From a bacterium (lineage in GTDB: Bacteria > Planctomycetota > UBA1135 > UBA2386): a DNA stretch of 64,000 nucleotides. Position 1 is the stretch's first letter; each line of letters begins with the position of its first letter. The notes under the pieces were generated by a model. The model was not told where the DNA came from and searched no databases. It saw nothing but the letters and a program-made list of their open reading frames with translations. Below are positions 1-64,000 of this stretch, one piece after another. Position numbers and translations under genes: made by a program. The stretch lies in assembly GCA_024743115.1 (NCBI GenBank), contig JANSXC010000001.1, positions 491,628 through 555,627 on the forward strand, in the 5' to 3' direction.

Positions 1-1683
1 GACATGCAGATCGGCTCCGACCGAGGACCAGCCGGCGATGTGGGTGCGGCGGAAGAAGCCCCCGAATGGCGTGACCTGCACGTGGCCCTGCTCGATCGAC
101 GACGTCGTGGCCAGCCCCGGCAGGATCACGCGGAAGTCGCCCGGCCCGAGATGTTCGATCGTCGGGTCACCGCGGTCGCCGTTCCACGACGGACCGAGCG
201 GTGGGGTCCACGGGCTGGTGACGCTGAAGTCGGACCAGACGTAAGCTTCGCGCCGCGACGGGTCGCCGTTGCTGCGATAGGACACGATGAACGGCGCGTC
301 GTTCGCCCGGCCGCCCGCGGCGTCGAACAGCTGCACGATGACCCGCACCCCGGTGCCGATCGGGCCGTAGAGGTTCACGAGCGCGGTGTGGTTGCCGCCG
401 TAGGCCGTGGCCTGCACGTGGCCGTGCTCGCTGCTGAGCCCGGGAAAGAAGACCTCGAACTGATCGGGAGTCCGTCGCGTGACCGTGACCGGTTCGCCGC
501 CGGGCGTGTAGGAGTAGGCCGCGCTGGCCGTGAACTCGTTGGGTTGGCCCGCCGGGTTGACCCAGGCCCAGGCGTTCTCGTGGGAGGGGCGATCGGTGAG
601 GTAGAGCAGGGTGAACTCCGCGTCGACGGGCGCGCCGAGCACGGAGTAGGTCTTGACGGTGACGCTCGTGCCGCCCGCGCCGTCGTCGGCCCACGAGCTG
701 ACGACGGCGTGCTCCCCGTTGTCGGGTGAAGCCGACGCCTGCACCGTGGACTTGCCGCCGTGCGGGACGCCTGGCAGGCGCACGCGGTAGTTGCCGGTGT
801 TGATCCGGGCGATCGTGATGTCCGCGTTCGACAGCGGACCGTTGCTGTCCGCGTACTCGGGATTCGGGGTGTACGACGCCGCCGTCGGCTGGTTGGCACG
901 CACGTGCGCGCCCGAGCCGAACTCGGGGTCGATCGGCGCCGCCTGCTCGTGGTAGCTCAGCATGAAGCGGCCGTCGACGGGGTTGCCGCTGGCGTCGGTG
1001 AGTCGGATGAACACGATCTTGTCCGTGCTCGCGCCGATCACGCCCGAGTCACCCCAATGGAGCACCGCCGCCTTGAGCGGCGCGGTCCCGACCGGCGTGA
1101 CCTGCACGTGACCGCGTTCCGGGTTCCAGCCGGACGCGAGTCCGGGCAGCGTGATGCGGTAGTCGCCGGTCGCGGGATGGCTGACCGTCGGCGTGGCGCG
1201 GGTTTCGTTCCAGGCGTAGGTCGGATCGGCGGTATACGACGACGTGGTGGGGTTGTGGGCGTAGAGATACGCCTCCTTGCTGCGGTACCGGCCGCCTTCG
1301 CGATAGAGAATCGTGAAGGCGCCGTCGGGTGCCGGTGCTCCGCCGGTCGTGTAGCAGTCGACCTCGGCGATGATTGCGTTGCTCGTGAACGACCACGCGC
1401 GCAGCACGGTGTAGTGGCTGCCGCCCCATGGCGTGACATGCAGGTTGCCGCGGTTGCCGCCGGGGATCGTCACCCAGAAACGATGCTGCAGACCCGTGGC
1501 GCGTTGCACCGTGACCGGGTTACCGGACTCGGTGTACTGGAACCCGCCGGCGGGCGTGAACGTGGAGGCCTGGCCGGCGGGCTTCACGAGCGCCCAGGCC
1601 ACGGTCTGGGCCGTGAGGGCTTGGGTCAGGAGCAGCGCCATAGCGGCGAGGGCGAGGCGACAGAGGATTGGAAATGCGGTCAT
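1..1683 (-). CDS. Secreted repeat protein, C-terminus truncated by window edge; about five ~110-aa beta-rich repeats
   Basis: Minus-strand frame open from ATG at 1683 (MTAFPILCRLALAAMALLLTQALTAQ signal peptide) to the window edge. Repeated motifs such as 'RGHVQVTPxG', 'PGL' and 'NPAGQxxxFT...YTxGGxPVTV'. Not in the ORF track because no stop lies inside the window. Confidence 0.8.
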   Translation of the reverse strand, partial: MTAFPILCRLALAAMALLLTQALTAQTVAWALVKPAGQASTFTPAGGFQYTESGNPVTVQRATGLQHRFWVTIPGGNRGNLHVTPWGGSHYTVLRAWSFTSNAIIAEVDCYTTGGAPAPDGAFTILYREGGRYRSKEAYLYAHNPTTSSYTADPTYAWNETRATPTVSHPATGDYRITLPGLASGWNPERGHVQVTPVGTAPLKAAVLHWGDSGVIGASTDKIVFIRLTDASGNPVDGRFMLSYHEQAAPIDPEFGSGAHVRANQPTAASYTPNPEYADSNGPLSNADITIARINTGNYRVRLPGVPHGGKSTVQASASPDNGEHAVVSSWADDGAGGTSVTVKTYSVLGAPVDAEFTLLYLTDRPSHENAWAWVNPAGQPNEFTASAAYSYTPGGEPVTVTRRTPDQFEVFFPGLSSEHGHVQATAYGGNHTALVNLYGPIGTGVRVIVQLFDAAGGRANDAPFIVSYRSNGDPSRREAYVWSDFSVTSPWTPPLGPSWNGDRGDPTIEHLGPGDFRVILPGLATTSSIEQGHVQVTPFGGFFRRTHIAGWSSVGADLHV

Positions 1684-1837
1684 GCGTGTAGGAAGCGGCA
1701 ATGGCTGCCTGATCCAGTGCCGTGGCCCCGCGCGCGCCTCGCATGAAGGCGGACTTTTCGGCCAGTCCGCGAATCGAGCCCACGAATCGATCGCGGAGTG
1801 GCGGCGTCGCGGTGCCGAATCCGCTGTTGGGGGCATC

Positions 1838-4351
1838 ATGGAACTCCGCCTGACCGGCTGTCTCTCCGCGCTGATGCTCACCACGATCGGGGTGGCCCAG
1901 TCCCCGATCCTGCTGAATGGGCAGATCTGGGACGGCAACGGTGGCCCGTTGCTGAGCGGGAGCGTGTACCACGTGGTCGGTGGGCCGGGGAACTGCGGCA
2001 TTCAGGTGCCGCCGAACCAGACGCTGACAGTGCAGCCCGGTGCGGTCATCAAGGTGGATGGCTGCGTGACGATCTCGGGGCATCTGCATGCCGTCGGGAC
2101 ACCCCTGCAGAAGATCGAGATCACGTCGATCCACGACGACGCCGCGGGCGGTGATACGAACGGCAATGGCGGTGCGACGGTTCCGCAGGCCGGCGACTGG
2201 AGCACGATCGAGTTGTTCGGAACGATGCAGCTCGAGCATTGTCGGGTGCGCTACGGCGGCGGGAACAACAATGCCGCCTTCTCGTTGCGCAATCAGGTGG
2301 CGACGCTGCGGGATTGTCTGGTGGACCGTGCGCTCGCCGCCGGCATTCGTGACGCGCTCAACGCGACCATCGAGGATTGCCACTTCGAAGACCTCGGGGG
2401 CATCGCGGTCGACGGCATCGACTTCAAGCGCCTCGATCAATTCAACGACAACACTGCCGTGAACTGTGCCGGCGGCGAATACGCGCGCATCACCGACGCG
2501 GTGCAGTTGACGGTGGACGTGACCATGGCTGCGCGGCACTCGATCAACGGCAGTGGGGTCTTCGTCATGGACATAGGCTCGCCCCGATCACCCCGCGTGA
2601 TGCCCGGTGCGACGTTGACGATGCCGGCCGGCACGGTGCTCAAGGTCAAGAATCCGTCGGGGCTGCTCACGTCGGCCGGCGGTCGCATCGATGCGCAGGG
2701 TACGGCCGCGAACCCGGTGGTGATCACGTCGATCCACGACGACGATTACGGCGGTGATACGGAGAACGACGGCAACGCGACCTCGCCGGCGCGGGGCGAC
2801 TGGTGGCAGGTGCAGTTGCAGCAGGGCGATGATTCGTCGTTCCAGAACACAATCATCCGATACGGCGACAGCCCGGCCGCCGTCGTGCTCTCGGGGTCTT
2901 CGGCGCAGTTCGTCGACTGCACGATCGAGCAGAGCTTCGGCGACGCGATGCTCTTCAACAACGTCGCGACCCCGCCCGCGAGCCTGCGCGACTGCCGCAT
3001 TCGTGAGAACGGGGGGCGCCCCGTTCGGGACATGGCCTGGACCGAGCTCGAAGGCTGTCGCGGCAACACGACGAGCAACAACGGCGGCGGCGATCAGTTC
3101 CATGTCGCATCGGGGTTCGTGACCGCTCGCGCGACGATCGACCCGGGCCATTACCCGGGCGAGGTGCTCGAGGTCGCCAATCGGATCACGATCAACAACG
3201 GCGGCGCGCTCACGTTCGAGGCCGGGGTGATCCTCAAGTGGACGTTGCGGAACTTCAATACGGGCATCAACGTCAACGGCGGCGGGGAACTCAACCTCAA
3301 CGGCACCGCGCGCCGACCGGTCGTGCTGACGTCAATCCGGGACGATGCGTGGGGTGGCGACAGCAACGGTGACGGCAACGCGACCCAGCCCGCGCCGGGC
3401 GATTGGGAGCGGCTGTGGGTCGGCGGCGGCAGCACGATGGCGCTGGGGCGCGCCGAGAACACGCTCATCCGCTACGCCGGGCGCAGCAGCAATGCGATCG
3501 AGTGCGGCTCGGCGGTGTTCGAGTTGCGCCAGGTGCGGATCGAGCACCCCGACAACGACGGCATCCGGCTCGATCGGGTCGGGGTTGCCGACAACCTGGT
3601 CGTCTTCGATGCGGCCGATGACGGCATCCAGCTCAGCAACACCACGTTCGACCTGCGCCATGTCACGGTGGCGGGTTGCGGCGGGGGCGGCGTGCACCGG
3701 ACGGGCGGTTGGAGCGGCACGGTCCGCAACTCCATTGCTTGGAACAACGCGGGCGGCAACTTCGTCGGCCTCACGGCGGCCGACGTCCGAGCCAGCAACG
3801 GTGGGTTCGCGGGCCAGAACGGCAACCTCGACGTCGATCCACAGTTCGTGAATGCTGCGTCCGGCAACCTCGGGCTGCAATCGGGTTCGCCGTGTCTGGG
3901 CGTGGCCGATCTCGCCACCGCGCAGCTCGTGGCCAGGGACATGGCCGAGACGTCGCGGCTGCAGGATCACAACCTCGCCGGCAACCCGTTGCCCGACATG
4001 GGCGCCTACGAACGCGCGGTCTACACGATGACCGTGACGGGTGAGCCGACGTTCGGATCGACCATCGACTACTCGCTGCAGGGACCGTCCGGTATCGGCG
4101 CGGTGCTCGTGAGCGTGGCTGCTCCGGGCGCACTCTTCGTGCCGGGCATCGGCATCGCGCTGGTCGGACTGCCGAACGTGCCGCTGCCGCCGACGGTCGT
4201 CGCGATGGGGCAGCCCGTGAGCTTCGACGTGCCGGTGGACCCGGGGTTCTACGGCGTTCGGTTCCACGCCCAGGGCGTCGGCGTCCAGCTCAGTGGCCCG
4301 CTCGTCGGTGGCTTCACGCACCTCGAGCGCAGTCGGATCCGGTTCGACTGA
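1838..4351 (+). CDS. Secreted right-handed parallel beta-helix protein with C-terminal beta-sandwich module
   Basis: Part of ORF 1433..4351; ATG at 1838 followed by signal peptide MELRLTGCLSALMLTTIGVAQ. Three internal repeats of 'TSIxDDxxGGDxxxxGxATxPxxGDW'; beta-helix style motifs. Confidence 0.8.
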   Translation: MELRLTGCLSALMLTTIGVAQSPILLNGQIWDGNGGPLLSGSVYHVVGGPGNCGIQVPPNQTLTVQPGAVIKVDGCVTISGHLHAVGTPLQKIEITSIHDDAAGGDTNGNGGATVPQAGDWSTIELFGTMQLEHCRVRYGGGNNNAAFSLRNQVATLRDCLVDRALAAGIRDALNATIEDCHFEDLGGIAVDGIDFKRLDQFNDNTAVNCAGGEYARITDAVQLTVDVTMAARHSINGSGVFVMDIGSPRSPRVMPGATLTMPAGTVLKVKNPSGLLTSAGGRIDAQGTAANPVVITSIHDDDYGGDTENDGNATSPARGDWWQVQLQQGDDSSFQNTIIRYGDSPAAVVLSGSSAQFVDCTIEQSFGDAMLFNNVATPPASLRDCRIRENGGRPVRDMAWTELEGCRGNTTSNNGGGDQFHVASGFVTARATIDPGHYPGEVLEVANRITINNGGALTFEAGVILKWTLRNFNTGINVNGGGELNLNGTARRPVVLTSIRDDAWGGDSNGDGNATQPAPGDWERLWVGGGSTMALGRAENTLIRYAGRSSNAIECGSAVFELRQVRIEHPDNDGIRLDRVGVADNLVVFDAADDGIQLSNTTFDLRHVTVAGCGGGGVHRTGGWSGTVRNSIAWNNAGGNFVGLTAADVRASNGGFAGQNGNLDVDPQFVNAASGNLGLQSGSPCLGVADLATAQLVARDMAETSRLQDHNLAGNPLPDMGAYERAVYTMTVTGEPTFGSTIDYSLQGPSGIGAVLVSVAAPGALFVPGIGIALVGLPNVPLPPTVVAMGQPVSFDVPVDPGFYGVRFHAQGVGVQLSGPLVGGFTHLERSRIRFD

Positions 4352-4356
4352 CGAGG

Positions 4357-7300
4357 CTACTTGCTGCGTCGTCGGGCGATCTCCGCTAGGCGCTGCTCGA
4401 GCCGATCCCGCGCGCCGCTCTCGAGGTCCGCCGGCGCGGCGTCGATCGCGCGTTGCTGCGTGGCGCGTGCCGCGTCGAGTTCGCCCGTCGCGAGCTGTGC
4501 CGCCGCGAGCAGATCGAGGCAGCGCCAGAGTGCGTCCGGCTCGCGGTTCTCGGCGAGCGTGACGGCTTCGCCGGCCAGCGCGACTGCGAGATGGGGGTAG
4601 ACGTCGACGTCCGTCGCCGCGAGGAACGACTGCGCCGCCGCGATGAGGTCGGCGGGCACCGCGCCGCTGTCGGTCACCGCGCTGGCGACCGTCGTTTCGA
4701 GGTTGCCCAGCAGGTCGCCGCGTTCGAGGTCGGCGAGCATCTGCACGAGGAACGACGGTCGCTTCTCGCCCGCGTCGATCCGGGCGGCGCTGAGCCAGTC
4801 CTGCGCGGCGGCGCCGTACTGGCGGTTGCGTTGATGGGAATTGTCACGACCCCAATAGCCACCGCGATGCAGCTGCAAGAAGTCAGGGCGCCGTGGATCC
4901 TCGAGCTGCGGCGCGATCCGATCGGCCGCGTCGATGCTGCGCGAGTAGAACGGAATCGCTTCGGTGAAACGCTCCGCGTCGAAGTGCAGGCGCGCGAGGC
5001 TCAATAGCGACCGGCAGAGATGCAGATGCTGCTCGGCGTCGTCGGGCCACGCCTCGAGCAGGCGTTCGCGCAGTGCGATGGCGCGTTCATAGAGGGTCGG
5101 CGCCGCGGCCGCGTCCCCCGCGCGCTGGGTCGCACCGGCGAGGTTGTTCCAGCAGGCGGCGGCGAGGTCGATGAGCTCGAGGTCCTCGGTCGCGGGCAGC
5201 AGCTCGTCGAGGATCGCCGCGGCGCGCTCGAGGCGTTCGAGTGCGGCCTTGAAGTTGCGGCGCGCGACCAGCATCTCGGCGGACTTGGCGAGTGCGTGGG
5301 CCAATACGCGCCGTTCGCCGTCCGAATCCGCGTCATCGAGCAACCCTAGGGCTCTGCGATACTGCCGCTCGGCCGCGCGGAAATCGCGCAGCTGGAAGTG
5401 GGTGCTTGCGAGGTGGCTCGTTGCAGCGCCGAGAGTGCGGCGGTGTTCGGGCACGGCCGGGTAGGCGTCATGGGCACGCTGTGCGAGTGCGACGGCGCGC
5501 TCGAGAGCGGCCTTCGCGGCGTGCGGGTCGCCGGCTCGCGCGCTCGCCCGGCCGAGGTCGGTCGAACACCTCGCGATCGCGCTCAGCAATCCGGCCTCGT
5601 CGGGCGCGGTGGTGAGTAGCTCTTCGAACGTTGCCACGCCCGCCGTGAGTAGCTCGATGGCCTCCGCGCTCCGCCCGCTCGTGAGCGTGAGTTGGCCCAT
5701 CGCATGCAGCGTCGCCGCTAGTTCACGGCCGATGTCCGTGGTCCGATCACCGCTGGCCTCCTCGTCGCTTGCCGCAGTGCTCATCGCCTGTTCGGCCGCC
5801 GACTGGATCAGGCGATAGCGCGCCAACGCCCGCTGCCAACTCGACTCCGCGGCCGTGCGGTCGCCGCGGCTCCGGTGGGCCCGGCCGAGTTCGAGGCCGG
5901 CATCGGCGCGCAGGCGTTCGAGCTGAAGGCGCGTGGCCGGGCTCGACGTCGAGTCCGGCTCGATTGTGGTCGCTGCGGTCAGCGCGGCGACGGCCTCGTC
6001 CAACCGGGCGTCGGCGAGGTGCAGGGCGCCGAGGTAGCCGAGCAGTCGGGCGCGTTCGAGGGTCTGATGGTCTCGGCGGTAGCCGTCGTCGGCGAGCTGC
6101 TGGCGCAGCGCGGCTGCCCGCCGGTACGATTCGATTGCGTCCGCGCGTCGGCCGGCGCTCACCGCGACGGTCGCGAGCCCGTGCAGGGCGCGGGCCAGGG
6201 CCTCGCGGGATTCGGGCAGCGAGTCCGCGGCGAGGCTCGCCTGCAGTCGTCCGTAGAACGCGCGTGGCGCCTGCAGCAGCCGGGTCCGCAGCTCGGCGAG
6301 TTCGGGCCGTTTCAGGATCGCGTCCTCGGCGACGCCCGTGTGGTAGTCGTCGACCGCGTCGAGGGCGAGCGTGAAGCGGGCGTCCGCCCGGGCCTTCTCC
6401 GCGAGCGCCCAGTCGAGCGCGACGCCGGTGCCGACGAGGCCCGCGACCAGGCTCAGCAGGACCACCACGCTCGCCACGACGGCGGTGCGGTTGCGGGCGA
6501 CGAACTTGCGGAGGCGGTAGGTCGTGCTCGGTGGGCCGGCGAGCACGGGTTCGTTACGCAGGTGCCGCCCGATGTCGTCGGCCAGCGCGCCGACCGACTC
6601 GTAGCGGTCGTTGCGATCCTTCGCGAGCGCGCGCAGGACGATCCAGTCGAGGTCACCGCGCAGCGCCACGTGCTGTCGCGAGGTCGTACTGGTGGGGCCG
6701 CCGTTCGATTGTCGGGTGCCTACCCGGGTCGAGGGTTTCTGTGGCTCGTGGTGGCGGATCGCTTCAATCAGGCCAGAGAAGCCGCGGTCGCGGTCGCCCG
6801 CTTCGAACGGTCGGGATTCGGTCAGAAGTTCGTAGAGCAGCACGCCGAGCGCGTAGACATCGGCGCGCGTATCGATGTCCTTGGTCGCGCCGTCGAGCTG
6901 CTCGGGTGCCATGTACTCGGGCGTGCCGATGATCTGGTGCTCTTCGGTCAGTTGCGACGCTCCGTCCCGTTCGGCGGCGATGGCCTTGGCGATGCCGAAG
7001 TCGATGACCTTCGGAAACGGCGTGCCCTCGTGCTCGGTGACGAGCACGTTCGAGGGTTTGACGTCGCGATGGATCACGCCCTTCTGATGCGCATGCTGGA
7101 TGGCGCCGCAGACCTTGACGAACAGGTCGAGGCGATCGCGCAACGGCAGGTCGTCGTCGCGGCAACGCCGGGTGATCGGCACGCCATCGACGAGCTCCAT
7201 CGCGAAGTAGGGCCGGCCGGTCGGAGTGGCGCCACCGTCGTAGACTTGCGCGATGCTCGGGTGATCCATCAGCGCGAGCGCCTGGCGTTCGGCCTGGAAT

Positions 7301-7683
7301 CGCGCGATGACCTTGCGCGTGTCCATGCCGGGCTTGAGCAGCTTGACGGCGACTTCGCGCTTCACCGGTTCGAGCTGTTCGGCCCGCCAGACGGCACCGA
7401 ACCCGCCTTCGCCGATGCGTTCGCGGAGCTCGAAGCGATCGATGCGCGCACCGGGTTCTTCGCCGAACGTCAGACTGCGGGCGATGGCGTGATCGAGCGC
7501 GCCGCTTCCGGGTGTCGCGAGGGCCGCGGTCTCGCGGGCCTCTTCGAGCAACTGCATCACGAACTCCCGCAGCTCGGTATCGTCGCCACTCTCGCGCTCG
7601 ACATAGGCGGCGCGCTGGTCACTGGGCAACTCGAAGGCGATCTCGAAGATCGGCTTGGCGGCGCGGTAGAGGGCCTGGTTCAT
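4357..7683 (-). CDS. Serine/threonine protein kinase with TM segment and TPR-like C-terminus
   Basis: IGEGGFGAVWRAEQ (G-loop), VIHRDVKPSNVLV, DFGIAKAI, GTPEYMAPEQ; TM segment followed by helical repeats; 1108 aa. Confidence 0.95.
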   Translation of the reverse strand: MNQALYRAAKPIFEIAFELPSDQRAAYVERESGDDTELREFVMQLLEEARETAALATPGSGALDHAIARSLTFGEEPGARIDRFELRERIGEGGFGAVWRAEQLEPVKREVAVKLLKPGMDTRKVIARFQAERQALALMDHPSIAQVYDGGATPTGRPYFAMELVDGVPITRRCRDDDLPLRDRLDLFVKVCGAIQHAHQKGVIHRDVKPSNVLVTEHEGTPFPKVIDFGIAKAIAAERDGASQLTEEHQIIGTPEYMAPEQLDGATKDIDTRADVYALGVLLYELLTESRPFEAGDRDRGFSGLIEAIRHHEPQKPSTRVGTRQSNGGPTSTTSRQHVALRGDLDWIVLRALAKDRNDRYESVGALADDIGRHLRNEPVLAGPPSTTYRLRKFVARNRTAVVASVVVLLSLVAGLVGTGVALDWALAEKARADARFTLALDAVDDYHTGVAEDAILKRPELAELRTRLLQAPRAFYGRLQASLAADSLPESREALARALHGLATVAVSAGRRADAIESYRRAAALRQQLADDGYRRDHQTLERARLLGYLGALHLADARLDEAVAALTAATTIEPDSTSSPATRLQLERLRADAGLELGRAHRSRGDRTAAESSWQRALARYRLIQSAAEQAMSTAASDEEASGDRTTDIGRELAATLHAMGQLTLTSGRSAEAIELLTAGVATFEELLTTAPDEAGLLSAIARCSTDLGRASARAGDPHAAKAALERAVALAQRAHDAYPAVPEHRRTLGAATSHLASTHFQLRDFRAAERQYRRALGLLDDADSDGERRVLAHALAKSAEMLVARRNFKAALERLERAAAILDELLPATEDLELIDLAAACWNNLAGATQRAGDAAAAPTLYERAIALRERLLEAWPDDAEQHLHLCRSLLSLARLHFDAERFTEAIPFYSRSIDAADRIAPQLEDPRRPDFLQLHRGGYWGRDNSHQRNRQYGAAAQDWLSAARIDAGEKRPSFLVQMLADLERGDLLGNLETTVASAVTDSGAVPADLIAAAQSFLAATDVDVYPHLAVALAGEAVTLAENREPDALWRCLDLLAAAQLATGELDAARATQQRAIDAAPADLESGARDRLEQRLAEIARRRSK

Positions 7684-7754
7684 GCGGCACAGAGTGTGAG
7701 GCGGTGGCGGTCGGAGGTCGTGCGACGCGTGATCTCCGAACGAGATGTGGCATC

Positions 7755-8342
7755 ATGTCGCACATGGCGGCGACTCCGCGCGACGACGTTACCAGGATCC
7801 TCGACGGCCTGGAATCCGGCGCGACGTCGCTCGAAGAGCTGCTGCCGATCGTCTATGCCGAGCTGCGTGTGCTCGCCGATCAGGTGATGCGCACGGAGCG
7901 GGCGGGTCACACGCTGCAGCCGACGGCGCTCGTGCACGAGGTGTTCGTGCGGCTGGCCGATGGCGATGCCGCGCTCGGCGGCTCGCGGCGACACTTCCTC
8001 GGCATCGCGGCGCGCGCGATGCGGCACCTGCTCGTCGATCACGCGCGGCGGCGGCAGGCGGACAAGCGGGGTGGCGGGCGCGCGCAGGTCACGCTCAACG
8101 GTCTGGCCGATGACGCGGCCGAGTCCGACATCGAGTTGCTCGATTTGCACGCGGCCCTCGAACGGTTGGCCACGCTCGACGAGCGACAGGCGCTCATCGT
8201 CGAGATGAGTTTCTTCGCGGGGATGTCCGGCGACGAGATCGCGGACGAACTCGGTGTGCATCGCAACACGGTCGTTCGCGATCTGCGGATGGCTCGCGCG
8301 TGGCTGCAACGGGAGCTGCGAACGGAGGACGGTCACGACTGA
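7755..8342 (+). CDS. ECF-type RNA polymerase sigma factor
   Basis: MSHMAATPRDDVTRILDGLESG...HTLQPTALVHEVFVRL...DHARRRQADKRGG...EMSFFAGMSGDEIADELGVHRNTVVRDLRMARAWL. Divergent from the kinase gene, 71 nt apart. Confidence 0.93.
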   Translation: MSHMAATPRDDVTRILDGLESGATSLEELLPIVYAELRVLADQVMRTERAGHTLQPTALVHEVFVRLADGDAALGGSRRHFLGIAARAMRHLLVDHARRRQADKRGGGRAQVTLNGLADDAAESDIELLDLHAALERLATLDERQALIVEMSFFAGMSGDEIADELGVHRNTVVRDLRMARAWLQRELRTEDGHD

Positions 8343-8367
8343 CTGCGGCTCGCGGTTGCGACGGATC

Positions 8368-8643
8368 TCACCAGGCGCGAGGCATGCGGAACCAGCGTGC
8401 CAGGTTGGCGAAGAAGTCGGTTGCGACCTCCTGGCCCCAGTCCCACAGGCTGATGAGCGCCTCGCAGGCGAGGGCGCCGGCGGACGCTGCAGCTGCCGTG
8501 ATCAGGAGGGCGGCCAGGCCGACCTCGATGGCGTTTCCTGCCCAGCGGCGGCTGCCGGCGCCGGTTGCGCTTGCCGTAGGTGAGGTGGGAGTCCCGTCCA
8601 GGGCATCGTGCTCGCGCGGGAGAATCGTGAGGATCTGGGTCAT
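8368..8643 (-). CDS. Small hypothetical protein with one hydrophobic segment
   Basis: MTQILTILPREHDALDG...GLAALLITAAAASAGALACEALISLWDWGQEVATDFF; 91 aa, within ORF 8368..9171. Confidence 0.5.
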   Translation of the reverse strand: MTQILTILPREHDALDGTPTSPTASATGAGSRRWAGNAIEVGLAALLITAAAASAGALACEALISLWDWGQEVATDFFANLARWFRMPRAW

Positions 8644-8754
8644 GGCGTCGATCGGCGGCGACTGCCGCTCGACCTCCCACGCGCAGTTCGTCGGCGAACT
8701 GCACCACGTCGTCGCGAGAAAACCCGGGTTGCTGCGAAGAACACCGGGCAGCGT

Positions 8755-8994
8755 GAGTTTCCGCGCGACTATTGGCCGGCCGGCGCGGGAAACGCCTCGA
8801 GCTGGGAACGTTCGATTCAGCAGTTCCGCGCCGATCACGCCAGGGTCGTGGCGCTCGTGGAGGGCGATCTGCTGCGCCCGATCCCGTCGGCACCGGAACA
8901 CACCGTCCTGCGGGACCTGCTCGTGCTGGCGGACCACACCGCCTATCACCTCGGGCAGATGACGCTCGTGCGGAAGCTGATGGGCAACTGGTGA
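8755..8994 (+). pseudogene. Fragment of a DinB-family protein (C-terminal part only)
   Basis: 'REFPRDYWPAGAGNASSWERSIQQFRADHARVVALVEGDLLRPIPSAPEHTVLRDLLVLADHTAYHLGQMTLVRKLMGNW' resembles the DinB C-terminal helix (LLxADHxAYHLGQ). The upstream part of ORF 8608..8994 does not look like a DinB N-terminus. Confidence 0.55.
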
Positions 8995-9066
8995 TGGTCC
9001 GCCGGGGCGGTTCGGCGCGGCTCGGGCACTTGTGCGCGCCACGGGCTGGCCTAAGGGGCGACCATC

Positions 9067-9348
9067 ATGGCGCAAGCGATCTGGAACGGCGCGGTTCTCG
9101 CACAGAGTGATGACACGGTCGTCGTCGACGGCAACCACTACTTCCCGCCCGAGAGCCTCGTGCGTGACCACTTTCGCGAGTCACCCGAGACGTCGGTCTG
9201 CGGCTGGAAAGGCACGGCGAGCTACTACGACATCGTCGTTGGCGAAGACGTCAATCCAGGCGCAGCCTGGTACTACCCCGACCCCAAACCCGAGGCGCAG
9301 CAGCTCGCGGGGCGCGTCGCGTTCTGGAAGGGCGTGACAGTGCAGTAG
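9067..9348 (+). CDS. DUF427 domain-containing protein
   Basis: MAQAIWNGAVLAQSDDTVVVDGNHYFPPESL...CGWKGTASYYDIVVG...NPGAAWYYPDPKPEA...GRVAFWKGV is the DUF427 pattern; 93 aa. Confidence 0.92.
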   Translation: MAQAIWNGAVLAQSDDTVVVDGNHYFPPESLVRDHFRESPETSVCGWKGTASYYDIVVGEDVNPGAAWYYPDPKPEAQQLAGRVAFWKGVTVQ

Positions 9349-9434
9349 CGATCGGGGCGCGGTTGCCGCGAGGTCTCCGGGCGACAGGGCACTCAGCTCT
9401 CCGAACGTGCCGGCGTTCGGGGTCTGGTGGTGTG

Positions 9435-10592
9435 CTAGGGCGGCGTGAGCGTGAGGCCGACACGTTCTCCCGGAACCGCGGTCCCGGTCGGTGTGACGAT
9501 GATCTCGTAGGCCCATTCCTGGCGGCGCGGATCGAGCCAGAGGCGTTCGGGAACGGGCACGAGCGTCGGCGAGATGGACTCGATGCGGCCGACTCCGGCG
9601 GTCGAAGCATCGGGCCGCGTGATCACGACGGCGGTCGTGCGTTCGACGAGGGGGCGATCCGGCGACGGGATGTAACCGACCACTCGCGTTGGACCGGCGG
9701 CGGCGAGCGTGACCAGCGGTTGGCCGACCCGAACCCACTCGCCCTGCTGCGCGCGGATCGCCTTGACGACGCCCGCAGCCGGCGCTTCGAGAACGAGCGT
9801 GGCCGCGTCGAGCGCGATGCGTTCGAGCGTGGCTTCCTGGGTCTTGAGCCGCCACCGCCACGGCGCGAGGGTTGCTTCCACGGGCGCGGTGGTGAGGTCG
9901 CCGGGCGCAAACGAGTCCACGCGTTCCTGCGCGGTCCGGGCGCGCGCAGCCTGTTCGGTCATGAGTTTCTCGAGTTCGTCGATGCGCTTGTGCAGCGCAT
10001 CGCGCTCGGTGCGCGTGCGGACGAGATCGGGCTCACCGAGCATGCCTTGTGAGACCAGGCTCGCGAGCCGATCGGCCTCGATGCTGACGCCCTGCACCCG
10101 AACGCGGGCCTCCTCGAGTCGGGTGCGGGTGGCGAGCACTTCCAATTGGGCGACCTCGGCGGCGCTCACGAGCCGGCGATGCTCGACCGACGCCTCGAGC
10201 CCGTGCGTTGCCTGGCTCGTGCTGGCTTCGTTCGCGAGGTCCGCGCTGCGCTTGGCCATGTCGGCCCGCAGGCGTTCGAGTTCGTACGTCGCCTGCGACA
10301 GCTTGAGTCGGACGTCGCGGTCGTCGAGTCGGGCGATCACCTGGCCGGCTTCCACGGGATCGTGCAGGTCGACCAGCAGGGTCGTCAGGCGGCCGGCGGC
10401 GGGAGCGGCGATCGTCGTGACGTGCGTGTTGACGATGCCGTGAAACCGAGCTGAGCTCGGCTGCAGTCCGGCGAGCCAGATCGTGGCCGCGACGGCAACC
10501 GCCCAGACCGCGATCGACACTGCGTCTCTCGCGCGGCGGCGCAGGCGCCGGCCGAGGCTCGGCCGCGGATGACTCGGGCGCCAATCGGTCAT
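9435..10592 (-). CDS. HlyD-family periplasmic adaptor / membrane fusion protein
   Basis: N-terminal TM, 'GIVNTHVTTIAAPAAGRLTTLLVDLHDPVEAGQVIARLDDRDV' lipoyl-type half-motif, long coiled coil, 'LEAPAAGVVKAIRAQQGEWVRVGQPLVTL'. Start ATG overlaps upstream stop (ATGA). Confidence 0.85.
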   Translation of the reverse strand: MTDWRPSHPRPSLGRRLRRRARDAVSIAVWAVAVAATIWLAGLQPSSARFHGIVNTHVTTIAAPAAGRLTTLLVDLHDPVEAGQVIARLDDRDVRLKLSQATYELERLRADMAKRSADLANEASTSQATHGLEASVEHRRLVSAAEVAQLEVLATRTRLEEARVRVQGVSIEADRLASLVSQGMLGEPDLVRTRTERDALHKRIDELEKLMTEQAARARTAQERVDSFAPGDLTTAPVEATLAPWRWRLKTQEATLERIALDAATLVLEAPAAGVVKAIRAQQGEWVRVGQPLVTLAAAGPTRVVGYIPSPDRPLVERTTAVVITRPDASTAGVGRIESISPTLVPVPERLWLDPRRQEWAYEIIVTPTGTAVPGERVGLTLTPP

Positions 10593-11281
10593 CAGACCTC
10601 CTCGTGGCGGCTCTGCATCAACAGGTGAACCGAGGCCGTGCCCGGGATCGCGCGAACGTCGGTGAGCAGTCCGGCCGAGGCCTCGGGCTCGTGCAGCCGG
10701 AGATCGTAGGAGTAGTCCGTGAGTCCGGGTTCGATCGACTCGCCGGTACTCGCGAGCGAGTAGTCACGGCAGTAGTAGTGCAGGACCGCTCGCAGTTGGT
10801 CGCGGCCGTCCGCATCGTCCGGGAGCGAGAAACGCAGGACCCCGTCGTGGCTCACGCGCTGCCCGAACCCGATGCCGAACAGATAGGCGGCGACCGCGAG
10901 TGTTACACCGGTTCCCGTGACGGCCAGCACCGGGTTCTTCACGCCGACCGTGATGCCGATCGCGACGGCGAGGAACAAGAAGACGGTGTCGCGGCTGTCC
11001 TTGATCGGCGTTCGGAAGCGAATGAGCGCCAGAGCGCCGAACAGTCCGAAGGCCCGCGCGAGGCTGTCACCGATCGCGAGCATGACGACGGTCACGATCA
11101 TCGCGAGGAGCACGAGGGACTGAACGAAGGTGCGCGAGTAACTCGTGCCGTGGTGAGTCCAGACGTAGACCCACGCCAGCGGCGTGCTCAGCACGAACGC
11201 GAGCAGCATGTGGAACGCGATCGCGGGCAACGTGGGCAGATCGTGCGCCAGGTCGCCGACCTGTCGGAAGAGTTCGGACAC
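10592..11281 (-). CDS. DUF4956 domain-containing membrane protein
   Basis: Multi-TM: LALIRFRTPIKDSRDTVFLFLAVAIGITVG, typical of DUF4956; located between VTC and HlyD genes. Confidence 0.88.
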   Translation of the reverse strand: MSELFRQVGDLAHDLPTLPAIAFHMLLAFVLSTPLAWVYVWTHHGTSYSRTFVQSLVLLAMIVTVVMLAIGDSLARAFGLFGALALIRFRTPIKDSRDTVFLFLAVAIGITVGVKNPVLAVTGTGVTLAVAAYLFGIGFGQRVSHDGVLRFSLPDDADGRDQLRAVLHYYCRDYSLASTGESIEPGLTDYSYDLRLHEPEASAGLLTDVRAIPGTASVHLLMQSRHEEV

Positions 11282-11289
11282 GGCTCGGC

Positions 11290-12009
11290 CTAACCTGACT
11301 GGACGAGGCCGGCCGACGCCAGCGTGGCCACCGACCGGGAGTATTTGGAGAAGGAGCGCCGCGAGAGTTCGCAGTGTCGGATGATCGCTGCGAGCCAGTG
11401 CGGGCTGCGATCCGTGAACTTGAGCTCGAGGACCACGCGGCCCGGGATGACCGGTTCGTAACGACCGTGGGCGCGAACGATCGCTCGAGCCTCGGGCGAG
11501 GCCGCGAGGTTGCGATCGAACGTGACGCGGACGTCGGGATCGTTGCTGGCAACGAAGGCCTGGCGTTCGTAGCGCACGAGCACCCGCGGCACGGCGCGTC
11601 GCATCTGCTGCAGTCGGCAGAACTCCCGGAGCGCGGCGAGCTTTGTCGGCGCCATGTCACCGGCGGCGCTGAGGTCCCCGGTCAGCACCCGAGCGAGTCC
11701 GGCCCGCGGGACCGGGCACCGCAGCTTCCGGATCACCCGGTTCTCGCGGTACTTGACCTCGGGGTAGACCGCGCCGCGGTCGTCGTCCCCGTAGCTGCGC
11801 ACACGCAGTTTGTAGCGGGAGCGCAGGCCCTCGATCGTCTCGTAGTCGAGCGCACCGTTGCGGTTGTCGAGGTAGAGCGAGGTGACGATGTAGGTCGAGT
11901 TCCGCAGCGGTGCCGCGAAGCGGTCCGGTACCACGAACGGTACCAGGCGCTCCCGGACCTGCGTGGCGACCGCTTCCGGCACCACGAACTTGCACTCGTG
12001 ACGAGCCAG
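11290..12009 (-). CDS. VTC-domain (polyphosphate polymerase-like) protein; probable CTG start
   Basis: Translation 'LARHECKFVVPEAVATQVRERLVPFV...YIVTSLYLDNRNGALDYETIEGLRSRYKLRVRSYGDD...YPEVKYRENRVIRKLR...VLELKFTDRSPHWLAAII'. The annotated ORF starts far upstream inside cotH; no ATG/GTG/TTG found near the domain start; CTG at 12009 has GGAG upstream. Confidence 0.85.
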   Translation of the reverse strand: MARHECKFVVPEAVATQVRERLVPFVVPDRFAAPLRNSTYIVTSLYLDNRNGALDYETIEGLRSRYKLRVRSYGDDDRGAVYPEVKYRENRVIRKLRCPVPRAGLARVLTGDLSAAGDMAPTKLAALREFCRLQQMRRAVPRVLVRYERQAFVASNDPDVRVTFDRNLAASPEARAIVRAHGRYEPVIPGRVVLELKFTDRSPHWLAAIIRHCELSRRSFSKYSRSVATLASAGLVQSG

Positions 12010-12020
12010 GGCGGCTGCTC

Positions 12021-14441
12021 CTACGGGCAGATGCGGAGTTCGACGGCGGGGCTGCTGTCGAACGTGCTGCCGTCGACGGTGAGCGACTGCGCGTAGACCC
12101 GGACGCCGACGAAGCCGGGATCGTTGGGCAGGGCGGTCGTCCAAGACGCGGTGCCGGATCCGCTCAGCGGCAGCACGCCCGCGACCACCGTGTTCGTGAG
12201 AGGCAGCAGGTAGGTGACGCCACCGAGCCCGAACTGGCCGAGGTCGACGTAGTCCGGCGCGGTCGACAGGGCGCCGAGCGCGGTGCCACCTGCCGGGCCG
12301 TCCGCGATGTCGAACACTGCCGACGTGCCGATCTGCAGCGTGCCGCTGAGTGAGAGCGTCACGCCCTGGGAATCGTGGTCGAGCGCGCCGTAGGTGCGCT
12401 GGCCGCACGTGCTCGGCAGGTTCGTCGTGAGGTGCGTCGGCTGCGGGAACGTCACCCACGGCAGTTGGCCATCGAACATACGGCCCGTCGAGATGTCGGC
12501 GTACTGCTGGCCGAACTCGTAGTAGTCGGCGATGGCTTGCCCGCTGGCCGCGTAGAGCACGACCTCTTCGCCGCCCGCGGACAGCTTGAAGTTCGCGTGC
12601 ATCGGTCCCTGCGTGCCGTCCTCGTCGCACCAGATCCGCAGCACGCCGTTCGGCGCGATCTGGGTGCCCGTCGGAATCTCCCACTTCGGGCGCTCGAGGG
12701 TATCGCTGACCCACATGCCACCGACCGTGACGGTCTGATTGCTCGTGTTGTAGAGCTCGAGCCAGTCCTCGTGCTGGCTGTTCTCGTCGACGGGGCCCGT
12801 CACGTTCTGCGCGACGAACTCGTTGATTGCGATCGGCGAACTGACCGTCGGCCAGCCGATCTGCACGTGACCGCACTCGCGCTCGAGTTCGGCCGTGTGG
12901 GGCTCGTAGCTCACCGCGCCAATGGCCGTCGCGGCTTCGACGTAGTAGTCGAGCAGGGTGCCCGGCATCTGCGCGGGCAGAATCACGCCCCAGGTACCGT
13001 CGTTGGCCGCGCCGTCGCCGTGCTGACCGTCGTCGAACATCGGCTGACTCGTGAACTTGCCGAGAGCCCTGGACCAGAGGTCGACGCTCGTGGCGAGCGG
13101 CGTGGCATCCACCGTGACCGTGATCGCCTGCGTCGGGATCGGGTTCTGCGGCGAGTGCGACAGGTTGCTCAACGCGGCGCGCGGCGCGTTCACGTACGAG
13201 TTGCCGGCGAGGTAGGTGTGCCGTGCCTGGATCCACGGCACCAGGCCGGGCACCGTCTGGTTGCCCTGACCCTGACCGGTGCTCGGGATCGTGACCGAGC
13301 TGTTGAGGTTCTGCTGGAAGGCCGCCGTGGTGTAGATCTTCTTCGGGTCGGACACGACATCGTTGTAGATCATCGCGTGATACTGCTGCGCGAGCGGCGT
13401 CAGGTGCGATGGGTTGAACGTGTGCGTGATGATCGCGTTCAGGTGGGCCTTGTAGCGCTCCCGCCAATCGGCGAACACCAGCGTCCGTGCATGGGCCGGG
13501 CGGTCCGGGTTGGTCGTGTTGTAGGTCGGCGACAGGCTCGTTGATTCCGCCATCGCTTCGTTGAGATCGAATGGCAGCGTCGTGCCGTCCCCGTGGACCT
13601 CATCGATGTAGAGGAAGTGATCCTTGCCGCTGTTGCCGATGTAGCTGTCCGTTTGCGTGCACACGTTCATCACCGCCGCGTAGCGGTAGAACGAGTCCAG
13701 GTTGAACACGTCCGTCAAGACGGATTGCAGCGTGCCCGACGGCGTGTTGTCGAGTACGTCGCACATGTTCATCAGGTCTAGTCCATCGCCCTGCTTGACC
13801 CGGTACGCCGAGAAGTAGGCCGAGACGTTGCTGCCAAGCCACGTGTAGCAGCAGCGCCCGTTGCGGAAGTTGCCGGAGGTCGGAAAGCACCGGTAGCGGT
13901 TACCGTCGTTGCTGCGGAACCACTCCTTGAACATGTCCTTGTTCGGCTGTTGGACGTTGATGTAGACGCCCCAGTACGTGCCGTTGAGGTGCAGGCGGAT
14001 CCAGTTGGCCTTCGGTGCGACGCCGTGCTGGCGCATCACGTAGTAGGTGAGCGGTTCGCGCAGGAACAGCGGGTCGTGGAAGCCGTTGTTGAAGTTCAGC
14101 GAGTCGTAGCCGTAGATGTCCTGGCCCTGCACCATCCAGTCCATCTCGATGTTGAAGCTCTTCTTCTCCCAGCCCTGGTTGGGGGCCGACGGCAGGTTGC
14201 GATAGGACGTGTTGCCGCGGAACCGGACGCCGACGTTCGGGTAGGTCACGCCATCGACCGTCATGGTCGCCGCGATGTTGGTCTCGGGCTGGTAGTTGGC
14301 CTCGAGCTGCGACCACCAGTTGGGCTGCCCGAACTGCAGGTAGACGTCGCGGACGGTGCCCATCTCGTAGAAGTCGGGAACCTGGGCGGGAAGCGCGGAC
14401 ACAACGGCCAACGCCACGAATGCGGTAAGGCGAAATATCAT
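12021..14441 (-). CDS. Secreted CotH-kinase-family protein with lamin-tail (LTD) domain and C-terminal beta-sandwich
   Basis: Start ATG at 14441 (MIFRLTAFVALAVVSALPAQ). CotH-like motifs 'GVRFRGNTSYR...KKSFNIEMD', 'DSYIGNSGKDHFLY', 'LPFDLNEAMA'. LTD 'INEFVAQN...DWLELYNTSNQTVTVGGMWVSD'. Confidence 0.88.
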   Translation of the reverse strand: MIFRLTAFVALAVVSALPAQVPDFYEMGTVRDVYLQFGQPNWWSQLEANYQPETNIAATMTVDGVTYPNVGVRFRGNTSYRNLPSAPNQGWEKKSFNIEMDWMVQGQDIYGYDSLNFNNGFHDPLFLREPLTYYVMRQHGVAPKANWIRLHLNGTYWGVYINVQQPNKDMFKEWFRSNDGNRYRCFPTSGNFRNGRCCYTWLGSNVSAYFSAYRVKQGDGLDLMNMCDVLDNTPSGTLQSVLTDVFNLDSFYRYAAVMNVCTQTDSYIGNSGKDHFLYIDEVHGDGTTLPFDLNEAMAESTSLSPTYNTTNPDRPAHARTLVFADWRERYKAHLNAIITHTFNPSHLTPLAQQYHAMIYNDVVSDPKKIYTTAAFQQNLNSSVTIPSTGQGQGNQTVPGLVPWIQARHTYLAGNSYVNAPRAALSNLSHSPQNPIPTQAITVTVDATPLATSVDLWSRALGKFTSQPMFDDGQHGDGAANDGTWGVILPAQMPGTLLDYYVEAATAIGAVSYEPHTAELERECGHVQIGWPTVSSPIAINEFVAQNVTGPVDENSQHEDWLELYNTSNQTVTVGGMWVSDTLERPKWEIPTGTQIAPNGVLRIWCDEDGTQGPMHANFKLSAGGEEVVLYAASGQAIADYYEFGQQYADISTGRMFDGQLPWVTFPQPTHLTTNLPSTCGQRTYGALDHDSQGVTLSLSGTLQIGTSAVFDIADGPAGGTALGALSTAPDYVDLGQFGLGGVTYLLPLTNTVVAGVLPLSGSGTASWTTALPNDPGFVGVRVYAQSLTVDGSTFDSSPAVELRICP

Positions 14442-14642
14442 CGAGAGGGCTTCTGGAGCGAGCGGCGAGAATGCCAACGTCGATGTGCGCGCGGCCGTCA
14501 CAGCGAGTGGTGGATTTCTCGCCCGAGCCTGGCCGCGGGCAATACACACTCGCGACACGTCGGTTCGCCGGGTAGCGGCTCGCGATCTCGACGCATCGAC
14601 TACTTTGGGGCTTCCTGCAGCAATGCCAGAGGAGGCCTCGCC

Positions 14643-16400
14643 ATGCAGTTCTCGTTTCGCGCGCCCGGACTGGGGCGTGGCAACTCGGGTCATGAACGGT
14701 CGGGATTCGGCCCGACGGTTCTGACGGTTCTTACGGTTCTCGCGGCCCCGACGCTCGGCGGTCTCATCACGACGGACCTGCCCGCGCAGGGCCTGGTCCA
14801 TACCGGCACCGCACCGGGGGTTGCGTTGCCCTCGAGCGGTTGGACGCGCAGTCTGACCTACGGGGTCGACGGCACGATGTGGAGCCTCGTGTTCGAGAAC
14901 GACGGGTCGGGTACCGCCGCGGGTCGCACGCTGCAGTTGCACCGCTCGCAGGACGACGGTGCGACGTGGGCGTTGGTCACCGACGTGCCGACGGTTGGCG
15001 ATGGTCGCGGCGCACTCGTTTCGGGCCGGGCGTGTGACCGCCTGCACGTGACGTGGAGTGCGACGGACACGGGTTCGTACCAGAGTCTCTACTATCAGGC
15101 GTTCGATACCGCGGCCGGGCAATGGGTCGGCAGTCCGGAGCTGCTGATCTCGAGCACGTCATCGAACGACCAGTACTACGCCAACGACATTGCGATCACC
15201 GAGCAGGGCACGCTCGGCATCGTCTTCAATACGCATCGTTCGCCGACGCTCAGCGGCTTCTCGGGCTGGTCGGGCGGCCTGCTCGTGAAGCGGCGCACCG
15301 ACCCGACGTTCCAGGGCCCTTTCCGCTGCAACACCGATTCGTTCGGGATGCTCGGGAGCATGACGGCCGTGGGGGAGACGTTCCATACGACCTTCCGGAC
15401 GAATACGGGCCTCTATGGCATCCGGTACCGCGCCTACGACACCGTCGCGGCGGCTTGGGTTCAGGCTGCGGACGTGGCGCTCTATGGCAGCGGCCAGAGT
15501 TCGATGCGGGCGACGAACAGCAGCTGCATCACGCGGGACGCGACGGGCAATCTCTACGTGCTCTACTCGGTGGGTTCGCCCAACCCCGCGGGCGGCGCTC
15601 TCGAGGTCGCTTTCGCCGCGCGCAGCACCGGCTACTCCACCTGGGTCACGAGTCTCGTGGAGACCGACCCGGCGCTCGGGGCGGGGAACCTCACGTATCA
15701 GCACTACTCGCTGGCCGTCGCCGGTGACACGGTGTTTGCCGTGTTCTCGCGTGCGACCGACAACCTGGAGAGTCTTTACTTCCGAGTGCTGTCTCCTGAT
15801 CCGAACACGGGTGGCGCGACGGTGACCCCCGACCCGGCGAGCGTTGCCGCCATCCCCCTCGTGCTGACGAACGAGGCCGACTCGTTCGAGCGCGTCGACG
15901 GGCTGCGGTCGGCGGCGTTCCGCGGCGACCTGACGGTCCTCTATGGCGGGCGGCCGGCGAGCCAGGCCGCGGGCTACGTCAGCGTTCTGCGCGGCGGTGC
16001 GGCTGCCCGAACGCTGGCGTGGAGTCGCGGTTGCCAGGGCAGCCTGCCCGCGCTGCCGCGATTGGTGAGCTCTTCGCTGCCGGCGGTGGGTTCGGCGTTC
16101 TTGTACGGGCTCGAGGATGCGCCGGCCAACGCACCCGCGATCGTGTTCAGCGGCGTTGGCTGTCTGCCGACACCGCAGTCACTCGACCCTTTCGGATTCA
16201 CCGGTTGCGAGGTCGGGTTCTCGCCACTGGCCAGTCTGTTCGTGCTGGCGGATCCGAGTGGCACGGCCACGGTGTCGCTGTCGATCCCGGGTTCGCTGGC
16301 GGGTGGCTTCGAACTGCAGTTCGGCGCGCTGGTCCTGGCGCCGGGTGCGAATCCGGGTGGGGCGGTCGCGACGAACGCGCTCTCGGCGAGCGTGCGGTAG
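14643..16400 (+). CDS. Secreted hypothetical protein, possible sialidase-like beta-propeller
   Basis: ATG 14643 inside ORF 13950..16400; 'LQLHRSQDDGATWALVTDVPTVG' Asp-box-like repeat; C-terminal beta-sandwich-like region. Confidence 0.65.
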   Translation: MQFSFRAPGLGRGNSGHERSGFGPTVLTVLTVLAAPTLGGLITTDLPAQGLVHTGTAPGVALPSSGWTRSLTYGVDGTMWSLVFENDGSGTAAGRTLQLHRSQDDGATWALVTDVPTVGDGRGALVSGRACDRLHVTWSATDTGSYQSLYYQAFDTAAGQWVGSPELLISSTSSNDQYYANDIAITEQGTLGIVFNTHRSPTLSGFSGWSGGLLVKRRTDPTFQGPFRCNTDSFGMLGSMTAVGETFHTTFRTNTGLYGIRYRAYDTVAAAWVQAADVALYGSGQSSMRATNSSCITRDATGNLYVLYSVGSPNPAGGALEVAFAARSTGYSTWVTSLVETDPALGAGNLTYQHYSLAVAGDTVFAVFSRATDNLESLYFRVLSPDPNTGGATVTPDPASVAAIPLVLTNEADSFERVDGLRSAAFRGDLTVLYGGRPASQAAGYVSVLRGGAAARTLAWSRGCQGSLPALPRLVSSSLPAVGSAFLYGLEDAPANAPAIVFSGVGCLPTPQSLDPFGFTGCEVGFSPLASLFVLADPSGTATVSLSIPGSLAGGFELQFGALVLAPGANPGGAVATNALSASVR

Positions 16401-16425
16401 GCGCCGACCGGGAGCCTGCGCTGAG

Positions 16426-16449
16426 CGCCCCGTCGGTTACGCCGGGGCG
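16426..16449. terminator. Candidate hairpin terminator downstream of 14643..16400
   Basis: CGCCCCG-(10 nt)-CGGGGCG inverted repeat; no T-run follows. Confidence 0.35.
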
Positions 16450-16616
16450 TGATCGACGCGATCACACGTTGCTCGCCTTGGCCGTCTTCTTCGTGTTTGC
16501 GGCTGGCAATAACATGCGTGCGCTGCGACGTAGGCACGGTTCGCGCCTGGAGAGTTTCTTAGTACTTTCCCCCGTCATGGTGTAGAGTCCCGCGCCGAGA
16601 GCGGAGGAGTTCTCGG

Positions 16617-19600
16617 ATGCCACGCAAACCTCGCCACCAAGGGAAGGACCAGGAATCGCACGTACCCGCGTCGACCGCGGCGGGGGTGGGGAGTGCTTCC
16701 ACCGAAGCCGATTTGCGCGATGCCGGCGCTGCGGCGCCGCGCATTCTGGTGGTCGAACGCCGTAAGTCGAAGTGGCGCGACGCGGATTGCTTCGCGGCCG
16801 AAGCGGGTAACGGCGCGCCGGCGTTCATTGTCGATCGGCCGAGTTCGTGGTCCCGGATGATCGCCATCGGCGCGGTGCTCGCGGTGCTCGCCCTGCTGCT
16901 CGTCTGGCGTTCCGGTGCGCAGTCGATGCTGACCGTCCACGCCGAGGACGGCGCGTTGTTCTTCGGACCGCACGCGAGCGAACGAAAGGTCGCGATCGAG
17001 AACGTTGCCCCGCACTTGCGGGGTGCGCCGGTGCAGTTGGTCTTCGATCCGGCGGCGCAGGCAGACGCGTTGCCGCATTGGGGCAAGGAACTGATCGTGG
17101 GCGCCGACGGCAGTTCCAAGCTCGTTCTGCGGGCGCCGTTCGACGCCAGTGACGCGATGTTCGATCGACTGGTCCACGTGCTGGTCGGCGACACCGTGAC
17201 GTCGCAGGTGTCCGACCCCGTGCGGCTCGTCTGGTTGGGGGATGGCGCGTGGCGCGCGGGCTCGATCGGGATCCCGGGCGCCGGCGGTCGGGCGGTCGAT
17301 CCCCGCGGTGCCGAGTTCGCATTCGAGTTGCACGTCACGGATCCGTTCTACGTCCGAGCGGTCGAGGCGACGATCGGCGATGTCGGCGGGGCGGAGCGGC
17401 GGCAAGCGATGCTGCGTGATCCGGCGAGCCCCGCGGCTTCGGTCGACGGTGGCGCCGTGCGCTACACGTTGGCGCTCGACGGGATCGATGCCGCCGATCG
17501 CATGGATGTGCCCGTGTGCGTGACCGTGTCCGATCGCGCGGGCAACAGCGCGAGCTTCGATCATCTGCTGCGCCTCGATGCCCGGCTGCCTGCGTTCTCC
17601 GAACTGCGCCTCGAAGGCGGAGGGGCGGGGCCGATTGCGGTCGTCGGATCCGGCATCGAGCCGGTGCTCGTTGCGCGCATGAACCGGGCCTGCGATCTCG
17701 AGTGGTTTGCCGTCGATCAGGCGGGGCAACCTTTGGCGCTCGCCGCTCTCGCGACGGAACGGGACGACGAATCGTTGCGTGTGAAGCTCGGGTTGCCGCA
17801 GACCGCCACCGCCTACCGCGGGACGATCACAGTCACCGCCGCGTCGGCCGGGCACGATTCGCCCGCTGTGAGCGCGGCGCGTGTGGTGCGCGGCGAACTC
17901 GAGTTCCGGTTTCAGCCGACGCCGCTGGCCATAGATTGGGCGCTGGCCGGTGGTGCCGACGAGGGGGAATCGACGAGGCACACGAACTGCGCCGAGCTGC
18001 CGCTCGTCGTCCGCCCCGGGGCGATTGGCGCGGCGGTCGTTGTCGTGGTGACTGGTCCCGGTGGCGAGGCGCGACAGCGCGCGGTGCTCGACGAACGGGC
18101 ACCACGCGAACTCACGCTGTCGTTCGACCGCGACGGTCGTCACCACGTCGAGATCCGGGCCCATCGCGCGCTCGGTAGTGGCGCGTTCGCCGAGGGGGCG
18201 GAGTGGCGCCGGGAGCTCACCGTCGTGCGCGATACGCAGGCGCCGCGTGTCGACCTCGTCGCGACGCGGGCCATGTGGTGCCGGGCTGATGCACTGGCAT
18301 CGCCGTGGTCGTTCGCCATTCACGACGGGGGAACGGCCCCGCAGCAGTCGTGCGATGCGGTCGCGTCCTGGCGGTTGCGGGGCTTGCGGGGCGTGGCTTC
18401 CGATCTCGAGATCGCATCGGGCGATCGCGCCGCCGGGGTGGGGCAAACGCCCGTGACGTGGGCGCAGCTCGGGCTCGATCCGGCGATGCTGCCGGATGGC
18501 CGCTACTCGTTCGAACTCGTAGCCCGCGATCGCGCCGGGAACGTCGCGTCGCCGGTTCGCCATGACTTCGAGATCGCCAACGTGGGCCCTGAGCTGCAGT
18601 GGATCGGCGACTGGCGTCTCGAGAATGGAGCGTTGCCCGTCGTATTCCAAGCCACGGATGACAACGGCGTCCGCGAGGTCATCGGCACGCTCGTGCTCGC
18701 GGGCGGCTCGGCTCGCCGGGTCGTGCGACTCGCGCGCAGCGGCCATGGCGATCGGCGCGGCGGCAGCCGTTGGCGGGCTCTGGTCACGGTGCCGCATTCC
18801 TGGTCCGGCAAGCAGGTCGAGCTGACCTGTTCAGCGACGGATCAGTGCGGCAATTCGACGACGCTGTCGTCCCCGATTCGCGGTCGGCTGCCGGTTCGAC
18901 GCGCGCCCGCCACACCCGTGGCGGCGGAGGCGTCTGCGAGCCCGCGCGTCGCGCGACCGGGAACGCGGCGGATGCGATTCGTGCGCGGCACGGCGGAGTA
19001 TGCGTTCGGCGGCCGGGCACATGCCGGTGAGCGCCCGACCTCGAACCTGGCCGGCATCACCGCGGTCCCCGACTTCTATCTGGACGAGACCGAGGTCACG
19101 GTCGCGGAGTTCCTCGCCTTCGTCATCGCCGAGGACGGCTACCGGCGGTTGCGCAACTGGTCTGCCGGTGTTGGGCGTCCGAACGAAGAACGTCGACTCG
19201 AGCTGCACGATCGACTGACGGCCGAGGCCGCGAGTGAACTGCCGATTCGAGCCGTCGACTGGTTCGAAGCCGATGCTTACGCCCGCTGGGTCGGCAAGCG
19301 ACTGCCGACGGTCCTGGAGTGGGAATACGTCGTGCGCGGCGGTCCGGCATATCGATCGTTCTCGTGCGCGAGCGCGGACCTCGACGTGACGCTCCTCAAT
19401 GTCCGCGGTCAGCACGACGGACCGCAGCCGGTCGATCGGGGCGTCGACCTGACGCCGGTCGACGCTGTTGGCGCCGGTATCCGCAACCTCTGCAGCAACG
19501 TGCAGGAATGGACCGCGACCGCCGGCCGGCGGGGCGGTCGACGCTTCGCGGCTGGCGCGAGCTATCGCGACACCGCATACGAGTACTCGAAGCTGATCCA

Positions 19601-19721
19601 GCTGCCGCCGACGCGACGCCTCGCCTACGTCGGGTTCCGCTGTGCTTCGAGTTCTGCCCCCGAGAGCAAAGCCCTCTCGATTCCGAGCAACGCGACTCTG
19701 CGGAGTCGAAACCGAAAGTAA
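16617..19721 (+). CDS. Membrane-anchored protein with Ig-like/beta domains and C-terminal SUMF1 (formylglycine-generating-enzyme-like) domain
   Basis: TM segment '[17 protein letters not shown]'; C-term '[21 protein letters not shown]...[30 protein letters not shown]...[15 protein letters not shown]...YVGFRCAS'. Confidence 0.85.
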   Translation: [1034 protein letters not shown]

Positions 19722-20866
19722 TGAGTCCGAGTCATTCGACGCGGCGTGCCAGCTACTCGCTCGCTGGCCTCGCCATCTGCACCCTCGCGGCGTGCGCCAA
19801 CGTGGCGTCACCCAGAACCAGGCTGCCGTTCCACATCGCGGTCATGCCGGCCGTGACCGATGATTCCCTGGCGGCCACAGCCGCGGAATCGGCCGTTGAC
19901 GGTGATGCCTCGGCGATCGAGCTGACGATCGATGCGGCAGCGTTCACCGATCGGCTGGTGGATGCGCTCGGCTCGCATTGTTGCAGGGTCACTCTGCTGC
20001 CTGCGACGACAGACCCGGCCGTGAGCCTGCAGCTGGCGCAAGCCGCCGGCGCTGATGTGATCCTCGGGACGATGGTGCGGTACGATCGGGAAGTCGCGAC
20101 CGGGCTGAATGCACGGTTCCTGCCGAACCTCGCATTGTTCGCGATCGGCGGCCCGCTGAACTGGTTCGTCAGCGATCGCAGCTACTACTACAGCGTCGAG
20201 TTCGAGAGCCAGCTCCATGATGTCGCGATTGCCGCGACTCGCAGTGCGACTCTCGATCCGCAGTCGCGGCTCGCACGCCTGCCGGGCACCGCCAACGAAG
20301 CGGCCTTGAACTTCATGGCGCGCGCCGACAACCCGAGTGCGTTCCTGCTGTCGCTGCTGCTGCCGGCCGGCTTCATCGGTTCGGAGTCCGAGGCGACTCC
20401 TGCCGCGCTGCAGGAAGCGGTCGGGGTCCAGCTCTGCCAGCTGCTGACGGGCCGGCTCCAGGAGTGCAGCGGCGAACTCACCGGGCCGCGCGCGCTCGTG
20501 AGTTTTGCGCCGGCCGACGTGCGGTTGGTTGGTGAGGGTGACCATCGAGCGCTCGTCGGAGCGTTCGTGCTCGAGCTCGGCGAGGTCGATGATCTGGGGG
20601 GGCTGCGCTACCGCTTCGACGACGGGGAGTTCCAGGACGTATCCTGGGAAAGCAGCGTTGCCGAGGTCGTCGATGAGGTCGTCGGGCGCAAGCGCTACGC
20701 GTTTCGGATTCCACTGCCGGTCGCCGCGATCGAGTTCGTGCAACTCGAGGTCGAACAGCTCGACGCGTTTGCGAGTCGTCGCACGTTCACGTTCTCGGCA
20801 GCTTCCGTGATGGGCGGGGAGCAGGCGTCCGGAACCGAACCGATGAACGCGGCGGGCAACTCATGA
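19721..20866 (+). CDS. Lipoprotein, hypothetical
   Basis: TAATG overlap with upstream stop; lipobox 'GLAICTLAAC'; 381 aa. Confidence 0.75.
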   Translation: MSPSHSTRRASYSLAGLAICTLAACANVASPRTRLPFHIAVMPAVTDDSLAATAAESAVDGDASAIELTIDAAAFTDRLVDALGSHCCRVTLLPATTDPAVSLQLAQAAGADVILGTMVRYDREVATGLNARFLPNLALFAIGGPLNWFVSDRSYYYSVEFESQLHDVAIAATRSATLDPQSRLARLPGTANEAALNFMARADNPSAFLLSLLLPAGFIGSESEATPAALQEAVGVQLCQLLTGRLQECSGELTGPRALVSFAPADVRLVGEGDHRALVGAFVLELGEVDDLGGLRYRFDDGEFQDVSWESSVAEVVDEVVGRKRYAFRIPLPVAAIEFVQLEVEQLDAFASRRTFTFSAASVMGGEQASGTEPMNAAGNS

Positions 20867-23800
20867 CCGCTTCACTCGTGTCACGTTCGCGATGGCTGCT
20901 GTGGTCGACGCTGCTCGCACTGGCTGTGCTGGTGCCGGCCTGCGGTTTCGGCACCGGTGTCCTCATCGGCAGCAGCAGTGGCGGTGGTGGCGGCGCGCCC
21001 GCAGCGCCCGCGAGCTTCCTGGTCATGGACTACAAGTCCTCGCCTGCGATGTTGCGCCTGGTGCTTGCGGGTGAGCAGGATGCCGCGACGGTCGACTTCT
21101 TCTACGTCACCGCCGACGACCCCGGGACCGAGCGGCCGATGCAGCACGTCGAGAACGGTGGCGTGCCGCTCGCGATGTCGCCCGCCGGAGTCGTGCACTT
21201 GCTGGCCTGGGACTTCGCGTCGGAAGACGGCCTCGCCGCGACGCCGCGAGCGGGTGTTCGGGTCATCGCGCGAACGCGGGCAGGCAGCAGCTGGGCGACG
21301 GTCACGACCCTCGGCGGCGATGCGCCCGTGGTCGATGCCGTCGAGTTGCCCGGCACCGAAGTCAGCGGTGTCGTGCCCGTGAACTTCCGGGTCGCGGACG
21401 GGTCGGGTGATGTCGTCGACATCCGCGTGGAGTTCACGACCGATCCGGGGCCCGCCGCCGACTGGCAGCCCGCGCGACCGGCCGGCATCACCGGTCCGCT
21501 CGATCGGCCGACGTTCGAGGGCGTGGTCGCGTCGCCGGGCGGGGTCGGGTTTACGTTCCACTGGGACACCGATTCGCGCGACGCCGAGGGTGCGCCGGTC
21601 GGAGATCTCGCCGCCCGTGAATCGAACGTACGCTTGCGCTTCGTTGCCGAAGAACGCGAGGTGCGCGAGCCGTCCGGGATGGTGATCGTTGCGGCATTCG
21701 CGGCGGCGCCGACCGAGACGCCGGTGTTCCGGGTCGACAACAACGATGCGCCGGCCGTCACGCTCGACAACGGCGCGATCCAGGCCGGCACCGATCGTCT
21801 GCGCGGCGTGCCGGTGCACTACGGTACCAGTGACTTCGAAGCGGACCCCGTGCCGGTGCTGTTCCAGTGGGCGCGAACGGGCGAGGATCCGCCGACGCTC
21901 GGGCCCGAGGCCGACACTCCCGAAGAACTGCTCGCGCGGCTCGCCGACCGAGGATTCCGATCGCGCATGCACATCTGCTCGCCGTACCCGGTCGCGGTCG
22001 GTGGTCGACCGATCCCGGTCGATGCGATGCGGGTGCGGTTGCCGGAACTCGCGCAGCCGGGCTGTTCCTGGCTGCTGTCGCGTGGAATGCGTGGACTCGA
22101 ACTCGAGCTGCTGCGGCCCGAGGTTGGTGAGCTGGAACCCGTCGCGTCGAACTTCACGCGTTCGCCGATCGCGGTGGCACCGATCGGCGACGGGCTCACC
22201 GCCTTCGTGATCGCCGCGGACGGCGGTGACGGCGTGCTCGCCGAGATCGATCTCGTCAGCGGAGTAGAGCTGCGACCGGCGACTCGACTGGCGGGGGTTC
22301 CGACCGCCCTCGGGCTGGCTGCGGATGGGCGTTCGGCGCTGGTCGCGACGGATCAGGGCGGGCTCTGGCGCCTGTTCGAAGTCGGGAGCGGCGCGAGCAC
22401 GCTGATCGCGTCGGCCGCCAACCCGCCGGGGCCGGTCCGCGGGATCGCCGCGCTCGGGTCGCACGTCGCGCTCGCGACGGTCGGCTCTGCTCTGCTGAAG
22501 ATCGATTGGCGTGACCCCGCGAGCGTGCGGGTCGCGACTGTGCGCGATGGTCTCGCGGCACCATCCGGTCTCGCGGTCGATCCGCGGCGTTCGAACCGCG
22601 TGTTCGTTGCCGAGTCTTCGTACGCGGGCGTGGGGCGGGTGGTCGCCGTTGATCTCGCGGCACAGACCATCTCGCCCGTCGTCGGATTCGCGCAGCCGTT
22701 CTCGCAACCGAGCTCGCTCGCGCTCCGCGCGGACGGCTCGGCGCTGCTGGTGCTGTGCCAAGGCGGCACAGGCCCCGAGGTGCGGGCGGTGCGATTCGGT
22801 CCGGCCCTCGGCGCTGCGGCGGCGGCACGGCCGGTACCGAACGGGACCCGTCACCTGGCGACCGGTCCGGATCGCCTGCTCGTGCTGAGTGGGCCAGCCG
22901 GGCTCCGTGCGGGTGGCGGCATCGAGCAGCGGCGGACGATCGCGGCGGTCGATGGACCGACGTGGACCGTGGCGGTCGACGAGCCCTTCGTGCCGGCGCT
23001 GAGAACGACGGTGTCGTGGCGGCTGCGGCCGATCGATCCGTTGCTCCACCCGGTCATGAACGGGCAATCACAGGTGAGCTCGATGTTCGTCTGGGACAGT
23101 CGCGACGTTCCCGGTGGTGGTGAGGTCTTCCTGCGCGCGCAGCCGTTGGATACCGACTTCGGTGACCCGGTGGTCGCGACGGCGTCGATCCGACCGAAGC
23201 ACGGCTTCGAGGATCACGTGGCCAGCCTGCCTTCGACACCGATCGCGGTCGCGGACATCGATGGCGACGGTGGTGACGACCTGCTGGTGCCGGTGAGTTC
23301 GACCGGTCCGCTGCGGATCTTCCGGCAGCGTCCAGGCGGCGGCTTCTCGGGTGCCGCGACCGTGCCGATCGGCACCGATGAGGACGGGGTCGCGGTCGCG
23401 GACATGAACGGGGACGGTCGCGCCGACGTGATCACGGCCGATTCGGCGGTGCTGCGCGTCTCGCTGCAGCGTGCCGATGGCACCTTCGACCCAGCCGTCG
23501 ATCTCGTGGTGCCCGGCGGCGCGGGTTCGCAGGTTGCTGTTGCCGACCTCTATGGCGACGGCCGCCCCGACCTGATCTCGAACGGTCACGTGTTCCTCCA
23601 GCCGGTCGGCGGCTTCACGTCTGCCACCGCCGCGATTTCCATGTCGGTGATCGGGTCGCTCGTTCAGGCGCCCGTGCCGGCGGACTTCCATGGCGACGGC
23701 GGTGTCGATTTCGCCGCGATCGTCGTCGACAGTACCAATCTGGGCGTGGCGATCGCGCGCCAGAACGCGACAGGTGGTTTCGTGTGGTCAGCATTGCTCA

Positions 23801-25242
23801 CTCCGAGTGTGGCGGCCAACACGAGCCAGCTCTTCGAGCCCGTTGCACTCGCCGTCGCCGACTTCGATGGTGACGGCCTGGCGGATGTCGCGGCGGCCTA
23901 TCGCTGGGTCGGGCCGAACTCCGGAGAGGCCGGTGATCGGATCGTGATCCATCAGCAACTCGCGGGTGGTCGGTTCAGCGAACGTCGCACGATCGGGGGG
24001 CCGTTGGCGCCGGCGTTGGTCGACGGCATCGAGGAGCTGACCGTCGCCGACGTCAATTCGGATGGGCGCCCGGATCTCCTCGTGAACCTCGTCGGCACGG
24101 GGCTGACCGTGTTGTTTCAGGAAGCCGACGGCGGGTTCCATCGCCAGGCGATCGCTTGGACGTTGGCCGGGGTCGCGGCCGGCGATTTCAACTCGGATGG
24201 CGCGATGGACGTGCTGCCAGGAGCGAGCTTTCGGCTCCAGGCTACGCCCCGGGTGCTGACGGCTGCGGCCGAGCAGATCGCGGGGCCGGCACCGCAGGCG
24301 CGCGGTAGCGTGGCAGCGATCGATCGCGACGCGGATGGCGTGGTCGATCTGTGCTCGGCAGATGACGCACTGGCCGCGCTGCTGACACTCGAGCAGCCGG
24401 CGCGCGGCGCGTTTCAGCCGGGACGACTCGTGCCCCTCGTGCCGACCCAGCAGGCCGGCGTCGGTGCGCTGCTCGGGGTCGACCTGAACGGAGACGGTGC
24501 CTCCCAGTTGCTCGTCGGTTTCTCGGAGGCCGGGGCCGGCGGACTGTGGCTCGATCCCGGCACGAGTGCTGGCCGGCAGCTCACCGCGGCCGGCCAGCCG
24601 TTGCCCGAAGCCATTGCAGCCGCGGACCTCGATGGCGATGGAGACCTCGACGTTGCGACTGCCGGGCTTCTGGCCGGCAGCGGCGTCAGGATCTACCGCA
24701 ACGATGACGGCGTGCTCCAGCCTGCCGAGGCGCTCGGTTCACCGGCATGCTCCGCTCTCGCCCTCGCGGATCTCGACGGCGATGGCCGCGTCGACCTCGC
24801 CGCGACGACCGCGGCCGGGATCGAGGTCTACCGTCAGAGCGGCGGTCCGTTGCCCGTCGCCGCGCTCACGATCCCCGGCGTGTTCGTCGGCGTCTTCGCT
24901 GCGGACTTCAACGGCGACGGTCGGGTCGATCTCGCGGCGAGTTCGGGTCCCGACTTCGTCGTGTTTTTCCAACGCCCGGGCGGGGCCTTCGGGGCGGCAG
25001 CCGATCTCGCGATCCCGGACCTCGGTGAACCGCTCGCTGTGACCGACCTCGACGGCGACGGCCGGACCGACGTGATCGGCAGCAGTCGTCTGGCGTTCCA
25101 GGTCGAGTCCGGTGCGTTCACGAGCATCTCCGTGGACTACGGCAGCTCGCGCCGCCATGTGATCGCCGTGGACCTCGACACGGACGGTGACCTCGAGCTC
25201 GTCTCGGTCAATCCGACGTTACTGATCTGGCGCGGTCGCTGA
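20863..25242 (+). CDS. Large FG-GAP/VCBS-repeat lipoprotein
   Basis: ATGA overlap with upstream gene; N-term 'LALAVLVPACGFG' lipobox; many 'VADxDGDGxxDLxxx' repeats; 1459 aa. Confidence 0.9.
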   Translation: MTASLVSRSRWLLWSTLLALAVLVPACGFGTGVLIGSSSGGGGGAPAAPASFLVMDYKSSPAMLRLVLAGEQDAATVDFFYVTADDPGTERPMQHVENGGVPLAMSPAGVVHLLAWDFASEDGLAATPRAGVRVIARTRAGSSWATVTTLGGDAPVVDAVELPGTEVSGVVPVNFRVADGSGDVVDIRVEFTTDPGPAADWQPARPAGITGPLDRPTFEGVVASPGGVGFTFHWDTDSRDAEGAPVGDLAARESNVRLRFVAEEREVREPSGMVIVAAFAAAPTETPVFRVDNNDAPAVTLDNGAIQAGTDRLRGVPVHYGTSDFEADPVPVLFQWARTGEDPPTLGPEADTPEELLARLADRGFRSRMHICSPYPVAVGGRPIPVDAMRVRLPELAQPGCSWLLSRGMRGLELELLRPEVGELEPVASNFTRSPIAVAPIGDGLTAFVIAADGGDGVLAEIDLVSGVELRPATRLAGVPTALGLAADGRSALVATDQGGLWRLFEVGSGASTLIASAANPPGPVRGIAALGSHVALATVGSALLKIDWRDPASVRVATVRDGLAAPSGLAVDPRRSNRVFVAESSYAGVGRVVAVDLAAQTISPVVGFAQPFSQPSSLALRADGSALLVLCQGGTGPEVRAVRFGPALGAAAAARPVPNGTRHLATGPDRLLVLSGPAGLRAGGGIEQRRTIAAVDGPTWTVAVDEPFVPALRTTVSWRLRPIDPLLHPVMNGQSQVSSMFVWDSRDVPGGGEVFLRAQPLDTDFGDPVVATASIRPKHGFEDHVASLPSTPIAVADIDGDGGDDLLVPVSSTGPLRIFRQRPGGGFSGAATVPIGTDEDGVAVADMNGDGRADVITADSAVLRVSLQRADGTFDPAVDLVVPGGAGSQVAVADLYGDGRPDLISNGHVFLQPVGGFTSATAAISMSVIGSLVQAPVPADFHGDGGVDFAAIVVDSTNLGVAIARQNATGGFVWSALLTPSVAANTSQLFEPVALAVADFDGDGLADVAAAYRWVGPNSGEAGDRIVIHQQLAGGRFSERRTIGGPLAPALVDGIEELTVADVNSDGRPDLLVNLVGTGLTVLFQEADGGFHRQAIAWTLAGVAAGDFNSDGAMDVLPGASFRLQATPRVLTAAAEQIAGPAPQARGSVAAIDRDADGVVDLCSADDALAALLTLEQPARGAFQPGRLVPLVPTQQAGVGALLGVDLNGDGASQLLVGFSEAGAGGLWLDPGTSAGRQLTAAGQPLPEAIAAADLDGDGDLDVATAGLLAGSGVRIYRNDDGVLQPAEALGSPACSALALADLDGDGRVDLAATTAAGIEVYRQSGGPLPVAALTIPGVFVGVFAADFNGDGRVDLAASSGPDFVVFFQRPGGAFGAAADLAIPDLGEPLAVTDLDGDGRTDVIGSSRLAFQVESGAFTSISVDYGSSRRHVIAVDLDTDGDLELVSVNPTLLIWRGR

Positions 25243-25309
25243 TCCGCGGTAGTGGCCCATCCGACCCCCGTCGATCGGCCTCGCGCGGTCGCCAGGGATC
25301 ATGAAGCTA

Positions 25310-25340
25310 TCGTGAATGAAGCGATTCGTATCATTCACGA
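25310..25340. promoter_or_regulatory. Perfect 10-bp inverted repeat (operator-like or hairpin)
   Basis: TCGTGAATGA (25310-25319) / 11-nt spacer / TCATTCACGA (25331-25340), 63 nt upstream of ATG 25404. Confidence 0.5.
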
Positions 25341-25403
25341 AGGTCGACGAGGGGTCGTGCCTACCTTGTGGTCGTTCCAAGTCGATTCGAACCCAAGGAC
25401 GCC

Positions 25404-25709
25404 ATGATCCGCAGTCTCGCACTGACCTGTGCTATCCCGCTCACGCTGTCCGCGAGCGGTTGCACCAACTTCTACGAACCGCTCGACAACCTGATCGGCC
25501 ACGAGTGCGTCGCCGTCTCTGCGCCGGCGAGCACGGGGGCAATCCTCTTCGGCACGGCAGGCGTACCACTCGCGATTGCCCTGCTACCGATCACGGTCCC
25601 GATGACCGATGCGAACGCCGAGTTCGTGACGTTCGCACCAGCGTTCGTCACCGCTCAGGTCGGCGCGGTCCTGTTCGGTGGGCTGCCGTGGCTCGTGATG
25701 GACTGGTGA
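25404..25709 (+). CDS. Small lipoprotein
   Basis: MIRSLALTCAIPLTLSASGCTNFYEPLDNLIG...; lipobox SASGC; 101 aa. Confidence 0.75.
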   Translation: MIRSLALTCAIPLTLSASGCTNFYEPLDNLIGHECVAVSAPASTGAILFGTAGVPLAIALLPITVPMTDANAEFVTFAPAFVTAQVGAVLFGGLPWLVMDW

Positions 25710-25843
25710 GGGCGCCTCGCCATGGGGTTGTGCGACCTGGCCTGCGGCTGGCTCAGGCGGTTTGTGTCCCCGGTCGCTGATTCCTCGGAAACCGTGTCCG
25801 ATCCGCTCGCCGCGGGACACCGGTCGGGAGATCGGAGGATCTC

Positions 25844-28084
25844 ATGACCAATCGCTGCGCCGCAATTCTGGCCACACTCACTGTCGGTCTCACTGCCGTT
25901 TCCCCTGCCGCCCAACAGGATCCGCCGACCGGCCCGGTGGCCACGCGAGCGGAGCGCATCGCCGTCCAGCGGAACGCCGGATTGTTCGAGCTGTCACCGG
26001 GGGTGCTTCACGGTGGTGGCGCGCAGTATGACGTGCGGTTTCGCGCCGCGGGCATGCGGCTCGAACCGGCGTTGGGGACGGCGGTGGCCGTGACGCAGCA
26101 TCTGTCCCTGACTCCGATCTCGGTCGGGCGCGGCGGTGAACCGGGCATCGCGTTGCCTTCGTCCGCACTGCCCGAGCAGCACGGCCGAACGGCGGTCTTC
26201 GCGCATGCCGCCGGGGTGCGCGAGCGGTTCGCGGTCGGCGTCGATGGCGTCGAGCTGTCGTGGGTGTTCGATGCCCGGCCGCCGGGAGTGGGCGACCTCG
26301 TCGTGCGCTACGAACTCGCGACCGAGATGCCGGGGCCGCGGTCGCTCGCCGACGGCGGGATCGGGTTCGGGCTCGAGGGGATCGGCGGTGTGACGATCGG
26401 CAGCGTTACCGGTATCGACGCCCTGGGCCGGAGGATCGCTGGCGGCCTGCGGTACGCGGATGGTGAACTCGAGTTGTCGCTGCCCGCGGCCTTCGTCGAC
26501 AACGCGGCCTATCCGCTCGTGCTCGATCCGGTGATCGGCCCGGAGTTCGGGATCTGGAACGGCACGCTGTACTCCGAGAACGATCCCGATTGCTCGTACG
26601 AGAGGACCCAGGACCGGTTCCTCGTGACGTTCCAGCGCGCGTTCAGCAGCACGGACATCCGCTTGCGGGCCCAGCTCGTGGACCGTGTGGGTGGGTTGTT
26701 CCAGGGCGTCCACTGGATCACGACGGGCGGCGTGTGTTTCCGCCCGCGCGTGGCGAGCTTCTCGCGGGAAGAGCGCTTCGGTGTGGCCTGGGCGTCGCGA
26801 GTCGGCAGCCAGAGCTACGTCCACTTCCGTTCGGTCTCCGTGCACGGCGGGCCGGCGTCGACCGCGATGTCGCCGACGTCGACGCTCGCGAGCGGCCCGC
26901 AGTGGACGTTGCTCGATGTCGACATCGGTTCGGAGGGCGGGCAGTTCCAGCAGGACTACGCGTTCGTGGTTGTTTGGGACGACACGGACGACGATCGCAT
27001 CTACGCGCGACGGGTCGGCATCGACTCGGCGGGCAACACGGTGCTGTGGTCGCCGTTCTCGGTGTTCAACGACAGCACCTTCAACGGCTACTCGCAGCCT
27101 GCGATCGCGCGATCGGCGGAGTCTGGCGGCAAACTCATGGTGGTTGCGCGGCGATTCTCCGGGGTCGGACCGCAGCGTGGGGTGTCGTGTGCGCTCGTCT
27201 CGGCGCGGAACAACACGGTCACGAACCGAACCACCATCGTGATGAACTCGACCGACGAGTTCTGGCATCCCGACGTCGACGGGTACGGCGACGAGTGGGT
27301 GATCGCGTGGCGCCAGAACACACTCGGCACGACGCTCTATGCTGTCGCCGTGCGGTCGGCGCAGTTCGATGGCACGAACCTGTCGTTCGGCGCGACGCAG
27401 ACGCTCGGTGGTTCGTCGCTCGTGCGGCTCGACCATCCGTCGGTCGGCTACTCGCACGGCAAGACGTGGCTCGGCTATCGCGAGAACTTCCTCGGATCGA
27501 CGGCGCTCCGCGCCCGAGGCATCGACCCGAAGTCGTGTATCTACTGTCAGGATCTCTTCACCGCCCAGGTGCCGGCGGGGGATACGCGGGTCGTCGTTGC
27601 GACGACGATGTCCGGCAACGAAACGTCTCGCCAGGAGGGGCTCGTCGTCTGGGAGGAGAACTTCGATATCTGGGCCCAGCGGATCGCCGATTACGGCAAT
27701 CAGGGCACGGTCGTCAATCTCGGGGGCGGGTGCGGCGCGGGCGGGACCCAGAGTGTGACGGCACCCAATCTCGGGATGAGTTCCATCAACTGCTCGGTCT
27801 ACGGCCTGGCGCCGACGGCCGTGTTGACGATGTTCAACTTCACGCTCACGCCGACGGTCGTGACCTGCGGAACGTGTGAGTGGCTGCAGCCGCAGGTCGC
27901 GCTGATCCTGCCGATCACCGCGTCGGGGAGCGCGCGCTTCACCTACGGCTTCCCGTGCGATCCGACGCTCGCGGGCGTGCAGTTCGAGACCCAGTGGACG
28001 ACCTACGACCCGGCGACCGCGCCGTGTGCGATCTATCCCGGGTTCGCGGTCACGGATCGCCAACTGCACACGATCGGGCAGTAG
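25844..28084 (+). CDS. Secreted hypothetical protein with C-terminal beta-sandwich module
   Basis: Signal peptide MTNRCAAILATLTVGLTAVSPAAQ; 746 aa; C-term 'CDPTLAGVQFETQWTTYDPATAPC...'. Confidence 0.75.
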   Translation: MTNRCAAILATLTVGLTAVSPAAQQDPPTGPVATRAERIAVQRNAGLFELSPGVLHGGGAQYDVRFRAAGMRLEPALGTAVAVTQHLSLTPISVGRGGEPGIALPSSALPEQHGRTAVFAHAAGVRERFAVGVDGVELSWVFDARPPGVGDLVVRYELATEMPGPRSLADGGIGFGLEGIGGVTIGSVTGIDALGRRIAGGLRYADGELELSLPAAFVDNAAYPLVLDPVIGPEFGIWNGTLYSENDPDCSYERTQDRFLVTFQRAFSSTDIRLRAQLVDRVGGLFQGVHWITTGGVCFRPRVASFSREERFGVAWASRVGSQSYVHFRSVSVHGGPASTAMSPTSTLASGPQWTLLDVDIGSEGGQFQQDYAFVVVWDDTDDDRIYARRVGIDSAGNTVLWSPFSVFNDSTFNGYSQPAIARSAESGGKLMVVARRFSGVGPQRGVSCALVSARNNTVTNRTTIVMNSTDEFWHPDVDGYGDEWVIAWRQNTLGTTLYAVAVRSAQFDGTNLSFGATQTLGGSSLVRLDHPSVGYSHGKTWLGYRENFLGSTALRARGIDPKSCIYCQDLFTAQVPAGDTRVVVATTMSGNETSRQEGLVVWEENFDIWAQRIADYGNQGTVVNLGGGCGAGGTQSVTAPNLGMSSINCSVYGLAPTAVLTMFNFTLTPTVVTCGTCEWLQPQVALILPITASGSARFTYGFPCDPTLAGVQFETQWTTYDPATAPCAIYPGFAVTDRQLHTIGQ

Positions 28085-28355
28085 TCGCCCCGCCGAGAAG
28101 GGCCCTGTTGCACGGAGGCCCGGCCGCCAAGGGCGTTGTGACAGCGCGCGGCGTTCCCGTCGCGACCGGAACGGCGCGGCCGGTTTCTCGCAAGGAATCA
28201 CCTGAAGGTTTGGCCGAGCGACGACCGTTTCGTCGTTCCCTGCCGTGATGGTGATGCCGCTGATCCCGCTTTCGTCGTCCTCGGTGCCGCCCGTGGCGTC
28301 CGCCGCTGCGCCAGCCTTTACCGCGGCGACCCAACTCCCTACGCTCCGCCAACGT

Positions 28356-28949
28356 ATGGTGGAGAAGGACGACCGGTGTGCCGACGCGGCCGTGGAGGCG
28401 GCTCTGGCGAGACTGCGGGCCGGCGACCAGACGGCGTGGCAGGAGATCCTGCCGCTGCTCTACTCCGAGCTGCACGCTGTCGCGCGCCGTGAGATGTCCC
28501 GGCAGTCGGTGTCGCACACGCTGCAGCCGACTGCCCTGGTCAACGAGGCGTTCGTCAAGTTGTGCCGTGGCACCGGGGTCGAGTCGGGGCAGCGCGCCGA
28601 CTTCATGGCGCTGGCAGCGACCGCCATGCGCAGCATTCTGACGGATCACGCCCGCGGCAAGTCGCGGCAGAAGCGATCGCCGGAGGGTAAGACCGTGGCG
28701 ATCTCCGAGATCCTCGACATCGCGCTCGCTCACCAGCAGGAGCGCACGCCGCTCGATGTGATCGAACTCAACGATCTCATCGAGCGTTACAAGGAGCAGG
28801 ACCCGTTGGGGGCGCGGCTCGTGGAGTTGCGCTACTTCCTCGGTCAGTCGACCGAGGAGGCCGCGGCGATCCTGGCCGTGTCCCCTCGCACCGGGCGCCG
28901 GATGTGGAGCACGGCGAAGGCCTGGTTCAAGCGCGAGCTGGCGAAGTGA
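28356..28949 (+). CDS. ECF-type RNA polymerase sigma factor
   Basis: 'LPLLYSELHAVARREMSRQSVSHTLQPTALVNEAFVKL...DHARGKSRQKRSPEG...VELRYFLGQSTEEAAAILAVSPRTGRRMWSTAKAWFKREL'. ATG 28356 chosen as start inside ORF 28245..28949. Confidence 0.92.
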   Translation: MVEKDDRCADAAVEAALARLRAGDQTAWQEILPLLYSELHAVARREMSRQSVSHTLQPTALVNEAFVKLCRGTGVESGQRADFMALAATAMRSILTDHARGKSRQKRSPEGKTVAISEILDIALAHQQERTPLDVIELNDLIERYKEQDPLGARLVELRYFLGQSTEEAAAILAVSPRTGRRMWSTAKAWFKRELAK

Positions 28950-31468
28950 CGGATCGCTGGCAGCGCGTCAGTGAGATTCATGGCGAGGCCCGCGAGCTGC
29001 CGGAGGCCGAGCGCGAGGCGTTCGTGCGCGCGGCGTGTGACGGCGACGAATCGTTGTTCCACGAAGTGATGTCCCTGTTGACGGTCGACCTCGACAGCGG
29101 CGAACTGGAGCCGGCGGAGCCGCCGGTCGACGAGGTCGGCGCGAAGGACATCACGGGGCGGGAACTGGCGGGGCACCTGCTCATCGAAGTCCTCGGTCGG
29201 GGGGGCACGGGCACCGTGTTTCGGGCGCGGGATACCAGGCTGCAGCGCGAGGTGGCGGTCAAGGTGCTCGAAGCCGGCATCACGACGACGCCGTCGCAGC
29301 TGCATCGGTTTCGGTCCGAGCCGCAGCGCATCGCGCGGCTGAAGCATCCGCATATCGTCGGCATCCATGCCACGGGGCAGGAGGGGCCGACGAACTGGTT
29401 CTCGATGGATCTCATCGACGGCCATGATCTCGGGCGAGAGATTCAGCTGCAGCGCGCGCGGTCGGCCGCAGCGCTGTTGCCGCGGCCAGGGTCGGCCGGG
29501 CACGTCCACGCGGTTGCGACGCTGTGTGCGGATGCGGCCGAAGCACTCCAGACCGCGCACGCCGCGGGTATCGTGCATCGCGACGTCAAGCCACAGAACC
29601 TGCTCATCGACCGCAGCAAGCGGGCGGTGCACCTGGTCGACTTCGGGCTCGCGCGCGACGAGCGTCTGGGCAGCGTTTCGTTGACCGGCACGTTCGCGGG
29701 CACGGTGCACTACATGAGTCCAGAGCAGGCCGGTGCGGCGCAGGCCACGGTCGATGCCCGCACCGATGTCTACTCGCTCGGCGTCGTGCTCTACGAATGC
29801 CTCACGCTGCAGCGGCCGTTCCAGGGTGATTCGCCGGGCGAGATCTGGCACCGCATCCGCACCTCGGAGGCACGCCCCGTCCGGCGCATCAACCCGGCGA
29901 TTCCCCGTGATCTCGAGCTCATCGCGCAGAAGGCGATGCAGCGGGATGCCGAGGACCGCTACCCATCGGCCGCCGCACTGGCGGTGGATCTGCGGCGCTT
30001 TCTGCGCTTCGAAGCCATCGACGCCCGGCCGCCCACGGTGTGGCAGAAGACTCGCCGTGCGCTCGTGCGCCACGCCCGGGCAATCGCGATCGGCCTCGGG
30101 GGACTCGTGTTCGCCGCGCTGGGCTGGTCGTGGGCCGAGGCGTCGGCCCATCGTGGGCTGGTCGAAGACGCATCGGCGCGGTCACGGACGACGCTCGACG
30201 CGGGCGAGCGGGCGACGCTGCCGGCGCTCGTGGACCTGCGTCGTGATGCGGCGTTGCTCGCGGAAGCCGGCGGCGAAGCAGAGTTCCTGGCACGCGAGGC
30301 GGAGCGGCGGATCGCCGCGGTAGAACGCGAATGGTCGCGGGCTCGGGAGGAGCTCACGGAACGCGGCCGGGCCGAGGGCGACGACGTTCTCGTGCTGCAA
30401 GCCCGTGGGAAACTGCAGGACCTCGCGATCCTGTTCCCGGAGAAACCCGGGTATCTCGAGGAACTCGCGGACAACCCGTTTGCTCCGCGAATCAGCGTGC
30501 GGCCGGTGGACTCCGCTGGCACGCCCGTGAGCGGTGTCGCCGGTTTTGCGATGATTGATCCGATCACCGGGCAGCCGGGCCCGTTCGAGAGTCTCGGAGC
30601 ATTGCCGATCTCGCGGCTCGAGCTGCCCGTCGGCTTCCTGCGAATACGGCTCGAGGTCGCGGGCTTCGGTGTCCGCGAGTTCACCCGTCGCACGCGCCGA
30701 TTGGGGGCGGAGCTGATCCTCGCGCCGCGTCTCGCAGCTCGCGAAGTCGCCGACCCTGGCGGGGATGACGACATGGTGCTGGTTCGTTCGTCGCGAATCT
30801 CCTATCTCGACGCGAATACCCCGATGTCGGGGATCAACGGCCGCGACCTCACCGTCCGGGCGTTCTGGATCGACCGCTACGAAGTCTCGAACGCGGACTA
30901 CCGCCGGTTTCTCGCGGCTCATCCCACGCGGCGTCCGCCCGCGCACTTTGCACGGATCCCGGCCGGATCGCCCGGCGATCGATTGCCGGTCGTGTTCGTC
31001 AGCTGGCGCGATGCGCGGGACTACGCCGAGTGGGTGGGCAAGCGTCTTCCCACGCACGCCGAGTGGATGCTCGCTGCGCGCGGCACCGAAGGCCGCGACT
31101 ATCCGTGGCCCGATGCCGATGGCACATATCGCGGCAACACGCGCCACGAGCGGGTCACGGCGAAGACCTGGGACGCCAAGTTCGGGCGCTACCTCGAACG
31201 AGCCGTGCCCGTGCGTTCGTCGCGAGAGTCGGCGACCGAGTCGGGGATCCACCACCTGCTCGGCAACGTATCGGAGTGGTGCGAGAGTCTCGCGCCAGAA
31301 CTCGTGGCCGGTCAACTCGTCGCCCGGTACGGCACGCGGCTCGTCGTCGGCGAGGACTGGACGGCCGAGGATCGGGCGAGCACGTTGACGCTTCTCATCC
31401 GTGCCGGGCCCGAAGACAGTCACGCTGCCTATTCCCGCGGGTTTCGATGTGCCCGCTCCGCGCCGTAG
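28946..31468 (+). CDS. Serine/threonine protein kinase fused to C-terminal SUMF1-like domain
   Basis: GTG start overlapping sigma stop (GTGA). LGRGGTGTVFRARD, IVHRDVKPQNLLID, DFGLARDE, TVHYMSPEQ; TM; then 'VRAFWIDRYEVSNADYRRFLAAHP...YAEWVGKRLPTHAEWMLAARG...LLGNVSEWCES...SRGFRCARS'. Confidence 0.92.
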   Translation: MTDRWQRVSEIHGEARELPEAEREAFVRAACDGDESLFHEVMSLLTVDLDSGELEPAEPPVDEVGAKDITGRELAGHLLIEVLGRGGTGTVFRARDTRLQREVAVKVLEAGITTTPSQLHRFRSEPQRIARLKHPHIVGIHATGQEGPTNWFSMDLIDGHDLGREIQLQRARSAAALLPRPGSAGHVHAVATLCADAAEALQTAHAAGIVHRDVKPQNLLIDRSKRAVHLVDFGLARDERLGSVSLTGTFAGTVHYMSPEQAGAAQATVDARTDVYSLGVVLYECLTLQRPFQGDSPGEIWHRIRTSEARPVRRINPAIPRDLELIAQKAMQRDAEDRYPSAAALAVDLRRFLRFEAIDARPPTVWQKTRRALVRHARAIAIGLGGLVFAALGWSWAEASAHRGLVEDASARSRTTLDAGERATLPALVDLRRDAALLAEAGGEAEFLAREAERRIAAVEREWSRAREELTERGRAEGDDVLVLQARGKLQDLAILFPEKPGYLEELADNPFAPRISVRPVDSAGTPVSGVAGFAMIDPITGQPGPFESLGALPISRLELPVGFLRIRLEVAGFGVREFTRRTRRLGAELILAPRLAAREVADPGGDDDMVLVRSSRISYLDANTPMSGINGRDLTVRAFWIDRYEVSNADYRRFLAAHPTRRPPAHFARIPAGSPGDRLPVVFVSWRDARDYAEWVGKRLPTHAEWMLAARGTEGRDYPWPDADGTYRGNTRHERVTAKTWDAKFGRYLERAVPVRSSRESATESGIHHLLGNVSEWCESLAPELVAGQLVARYGTRLVVGEDWTAEDRASTLTLLIRAGPEDSHAAYSRGFRCARSAP

Positions 31469-31474
31469 AACACC

Positions 31475-32677
31475 ATGCCCTCGAACTACGATCATCGGGC
31501 GAATCTCATTCGCTGTAACAAGCTCGCCACGTTGCCCATCAAGCCGCCGCCGAAAGGCGAGGCCGTGCGTTCGCTGCGGGTCGTGCTAGCGGCCAACCGT
31601 GCCATGGTTCAGAGTGTTCGCCTCGGTGAGCAGGTCATGGCGCCGGAGGCCGAGTTCCAGCGCGAGTTCACATTCCACTTCTCCGACCCGAAAGCGGTCG
31701 CCGAGGAGGCGCCGCAGCTCCAGGTCGATTGGCGGGGTGAGCCGCCGGTCGTGATTCAAGCACAGTGGAACCCGCCACCCGATGACGAGGCCGGTGACGA
31801 GTCCCGTGACGAGGCCGAGGAAGTGATGGCCAGGCTGAGTCCGCGGACCGTCTATGCGAACCGGCAGCAGCAGATCAAGAGGATCGAGGACGAGGAGCGC
31901 GCGGCGCGGACGGGTTCGACGTCCAGGGCCTCACAGTCGATGCCGTCGCAATCAGTGGATCTGCAGTCCGAGGAGCGAGCGCGCTTCATGCAGTTCTTTC
32001 ACGATCTCGACTTCGGCACGCTGCCCGCGCTGCTGAAGGCCCGCAAGCGCCGGCTGATGCAGGCGCTGACCTATCTGCTGCGGGTGCGGCTCAAACAGCG
32101 TGGCCGGGCGCGTATCGGTGGCAGCAAGTTCGTTCCCGAAGATCCACCGGTGCGGCAGATCCGCTACGCGGTCGATATCTCGAGACAACTCTGCGAACTG
32201 TTCGAGGATCGCTTCGGCGACCTGCAGGACGACGGGAATCTGGCGGTGTTCGATCGCACGTTCGAGCGCTTCGTCTGCGGCGATCTCGCGGTGGTTCCGC
32301 ACGGCGAAGAGAACCCGCTCCAGAGTCATGGCGCGCCGAACGGGATCAACTACCTGCTGTTCGCCGAGTTTGCGCTGCTTGCCCTGACGATCGAATCGGA
32401 TGCCGAACGGCATCCGATCTGGCGGCGGGTCCTGCCTACCTTCGTGCGGACGGCCGAGATGTTCCTCGAGCTCTACTGGAACGGTGGTTGCCGCACATAT
32501 GCGAGCTACGGTTTCGCGTGGCTCGAACGCGGGTTTTCTCACGCCAAGTGCCAACGGCTGCGTGAGAGCTACCGCGAAGTTGCCCAGGCCGGCAGCGAAG
32601 CGCTTGCCGAACGCTTCGGGCTGCTCTGTTCCCATGCCTTGCGGGACGACATTGGCCGCGAGGTTCACCTGCAGTAG
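31475..32677 (+). CDS. Hypothetical protein, in operon with kinase
   Basis: 400 aa, 6 nt after kinase stop; no family recognised. Confidence 0.75.
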   Translation: MPSNYDHRANLIRCNKLATLPIKPPPKGEAVRSLRVVLAANRAMVQSVRLGEQVMAPEAEFQREFTFHFSDPKAVAEEAPQLQVDWRGEPPVVIQAQWNPPPDDEAGDESRDEAEEVMARLSPRTVYANRQQQIKRIEDEERAARTGSTSRASQSMPSQSVDLQSEERARFMQFFHDLDFGTLPALLKARKRRLMQALTYLLRVRLKQRGRARIGGSKFVPEDPPVRQIRYAVDISRQLCELFEDRFGDLQDDGNLAVFDRTFERFVCGDLAVVPHGEENPLQSHGAPNGINYLLFAEFALLALTIESDAERHPIWRRVLPTFVRTAEMFLELYWNGGCRTYASYGFAWLERGFSHAKCQRLRESYREVAQAGSEALAERFGLLCSHALRDDIGREVHLQ

Positions 32678-32686
32678 GAGAAGACA

Positions 32687-33049
32687 ATGCCGACCGTAGA
32701 TATCACATCCAGGTGTTCCGATCTGATCGGCGAGCAGCAAGACCCGGAAGGGGATGCCGCCACCTGTTATGCCCTCTTCTCGAACTCCCTGGTCCCGTCC
32801 GTCGAGGAGTCGAGCATCTTCGACGTGCAGAACCTCCACCTCTACGTTGCTGCGAGGGACGCGGCAGAGGATGCCATGGATTCCGACGACTGGCCCGCCG
32901 GCTACACGATCGATCTCGTCGCCGTGACGTTCTCGCGGCAGAGCGCTGGCGGCTGGGATCGTGACGGACTCGGTGCGGCCTTGGCGCTTCGACTCGGCGA
33001 CGCGAAGGTCCACTACTTCAGCGCCGAGACGCTGAGTTCGATCAGTTAG
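32687..33049 (+). CDS. Small hypothetical protein, in operon with 31475..32677
   Basis: 120 aa, 9 nt after the preceding stop; preceded by purine-rich 'aggagaagaca'. Confidence 0.7.
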   Translation: MPTVDITSRCSDLIGEQQDPEGDAATCYALFSNSLVPSVEESSIFDVQNLHLYVAARDAAEDAMDSDDWPAGYTIDLVAVTFSRQSAGGWDRDGLGAALALRLGDAKVHYFSAETLSSIS

Positions 33050-33657
33050 CCGGCCGTCGCCGAGGTGCGACGCCACAAGCGCGGGACGAACCGCCCGGTC
33101 GTCCGGCTGTAGTCCAGGTAGCCGTCGACCTCGGCGACGAGCGCGCGTTCTTCGACGCGCGCGGTGAGCCAGTAGTAGATGGTCAGCAGCAGTGTGTTCG
33201 CCAGCAGCCAGAGACTGCCCGAGGCGAGCGAGAGGCCGACCATCGTCGTGAGGTTCGCCGTGTAGATCGGGTGGCGGACGAATCGGTAGGGGCCGCGGCG
33301 CACGAGACGTGTTGGCAGGTAGGCATCGAAGCACGGGGAGTACTGCCGGCCCAGCGTCTGCTTGGCGGCTGCGAACACGACGAAACCTGCGGCCGCGATC
33401 GCGAGCCCGAGATGTAGCAGCACGGGCGTGTGATGGAACTGGAGCAGGGCGGGATGTCGGCAGCCGACCGCCGCGATTCCGATTGCGATCGTCGAGTAGC
33501 GGATCCAGTGGTAGACGGCGCGAAAGCCGCGGGGCGATGCGATCGTGCCCGGTCTGTCAGTGGCGTACTCACGCGAGCGATGGCCCGGCTCGTAGAGCCG
33601 GGCCGAGCCGATGCCAATCGCTAGGAACGTCGCGATCCCGATCGTTTCGTGCAGCAT
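33046..33657 (-). CDS. Isoprenylcysteine carboxyl methyltransferase (ICMT)/PEMT-family membrane protein
   Basis: 'LVRRGPYRFVRHPIYTANLTTMVGLSLASGSLWLL...EERALVAEVDGYLDYSRTTGRFVPRLW'; start ATG 33657. Confidence 0.85.
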   Translation of the reverse strand: MLHETIGIATFLAIGIGSARLYEPGHRSREYATDRPGTIASPRGFRAVYHWIRYSTIAIGIAAVGCRHPALLQFHHTPVLLHLGLAIAAAGFVVFAAAKQTLGRQYSPCFDAYLPTRLVRRGPYRFVRHPIYTANLTTMVGLSLASGSLWLLANTLLLTIYYWLTARVEERALVAEVDGYLDYSRTTGRFVPRLWRRTSATAG

Positions 33658-33668
33658 GACGTGGTGCC

Positions 33669-34148
33669 TCAGAGCAGGAACGTGGGAACCTCGGCTTCGA
33701 CCTTGAGCGAGCCGACCCGGGTCTCGATCGAGACCTTGTAGGCCTTGTCGCGGATCTTGCGGACCTTGCGGATCCAGACCTTCTGAACGAGGTCGCGTTC
33801 GTCGCCGATGAGCTCGGGGATCGCGACGGTGAGTTTCGTCGGCCACATCTTGAGCAACTCGGGGCCGTTGGGGTCGTAGTCGAGGCCGAACTCGCGGCAG
33901 AGCAGCAGGTAGAGCACCTTCTGCGTGTGGACCTGAACGGACAGGAAGATCAGGTGGCTCGGGCTGGCCTTCATCGAACTCCGATACGAGCGATCGAAGT
34001 GGGCCTCGGCGTAGCGATGGCCGACGCGATACTCGCGGACCTCGAGGTCTTCCTCCACCGGCTTGCCCGGCATGACGTTGAAGCGCAGCGAGCTGGTGTG
34101 ACGTTCTGGAATCGTGGTGAGCTGGGGTGTGATCGCGGTGTCGGACAT
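33669..34148 (-). CDS. Conserved-looking hypothetical protein
   Basis: 159 aa: MSDTAITPQLTTIPERHTSSLRFNVMPGKPVEEDLEVREYRVGHRYAEAHFDRSYRSSMKASPSHLIFLS... Confidence 0.7.
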   Translation of the reverse strand: MSDTAITPQLTTIPERHTSSLRFNVMPGKPVEEDLEVREYRVGHRYAEAHFDRSYRSSMKASPSHLIFLSVQVHTQKVLYLLLCREFGLDYDPNGPELLKMWPTKLTVAIPELIGDERDLVQKVWIRKVRKIRDKAYKVSIETRVGSLKVEAEVPTFLL

Positions 34149-34154
34149 GGCGTT

Positions 34155-34191
34155 TCAGGCTTGATGACAGGATGAGCAGTCATCAGCCTGA
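34155..34191 (-). promoter_or_regulatory. Hairpin immediately upstream of ATG 34148
   Basis: TCAGGCT(T)GATGAC - aggatgagca - GTCATCAGCCTGA: 13 bp with one bulged nt, ending 6 nt before the start codon. Confidence 0.6.
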
Positions 34192-34248
34192 ACGCGTTCC
34201 GCGATCCGGACCGGACAGATATGTCCGCAGATCTCGACTCGTCGAGAG

Positions 34249-34689
34249 CTACTGCTGCATCGACTGCTGCAGCGTCGAGGCTTCGGAGCCGATGTTGCCT
34301 GCGATCGACTTGAGCTGGGCGAGCAGGCCTGACTGCCCTTCGGCGGTCGTGGCGTTCTGCAGGCTGCCGAGATCGAAGTTGGCGAGGCTGCCGAGGGCAC
34401 CCTTGAGGCCGTCGAGCGAGAGCGTGCCCGAGCTGTCCGCGGGTACGCCTTCGAGGTTGCCGAGCAGGCCCTTGCCGGTCTGGATCAGGGCGCCGAGGGA
34501 GTCGAGCCCGGTGCCCTCGAGGAGCTGGCCGGCGCCGACGCCGTCGAGCATGGTCGTGAGGCTGCCGGCCAGCTTGCTGGCGCCGGCGACGATCCCCTCG
34601 AGCGAGGTGTCCATGCTGCCGAGGGCCTCACAGGACCCGAGGCAGAGCAGCGAGCCGAGAGCGAAAGAAGTCAGGGGTAGATTGCGCAT
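34249..34689 (-). CDS. Small lipoprotein
   Basis: MRNLPLTSFALGSLLCLGSCEALGSMDTSLEG...; lipobox CLGSC; 146 aa, inside ORF 34249..35256. Confidence 0.7.
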   Translation of the reverse strand: MRNLPLTSFALGSLLCLGSCEALGSMDTSLEGIVAGASKLAGSLTTMLDGVGAGQLLEGTGLDSLGALIQTGKGLLGNLEGVPADSSGTLSLDGLKGALGSLANFDLGSLQNATTAEGQSGLLAQLKSIAGNIGSEASTLQQSMQQ

Positions 34690-34816
34690 GGCGGGAGGCA
34701 ACGTCCTGGCCGGTCCCGACGCAAGGGTGCGGCGGGTTTCTTCCGCCGACCGGTTGGAAATCAGGGGTAGTACTGGGCGTGACGTCCTCGGTATCCTGCG
34801 GGCCGACCGAGATGTC

Positions 34817-36079
34817 ATGTCGAAGCTGTCCCGCCGCCAGGTTCTCTCCGCGCTCGGCGCTGGCGCCGCTGCCGCAGCTGCCACCACAGCTGGCTGTCGG
34901 GTGGCGGCCCGGAATCCCGGGGCCGGCGTCGGTCGTGGGATCGCGCCGGTGTTCGCGGAGCGATCGTCCGTCCGATTCCTGTTGCCGGCTGACCATGTGT
35001 TCTTGAACACGGGCTCGCTCGGTGCGTGCCCCGAGGCGGTGCTCGACGCCACGATGGCGGCGTGGCGGTGTCTCGAGCTGGCACCCGTGCACGAAGAGTT
35101 CGGGCCGCTCCGCGTTGCAGCGGATAGGGTTCGCCAACGCGCGGCGGCGTTCCTCGGAGCCGAGCCCGATGAGGTCTGTGTGACGCGGAACACGACCGAT
35201 GGGATGAACCTCGTCGCGGAAGGGCTGGCGCTGCAAGCCGGCGACCGGGTGCTCACGACGGATCACGAGCATCCTGGCGGCGAGCGGTGTTGGCAGCATG
35301 CAGAGCGTCACCGGGGTATTGCGATCGATCGGGTTCGGTTGCCACTGCCGGCGGTGGACCCGGATCGCATCGTGCAGCTCGTGCGTGCGGCGCTGACCCC
35401 GAAGACCCGGGTCGTGAGTGTGAGCCACGTGACCTCGACGACGGGTACGCGGCTGCCGGTGCGGCAGCTCGCGGAGGTCGCGCATGCTGGCGGCGCGCTA
35501 CTCGTCGTGGACGGCGCACAGGCCGCGGGTGCGGCGCCGGTCGATGTGCACGAGCTCGGCTGTGATGCCTACGCCTGCAGCGCGCACAAGTGGATGCTGG
35601 CGCCGAAAGGCACGGGTCTGTTGTACCTCGCGAAGTCGGCGCGCGAGCGCATCACGCCGAGCCGGTTGTTCGATGGCCCTGGGGTCTACACCGCCGCGAC
35701 GGGCACCGGCGACCTGCCCGCGGTGATCGGTCTCGGCGCGGCGATCGAGTTCCTCGAGCGGCTCGACGTTACGGCGATCGCGGCCCATGACCTCGCCGTT
35801 CGGGATCGGCTCTACGAAGCGCTGACGGCCTTCGATCGGGTGCGAATCGTGAGTCCGCCGCCCGGCGACCTCGCGGCGCCAATGGTTGCCATCGAACTCC
35901 ACGAGGACGTCGACTGCGGCGCGGTGCGCGATGCGCTGCGAGAACGCGATCGGATCGCAGTGAAGCAGCTGCCTGCGAACAAGGTACACGGGCTGCGGTT
36001 CTCGACACATCTCTACAACACGATGAGCGATGTCGATGCGCTCATGGCGGCACTGGAACGGGAGCTCGGAGACCGATGA
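34817..36079 (+). CDS. Aminotransferase class V (cysteine desulfurase-like), TAT-type N-terminus
   Basis: MSKLSRRQVLSALGAGAAAAAATTAGC; 'VFLNTGSLGACPEAVLDA', 'VVDGAQAAGAAPVDVHELGCDAYACSAHKWMLAPKGTGLLYL' (PLP Lys). Confidence 0.92.
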   Translation: MSKLSRRQVLSALGAGAAAAAATTAGCRVAARNPGAGVGRGIAPVFAERSSVRFLLPADHVFLNTGSLGACPEAVLDATMAAWRCLELAPVHEEFGPLRVAADRVRQRAAAFLGAEPDEVCVTRNTTDGMNLVAEGLALQAGDRVLTTDHEHPGGERCWQHAERHRGIAIDRVRLPLPAVDPDRIVQLVRAALTPKTRVVSVSHVTSTTGTRLPVRQLAEVAHAGGALLVVDGAQAAGAAPVDVHELGCDAYACSAHKWMLAPKGTGLLYLAKSARERITPSRLFDGPGVYTAATGTGDLPAVIGLGAAIEFLERLDVTAIAAHDLAVRDRLYEALTAFDRVRIVSPPPGDLAAPMVAIELHEDVDCGAVRDALRERDRIAVKQLPANKVHGLRFSTHLYNTMSDVDALMAALERELGDR

Positions 36080-37524
36080 AGCAATGCGGTGAAGCAGGCG
36101 ATTTCACGGTGGGGTTGCGCCCTGCTACTTTCCTGGCCGCGCTCATCGCGTTCGGCGGCTGTGTCGGCCCGGGGGCCGCGGCTCGGGGCCATGGCGAGTC
36201 GCGCCCCAACGTCGTGCTCGTCATGTGCGACGATCTCGGCTGGGGCGATGTGGGGTTCAACGGCGGCAAGCACATCCCGACCCCGCACCTCGATGCGATG
36301 GCGGCTGGGAGTCTGCGGTTCGAACGGTTCTATGCCAGCTCGCCCGTGTGTTCGCCGACGCGCGGTTCAGTCGTGACCGGGCGCTATCCGACGCGCTACG
36401 GAATCGCGGGCGCGAACTCGGGGCACCTGCCAGCCGGTGAGTTCACGATCTACGAAGCCCTGGCCGCGAACGGCTACGCCACGGGCCACTTCGGGAAGTG
36501 GCACCTCGGGACGTTGACGAAGACGGTGAAGGAGTCCAATCGCGGCGGCCCGCGGGGTGCCGCGCACTACTCGCCGCCGTGGGAGCATGCCGTCGAGGTA
36601 ACGTTCGCGACGGAGGCGAAGACGCCGACGTACGATCCGATGATCAAACCGCGCGGCGCGGGCAATCGTTGGTGGCCCAGGCTTGCGGCGGATTCCGAGT
36701 CCGTGCCGTACGGGACCCACTACTGGGCCGGTCCCGACGCGATGGTGGACCCGCACAGCGCGGAGCTGCGCGGTGACGATTCGGCGATCATCATGGCGCG
36801 GGCCCTCGGGTTCGTCGGGGATGCGGTCGCGGCAGAGCGCCCGTTCCTCGCGGTGATCTGGTTGCACGCGCCGCACCTGCCCGTCGTGGCGCCGGCTGCC
36901 ACGGACTACGCGACGAGCTACCGCGGCGCGGTGATGGCGCTCGACGCGGAGATGGGGCGGCTGCGCGCGCGGCTGCGTGAACTCGGTGTAGCGGAGAACA
37001 CGATCGTTGCGTTTTGCAGCGATAACGGGCCGGAGGGCAGGAAGGGCAAGGCGCCGGGTTCGGCCGGCCCGCTGCGCGGGCGCAAGCGTGATCTGCTCGA
37101 AGGCGGCATCCGGGTGCCGGGGCTGCTCGAGTGGCCGGCGCGGATCCGCGGGGCACGGTCCACGAACGTGCCTTGTGGAACGGTCGACTACCTGCCGACG
37201 ATCCTCGCGGCGACCGGAAGTGCGGGGCCGGGTGATGATCGACCGTTCGACGGTGTCGATCTGATGCCGCTGATCGATGGGGACATGCAAGCGCGGCCGC
37301 GGCGGCTCGCATTCGAGTTCAAGCGGCAGCGCGCGCTGATCGGCGACCGCTTCAAGCTCTACTCGCGAGACGCCGGCGAGTCGTTCCAGCTGTTCGATCT
37401 CGTGACGGATCCGGGGGAGACCGAAGACGTCGGCAACCGACATCCGGCCGTGCGGGTCGCGATGCGCGCCGAACTCGCCGCATGGCGGGCGTCGTGTGCA
37501 GCGAGCGCCGAGCGCCAGCGCTAG
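36076..37524 (+). CDS. Type I sulfatase
   Basis: 'NVVLVMCDDLGWGDVGFNGG', 'YASSPVCSPTRGSVVTGRYPTRYG' (CxPxR sulfatase signature), 'TGHFGKWHLG', 'VAFCSDNGPEG'. ATGA overlap with aminotransferase. Confidence 0.95.
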   Translation: MKQCGEAGDFTVGLRPATFLAALIAFGGCVGPGAAARGHGESRPNVVLVMCDDLGWGDVGFNGGKHIPTPHLDAMAAGSLRFERFYASSPVCSPTRGSVVTGRYPTRYGIAGANSGHLPAGEFTIYEALAANGYATGHFGKWHLGTLTKTVKESNRGGPRGAAHYSPPWEHAVEVTFATEAKTPTYDPMIKPRGAGNRWWPRLAADSESVPYGTHYWAGPDAMVDPHSAELRGDDSAIIMARALGFVGDAVAAERPFLAVIWLHAPHLPVVAPAATDYATSYRGAVMALDAEMGRLRARLRELGVAENTIVAFCSDNGPEGRKGKAPGSAGPLRGRKRDLLEGGIRVPGLLEWPARIRGARSTNVPCGTVDYLPTILAATGSAGPGDDRPFDGVDLMPLIDGDMQARPRRLAFEFKRQRALIGDRFKLYSRDAGESFQLFDLVTDPGETEDVGNRHPAVRVAMRAELAAWRASCAASAERQR

Positions 37525-38828
37525 GGCGATGCCGGGATCCGCAACATCGTGTACGGCCCCTCGGGGATCGCGGCGATGCGGGCGCCGGGGTGTCGCGCGG
37601 CGAACTCGTCGACGAATCGTTGCGCGCGGATGGCCACGTCGCCCGGGCCCGGGATCGGAGCCACCGCCAGATCGGGTTGCTCGGCGATCGGCACCCCGTC
37701 GTTGGCGAACGCGAGACGCTCGACCCCGATGCGCTCGAGCACGCGGGTCTGCATCTGGTACTGCCACTGATCCTTTGCCGTCGCCGCGGTGCTGGTGATC
37801 TCACGTAAGAACGCCCGGTGGTCGCGGCCGAAGCGCTGCAGCAGTGCGGAGAATTCGGGGGAGCCGACTTCGCTGCACGCGCTGCACATGAGCAGCGTCG
37901 AGCGTTCGTGCAGCGCGGGCAGCGCCGTGACCATGCCCTTGATCGTCTGATAGAAACTCTCGTCGAGCGGGTAGCCGCCGGCCGACTGGATCACGAGGTC
38001 GTAGGGCTCTGCAACCGTCGCCGAGGTCCACTCGGCGACGCGCTCACAGCCACGTTCGTGCGCGGCCAGCAGATCGCCGGCGAACACCGCCGCGAGCTGG
38101 CGGTCGTGGGTGATTGCCGCGTTGACGAGGAAGTCGCAACCGACCTGCCTCGCGACACGCAGCGCGATTTCGTGACACGGGTTTCCGATGAGCGTGCCCT
38201 CGGTCGCGCGCGGATCGCCCATCGTGCGATGACCGTGAAAGCGCTGCACGGTGTGCAGGTCGACGAGGCCGGGGCAGATGCCCTTGCGGCCGCCGGAGTA
38301 GCCGGCCATGAAGTGCGGCTCGATCAGGCCTGTGACGATCTTGAGATCGGCTTCGGCGTAGATCCGGTTGACGCTGACCGGTGGATCGTCGCTCACGCGC
38401 ACGAGCGTGTCGGGATCGTCGGCCTCGTGATCGACGACGCGGCAGCGCTGCAGCAGTTCGTCGCCGAGCATCGTACGGCGTTCGTCAGCCGTCGAAGGCC
38501 GATGCATACCCGTCGCGACGAGGATCGTGCACGCCGAGTCCGGAACGCCGGCCGCGCCCAGCTCCGCGAGGATCGCCGTGATGAGTACTTCGTTGGGCAC
38601 GGGCCGCGTGATGTCGCTCATCGTGATCACGACGCTGCGCGGTTGCTTGCGGGTCGCGATGGCGCGCAGTGGCGCACTGCCGATGGGTTGCTGCAGGGCC
38701 GCGATCACGGTGCCCGCAGGATCGGCGACGGCGGGAATCTCCGGGCCGATCAGGATGTCCGCACCGGTGGGGAGGTCGAGGTGCAGGCGGCCGCGGCCGA
38801 ATCGAAGATCAACTGCTCGCGTGCCCAC
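37521..38828 (-). CDS. LarA-like (nickel-dependent lactate racemase family, DUF2088) protein
   Basis: 'VVITMSDITRPVPNEVLI', 'ILVATGMHRPSTADE', 'GLIEPHFMAGYSGGRKGICPG', 'HGHRTMGDPRATEGTLIGNPCHEIA'. Confidence 0.87.
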   Translation of the reverse strand: MGTRAVDLRFGRGRLHLDLPTGADILIGPEIPAVADPAGTVIAALQQPIGSAPLRAIATRKQPRSVVITMSDITRPVPNEVLITAILAELGAAGVPDSACTILVATGMHRPSTADERRTMLGDELLQRCRVVDHEADDPDTLVRVSDDPPVSVNRIYAEADLKIVTGLIEPHFMAGYSGGRKGICPGLVDLHTVQRFHGHRTMGDPRATEGTLIGNPCHEIALRVARQVGCDFLVNAAITHDRQLAAVFAGDLLAAHERGCERVAEWTSATVAEPYDLVIQSAGGYPLDESFYQTIKGMVTALPALHERSTLLMCSACSEVGSPEFSALLQRFGRDHRAFLREITSTAATAKDQWQYQMQTRVLERIGVERLAFANDGVPIAEQPDLAVAPIPGPGDVAIRAQRFVDEFAARHPGARIAAIPEGPYTMLRIPASP

Positions 38829-38858
38829 GCAACCAGTTGATCCCGGGCGCCTGGCGAT

Positions 38859-40391
38859 TCAACCGTGGGCGCGCAGTCCCTTCGGTGAGCTCGTGAGTTC
38901 GTTCAGCAGGGCTCGCAGGCGCTGGGTGAGGTCGGGGCGCTCGGGGGCGAGATCGTGCGTCTCGCCGGGGTCGGTTGCCAGGTCGTAGAGCTCGTCTTTG
39001 CCACGCTCGCCGCGGCGGCGTTGCTGCGGCCGCACGTACTTCCAACGCCCGCTGCGGAGCGCGAGGCGACGGGCTTCCTCGATGAGGTGCGGCGCGCCAG
39101 CGGGGTCTTCGCCGAGCAACGCGGGCAGGTGGTTGCGGCTATCGATCGCCTGCTCCGGTGCCAGCTCGGCGCCCAGCAGTGTCGCGAACGACGCCAGGAA
39201 GTCGATCTGGCTCACGAGCGCATGCGAGACCCCCGGTCGGACCCGCGCGGGCCAGCGCACGATCAGGGGCGTGCGCGTGCCGCCCTCATAGACCTGGTAC
39301 TTGCCGCCGCGGAAGGGGCCGGAGCCGTCGTGACCGCGGTCGACTTCCGCGGTCGAGGTTCGCACGGTCGTGCCGTCGACGTAGCCGTCGTCGTACACCG
39401 GACCATTGTCGCTCGCGAAGATCACGATCGTGTTGTCGCGCTGCCCGGCGGCGTCGATTGCCGCGAGCAGTTGCCCGACGGCCCAGTCGAGCTGCACCAT
39501 TGCGTCGCCCCGGAAGGACAGCTGCGAGCGGCCCCGAAACCGTGGGTGTGGGGTGCGCGGCACGTGAATGTCCTGCGAGGAGAAGAACAGGAAGAACGGT
39601 CGGTCGCGGCGCGCGGCGAGCCATGCTTTGGCGCGGTCGACGAACACGTCGGCCATCGTTTCGTCGTTCCAGACCGCGGCGGCGCCGCCCCATTGACGCC
39701 CGATCCGGCCGATGCCACCGATGACCGAGTCGTTGTGCCCGTGGCTGCTCGGGTAGTAGGTCATCGCTGCGCGATCCTGCTTGCCGTTCGGGAACACGGT
39801 GCCCCGGAAGTCGGTCGGCGCCTTGCCGACGTAGAGTGGGTCGACGGGGTCGAGGCCGACGACCCGATGGCCGTCGAGGTAGACACAGGGCACGCGATCG
39901 TTGGTCGATGGCAGCAGGAACGAGTAGCCGAAGCCGAGTTCGAGCGGCCCCGGAGCCACGTCGGCGTTCCAGTCCACGCGCTTGCCGCGTTCCCCGAGCC
40001 CCAGGTGCCACTTGCCGACAACCGCCGTGTCGAAACCCTGATCACGAAACAGGCGCGGCAGCGTCAGCCAGGCGGTCGGAATCGCGAGCGGCGCGTCGGG
40101 TGGCAGGATGCGCACGTTCTTGCGGAAGCCGTGCACGCCGGTCAGCAGCGAGAAGCGTGAGGGCGAGCACGTCGCGGCCGTGCAGTGGGCGTCCGTGAAG
40201 CGCAGGCCGGCGGCGGCGAGGGCGTCGAGGTTCGGGGTCGGGATCTTATCCGCGCCGTAGCAGCCGAGGTCGCCCCAGCCGACGTCGTCGCCGTAGATCA
40301 GGACGACGTTGGGGGGTGGCGGTGGCGCCGGGGTCTGGGCGGCCGGCGCGGCGGCGAGCGCCACGAGCGGCAGGCACAGGATCGACAGCAT
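38859..40391 (-). CDS. Type I sulfatase
   Basis: 'PNVVLIYGDDVGWGDLGCYGADKIPTPNLDALA', 'CTAATCSPSRFSLLTGVHGFR' signature, 'VGKWHLGLGE', 'IVIFASDNGPVYDDGY'. Likely start ATG 40391 within ORF 38859..40421. Confidence 0.95.
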   Translation of the reverse strand: MLSILCLPLVALAAAPAAQTPAPPPPPNVVLIYGDDVGWGDLGCYGADKIPTPNLDALAAAGLRFTDAHCTAATCSPSRFSLLTGVHGFRKNVRILPPDAPLAIPTAWLTLPRLFRDQGFDTAVVGKWHLGLGERGKRVDWNADVAPGPLELGFGYSFLLPSTNDRVPCVYLDGHRVVGLDPVDPLYVGKAPTDFRGTVFPNGKQDRAAMTYYPSSHGHNDSVIGGIGRIGRQWGGAAAVWNDETMADVFVDRAKAWLAARRDRPFFLFFSSQDIHVPRTPHPRFRGRSQLSFRGDAMVQLDWAVGQLLAAIDAAGQRDNTIVIFASDNGPVYDDGYVDGTTVRTSTAEVDRGHDGSGPFRGGKYQVYEGGTRTPLIVRWPARVRPGVSHALVSQIDFLASFATLLGAELAPEQAIDSRNHLPALLGEDPAGAPHLIEEARRLALRSGRWKYVRPQQRRRGERGKDELYDLATDPGETHDLAPERPDLTQRLRALLNELTSSPKGLRAHG

Positions 40392-40515
40392 CGGCAGATC
40401 GGGTCGGTGGCGACGCGGCATGCGCGCAGCCTACGGTTGGTGTTGGCGGTGACGGAAACATTCCGCGTTCGAGAGTGGGAGGCAACGCTGCCACGGGCGG
40501 GTCGTGTTGGCGGCT

Positions 40516-40544
40516 CGGGAATGAAGTCCGATTCCCGACTTTTT
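40516..40544 (+). terminator. Hairpin followed by T-run inside a divergent intergenic region (candidate attenuator)
   Basis: CGGGAAT-gaagtccg-ATTCCCG then acTTTTT; competing stem AAGTC...GACTT. Confidence 0.4.
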
Positions 40545-40740
40545 CGGAAAGAACCGGGGCCGCTCGGCGACATGTGTTTTGCGTCGCGAGCGAGGGCGAA
40601 CGACGTGCAGGTGGTTGGCCGGGCAGTGCATGGTCCGGTCGACCCGTGGCATCGGCTGCCCGGCGTGGGAACCGGGCGGCCGGTGTTACTGCTCTTCGTG
40701 CTGCTGCCCTTTTGCGGGCGAGCGGCGTATCTTCCGCGCG

Positions 40741-41265
40741 ATGCCAGACGCGGAGCCAACACGGATCGAGATCGAGCGCCGCTTCCTGGTGGCCGATTCG
40801 AGCGATCGAGTCGCCAGGCAGGCGACTGCCGCGGTTGTGATCTCCCAGGGCTATCTCGTGACCGACCCCGATCGCACGGTCCGGGTTCGCGTGGCTGGTG
40901 AACGTGGCTGGCTCACGATCAAGGGCCGTCGCCAGGCCGGTGTCGCGCCCGAGTTCGAGTACGAGATTCCCGCAGCAGAAGCGCGCGAGCTGCTGGCGAT
41001 GTGCCTGCCGGGTCGCATCGACAAGACGCGCCATACGCTGGCGGGGCCCGACGGTCGGGAGTGGGTCGTCGACGAGTTCGCGGGTGACAACGCGGGGCTC
41101 GTCATCGCGGAGCTGGAACTGGCGACCCGCGACGATCGCTTCGAAGCGCCCGCGTGGCTCGGGCGGGAGATCACGACCGACGCGCGTTACGCCAACTCGC
41201 AGCTCGCGGAGCGGCCGTTCTGTTCGTGGTCAGCGGCCGACCGCGACGAGCCGCGAAGCGGCTGA
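40741..41265 (+). CDS. CYTH domain (triphosphate tunnel metalloenzyme superfamily) protein
   Basis: 'IEIERRFLVADSSD', 'SQGYLVTDPDRTVRVRVAGERGWLTIKGR', 'FEYEIPAAEARELL', 'WVVDEFAGDNAGLVIAELEL', 'EITTDARYANSQLA'. Confidence 0.93.
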   Translation: MPDAEPTRIEIERRFLVADSSDRVARQATAAVVISQGYLVTDPDRTVRVRVAGERGWLTIKGRRQAGVAPEFEYEIPAAEARELLAMCLPGRIDKTRHTLAGPDGREWVVDEFAGDNAGLVIAELELATRDDRFEAPAWLGREITTDARYANSQLAERPFCSWSAADRDEPRSG

Positions 41266-41328
41266 TGGGGCGGCCCGGAGTCGGCCCGGCGTCGTGCGTT
41301 CCACTCCGCAGTTGCGCGCTCGAGCGGC

Positions 41329-42435
41329 TCAGCGCCGGCGGCGGCGGCCCGAGTTACCGTTGTCCGCCATCGGCTCCGGCAGGTCCGCGGCCATGACGAC
41401 CTCGACGCCCGGAACGGCTTCGCGCAAGCGGAGCGCCGCGTTGGCGGAGACTTCGGTCTGCCAGACGTGCACCTTTCGCAGGTGGGACAGGTTGCCGAGC
41501 GCGGCGAGGCCGTAGTCGCCGACCTTCGTGCCGTAGAGATTGATACGGCGCAGCTCCTTGCACTTGCCCAGCGCAGCGACGCCGTGGTTGCCGATCTCGG
41601 TCTGGCGTACGTCGAGCGTGACGAGTCGCGGCATCCGCGCGATCGCGGCACCGGCCTTGTCGGTGATCTGCGTCGCGGCGAGGTTGAGCTCGGCGATGTG
41701 GCTCGCGATCGGTGCGAGCTCCTCGAGCGCCGCGTCGTCGATCGCGTCCGTCTGACCGTAGCACGTGACCTGGAGCAGCGGGTTGTCGTCGCCGACGCTC
41801 CGCACGCGGAACGGGCTCTTCGCGAAGCTGGCGAGGGTCTCCTGCGACACCGGCTTCAGGCGTTTGCTGAGAGTGAGCAGTGGCGAGACCTCGGCCTTGC
41901 CCGACTTGCCCGAGCTCGACTTGCCGCTGCCTGAGTTGCCGCCGCCTGAGTTCTTCTTGGCGTCGCCTGTGCCGGTCTTCTTGTCCTTGCCCGTCGTCTT
42001 CCCGGTCTTCTTGGCGGACTTCTTCTCGCCGGTCCACTTGCCGTAGTTCGCGCCCTGATCGATCCAGCGCTTGATCAGGTCGGTCTGTGTCTTGCTGAGC
42101 GGCTTGCCCTTCTTCGACGGGGGCATGATGTCCTCGTCATCGGCCGGCAGGACGATGACCTCGTAGAGCAGCGAATTGTCCGCGTCGCCGGCCTTCACGA
42201 CCTTGCCGCGCTTGCTCTTCTTGATGCCCGCGAGGGTGTCGAGTTCGACCCGGCCCTTCGGCTTGCGCTTGCGGCCGTTCTTGTCGACGTAGGGCGCCTT
42301 GTGGCAGTCGATGCACCTCTTCTCGAGGATCGGCCAGATCTGCTTGGCGAAGTCGACCTTCTTGGTGGCCTTCTGCGCCAGGGCGGGGGCGGCGCAGAGG
42401 GTCAGGAGCGGGATCAGGAGGGTGAGTCGGAGCAT
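41329..42435 (-). CDS. Planctomycete-type cytochrome c (PSCyt1-like) with LRR-like C-terminus
   Basis: 'FAKQIWPILEKRCIDCHKAPY...GRVELDTLAGI...DIMPPSKKGKPLSKTQTDLIKRWIDQGANY', Ser/Gly/Lys linker, then leucine-rich repeats. Confidence 0.88.
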   Translation of the reverse strand: MLRLTLLIPLLTLCAAPALAQKATKKVDFAKQIWPILEKRCIDCHKAPYVDKNGRKRKPKGRVELDTLAGIKKSKRGKVVKAGDADNSLLYEVIVLPADDEDIMPPSKKGKPLSKTQTDLIKRWIDQGANYGKWTGEKKSAKKTGKTTGKDKKTGTGDAKKNSGGGNSGSGKSSSGKSGKAEVSPLLTLSKRLKPVSQETLASFAKSPFRVRSVGDDNPLLQVTCYGQTDAIDDAALEELAPIASHIAELNLAATQITDKAGAAIARMPRLVTLDVRQTEIGNHGVAALGKCKELRRINLYGTKVGDYGLAALGNLSHLRKVHVWQTEVSANAALRLREAVPGVEVVMAADLPEPMADNGNSGRRRRR

Positions 42436-42543
42436 TGGATTCGAATCAGAAACGGGCAGTCAGGGTCGGCCGACAGGATACCGCAAGGCGCGGCGGATCC
42501 AGGGCCCCGCTACGGCCAGTGGTTGCGGGGTGGCGCGGATCGC

Positions 42544-43884
42544 TCAGGCGAAGATCTCGGTCACGGCGTCGCCGCGATCGGCGACCTTGAACGGCCGGCC
42601 CGAGGGCGACATCACGACATGGTCGGTGGGGATGCCCGCGGCGAACGCGATCGTGGCGTTGAAGTCCTGGATCGTGACCGCGCCGTCCTCGACCTCGCGA
42701 CCTTCCTTGTCGGTCTTGCCGTACCGCATGCCGCCGCGCACACCGCCACCGGCGAGCATGGCGCTGAACGCCTTCGGGTAGTGGTTGCGGCCGTTGTCCG
42801 GGTCGATGTCGGGCGTGCGACCGAACTCCGTCGCGAGCACGACCAGCGTTTCGTGCAGCAGGCCACGCGCGTGCAGGTCCGCGAGCAGCGCGGCGATGGC
42901 CTGGTCCAGCGGCGGGCACAGGTCGTCGAGGCGGTCGAAGTTGTCGGAGTGGGTATCCCAGCCGCCACCCATGACCTCGACGAACCGGACGCCGTTCTCG
43001 ACCAGGCGCCGGGCCAGCAGGCAGCCGCGGCCGAGCTGCGTGTTGCCGTAGGCGGCGCGAATCGTCTCGGACTCGAGCCCGATGTCGAACGCTGCGAGAT
43101 CGCTGCTGCGCATCAGCCGCACGGCGTCGTCGTAGGCGTCGTCGTAGGCCTTCACACCGCGGTGCTGGTGGCGTTCGGCGAACGCGTCGTTGAGCTTCGA
43201 CAGGCGCTTCAGCCGCCGCAGGAAGCGATCCTCGCTGACGCCGCGCGGCAGCGTCGCGTTCTGCAGGCCGGCGTCCGCGCTGCCGATCGGGAGCGCCTGA
43301 TACTGCGGTGGAAAGTAGCCTGCGCTCGGCAGGTCGGCGCCGCCGCCGACGACGACGTGCCCCGGCAGCGTCGGGTTGAGGCGGCCGGCCATGCGATGGT
43401 GCCAGGCGCCGAGGCTCGCGTGGCGGATCGTGCCGCGCATCTCGTAGCTCGTCCGCATCACGTACTGGGCCTGCTCGTGTGCGCCCTGCTTGCTCGTCAT
43501 CGAGTTGACCACGCAGATCTTGTCGGCCTGGTCGGCGAGCTTGGGCAGGTAGTGGCCGAGCTGGACGCCATCGGCGCGCGTGTTGATCGCTGCGGTCGGT
43601 CCGCCGGTCTCCTTGCCGGGCTTCGGATCGAACGTGTCGATGTGGCTCATGCCGCCGCGCATGAACAGGAAGATCACGTGCTTGGCAGTGGCGCGGCCGA
43701 GTGTCGGCTGGGGATCCTGCGGATCCTGTCCCAGCGTCAGGTTGCCGGCGTTGAGCGCCTGCGCGATCGCGTGGTTGCCGAACGTGGCAGCGGTCGAAAC
43801 GCCGAGCGCGCCCTTGGCGAGGCCGCCCAGGAAGTTGCGCCGGGTGGCGAGGTCGGTGCCGTGAATCAGGTTGCGTAGGGTCAT
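42544..43884 (-). CDS. DUF1501 domain-containing protein
   Basis: 'LATRRNFLGGLAKGALGVSTAATFG', 'AKHVIFLFMRGGMSHIDTFDPKPG', 'FGRTPDIDPDNGRNHYPKAFSAMLAGGGVRGG'. Confidence 0.94.
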   Translation of the reverse strand: MTLRNLIHGTDLATRRNFLGGLAKGALGVSTAATFGNHAIAQALNAGNLTLGQDPQDPQPTLGRATAKHVIFLFMRGGMSHIDTFDPKPGKETGGPTAAINTRADGVQLGHYLPKLADQADKICVVNSMTSKQGAHEQAQYVMRTSYEMRGTIRHASLGAWHHRMAGRLNPTLPGHVVVGGGADLPSAGYFPPQYQALPIGSADAGLQNATLPRGVSEDRFLRRLKRLSKLNDAFAERHQHRGVKAYDDAYDDAVRLMRSSDLAAFDIGLESETIRAAYGNTQLGRGCLLARRLVENGVRFVEVMGGGWDTHSDNFDRLDDLCPPLDQAIAALLADLHARGLLHETLVVLATEFGRTPDIDPDNGRNHYPKAFSAMLAGGGVRGGMRYGKTDKEGREVEDGAVTIQDFNATIAFAAGIPTDHVVMSPSGRPFKVADRGDAVTEIFA

Positions 43885-43900
43885 CGTGGTCGTCCTCGGA

Positions 43901-45991
43901 TCAGCGCACGAAGCGGAACTCATTGGTGTTGCACAGGACCCAGACCAGGTCCTTGATCGCGTCGTCGCCATCGATCGCGATCGCGCGCCGCCAGTCCCGC
44001 ATCTCCTGGTCGCTGGGTTCGCGACTCAGAGTCGTGAGGAAGGCGACCTCGACGCGGCGGCGGCCGTTCTTGGCCGTGACCAGGTCACCGGACAGCGCTG
44101 AAGCGCCGCGGATCACGTTCTGGTCGAGGAAGCCGTTCAACAGCGTCAGCACCTGCGGCACCGTCGCATCGTCGTTGCTGGCCTCGATCGTCTCGCGGTC
44201 GGACTGCCCGAACTGCCGCAGCAGGTGGCCGGCCGGGGCGGGCTGTGGCAGGTCGCTGGCGCGCACCATGCCGCCCTCGAGTCCCTTCGCCGAGCGCCGG
44301 CCGAGTGGCACACCCATGGCCTCGAGTCGCGACGCGATCTCGGCGACGCGTTCCTGGTCACCGTCGCGGCGGGCGGCGGCGAGCTCGCGCATCAGCGGGC
44401 GGGCACGACGCCGCATCTCGGCATCGTTGACGCGGGCCTTGCGGGCCTTCTTGGCCGCTTCGCGCATGGCGTCGCGCATCATCTGGTTGGCGTTGCGGCC
44501 CTTCTCGGCGAGTTCGATGATCTCGTCGACGGACAGGTCCTTGATCTTGTTGTAGCTGTCGTAGACCGGCTGGGCGCGCGCGCCCATCGGGCGCAAGCGA
44601 TCGTCGACGTCGGCATAGACGAGCGTGAGCAGCGAGTCCCACATCTGCTCCGCGGTCATGCGACGCATCACCGGGCCCGCGAAGGTGTAGGGCTGGTCGG
44701 CGGGCGGATCGTTCTCGGGGCACGCGCGGGCGAACAGCTCCGTGCGAACGAGCACGCGTTCGAACTGCCGCAGGTCGTAGTCGAGGCGCTCGAGCAGCTT
44801 CTCGAGATGCGTGAGGATCTCGGGGTGCACGGCCTTGGTCTTCTTCTTCCAGTCGTCGATCGGCTCGACGAGGCCGCGGCCGAACGTGCGGGCCCACATG
44901 CGGTTCACGATCGTCTTCGTGAACATCGGGTTCTTCTTGCTGGTCAGCCAGTCGCCGAACGCGCCGCGCGCGTTGACGGCGCCGTCGTAGCGTTCACCGC
45001 GGCGGTTGGCTTTGGCGCGTTGGCGGCGTGCCTGGGAGCGCGTCGGCCGCTTGAGCTTGACGTTGGCGCCGAAGATCGTGTTCGCGACGACCGTGCTGCC
45101 CGGGCGGGCGTCGTCGTAGGCATAGTCCTTGGGCAGCTTCGCCTGCCCCGAACCGTTGCCGCTGAGGCCGAGGGCCAGCTGCTGTGAGAGTCGCCGGGCC
45201 GTGAGGCGGGTGCGGTCGCTCGCACCCTTGAGCTTGTCGCGCGCATCGCGCAGCTTGGCGACCTTGGTGTAGTCGCGGTAGCGCACGTCGCCGAAGAACG
45301 CGGCCATGCCGTAGAAGTCGCGCTGCGTCCAGATGTCGTGCGGGTGGTTGTGGCACTGGGCACATTCGAGGCGCGTGCCGAGGAAGATCCGCAGCGTGTT
45401 GGCCATCGAATCGTGCGGCATGTTGAAGTCGCGCATCAGGTGGCCGGTCGCGCCGTTGCCGGGGGCGTGGGCGGCGCCCGTGGCGGTCACCATGTCGCGC
45501 ACGAACTCGTCGTACGGTTTGTCCTGTTGGATCGACTCGCGGATGAAGTGCGCGAACGGCTCGCCGCTGACCCGGCTCTGGCCGCGGCTCTTCACCCGCA
45601 GGATGTCGAACCACCAGTTCGCGAAGTGGCTGGTGCGGCCCGCCGAATCGAGGAGCAGATCCGTGAGCCGGGTTCGCTTGTCCGCGGCCTGATCGGCGAG
45701 GAACGATTCGGTTTCCTTCAGGGTCGGGATGCGGCCCACGATCGACAGGTAGGCCCGGCGCACGAACGTCGAGTCATCGACGATCGGGTTGGGTTCCTGC
45801 TGGTGCCGGCGCAACGCATGCTCGAGCAGCGCGTCGAGGCGCGCGGCCTCGGTCGCGATCTTGTTCCCCGGGATGATGCGCTCGACAGAGCGCTCGGGGG
45901 CCTGGGGATTCACGGAGCTGGTCTGCGCGGTGAGCACCGGCGCAGAACCCGCCATCGCGGCGATGAGCAGACCCGGAAGGGTTCGATTCAT
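43901..45991 (-). CDS. DUF1549/DUF1553 domain-containing protein
   Basis: 'DDSTFVRRAYLSIVGRIPT', 'RLECAQCHNHPHDIWTQRDFYGMAAFFGD', 'MFTKTIVNRMWARTFGRGLVEPIDDW', 'VLWVLCNTNEF'-type C-term. Confidence 0.95.
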   Translation of the reverse strand: MNRTLPGLLIAAMAGSAPVLTAQTSSVNPQAPERSVERIIPGNKIATEAARLDALLEHALRRHQQEPNPIVDDSTFVRRAYLSIVGRIPTLKETESFLADQAADKRTRLTDLLLDSAGRTSHFANWWFDILRVKSRGQSRVSGEPFAHFIRESIQQDKPYDEFVRDMVTATGAAHAPGNGATGHLMRDFNMPHDSMANTLRIFLGTRLECAQCHNHPHDIWTQRDFYGMAAFFGDVRYRDYTKVAKLRDARDKLKGASDRTRLTARRLSQQLALGLSGNGSGQAKLPKDYAYDDARPGSTVVANTIFGANVKLKRPTRSQARRQRAKANRRGERYDGAVNARGAFGDWLTSKKNPMFTKTIVNRMWARTFGRGLVEPIDDWKKKTKAVHPEILTHLEKLLERLDYDLRQFERVLVRTELFARACPENDPPADQPYTFAGPVMRRMTAEQMWDSLLTLVYADVDDRLRPMGARAQPVYDSYNKIKDLSVDEIIELAEKGRNANQMMRDAMREAAKKARKARVNDAEMRRRARPLMRELAAARRDGDQERVAEIASRLEAMGVPLGRRSAKGLEGGMVRASDLPQPAPAGHLLRQFGQSDRETIEASNDDATVPQVLTLLNGFLDQNVIRGASALSGDLVTAKNGRRRVEVAFLTTLSREPSDQEMRDWRRAIAIDGDDAIKDLVWVLCNTNEFRFVR

Positions 45992-46249
45992 GGCGACCTC
46001 GGAAGTGACGTGGCTGTGACGGCCCGGGTCGATGGGCCGCACACGATCATTGAACGCCAATCATCGGTATCGGACCACCCGCGGGACCGTACAAACGTTG
46101 TCGCTGGGCGCGGTTCGGGGACTGATCGAACGAGTGGGAAGCGAGGTATTCGGTGGAGCGGAAAGAAGCGGAGAGGAGCTAGAAAGGGGCGGGCTGCCAG
46201 TCCGAGGTGCCCGCCGTGGCCGTGCCGCGCGCGGCTCGTGTGCGGGCGG

Positions 46250-49200
46250 CTACTTGCGGGGCTCGATCAGGATCCGCCCAGCCACGTCGACCCCGGCCGC
46301 GACGACGCCGCGGGCGGCCCGGACCTGGATGCTGACGGCTGGCCGGTCGGGCCCGAGCCGGCGTTCGAGCTCCTCGCGCACGGCCAGCAGGCGCAATTCG
46401 CCGAGGTTCGTCGCTGCCCGCCGGATCCGGCGTCGACGGTGTCGGTCGCTGTCGTTGTCGAGCAGGTCGCGGGTAACGTCGAGCGTCTCCTGAACGGCCG
46501 CGAGGTCGCCGTCGATGCGGCGCAGCTCCGCGAACGCGGGGGCCGCCGCGTGGTGCTGACCCGCGAGCAGGCGGATCCGCACCTGCGGCGCGAGGCGGTC
46601 ACGCGCGGCTGCCAGCGCGTCGCGTTCGGCGGTCAGGCGCGCAATGCTCTGCCGGGTGAGTTCGGGTTGCGGATTCGCGAGGGCTGCGACCCGTTCACGA
46701 TCGGCGGCGCCGAGTTCGTGACGCAGCACGAACTTGACGGTCGGACGATCCTGCAGTTCGGCGAGGAACGGTTCGAGGTTGGTCAGATCCGGAGTCGCGC
46801 TTCCCGGAGCGAAGGTGATCTCCGCCGGCGGTGTTGCGATGTCGTCGCGGCCCGTCAGACCGAAGACGTCGGTCAGCGAGCGGGCCGCGCGGAACGGCGA
46901 ACTCGCGATCGCGTCGCCGATCAGGAGGGTCAGCGTTTCGGCGGCGGCCTGGACGATGCGGGTGGTCGAGTCGCCCTCGTTGGGCACGAACAGCTGCAGC
47001 GGCAGCTGCTGTTCGTCGTTGTCGTTGCGCAGCGCGAACAGGACGACGTCGAGCGGGGCCGGCAGCTTGAGGTAGGTCGAGATCGGCCCGCCCGGCGGTT
47101 CGGAGACCTGCAGCCAGGTGAACGTTTTTTGCGTCTTGACGCCGACCCCCTTCTGGGTGAAGTCCATCCCGATCGTAGCGTCGAGCACGCCGTCCGCGAT
47201 GTCGACGCCCGCCGGTTTGGCGAGGCCACGCAGGGCTTGCAGTTCGAAGCCGCGCAGCTCGGTATCGATGCGACCGAGCGTGAGCGGGTGCAGCTGCAGG
47301 TGGCCCTTGACGGTGAGTTCGTCCAGCAGGGGGCGCTGCTCCTTCTCGTGCTGGTCTGTTGTGCCCGTGACCAGGTCCGTCGCCGAACCCGCGATCCCAG
47401 CGAAGACCGAGCTGCGAACGATGCGGCGTTCGAGTTCGACGAGCCCGCCGCGGACGCTGGCTTCGAACGCGAAGCGTCGCGGTTCGGTGAGTGCGCGCGT
47501 CGAGAACCGCTGCAGGCTGACGTCGAGGTCCTCGATCGGCAGGTGGGTGGCGGGTGTCGTCGTGGCGTCGCGCCATGTCACGCCGAGGCCGAAGAGCCGC
47601 AGGCTGTCGATCGCGAACTCGGGTGCGGGCTTGCCGTTCGGAATCTCACCGCTCGGGTCCTCGCGGTTCGGGTCTTCGGGGTTCGGCCCCTTGCCATCCG
47701 GCTCCGGCGCGGCCGCGGCGGGCGGCGGAGGGTCCGGCAGCAGGAAGCCGGCGACCGCGAGGCCTGCCGGCGTCCGGGCGGCCGCGAGTTGCGGCGAGTC
47801 GATCTCGATCGAGCGGAACAGCACGTCGCCGGTGCGCGGATCGAACGCCCGGAGCTCGGCCTCGAGCGACGGCAACGTGACCATGGCTGCGCCGGCGGTG
47901 TCGCGCACGGCGAGGTGCTCGACGACGAACGTGCCGCCGAACGGCCGCGAGAGGTCGAAGTGGGTCGGCTCCTGGCGGCCGAGTTCGAGTTCCGAATGCA
48001 GGTGCAGGGCGAGGTCGACGCCGGTCTCGGTGCCCTGCAGCGTCGCAGCGAGCGCGGGCATCACGTTCGGCAGCTGGGTGGTGTCGAGGTCCTCGATGTC
48101 GACGGTCACATCGAGCGTCGGCGCCAGCGCGAACGGGGCGATCGCGAGGTCGACACCGAGTTGCTTCAGCACGGGTGCGGCGCCGGCGCGGAGTTCGAAG
48201 CGCAGCGGCGGCGTTGCCGCGAAGTCCTCGGCCGTCCGCCACGGCTCGGTGAGCCGCAGCGCGAGCTGCGCGCGCACCGGCGTGCCGTCGTGCGCGGGGT
48301 CGCGGCGGTCGGTCCATTCCAGTTCGTCGACGACGATCGCGACGTCATCGAGGCGCAACGCGGGCAACATCGCTCCCGCCGGCGGCGCGGTGATCGTCGC
48401 GGGGCCGGCGGCGGCCGCGTTGTCGGCGACCGGCGTGCGCGGGCGGGATTCGTCGCCGGCGGTAGCCGGCGCGCCGAGCAGGAAGCCCGGCACCTGCAGG
48501 CCGTCGGGCGTGCTCGCCGCACGGGCGCGAACGCCCTCGATGCGAACCTTGCCGACGTGAATCAGCTCACTCGTCACGGTCGGAATTGCCGCCACGATGC
48601 GATCGATACCGGCGAGCTCGGTCGAGCCGTCGAGCAGTCGCAGCTGCTCGAGCGTGACCTCGAACGCGGTGTTCTCGGCATTGGCGACGAACTGTAGTTC
48701 GCCGGTCAGCGCGCCGTCGGTCAGCGGTGAACGGATCCCCGCGGGCAGCACCGGCGCGAGTGCCTGGCCGCGAAGGCCGCGGCCGGCGAGGCTGGCGGTG
48801 ACCCGCGTGCCCGCGGCGGATCGCGTCAGCGAGCCTTTCAGCCCGAGCGCATCGACCTTCTGGTCGAGATGGAGCGTGACCGCGAATGGCACGGGCGTGG
48901 CGAGCGCTTCGCGACCGGTGCCGCGCATCGCGCCGAGTTCGACGTCGAGGCCGATGGCCTTGGTCGCCGCGTTTGCCGCCGTCGCATCTTTGGTTTCGGC
49001 GGTCTCGTCACGGATGTGGAGCGTGGCACCGCGCAGTCGGATGGGGCCGGTCGCGAGTTCGAGCGGTTCCTTGGCGGGCGGTGTCGCGGCAACTGGTGCG
49101 GATGTTGCCGGCTGCGAGGGCGTGGCGACGACGGTGGGCAGCAGAGGGCGGTTGCCGGCCTCGGCGTTCGGTTGCGTCGCGGGTGCGCTCGGCGGAGTGG

Positions 49201-51250
49201 CGGCGATTCGCAGGCCGGCGACGATCGTCGCCTCGGGCTGCCGCGTGACATGAACCACGGGTTCGAGCAGGTCGAGCCGTTCGAACGCGAGACCGGGATG
49301 GTCGAGGCGCAGCTCGTCGAGTTCGAGATTACGCACGCTGGCGAACACGGTGTCGCCCGCGGTGAACCGCAGATTGGCGAGCCGGGCCGAGACGCGTTCC
49401 GCGCGGCCCTCGCCCGCGACGTCGACGACGACGGCGCCGTGCAGTCGCGCGGCGTCGAACGCGGGTGCGATCCCCGCGGGTTCGAGCCACGGCGCGAGGC
49501 GGGCGAGCGTGATGCCGTCGACATCGAGCGTGGTCTCGAGGTGGGCGCCGCCGGGTTGGGGTTGCAGCGCGAGGTTCGCCGTCAGGCGCTGCGCGATGCC
49601 CGGCAGTTCGATCGTCAGCTCGGCCTGGCCCGGGTCCCGGTCGCAGCCACAGGCGAGGTCACTGCCCGACAGGGTGAGGTTCTCGAACGCGAGAGTCGGG
49701 CTGGCCGGGTGCGTCAGGTCCTGGAACGCGACGGCGGCGCCGCGCCAGTCGAGCTTCGCGAGCACGATCGGCGGCACTCCGGGAGCCGTCGGCGAGGCGG
49801 CGGGATCCGTGTTCGGCTGGGCGCCGCCCGATGCGGCTTCCGCGACGGCCGCTGGTGTCCTGGGGGGCGGCGCCGCTGGCGCCGCCAGCAGGCGAACACC
49901 GGCCACCGACAGGCTGCCGTCGGCCTGTCTGGTCAGTGCCGTTGCCGGGCCGACGATCGTCACGCCGCCGATGTCCAAGCCGCCGTCCTCGCGCGATCGC
50001 AGCGCGTCGACGCGCAGTTCGTCGAGAGTGAGCGCGTGTTGATCGTTGCCCACGCGCACGTCGTGGACGCGAAGGTTCGTCGCGCCGTCCGCTGCGGCCG
50101 CCGTCGTCGCATGGGCGGTCAGGTCGAGGCCGCCGGCTTCGAACTCGATACCGGCGCCTTGCAGCAGGTCGCGCAGCGGCTCGAGCACGATGCCGCGGCC
50201 GGTGAGTTCCACCGCGAACTCGCTCTGGCCATCGCCGTGGAACGTGCCGTCGGCCGTGATCGCGAGGGCCTTCGCGAGTGCCGGGGCACGTTCGATCGTG
50301 ATCGTCGAGTGCAGGCTGGTGCCCGCGGCCGTCGCGTCGGCGGTCGCCGGAATCACCGCGAGCTCGAGGCGGGTGTGCAGATCGAAGTGCAGCGGCGCGA
50401 TGCCGAGCTCGGGCACGAGCCGGTCGAGGTCGAGTCCGTGCGCCAGGAGCCTGGCATCGCAGGTCAGGCCGTCGGCGGGCGAGTGCACCTCGGCGGTGAG
50501 CTCGATGCGGTCCGCGAGCCCCTCGCCCGCGAGACGCAGCGCGAGCTGGCCGGGGCGATCCCGGCGGCCGACGTCATCGATGTCGGCGTCGATCACGAGT
50601 TCGAGGGGCGGGCGGGAGCCGTCGGTCGAACGTAAGCCGAGACGCAGGTCGTGAATCCGCGCACCCGCGATCTGGAACGGCAGCGTCGCGGACGGCGCTC
50701 CGGGTTCGGCCTCGGGTTCCGGTTCCGGTTCTGGCTCGGCAGCAGGCGCGGTCCAGGCGCTCGGCAGCACGAACGAGCCGTCGGGCCGGCGCCAGGCATC
50801 GAGTCTCACGCCGCGCAACACCGCGTCGCTGACCACCAACTCGCCGCTGAGCAGTTGCCAGGTCGAGACGTCGGCTGCGAGTTCGTGCACGGCGAGGGCG
50901 AGGCCGTGTTCGCCGTTTTCGGGATCGCGCAGGTGCACGCGCTGCAGTCGGACGGATCCGCCGAACAGCGACAGCGACGCACTCGCGCATTCACCTTCGA
51001 GGCTGCCGAATGTCACGCCGTACTCGATCAGGCGCGGGAGTGCGAGCTCGAGGCCGATGCGCGCCACGACCACCAGCACGACGAGCCATGCCAGTGCTCG
51101 CCGCCAACGCCGGCGCTTGCGCGGCTTTGGCTTGGACAACGTGGCGGTGGCTGCGGTCTCGACCACGTCGGCGGCCTGGTCGCTGGCGGCGGGCTCGACG
51201 TGGTCCGCGTTGGCGTTCGCGGTCTCGGGCTGCGGTTCGTTGGCCGTCAT
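46250..51250 (-). CDS. Very large AsmA/DUF748-like membrane-anchored protein
   Basis: N-term 'KPRKRRRWRRALAWLVVLVVVARIGLELALPRLIEYGV', repeated 'LRLDDV/VHLRDPENG' AsmA-like beta repeats, 1666 aa. Confidence 0.65.
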   Translation of the reverse strand: MTANEPQPETANANADHVEPAASDQAADVVETAATATLSKPKPRKRRRWRRALAWLVVLVVVARIGLELALPRLIEYGVTFGSLEGECASASLSLFGGSVRLQRVHLRDPENGEHGLALAVHELAADVSTWQLLSGELVVSDAVLRGVRLDAWRRPDGSFVLPSAWTAPAAEPEPEPEPEAEPGAPSATLPFQIAGARIHDLRLGLRSTDGSRPPLELVIDADIDDVGRRDRPGQLALRLAGEGLADRIELTAEVHSPADGLTCDARLLAHGLDLDRLVPELGIAPLHFDLHTRLELAVIPATADATAAGTSLHSTITIERAPALAKALAITADGTFHGDGQSEFAVELTGRGIVLEPLRDLLQGAGIEFEAGGLDLTAHATTAAAADGATNLRVHDVRVGNDQHALTLDELRVDALRSREDGGLDIGGVTIVGPATALTRQADGSLSVAGVRLLAAPAAPPPRTPAAVAEAASGGAQPNTDPAASPTAPGVPPIVLAKLDWRGAAVAFQDLTHPASPTLAFENLTLSGSDLACGCDRDPGQAELTIELPGIAQRLTANLALQPQPGGAHLETTLDVDGITLARLAPWLEPAGIAPAFDAARLHGAVVVDVAGEGRAERVSARLANLRFTAGDTVFASVRNLELDELRLDHPGLAFERLDLLEPVVHVTRQPEATIVAGLRIAATPPSAPATQPNAEAGNRPLLPTVVATPSQPATSAPVAATPPAKEPLELATGPIRLRGATLHIRDETAETKDATAANAATKAIGLDVELGAMRGTGREALATPVPFAVTLHLDQKVDALGLKGSLTRSAAGTRVTASLAGRGLRGQALAPVLPAGIRSPLTDGALTGELQFVANAENTAFEVTLEQLRLLDGSTELAGIDRIVAAIPTVTSELIHVGKVRIEGVRARAASTPDGLQVPGFLLGAPATAGDESRPRTPVADNAAAAGPATITAPPAGAMLPALRLDDVAIVVDELEWTDRRDPAHDGTPVRAQLALRLTEPWRTAEDFAATPPLRFELRAGAAPVLKQLGVDLAIAPFALAPTLDVTVDIEDLDTTQLPNVMPALAATLQGTETGVDLALHLHSELELGRQEPTHFDLSRPFGGTFVVEHLAVRDTAGAAMVTLPSLEAELRAFDPRTGDVLFRSIEIDSPQLAAARTPAGLAVAGFLLPDPPPPAAAAPEPDGKGPNPEDPNREDPSGEIPNGKPAPEFAIDSLRLFGLGVTWRDATTTPATHLPIEDLDVSLQRFSTRALTEPRRFAFEASVRGGLVELERRIVRSSVFAGIAGSATDLVTGTTDQHEKEQRPLLDELTVKGHLQLHPLTLGRIDTELRGFELQALRGLAKPAGVDIADGVLDATIGMDFTQKGVGVKTQKTFTWLQVSEPPGGPISTYLKLPAPLDVVLFALRNDNDEQQLPLQLFVPNEGDSTTRIVQAAAETLTLLIGDAIASSPFRAARSLTDVFGLTGRDDIATPPAEITFAPGSATPDLTNLEPFLAELQDRPTVKFVLRHELGAADRERVAALANPQPELTRQSIARLTAERDALAAARDRLAPQVRIRLLAGQHHAAAPAFAELRRIDGDLAAVQETLDVTRDLLDNDSDRHRRRRIRRAATNLGELRLLAVREELERRLGPDRPAVSIQVRAARGVVAAGVDVAGRILIEPRK

Positions 51251-52503
51251 CGCGCCCTCCGGTGCGCGGCGGCCAGCGCCGCCTTGCGCGCACTGCGCGG
51301 TGCCATCGGATCGTAGTCGGGCACGGCGAGGTCGAGGGCGGACAGCCACTCGTGGGCGAGTGCGCGTTGCGACGCGCGCCGCGCCGACAGGGCTCGGCGA
51401 TTGCTCGCGACGACGTTGTCGGACAGTTCGGCCGTCGATTTGCTCGCGGCGAGCGCGAACTCGAGGCCCGTCGGATCGAGTGCGAGCGCGCCGAGGTGGC
51501 GGCGCAGGCAGAGCACGACCGGCGGTGGCAGCTCGCCGCGCTGGAGCCGCGGCAGCAGTGCGGCGAGGAAGGCGCGTTCGACGAGCCAGCCCGAATCCGG
51601 GTCGGCCGGCAGCGAATCACTGATCGCGATGAGCTCGGCCTCTTCGAGGCAGAGCAGCAGATCGAGGCAGCGCGGCAGGTTGAAGTTCGCAGCGAGTGCG
51701 AGCAGCGCACCGCGGCGCGGGCGGGCGCCGACCGAGTTGCGCGCGAGCGCCGTCGGCGGCGGCGCGGACGCCGGCTCGCTCGCAGCTGTGGCGCGGCTCG
51801 CGAGTTCGGCCTGGACGGCGCTGATCCGGTCCGGGTCTGCGGGGTCCCCGAGCTGCAGTTCGACGGCGACGTGTCGGGCCCCACCGGGTTCCCGCTGCAG
51901 CAACGTGAGGCGTTCGCCCGGCGCGAGGTCGAACGGCTGCAGGCGCGCGAGCGTGCTGGTCCGTTCGCCAGCGCCCGCTGCCTCCGCGGCGGGCGACTCG
52001 ACCGTGGGGGGCGCGTTCTGCCGGATCACGAGTCGCACGCCGGTCGCGGTGCGCTGCACGAGCAGGAGCGGCCAGTCCGCTTCGAGGATGCGGATCGTCG
52101 TCACGAAGTCCGCGGCGATCGTGGCGGCGGCGGTGGCGTCCGGCGGCGCGGCGGACTCGGTGTCGTCGGTGGCGAGTGCGAGTCCGCGGAGCCCCGGGCT
52201 GCCGGCGCGGAACGGCTGACCGCGGGTCGCGAGGACGGCGTCGAGGACGGTGTCGAGCGGCACGCTCGGGCGGTCCTGGCACGCTCGCACGGTGACGTGG
52301 AGTGCTCGCGTGTCGCCGGTGTGCGGGCCTGCTGCGGCCGGCTTGCCGTCCTTGCCGGTTCTGGAGTCGTCAACGAAGACGGCGCTCCCCGGCTCGTAGC
52401 CGATCTCGACTCCGAGCGGTGGCCGCGGGGTTGGCGGGGGCGTGAAACAGCCGGCGAGCGGGAGGAGCAGGACGGCGACGAAGCGAGAACGGGTGGCGGG
52501 CAC
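51247..52503 (-). CDS. Lipoprotein, hypothetical, coupled to AsmA-like gene
   Basis: MPATRSRFVAVLLLPLAGC lipobox; ATGA overlap (51247-51250) with the next gene. Confidence 0.75.
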   Translation of the reverse strand: MPATRSRFVAVLLLPLAGCFTPPPTPRPPLGVEIGYEPGSAVFVDDSRTGKDGKPAAAGPHTGDTRALHVTVRACQDRPSVPLDTVLDAVLATRGQPFRAGSPGLRGLALATDDTESAAPPDATAAATIAADFVTTIRILEADWPLLLVQRTATGVRLVIRQNAPPTVESPAAEAAGAGERTSTLARLQPFDLAPGERLTLLQREPGGARHVAVELQLGDPADPDRISAVQAELASRATAASEPASAPPPTALARNSVGARPRRGALLALAANFNLPRCLDLLLCLEEAELIAISDSLPADPDSGWLVERAFLAALLPRLQRGELPPPVVLCLRRHLGALALDPTGLEFALAASKSTAELSDNVVASNRRALSARRASQRALAHEWLSALDLAVPDYDPMAPRSARKAALAAAHRRAR

Positions 52504-52775
52504 GGGCGGGATTTCGGGGCTTCGATTCTGGGCCCGTGAGCCCGGCCGTCAACACCGTCGCGCGCAGTTGCCGTTGCGCCGGCAATCTCTCAATGATGCC
52601 GGAGCCCATGGTCGAGAGTTCCCAAGGAAGTCTCCACAGCTCGAACCCGCCGTTGAGGCCACGACTCGCCAATCCCACCGCGCTTTCCTGGTGCGGCACG
52701 AGTTGGCGTGGCGTAGCCTCCAGCCTGCGGTTTTTTCGTTCTCAGAAATCCAAACGTCCGTAGGGAGGTATCACC

Positions 52776-54956
52776 TTGACGTCGCAGCGTTCAGCGGCCA
52801 TCCGGTCCATTGCCACGAAACGCCCGGTCGCGATTTCGACCGAGGGGCGCAGCCAGCTGCCCGAGCTCTTCGGTGCGAACGTCTTTGGTCTCGACCAGAT
52901 GCGGACCCGTCTGCCCGAGAGTGCCTATTCGGGTCTGCGCTCGTGCATGGAGCGCGGCGACGAACTCGATCCGGCCTTGGCCGACCAGGTGGCCACGGCG
53001 ATGAAGGAGTGGGCCGTCGAGCGCGGCGCGACGCACTTCACGCACTGGTTCCAGCCGATGACCGGCGCGACGGCCGAGAAGCATGACAGCTTTGCGAACC
53101 TCGTCGACGGTCGACTCCTCATGGAGTTCGACGGCAAGGCGCTGATCAAGGGTGAGCCCGACGCGAGTTCGTTCCCGAGCGGCGGCCTGCGCGCCACGTT
53201 CGAGGCGCGCGGTTACACCGCGTGGGATCCGACATCGCCCGCGTTCATTCGCGAGACGACCAACGGCGTGACGTTGTGCGTGCCGACCGCGTTCTGCTCG
53301 TGGACGGGTGAGGCGTTGGATGAGAAGACGCCGCTGCTGCGGTCCGCGGATGCGCTGAATCGCGAGGCGATCCGCCTGCTGCGGCTGCTCGGCGACGACC
53401 GCGTCGGCTTCGTCTACCCGACGCTGGGTTGCGAGCAGGAGTACTTCCTCATCGATCGTGACCTCTATCTGTTGCGGCCCGACCTCGTTGCGACGGGTCG
53501 CACGGTGTTCGGCGCGCGACCGCCCAAGGGTCAGGAGCTCGAGGATCACTACTTCGGTTCGATCCAGCCGCGCGTGCTCGCGTTCATGCAGGAGTCCGAG
53601 TTCGAACTCTGGAAGCTCGGCGTGCCGATCAAGACGCGTCACAACGAGGTGGCGCCGAGTCAGTACGAGGTCGCGCCGATCTTCGAGCGCACGACCGTCG
53701 CAACGGATCACAACATGCTCTGCATGGAGGTGCTCAAGCAGGTCGCGGGTCGGCACGGGTTCTACTGCCTGCTGCACGAGAAGCCCTACGCGGGCATCAA
53801 TGGTTCGGGCAAGCACAACAACTGGTCGATGTCGACCGACACGGGGGAGAACCTGCTCGAACCCGGCAAGTCGCCCGAGGAGAACATGCGCTTCATCGTG
53901 CTGCTCGCCGCGATCCTGCGCGCGGTCGACCTGCACGCCGATTTGCTGCGCATCACGATCGCGGGCGCCGGCAACGACCATCGCCTCGGCGCCAACGAAG
54001 CGCCGCCGGCCATCCTGTCCGTCTACCTCGGCGAGCAGCTCATGGACGTCATGGACGGCATGATCGCGGGCACCGGCAAGGGCAGCGATCGCAAGGGCGA
54101 GCAGATGCAGCTCGGCGTCGAGTCGCTGCCGCCACTGCCACGCGATGCTACCGATCGCAACCGCACCTCGCCGTTCGCATTCACGGGCAACAAGTTCGAG
54201 TTCCGCGCCGTCGGCAGCAGCCAGGGCGTCGCGAAGCCGAACGCCGTGCTCAATGCGATCGTCGCCGACTCGCTGGCCTGGGTGTCGGACGAGATCGAGC
54301 GGCTGAAGTCCGACAAGGGTGTCGACGCGGCGGTGAGTCAGGTCGTCGCTGAGCTCTTCAAGGCGCACAAGCGCGTCGTGTTCAACGGCAACGGCTACTC
54401 CGAGGAGTGGCACGCCGAGGCCGAGAGCCGCGGTCTGCCGAACCTGAAGAACTCCGTTGATGCCATCGCGCAGTTCAACGCCAAGAAGAACGTCGAGTTG
54501 TTCGAGCGCGTCGGCGTGTTGACCGCGAAGGAGACCGAGTCGCGGCGCAACATCATGTTCGAGAGCTACTGCAAGACGATCGCCGTCGAGGCCCAGAGCG
54601 CGCTGTCGCTCGGCCGCACGATGATCCTGCCCGCGGCGCAGCGCACGCAGCTCGCGGTCGCGCAGAGCGTCGCCGCGGCCAAGGCGGCCGGACTCGAAGT
54701 CAAGGCGCAGGCCCGTCGCCTCGAACACCTCACGGCCACGATCGAATGCATGATCGACGCCATCGATGAACTCGCGGCGCAGTTCGAGCGCGCCGAGGAG
54801 TTCGAGGGCTCCGAGCACGAGCACGCGAAGCTGTATCGTGATCACGTCTTCGTGGCGATGAATCGACTGCGCGAACACGCCGACGTTCTCGAGACGTTGG
54901 TCGACGACCAGGACTGGTCGTTGCCCAAGTATCGGGAGATGTTGTTCTTGCTCTAG
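52776..54956 (+). CDS. glnN: Glutamine synthetase type III
   Basis: TTG start at 52776 with GGGAGG upstream. '[18 protein letters not shown]', '[22 protein letters not shown]', '[10 protein letters not shown]', '[17 protein letters not shown]', '[23 protein letters not shown]', '[11 protein letters not shown]'. Confidence 0.97.
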
Positions 54957-54984
54957 CGAGCAAGAACAACAGCACCCGATACTT
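54927..54984. repeat. Long quasi-palindrome spanning the glnN stop codon
   Basis: AAGTATCGGG-aga-TGTTGTTCTTGCTC-tagc-GAGCAAGAACAACA-gca-CCCGATACTT: 24 perfect pairs, 3x3 internal loop, 4-nt loop. Confidence 0.95.
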
Positions 54985-55040
54985 TCCGTTCTTCGCTCGC
55001 GGCTCGGCGACCGCCGGAGACGGCGAGGAAGCCCGTTGGC

Positions 55041-55092
55041 GCCGGCACGCCGCGGCGGGGGAGGCTAGGGCGCTTTGCGCCCGTGCCTCCGG
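55041..55092 (+). repeat. REP-like hairpin element, copy 1
   Basis: GCCGGCACG-(10 nt)-GGAGGCTAGGGCGC-TTT-GCGCCCGTGCCTCCGG; matches copy 2 in inverted orientation. Confidence 0.75.
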
Positions 55093-55096
55093 CAGA

Positions 55097-55131
55097 GGGG
55101 CTGGGTTTTTTTGGGGTGCGGGAAGGGGGGG
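55097..55131 (+). other. Predicted G-quadruplex motif
   Basis: GGGG-ct-GGG-ttttttt-GGGG-tgc-GGG-aa-GGGGGGG: five G-tracts with loops of at most 7 nt. Confidence 0.6.
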
Positions 55132-55275
55132 CTGGCGGGCGCGGCCCAGGGGGGCGCGGTCGGCAGCCGCGACACTTCTTGGCGTTCGCTCGGTCGGGGC
55201 GCGGTGCGGCAGGGCGTGCATGCGATCTTGCCGCCTTGGGGAATACCGGGATAAGGACGGCGTCGGAGGGGCGTG

Positions 55276-55611
55276 ATGCGCTCTCTGTCGGTGGTGGTTC
55301 TGGTGGCTCTGCTTGGCGGCTGCAGTGTGACGGCTTCCGGTCGTGGTGATGACGCGGTGGTGGGGCCGCGGTTCGTCGAGCCCGAGCGGTTGGCGGCTGG
55401 GGACTGGGTCGACGAGAATGACGTGATCACGACGATGCGGCTGCGGTTCGTGTCGGCGGCGGCTGTGCAGGGGCGGTTGGAGGACGCGGCGCGCGTGCCG
55501 GCGGGAGTGCGGGTGGCCTGGGTCGGCGATGGCAGCGCGATGATCGTGCAGGGGCCGGGGCGCGACGTTGCCGCGGTGGTTGCGGACGTGCAGGCGTTCG
55601 ACGTGCGCTGA
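55276..55611 (+). CDS. Small lipoprotein
   Basis: MRSLSVVVLVALLGGCSVTASGRGDD...; lipobox LGGC; 111 aa. Confidence 0.7.
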   Translation: MRSLSVVVLVALLGGCSVTASGRGDDAVVGPRFVEPERLAAGDWVDENDVITTMRLRFVSAAAVQGRLEDAARVPAGVRVAWVGDGSAMIVQGPGRDVAAVVADVQAFDVR

Positions 55612-55805
55612 GCGTGTCGGCGGGGTGCCGGGTCGGGGCACCTGATTGCGGTGGCCGGTGTTCGGAATCACCACAGGGTCGGCGTCGGGGTGCCTCGAAT
55701 CGGGACGGGGCGTTTCGGTGGCGCTACAGGCGGGGTCGCGGTTGGCCGATAGCGAAGAGTCTCGGAATGCCGCTCGGGAGTCGGTGGCAGGGGACGGTGC
55801 GGCCA

Positions 55806-57035
55806 ATGAACGACAAGCAGAACGTTTCTCTTCGGTCCGTCGATGGTGCTGCGGCTGAGCGCGGGACGGCGCTGATCCTGGCGTTGATCTTCACGGTCGT
55901 CGTATTGGGGATCGTGCTGACCGGGGCGATCGTGCTGCAGTCCAACCGGCAGCAGACCAAGCTCGTGTTTGCGCGAGATGCACAGGCGATGCAGATCGCG
56001 CGCGCCGGCCTGACGGAGGCGCGGAGCTGGCTCAACCGGCAGGTCTCGCAGCCCGTGGTCGCGTTCGAGCCGGTGCGTGATCTGTTGTCGTCGCCGCAGG
56101 TGCTCGACACGATCGATCCCGACATCGGTATCGTGCGTGAGTTCCAGGTCGCGGGTCAGGTCTGGGCGCGCTACGAGGTCTGGAAGGAGTGGGCCGCCGA
56201 CCCCGATCCGGTGCGTGCGGCCAAACGCGCGCAGTGGCAGTGTCGTGATATCTCGTCGCTGCGTTCGGCGAGCGGCATGGGGGCCGCGTGGCGGTTGTCG
56301 TGCATGGGCTACGTCTACGAGCGGCTCGATGGCGGCGCGGACTTCGACACCCAGCCGAATCGCGTCATCGCGAGTCAGCTGCTCGACATGGAGGTGCAGC
56401 GCCTGATCCTGCAGATTCCGGGGCAGGCAGCGGTCAACGTGCGCACGGGCGGCACGTGCTACATCAACAACAAGGGGCAGGTAATCGGCGGCGGCACGGC
56501 GGCGGGGATTTACTACGTCGCTGGTTCGGGCACGCCGAGCGGTGGCTCGCGGATCACCGGCACGCCGTCGCTGGCGTCGACGACGACCTACGACGACAGC
56601 TACGAGACGGTGTTCAGCGTGTCCCTCGCCGAACTCAAGGCCATGGCGTCGATGGTGCTATCCGACCTGTCGGCGTTTCCGGACCCGGTGCCCGATAGTT
56701 CGCTCATCGTGATCGATGCGAGCTCGGTCACGTTCGACAGTAGCACGCCCCTCAAGGGCAACGGCATCGTCGTCATCGACGGCAACGCGACGATCGCAGC
56801 CGGCAGCCTCTCGAACTTCTCCGGCTTCCTGTTCGTGAACGGCAACTTCACGATGTATGCACCGTCGGACATCCGCGGCGCGGTCGTCACCACCGGCAGC
56901 ATGACCGTACAAGGCGCCGCCGACTACTCGACGATCACCTACGACGAGGACGTCCTGAACACGCTGCGCCAGAACTTCGGCAGCTACAATATCTCGCGCG
57001 CCTACCACCGCCGCCTGGAAGAAGAAGAGAACTAG
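55806..57035 (+). CDS. PilX/GspK-like pilus assembly or pseudopilin protein
   Basis: 'ERGTALILALIFTVVVLGIVLTGAIVLQSNRQQTKLVFARDAQAMQIARAGLTEARSWLN' N-terminal hydrophobic helix with A-x-A-GLxxA pattern. Confidence 0.75.
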   Translation: MNDKQNVSLRSVDGAAAERGTALILALIFTVVVLGIVLTGAIVLQSNRQQTKLVFARDAQAMQIARAGLTEARSWLNRQVSQPVVAFEPVRDLLSSPQVLDTIDPDIGIVREFQVAGQVWARYEVWKEWAADPDPVRAAKRAQWQCRDISSLRSASGMGAAWRLSCMGYVYERLDGGADFDTQPNRVIASQLLDMEVQRLILQIPGQAAVNVRTGGTCYINNKGQVIGGGTAAGIYYVAGSGTPSGGSRITGTPSLASTTTYDDSYETVFSVSLAELKAMASMVLSDLSAFPDPVPDSSLIVIDASSVTFDSSTPLKGNGIVVIDGNATIAAGSLSNFSGFLFVNGNFTMYAPSDIRGAVVTTGSMTVQGAADYSTITYDEDVLNTLRQNFGSYNISRAYHRRLEEEEN

Positions 57036-57071
57036 CTGCGAGGACCGGCGCCGTGGGGAGGCGATCTGCCT

Positions 57072-57398
57072 TCAATCGAGGCAGCGCAGCAGCTGCTCGA
57101 GACCACGTCCGATGAGGCCGAAGATCCCTTCGAAGACGGCGTCTCCGACGCCGTAGTCGTCGTCGTCTTCGTCGTCCTGCTCCTGATTCTGGACGCGCCG
57201 CTCTACCCCGCCGAACGGCGTCCATTCGATCCCACCCCGCGCGGACACCCCGCCGATCCGCATGTCCGCCCAACGCGGTAGCGGCTCCAACGCCGCCAAC
57301 TCGGCCAGCGAGACGGGATGAATGCCGATGCGCACGGAGCCATGCCCCAGGCACCCTCCCAGCCCGGCGAGGGCGACCACGCACAAGACCCGAAGCAT
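57072..57398 (-). CDS. Small lipoprotein, paralog A
   Basis: MLRVLCVVALAGLGGCLGHGSVRIGIHPVSLAELAALEPLPRWADMRIGGVSARGGIEW..., acidic 'DDEDDDDYG' segment. Confidence 0.7.
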   Translation of the reverse strand: MLRVLCVVALAGLGGCLGHGSVRIGIHPVSLAELAALEPLPRWADMRIGGVSARGGIEWTPFGGVERRVQNQEQDDEDDDDYGVGDAVFEGIFGLIGRGLEQLLRCLD

Positions 57399-57444
57399 GA
57401 CCCCTCAGCGTCAACCGCGGCCCTCGCGTTGCAGGTGATTCAGG

Positions 57445-57795
57445 CTAGCGGTGGCCTTGGCTCCGGTCGGTCAGGCACTTCAGCATGTGCGCGGTCAGGT
57501 AGGTAAGGCCGGTCCACGGCCCTGCGAACGTCGCATTGCTCGAACCTTCGGGGTCGCTGTGGAAGCTCGACACCGAAGCCGTCGCTGGCTGCCCGCCACC
57601 CGTACACCAGGCCCACTCCAACTCGGCTCCACCCTGCACCAGGTTCCCGTTGATCCGGACCTCTGGCCAGTGCGGCAGCACGCCCAAGCCCTCCAACTCG
57701 TTCAGCGACACCGGCTCAAACTCGACGCATACGAACCTGGGCCCCGTGGACCCGCCCAGCCCGGCCAGCAGGAAAGACCACAGAAATCGATGCAT
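57445..57795 (-). CDS. Small secreted protein, paralog B of 57072..57398
   Basis: MHRFLWSFLLAGLGGSTGPRFVCVEFEPVSLNELEGLGVLPHWPEVRINGNLVQGGAELEW...; aligns with paralog A. Confidence 0.65.
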   Translation of the reverse strand: MHRFLWSFLLAGLGGSTGPRFVCVEFEPVSLNELEGLGVLPHWPEVRINGNLVQGGAELEWAWCTGGGQPATASVSSFHSDPEGSSNATFAGPWTGLTYLTAHMLKCLTDRSQGHR

Positions 57796-57884
57796 GCCCA
57801 ACGAGCGCAACCAGCCCCAGCAGCGTTGCAGTCGCCATGCGCGATGAGCCCTATCCAGAGCCAGACCCACGCCGTCTCAACCCC

Positions 57885-57936
57885 CCGGAGGCGTGGGCGC
57901 GAAGCGCCCCAGCCTCCTCCGTCGTTTCGTGCCGGC
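57885..57936 (-). repeat. REP-like hairpin element, copy 2 (inverted relative to copy 1)
   Basis: Reverse complement reads CGCCGGCACG-(10 nt)-GGAGGCTGGGGCGC-TTC-GCGCCCACGCCTCCGG, with the same spacing as copy 1. Confidence 0.75.
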
Positions 57937-58038
57937 GCCGGTTGCGTGAATCGCCCGAGTGCTAAACGCCGAGAAACGACGACAACGGCTGTTGCAGTTG
58001 TAGGAGGGTTGGTGGTCGCGGCCTCTCGGCCGCGTCCA

Positions 58039-59265
58039 TCATCCCTTCTGCAACTGCAACAGCGGCATGACGATCGCCACGACGATGCCGGCGACCACGA
58101 CCGCGAGCGCGACGATGATCAGCGGCTCGAGCACCGACGTCAGCTTCTGCGTGGCGAGGTCGACCTCTTCGTCGTAGCTCGTCGAGATGCGTTCGAGCAT
58201 CTCTTCGAGGTTGCCGGCCTGTTCACCGACGCCGACCATGTACGAGACCGTGGGGGGGAAGGCGCCCGACATCTTCATCGGCGTGGCGATGTCCGTGCCC
58301 TCGACGACGCGGTCGTGCACGTCTTGCAGTGCATTCTTCAGGACCTTGTTGTCGAGGACGTTCTTCGTGACGTTGATGGCCTGCAGGGCGGGGACGCCCG
58401 AGCGCAGCAGTGTCGCGAGCGTGATCGAGAAGCGTGCCATCGACTGCTTGCGCATCAGGTCGCCGAAGACCGGCACGCGCAGCTTGAAGCGATCCCAGAC
58501 CAGGCGGCCCTTGTCGCTGTTGATGAACAGCTGGAAGCCGATCGTCAGCAGCAGCATGCCGATCAGCACGATCAGCCAATAGTTGACCAGGAAGTCCGAC
58601 GCCGTGATCAGGATGTAGGTCGGCAGTGGCAGCTCTTCACCGCGGCCCTTGAGCAGCTGGGTCACGCGCGGAACGACGAACGTCATCAGAATCGCGACGA
58701 CGATCGCGCCGATGATCACCATGATCGTCGGGTAGATCAGCGCGGCGCCGACCTTGTTCTTGAGGCGGGTCTGGGCTTGCAGGAACTGGCTCAGTCGCAC
58801 GAGCACCTTGTCCAGGGCGCCTGATGACTCGCCAGCCTTGACCATGTTGGAGTAGAGATCGGTGAAGTAGCCGGGGTGCTGCAGCACCGCGTCACCGAAC
58901 GGCATGCCCTGGGTGACCTTCTCGCGAATGTCGCGGAACGTCGCCTCGATCTTCTTGTCCGGGGCCTGCTCAATGATCATCCGCAGCGCTTCGGCGAGCG
59001 GAATGCCGGCCTGCAGGAGCGAGGCGAGCTGGCGCGTGACCGCGCCGACCTGCTCCATGCGCTGCTTGTTCGGCGATTCGACGCCGGTCACGCCGCGGAT
59101 CTGAACCGCGCCCTTTTTCTTCTTCTTGCGCGACTCCTTGATGTCCGTGACGAACAGGGCGTCTTTCTTGAGCTTCTGCCGAGCGTCCCGCGCGGTGTCG
59201 GCGTCGATGATCCCGCGCTTCACCTTGTTGGCGGAGTCGATCGCTTTGTATTCGAAGATCGGCAT
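58039..59265 (-). CDS. Type II secretion / type IV pilus inner-membrane platform protein (GspF/PilC family)
   Basis: 'MPIFEYKAIDSANKVKRGIIDADTARDARQKL', 'LASLLQAGIPLAEALRMI', 'MVKAGESSGALDKVLVRL', 'ERISTSYDEEVDLATQKLTSVLEPLIIVALAVVV'. Confidence 0.95.
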   Translation of the reverse strand: MPIFEYKAIDSANKVKRGIIDADTARDARQKLKKDALFVTDIKESRKKKKKGAVQIRGVTGVESPNKQRMEQVGAVTRQLASLLQAGIPLAEALRMIIEQAPDKKIEATFRDIREKVTQGMPFGDAVLQHPGYFTDLYSNMVKAGESSGALDKVLVRLSQFLQAQTRLKNKVGAALIYPTIMVIIGAIVVAILMTFVVPRVTQLLKGRGEELPLPTYILITASDFLVNYWLIVLIGMLLLTIGFQLFINSDKGRLVWDRFKLRVPVFGDLMRKQSMARFSITLATLLRSGVPALQAINVTKNVLDNKVLKNALQDVHDRVVEGTDIATPMKMSGAFPPTVSYMVGVGEQAGNLEEMLERISTSYDEEVDLATQKLTSVLEPLIIVALAVVVAGIVVAIVMPLLQLQKG

Positions 59266-59321
59266 GCGGAACGAATCGGGGAGTCAGGCGGCGGCCGGTG
59301 GCAGAACAGGTGGGTCAGCTG

Positions 59322-61079
59322 TCAGACTACGTCGAGCTGGGTGACGCGCACGACTTCATCCGGCGTCGTGAGGCCCTGGAGCAGCTTCTTCACGCCGTTC
59401 ATGCGCAGCGTGCCGAGGCCGCGTTCGATGGCGCCACGCTTGATCTCGCTCGCGGTGGCCTTCGTGACGACCTGGTTCTGGATCGCGGGGTCGATCGGCA
59501 TGACCTCGTAGATCGCCGTGCGGCCCGCGAAGCCGGAGTTGAAGCACTCGTCACAGCCCTTGCCGACCCAGAGCTTGCCGTCAGGGAACTGGTCGGGCGT
59601 GAGCTTGAGATCCTCGAGCACGTAGCGCTGCTTCTGGTCGGGCTCGACGGTCTCCTTGCAGTTGGGGCAGATCGTGCGCAGCAGGCGCTGGGCGATGACG
59701 AGCAGCAGCGACGAACTCACGAGGTAGGGTTCGAGGCCGATGTCGATCAGGCGGGTGATCGTCGATGCCGAGTCGTTGGTGTGAACCGTCGAGAACACCA
59801 GGTGGCCCGTGAGCGCGGCGCGAATCGCGATGTCGGCGGTCTCGGCGTCACGCACCTCACCGACCATCATCACGTCCGGGTCCTGACGCAGGAACGAGCG
59901 CAGGCCCGCAGCGAACGTCAGTCCCTTCTTGGTGTTGACCTGCACCTGACTGATGCCGTCGAGGTTGTATTCGACCGGGTCCTCGATGGTCAGGATATTG
60001 AGGTCCGGCGCATTGATCGCGTCGAGGCACGCGTAGAGCGTCGTCGTCTTGCCCGAGCCCGTCGGGCCGGTGACGAAGATGATGCCGTGCGAGTAGTTGA
60101 TGTAGCGTTCGATCGAACGCAGTTCCTCCTCCTCGAGGCCGATCTGGTCGAGCGAGTAGACCTTGCTCGTCTTGTCGAGGATACGAAACACGATGCGTTC
60201 GCCGCCCGCGACGGGGACCGTGCTGATACGAACGTCGACATCGCCGTCACCGATGCGGATCGCGGCGCGGCCGTCCTGCGGCAGGCGGCGCTCGGCGATG
60301 TCCATCTTGCCCATGACCTTGACGCGCGACACGATCGCCTCCTGCGCGCGCTTCGGGATCGACTCCATGTCGTAGAGCACGCCGTCGATGCGCATGCGTA
60401 CCTGCACGCGATCGGCGTAGGGCTGCAGATGGATGTCCGAGGCGCGCAGCTTGAGCGCCTGGAACAGCAGCATGTTGACCAGCTTGATGACCGGCGCCTT
60501 GTTGGCATCGAGGAGGTCTTCCGACTCCTGGATGTTTTCGGCGATGCTGACGATGTCGGTGTCCTTGACGTCCTGCAGCGCCTCGTCGACCCCGTCCGCC
60601 TTGTGGCGGTAGGCGCGGTTGATGAGGTTGGCCACCTCGCTGCGGATCGCGAGGACGGCTTCGACCTCGCGGCCGAGCATCGTCGCGAGGTCGTCCATCG
60701 GCTGGACTTCGAGCGGACGATTGGTCGCGACCTTCACGACCGCACCGTCCTCCTCGATTGCGACGAGGCCGTGCGTGCGCGCGAACTGCACCGGCACGTG
60801 CTGGATGAAGTCGCCGGGCACGTTGGCACCGTCGAGGCTCTTCCGGAACTCCAGGCCGAGGAACTCCGAGAACAGCTCGAGGCACTTGCTCTCGCCGAGC
60901 ATGTTCTTCTGGATCAGGATCTGATCGAGCTGTTGGCCGGTCTCGCGTTCGGCCAGCAGGGCCTCGTCGATCTGCGCCTGGCTCAAGCCGGCGCGGCGCA
61001 GGAAACCTTCACGGATCCGATCGTTCGATCCCGCGATCGCGGAGAAGTCGGGGCTGACTGGAGTTTCGGTCATGGCCAA
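59322..61079 (-). CDS. Type II secretion / type IV pilus ATPase (GspE/PilB family)
   Basis: Walker A 'GPTGSGKTTTLYA', 'ILTIEDPVEYNLDGISQVQVNTKKGLTFAAGLRSFLRQDPDVMMVGEVRDAETADIAIRAALTGHLVFSTVHTNDSAS', tetra-Cys 'CPNC...GCDECFNSGF'. Confidence 0.97.
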   Translation of the reverse strand: MAMTETPVSPDFSAIAGSNDRIREGFLRRAGLSQAQIDEALLAERETGQQLDQILIQKNMLGESKCLELFSEFLGLEFRKSLDGANVPGDFIQHVPVQFARTHGLVAIEEDGAVVKVATNRPLEVQPMDDLATMLGREVEAVLAIRSEVANLINRAYRHKADGVDEALQDVKDTDIVSIAENIQESEDLLDANKAPVIKLVNMLLFQALKLRASDIHLQPYADRVQVRMRIDGVLYDMESIPKRAQEAIVSRVKVMGKMDIAERRLPQDGRAAIRIGDGDVDVRISTVPVAGGERIVFRILDKTSKVYSLDQIGLEEEELRSIERYINYSHGIIFVTGPTGSGKTTTLYACLDAINAPDLNILTIEDPVEYNLDGISQVQVNTKKGLTFAAGLRSFLRQDPDVMMVGEVRDAETADIAIRAALTGHLVFSTVHTNDSASTITRLIDIGLEPYLVSSSLLLVIAQRLLRTICPNCKETVEPDQKQRYVLEDLKLTPDQFPDGKLWVGKGCDECFNSGFAGRTAIYEVMPIDPAIQNQVVTKATASEIKRGAIERGLGTLRMNGVKKLLQGLTTPDEVVRVTQLDVV

Positions 61080-61121
61080 TGAGTGGCGGTTGGTCGGGTC
61101 CGGCGAGCGGTGTCGGTAAGC

Positions 61122-63539
61122 CTACTGCTGCGACGGGTCCGTCGGTGCCGACGGGGCGCCAGGCTGGGGAGCGCCGGGGGCGATCGGCATGTTGCCGGGC
61201 GTGATGCCGCGATCGTAGAGCGGCATCTCGAAGCCGCCGTTGGCGTCGAGGTCCTCGCTCGTCGCGCCCTCGTCATCGAGCTGACGCGCTTCGTCGCCGG
61301 TCGTCCAGCGCTTGTCGATGATCCGCAGTCGGCGCTCACCGATGTAGTTCGAGGCCTCGAGCTTCTTCTGCAGACTCAGGTGCCACAGGTCCTGGAAGTC
61401 GTCCTCGTCGAGGATCGTCGGCGTGACGAAGAAGTAGAGGTTGGTCTTGTTCGACTGCCGTTCCCAGCTCTTGAAGAGGTAGCCGAGGATCGGGATGTCC
61501 TTGAGGAACGGTACGCCGCCCTCGTTGGTCGACTCCGAGTCCTCGATCACGCCGCCGATGATCATCGTCGACTCCGTCGGCATCGTGACCTGGGTGCGGA
61601 TCGAGCGCCGCAGGACGATGCCGCCACCGGTCGCGGAGTTGGGATCGAACGCGCCCACGAAGCGTGAGACCTCGAGGCTGATGTTGAGGCGCAGGTAGCG
61701 GTTGGGCGAGATCGTCGGCGAGATCTCGAGCGTGATGCCGGCGTTACGCGGCTGGCCCGTGCCGGTCGTGGTGGTCGCCGTGCCGACGTTGTTCTCGAGT
61801 GTCGGACGCTCTTCCTCCGTCGTCACGACCGCGGTCTCGTTGTTGTTCACGAGCACGCTCGGCAGCGACAGGATGTTGGCCGAATCGTCGGTCGACAGCG
61901 CGTTGATCAGCACCGGCACCGCGAAGTCGCGCCCGCTGATGATACCGCCGGTCAAGCCCTGCGCGATGTTGTCGAAGTCGGGCAGTCGCGTGTCCGGCAG
62001 GCCGTCGTCGTCGGTGTCCTGGAACACCGCCTGACCGAAGTCCGTGAAGCCGAAGCCGCGGTTGAAGTCGTTGTTGTTGCCCGACGCGAGGTCGAGCAGG
62101 CCGAGTTCCATGCCGAAGCGATCGAGGTCACCGGTCGTGAGCTCGACCAGCGCGCACTCGATGAGCACCTGCGGCTGGCGCACGTCGAGGCGGTCGATCA
62201 GCGCGCGGATCTGCTGGTACTTCGTCGGCGCCGCCGAGACCAGCAGGCTGTTGCTCTCGTCGTGGGCCTGGATGACCGTGCGCCGCGTGCGGCGCGCCTG
62301 CCCGGCGCCGGCCTGGGCCTGCTGCGCCTGCTGCTCGGCGTTGTTGTCTTCCTGCATGAACTGGTTGAGGGTCTGCCGGAGATCCTCGGCCAGGACGTTC
62401 TTCAGGTAGATGACGCTGGCCTGGCCCTCGACGATCTGGCTCGGGTTGTCGAGCTGCGCGATCAGGTTGAGCGCCTCGGTCACATGGTCGTTGATGCCGC
62501 TCAGGACGAGCGACTTCTGCGAGCTGTTGACGACGATCTTGAGCTGGGGCTGGTTGCCCGCGGCTGCGGAGCCGCCGCCGCCCTGGCTGTTCTCGGCCAG
62601 CACCTGCGCGCGGATGCGGTTCCGGCTCTCGAGCACCTCCGTCAGGATCGGCTCGATCTCCTCGGGCGCGGCGTGCTGCAGCGGCACGTTCTGCACCACG
62701 AGGTTCGGCGGCGCGATCTCGACATCGACGAGTTCGAGCAGCTTGACCGCCGCGTAGACCTGCGGGCCGTAGCCCTGCAGCAGCATCGCGGTCTGGTTGC
62801 CGACGTTGCCGAGCGTGACGCCACCGCCCGTGTTGGCCGAGCCCGTGCTCGCGAAGAACGGCCGCAGAGCGTTGTTCGCGACCTGCGCGTTGATGTGCTT
62901 GAGCTGGACCGTGGTCAGGATCGGGACGCCGGTCTGGTTCTTGTAGTCCTCGAGCTCCGTCGGCGTGACGTACCGGGCGCCGTTGGTCACCTCGCGAATG
63001 CGCGGACCGCTCGTCGAGATGATCTCGAGGATCTGCAGATCGCCCTCACCGCGCGGCACGATCGCGAAGCCCTTGATGTAGAGGATCGTCTGGAAGAACG
63101 AGAAGAAGTCGCGCTGGAAGGTCGCCTGGGCGAACGGCAGCGAGCCGAGGAAGCTCACGCGGCTGCCACCCTGCGCCTGGTTCATCATCTCGTTCTCGTT
63201 GAAGATGAACACGCGCTTCGTGACGACCTGCGCCCACTTCACGAACTCCGGCAGCTCGAGGCCGTTGGTTTCGCTCAGCGAGATCACGATGCGATCGTTC
63301 TCTTCGTCGAACTCCATGACCGGTGTGTTGCCACCGGGGTTCTGGCCGCCCGGGTTCTGGCCCGGGTTCTGGCCACCCGGGGCCTGGCCGGGCTGGTTGC
63401 CCTGGGCGACGGCCGGTGACAGCAGGCCCGCGCTGGCGAGCAGCGCCACCGTCAGGGTCGCGAGAATCCGTCGCAACCCCCGGCGATAGCCGGCGATGCG
63501 GTTGAGAACGGCGAAACGCTGGAGAACTGGGTCCGTCAT
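61122..63539 (-). CDS. Type II secretion secretin (GspD family)
   Basis: 'VIYLKNVLAEDLRQTLNQFM', 'IQAHDESNSLLVSAAPTKYQQIRALIDRLDVRQPQVLIECALVELT', 'LSLPSVLVNNNETAVVTT', 'STMIIGGVIEDSESTNEGGVPFLKDIPILGYLFKS'. Confidence 0.97.
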   Translation of the reverse strand: MTDPVLQRFAVLNRIAGYRRGLRRILATLTVALLASAGLLSPAVAQGNQPGQAPGGQNPGQNPGGQNPGGNTPVMEFDEENDRIVISLSETNGLELPEFVKWAQVVTKRVFIFNENEMMNQAQGGSRVSFLGSLPFAQATFQRDFFSFFQTILYIKGFAIVPRGEGDLQILEIISTSGPRIREVTNGARYVTPTELEDYKNQTGVPILTTVQLKHINAQVANNALRPFFASTGSANTGGGVTLGNVGNQTAMLLQGYGPQVYAAVKLLELVDVEIAPPNLVVQNVPLQHAAPEEIEPILTEVLESRNRIRAQVLAENSQGGGGSAAAGNQPQLKIVVNSSQKSLVLSGINDHVTEALNLIAQLDNPSQIVEGQASVIYLKNVLAEDLRQTLNQFMQEDNNAEQQAQQAQAGAGQARRTRRTVIQAHDESNSLLVSAAPTKYQQIRALIDRLDVRQPQVLIECALVELTTGDLDRFGMELGLLDLASGNNNDFNRGFGFTDFGQAVFQDTDDDGLPDTRLPDFDNIAQGLTGGIISGRDFAVPVLINALSTDDSANILSLPSVLVNNNETAVVTTEEERPTLENNVGTATTTTGTGQPRNAGITLEISPTISPNRYLRLNISLEVSRFVGAFDPNSATGGGIVLRRSIRTQVTMPTESTMIIGGVIEDSESTNEGGVPFLKDIPILGYLFKSWERQSNKTNLYFFVTPTILDEDDFQDLWHLSLQKKLEASNYIGERRLRIIDKRWTTGDEARQLDDEGATSEDLDANGGFEMPLYDRGITPGNMPIAPGAPQPGAPSAPTDPSQQ

Positions 63540-63639
63540 CTTATGTGGCTCGGGTGCTCGTCCGGTACGCGAGCGGTCATTGATCCGTCTACGACCGGCG
63601 GCGCGCGGTTTTTATTTCGCCCAAGTGATGCAAGGAAGC

Positions 63640-63665
63640 CGGAAGTCGCGGTTTCCGACTTTCCG
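63640..63665 (+). promoter_or_regulatory. Leader hairpin upstream of PTS IIA-like gene
   Basis: CGGAAGTCG-cggtttc-CGACTTTCCG (one-nt bulge), 72 nt before ATG 63738. Confidence 0.4.
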
Positions 63666-63737
63666 ATTGCACCGATGCCGTCGCATGGTTGGATGAGCCG
63701 GAGTTCGTGAGGTGGACGCCAACGGGCTTTTTCGCGC

Positions 63738-64000
63738 ATGAAACTCTCGGATCTGATCACCCCGGAACTCGTCGACGTGCCGCTCCAGGCGGCCGACAAA
63801 TGGGAGGCTCTGGCGCGAATTGCCGCCGTTCCGGCCGCTGCCGGGCGTTATCCGGCCGATTTCGCGGCCACGGTCGAAGAGGCCCTGGTCCTGCGCGAGC
63901 GCAGCATGACCACGGGGATGGAGAACGGCATCGCGATCCCGCACGCCGCGATCGACGGCCTCGACGACCTGGTCGCGGTGCTCGGGCTGAATCCGGTCGG
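63738..64000 (+). CDS. PTS EIIA type-2-like domain protein, truncated by window edge
   Basis: MKLSDLITPELVDVPLQAADKWEALARIA...EEALVLRERSMTTGMENGIAIPHAAIDGLDDLVAVLGLNPV; His in 'AIPHAA'. Not in the ORF track (no stop in window). Confidence 0.8.
   Translation, partial: MKLSDLITPELVDVPLQAADKWEALARIAAVPAAAGRYPADFAATVEEALVLRERSMTTGMENGIAIPHAAIDGLDDLVAVLGLNPV

Follow-up and report, generated by a model that had tools for sequence, protein, structure and literature searches.

Four genes lie on the minus strand of a 64,000-nucleotide stretch of planctomycete DNA (the window, to which the coordinates below refer unless another locus is named), in the order CotH (with LTD), VTC, DUF4956 and HlyD. They are essentially gapless, and their families were assigned by Pfam. 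The genes encode an 806-aa CotH-family kinase with LTD and choice-of-anchor X matches (12021..14441), a homologue of VTC-domain polyphosphate polymerases (11290 to ~12009), a DUF4956 membrane protein with a GTG start and about four transmembrane segments by hydropathy (10592..11281), and a periplasmic adaptor of the HlyD/EmrA type (9435..10592). According to the junction letters, DUF4956 and HlyD share an ATGA overlap, 8 nt separate the VTC stop from the DUF4956 start, and the TAG stop of CotH overlaps a GGAG that is followed by a CTG at 12009. Among ATG, GTG and TTG candidates near the VTC start only GTGs occur (11985 and later), all of which would remove the invariant R-x-E-x-K motif. For this reason, and because the GGAG overlaps the CotH stop, CTG 12009 is the probable start. 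The layout agrees with an earlier sequence-only reading, which had named these genes and families and described a four-gene minus-strand operon without real gaps.

The VTC protein matched PF09359 with E=9e-37 (127 bits, the family cut-off being 23), and a profile built from ten planctomycete VTC proteins retrieved yeast Vtc4 with E=2e-20. The AF2 model is modest (pLDDT 62), and its best fold matches were structures of the Vtc complex. The invariant columns R68, R70 and E194 are the equivalents of Vtc4 R264, R266 and E426, residues that Guan et al. mutated to inactivate the yeast enzyme for the complex structure (PMC9911596). The other basic tunnel residues K66, K85, R148, R160, K196 and K221 are also kept, and the active-site columns are conserved at 97-100% in 110 loci. 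The basic tunnel residues, on whose presence the sequence-only reading had staked its case, are therefore in place. The protein has no transmembrane segment by hydropathy and no further Pfam domain, so that neither an SPX domain nor a Vtc1-type transmembrane domain was found. VTC is a likely polyphosphate-making enzyme.

The DUF4956 protein matched PF16316 with E=5e-16. It contains the motif RFRTPIK (11000..11020, minus strand; consensus across loci GAL(A/S)xxRFRTxxK), a candidate site of contact with a phosphate polymer. R88 and R90 of this motif are present in 100% of the aligned loci, HlyD-type and other, while K94 is present in 100% of the HlyD-type loci and 87% of the others. Clade-specific conservation in DUF4956 was considered as a sign of contact with HlyD and set aside, the comparison group being more diverse. 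The C-terminal domain (residues 147-222; 10616..10843, minus strand) was modelled by AF2 with a pLDDT of ~80-89, and Foldseek matched it to ACT domains and to the C-terminal domain of M. tuberculosis MgtC. The homologue from Streptococcus intermedius has been described likewise, in ACT-like and MgtC C-terminal terms (PMC12345266). The model of the membrane part is of too low confidence to argue for a pore, and only the C-terminal domain was used for interpretation.

The adaptor matched PF13437 with E=3e-15 and is of the EmrA/HlyD type, the closest solved chain being EmrA 4tko. It has a single N-terminal transmembrane segment (residues 25-43, hydropathy) and an alpha-hairpin insert of ~174 aa between the lipoyl halves (9798..10316, minus strand). 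Across the orthologues this insert ranges from 3 to 214 aa and is ~170-214 aa long in most, but it measures only 3-6 aa in L031 and L033, from two genera, and likewise in L149 and L150. The hairpin-less genes of L031 and L033 still lie directly 3' of DUF4956. An adaptor of this kind should not reach an outer-membrane channel, so that its constant contact is more likely with an inner-membrane protein; the two orthologues thus argue against an ordinary efflux adaptor.

No ABC, RND or MFS pump linked to HlyD was found among the tested window genes, the ORFs at ~34-38 kb and 40-58 kb being covered by the outer-membrane-channel profile only. A profile search likewise found no OEP gene in the window or in the fetched planctomycete loci; the profile was made from seven OEPs of the same genome and one of Hymenobacter, and is less sensitive than Pfam. 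Within that scope, the set contains the HlyD-type adaptor of a tripartite efflux pump and lacks a linked pump and outer-membrane channel, as the sequence-only reading had noted. On a plasmid of Hymenobacter volaticus (L195 5908-7991), DUF4956 is followed directly by a gene of the TolC/OEP family. This is a single case, with no VTC found adjoining; it was counted in favour of export because an outer-membrane component adjoins DUF4956 in another diderm.

The CotH protein matched PF08757 with E=4e-41 (kinase domain, residues 72-411; 13209..14228, minus strand) and the LTD family PF00932 with E=1e-12 (residues 535-640; 12522..12839, minus strand). Its first 19 residues are hydrophobic and signal-like, which together with the LTD match bears out the earlier description of an exported kinase, and a match to the NCBIfam choice-of-anchor X entry NF041940 agrees with a surface protein. 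It also matched structure 5jd9 (E=3e-4); in the alignment, the aspartates corresponding to B. subtilis D228 and D251 are present, and they are kept across loci in 44/44 and 83/91 of the rows with a letter. The kinase domain and both catalytic aspartates are shared with the Bacillus spore-coat kinase, from which the protein differs in being exported and in its LTD and anchor-type domains. The planctomycete phylum is moreover a non-sporulating context, unlike that of Bacillus CotH.

The C-terminus of CotH (12021-12341) carries a domain of ~100 aa that recurs in exported proteins of the lineage, in 62 ORFs from 48 loci (the window, L015, L016 and L017 among them), and is possibly a lineage-specific sorting signal. 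Within the window it was also seen at 4064-4297, ~16074-16385 and ~27761-28018, and two of the proteins bearing it (14658-16400 and 25844-28084) gave no Pfam hit above the thresholds applied. The window further contains type II secretion genes (T2SSF, T2SSE and secretin; 58039-63539, minus strand), a Ser/Thr kinase with TPRs (4357-7683, minus strand) divergent from an ECF sigma factor (7752-8342, plus strand), and another kinase with a fused FGE-sulfatase domain (28904-31468).

DUF4956 was sought in 121 relatives and in 294 genomes across the phylum, and 139 loci were placed in one tree. In 53 of these loci the gene directly 3' of DUF4956 is HlyD, and all 53 fall within a single clade of 56 rows (SH-aLRT 99); in none of the 83 rows outside it does HlyD adjoin DUF4956. 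The proposed linkage of HlyD with the other genes is thus conserved, and the tree is better evidence for it than Fisher values because the species are related. The HlyD-less members of the clade comprise a real loss (L034, with neither HlyD nor CotH in the 18 kb around it), a contig that ends just after DUF4956 (L172) and a locus with the order DUF4956-VTC (L184). The clade covers 13 family codes (f1, f5, f6, f8 and nine outside the order), and f2 adds an HlyD-linked locus too short for the tree (L065), giving at least 14 families in total. For the phylum sample the HlyD result covers only the best-scoring loci (L169-L192), which were the ones fetched. Most DUF4956 clades are without HlyD, so the adaptor is unnecessary for the general function of DUF4956.

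Nearly all HlyD-type loci whose sequence extends far enough have VTC immediately 5' of DUF4956, and the order VTC-DUF4956-HlyD is fixed, on one strand, across loci. Of the 294 phylum genomes, 72 had both VTC and DUF4956, six VTC only and two DUF4956 only. A single 518-aa frame at L061, which looks like a VTC-DUF4956 fusion, proved on comparison with L141 to be an artefact of an ambiguous base followed by out-of-frame reading. One further DUF4956 match (G205:C1:191720-192262), interrupted by two TAG codons and one TAA, is probably a decayed copy.

The distribution of CotH was different. CotH was scored in the 32 HlyD-type loci with enough flank (at least ~3.4 kb of upstream sequence): 13 have it directly upstream in the same orientation, seven have it close by in another arrangement, and in 12 the fetched sequence does not contain it. 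Most HlyD-type loci from beyond the order, whose flanks were ~1.5 kb, fall outside this count. In the family of the window itself it was upstream in 10 of 13 loci. The core of the unit is therefore VTC-DUF4956-HlyD and not CotH, which is an optional, lineage-dependent part of the HlyD-type loci.

The source assembly (6.95 Mb in 53 contigs, ~90% complete) yielded four VTC, four DUF4956 and six CotH genes. They include four VTC-DUF4956 pairs: one in the window, two on contig 39 and one on contig 53. The three pairs outside the window are accompanied by CotH, with long C-terminal regions that resemble beta-helix repeats, and by no HlyD, so that the operon described here is the sole HlyD variant among the four sets. 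A separate PPK1 is also encoded, and the VTC-DUF4956 set need not therefore serve ordinary cytosolic storage.

CotH, a polyphosphate polymerase and DUF4956 are known as accessory genes of Gram-positive pel clusters (PMC7112168, PMC12345266), in which, as here, the same three families share one operon and CotH is exported. Those sets sit with pelDEADAFG and with DUF4832 or DGC/PDE genes; here pel genes are absent, the related loci can do without CotH, and HlyD is a fixed part of the unit, in third place. The trio was reported as not found outside pel loci (PMC12345266). Here it does occur outside them, which corrects its tie to pel. The statement in the sequence-only reading that the three families have no clear function is itself dated, since deletion phenotypes exist for the CotH and DUF4956 homologues of the S. 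intermedius pel cluster (PMC12345266). For the complete VTC-DUF4956-HlyD cassette, no published version was found in the open-licence literature.

From the gene order, the conservation, the residues and the families, we infer catalysis by VTC, a channel in DUF4956, docking of HlyD and polyphosphate as cargo. At a probability of roughly 45%, and hence tentatively, VTC would make polyphosphate inside the cell, DUF4956 would pass it through the inner membrane, and HlyD would extend or gate the path. The polymer would be made from ATP at the inner face of the cytoplasmic membrane, and oligomers of DUF4956 would take the growing, strongly negative chain across by way of the RFRTxxK motif, the ACT-like domain perhaps sensing a ligand. 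HlyD may dock on DUF4956 from the periplasm, in the manner of EmrA and AaeA on their non-ABC partners, and lead the chain to the periplasm or through it; a TolC-type channel encoded elsewhere would be optional. The exported CotH, usually co-expressed in the family of the window, probably acts on surface material.

A precedent for this coupling is the yeast VTC complex, which joins synthesis to translocation through transmembrane helices lined by Lys and Arg (PMC9911596). The planctomycete set shares with the eukaryotic complex (Vtc1/Vtc3/Vtc4) the VTC catalytic domain and its key residues, and a separate membrane partner would be expected; it differs in having no SPX domain, DUF4956 in place of the Vtc1 transmembrane domain, and an HlyD that has no counterpart. 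Similarly, the adaptor shares with EmrA and AaeA the single N-terminal transmembrane segment, the split lipoyl domain and the long hairpin, and non-ABC inner-membrane partners of these proteins are known; here, however, the neighbour is DUF4956, no pump or outer-membrane channel accompanies it, and the hairpin is missing in two orthologues. Besides the yeast precedent, the points that favour a polymerase coupled to a translocase are the fixed gene order, the single HlyD clade, the co-occurrence of VTC and DUF4956, the invariant Vtc4-equivalent residues, R88, R90 and K94 of DUF4956, and a VTC without a transmembrane segment of its own. Against it count the failure to find an assayed bacterial VTC in the open-licence literature, the low-confidence membrane model of DUF4956, the many DUF4956 clades that do without HlyD, the loss of the apparent VTC-DUF4956 fusion as evidence, and the VTC-gene deletion mutants of S. 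intermedius, which still aggregated and for which no change in Pel was reported (PMC12345266).

The main rival is an envelope regulator, in which DUF4956, with an MgtC-like membrane part and an ACT domain, would sense a metabolite and, with VTC and CotH, tune the production or cohesion of exopolysaccharide, HlyD transmitting or stabilising this effect in the envelope. It draws on the S. intermedius mutants, where loss of DUF4956 gave more Pel and less aggregation and loss of CotH gave less Pel (PMC12345266), on the ACT-like and MgtC C-terminal fold, and on the surroundings of the trio in Pseudobutyrivibrio, where it adjoins polysaccharide genes, and in Planococcus, where a glycosyltransferase is near. 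In contrast, the flanks that were read around HlyD-type loci of planctomycetes consist of unrelated genes, without any evident polysaccharide cluster, and a regulator leaves unexplained an export adaptor fixed 3' of DUF4956. Service to Pel by the window trio was rejected on location, PelG of the same genome being on a contig that carries none of the four VTC-DUF4956 sets. We consider such a regulator unlikely, at perhaps one chance in a few.

Distinctly less probable is a VTC that acts as a triphosphate-tunnel enzyme with another product, as a triphosphatase or in the phosphorylation of another polymer, the cassette then exporting or modifying that product. The VTC model does match tunnel enzymes that are not polymerases, 6yp4 and 3sy3 among them, and the open-licence literature searched yielded no bacterial VTC whose activity had been measured; the fold matches to these enzymes are weaker, however, Vtc4 outranks every other match by far, and its catalytic residues are kept. 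That HlyD simply serves an efflux pump encoded elsewhere, as ordinary adaptors do, with no functional tie to VTC-DUF4956, is highly improbable despite its normal EmrA/HlyD-type sequence and the 17 OEP matches elsewhere in the genome (all on other contigs), given a linkage kept across 14 families with one DUF4956 clade and hairpin-less orthologues that hold the same position.

The earlier proposal of an envelope system that makes or moves polyphosphate and modifies surface proteins is thus supported in part. The HlyD linkage and the catalytic residues of VTC and CotH make an envelope system related to polyphosphate a reasonable reading, but CotH is not obligate, and its presence directly upstream in only 13 of the 32 flanked loci makes the modification of surface proteins a lineage-dependent add-on. 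Polyphosphate exported by a dedicated VTC/DUF4956/HlyD secretion machine, in which HlyD would carry the chain across the periplasm, might even be the phosphoryl donor of the extracytoplasmic CotH kinase, which would otherwise have no obvious supply of ATP; we regard this as a long shot. As a compact, phylum-wide unit of three genes, the cassette bears on the questions of polyphosphate export in bacteria and of the joint role of VTC and DUF4956.
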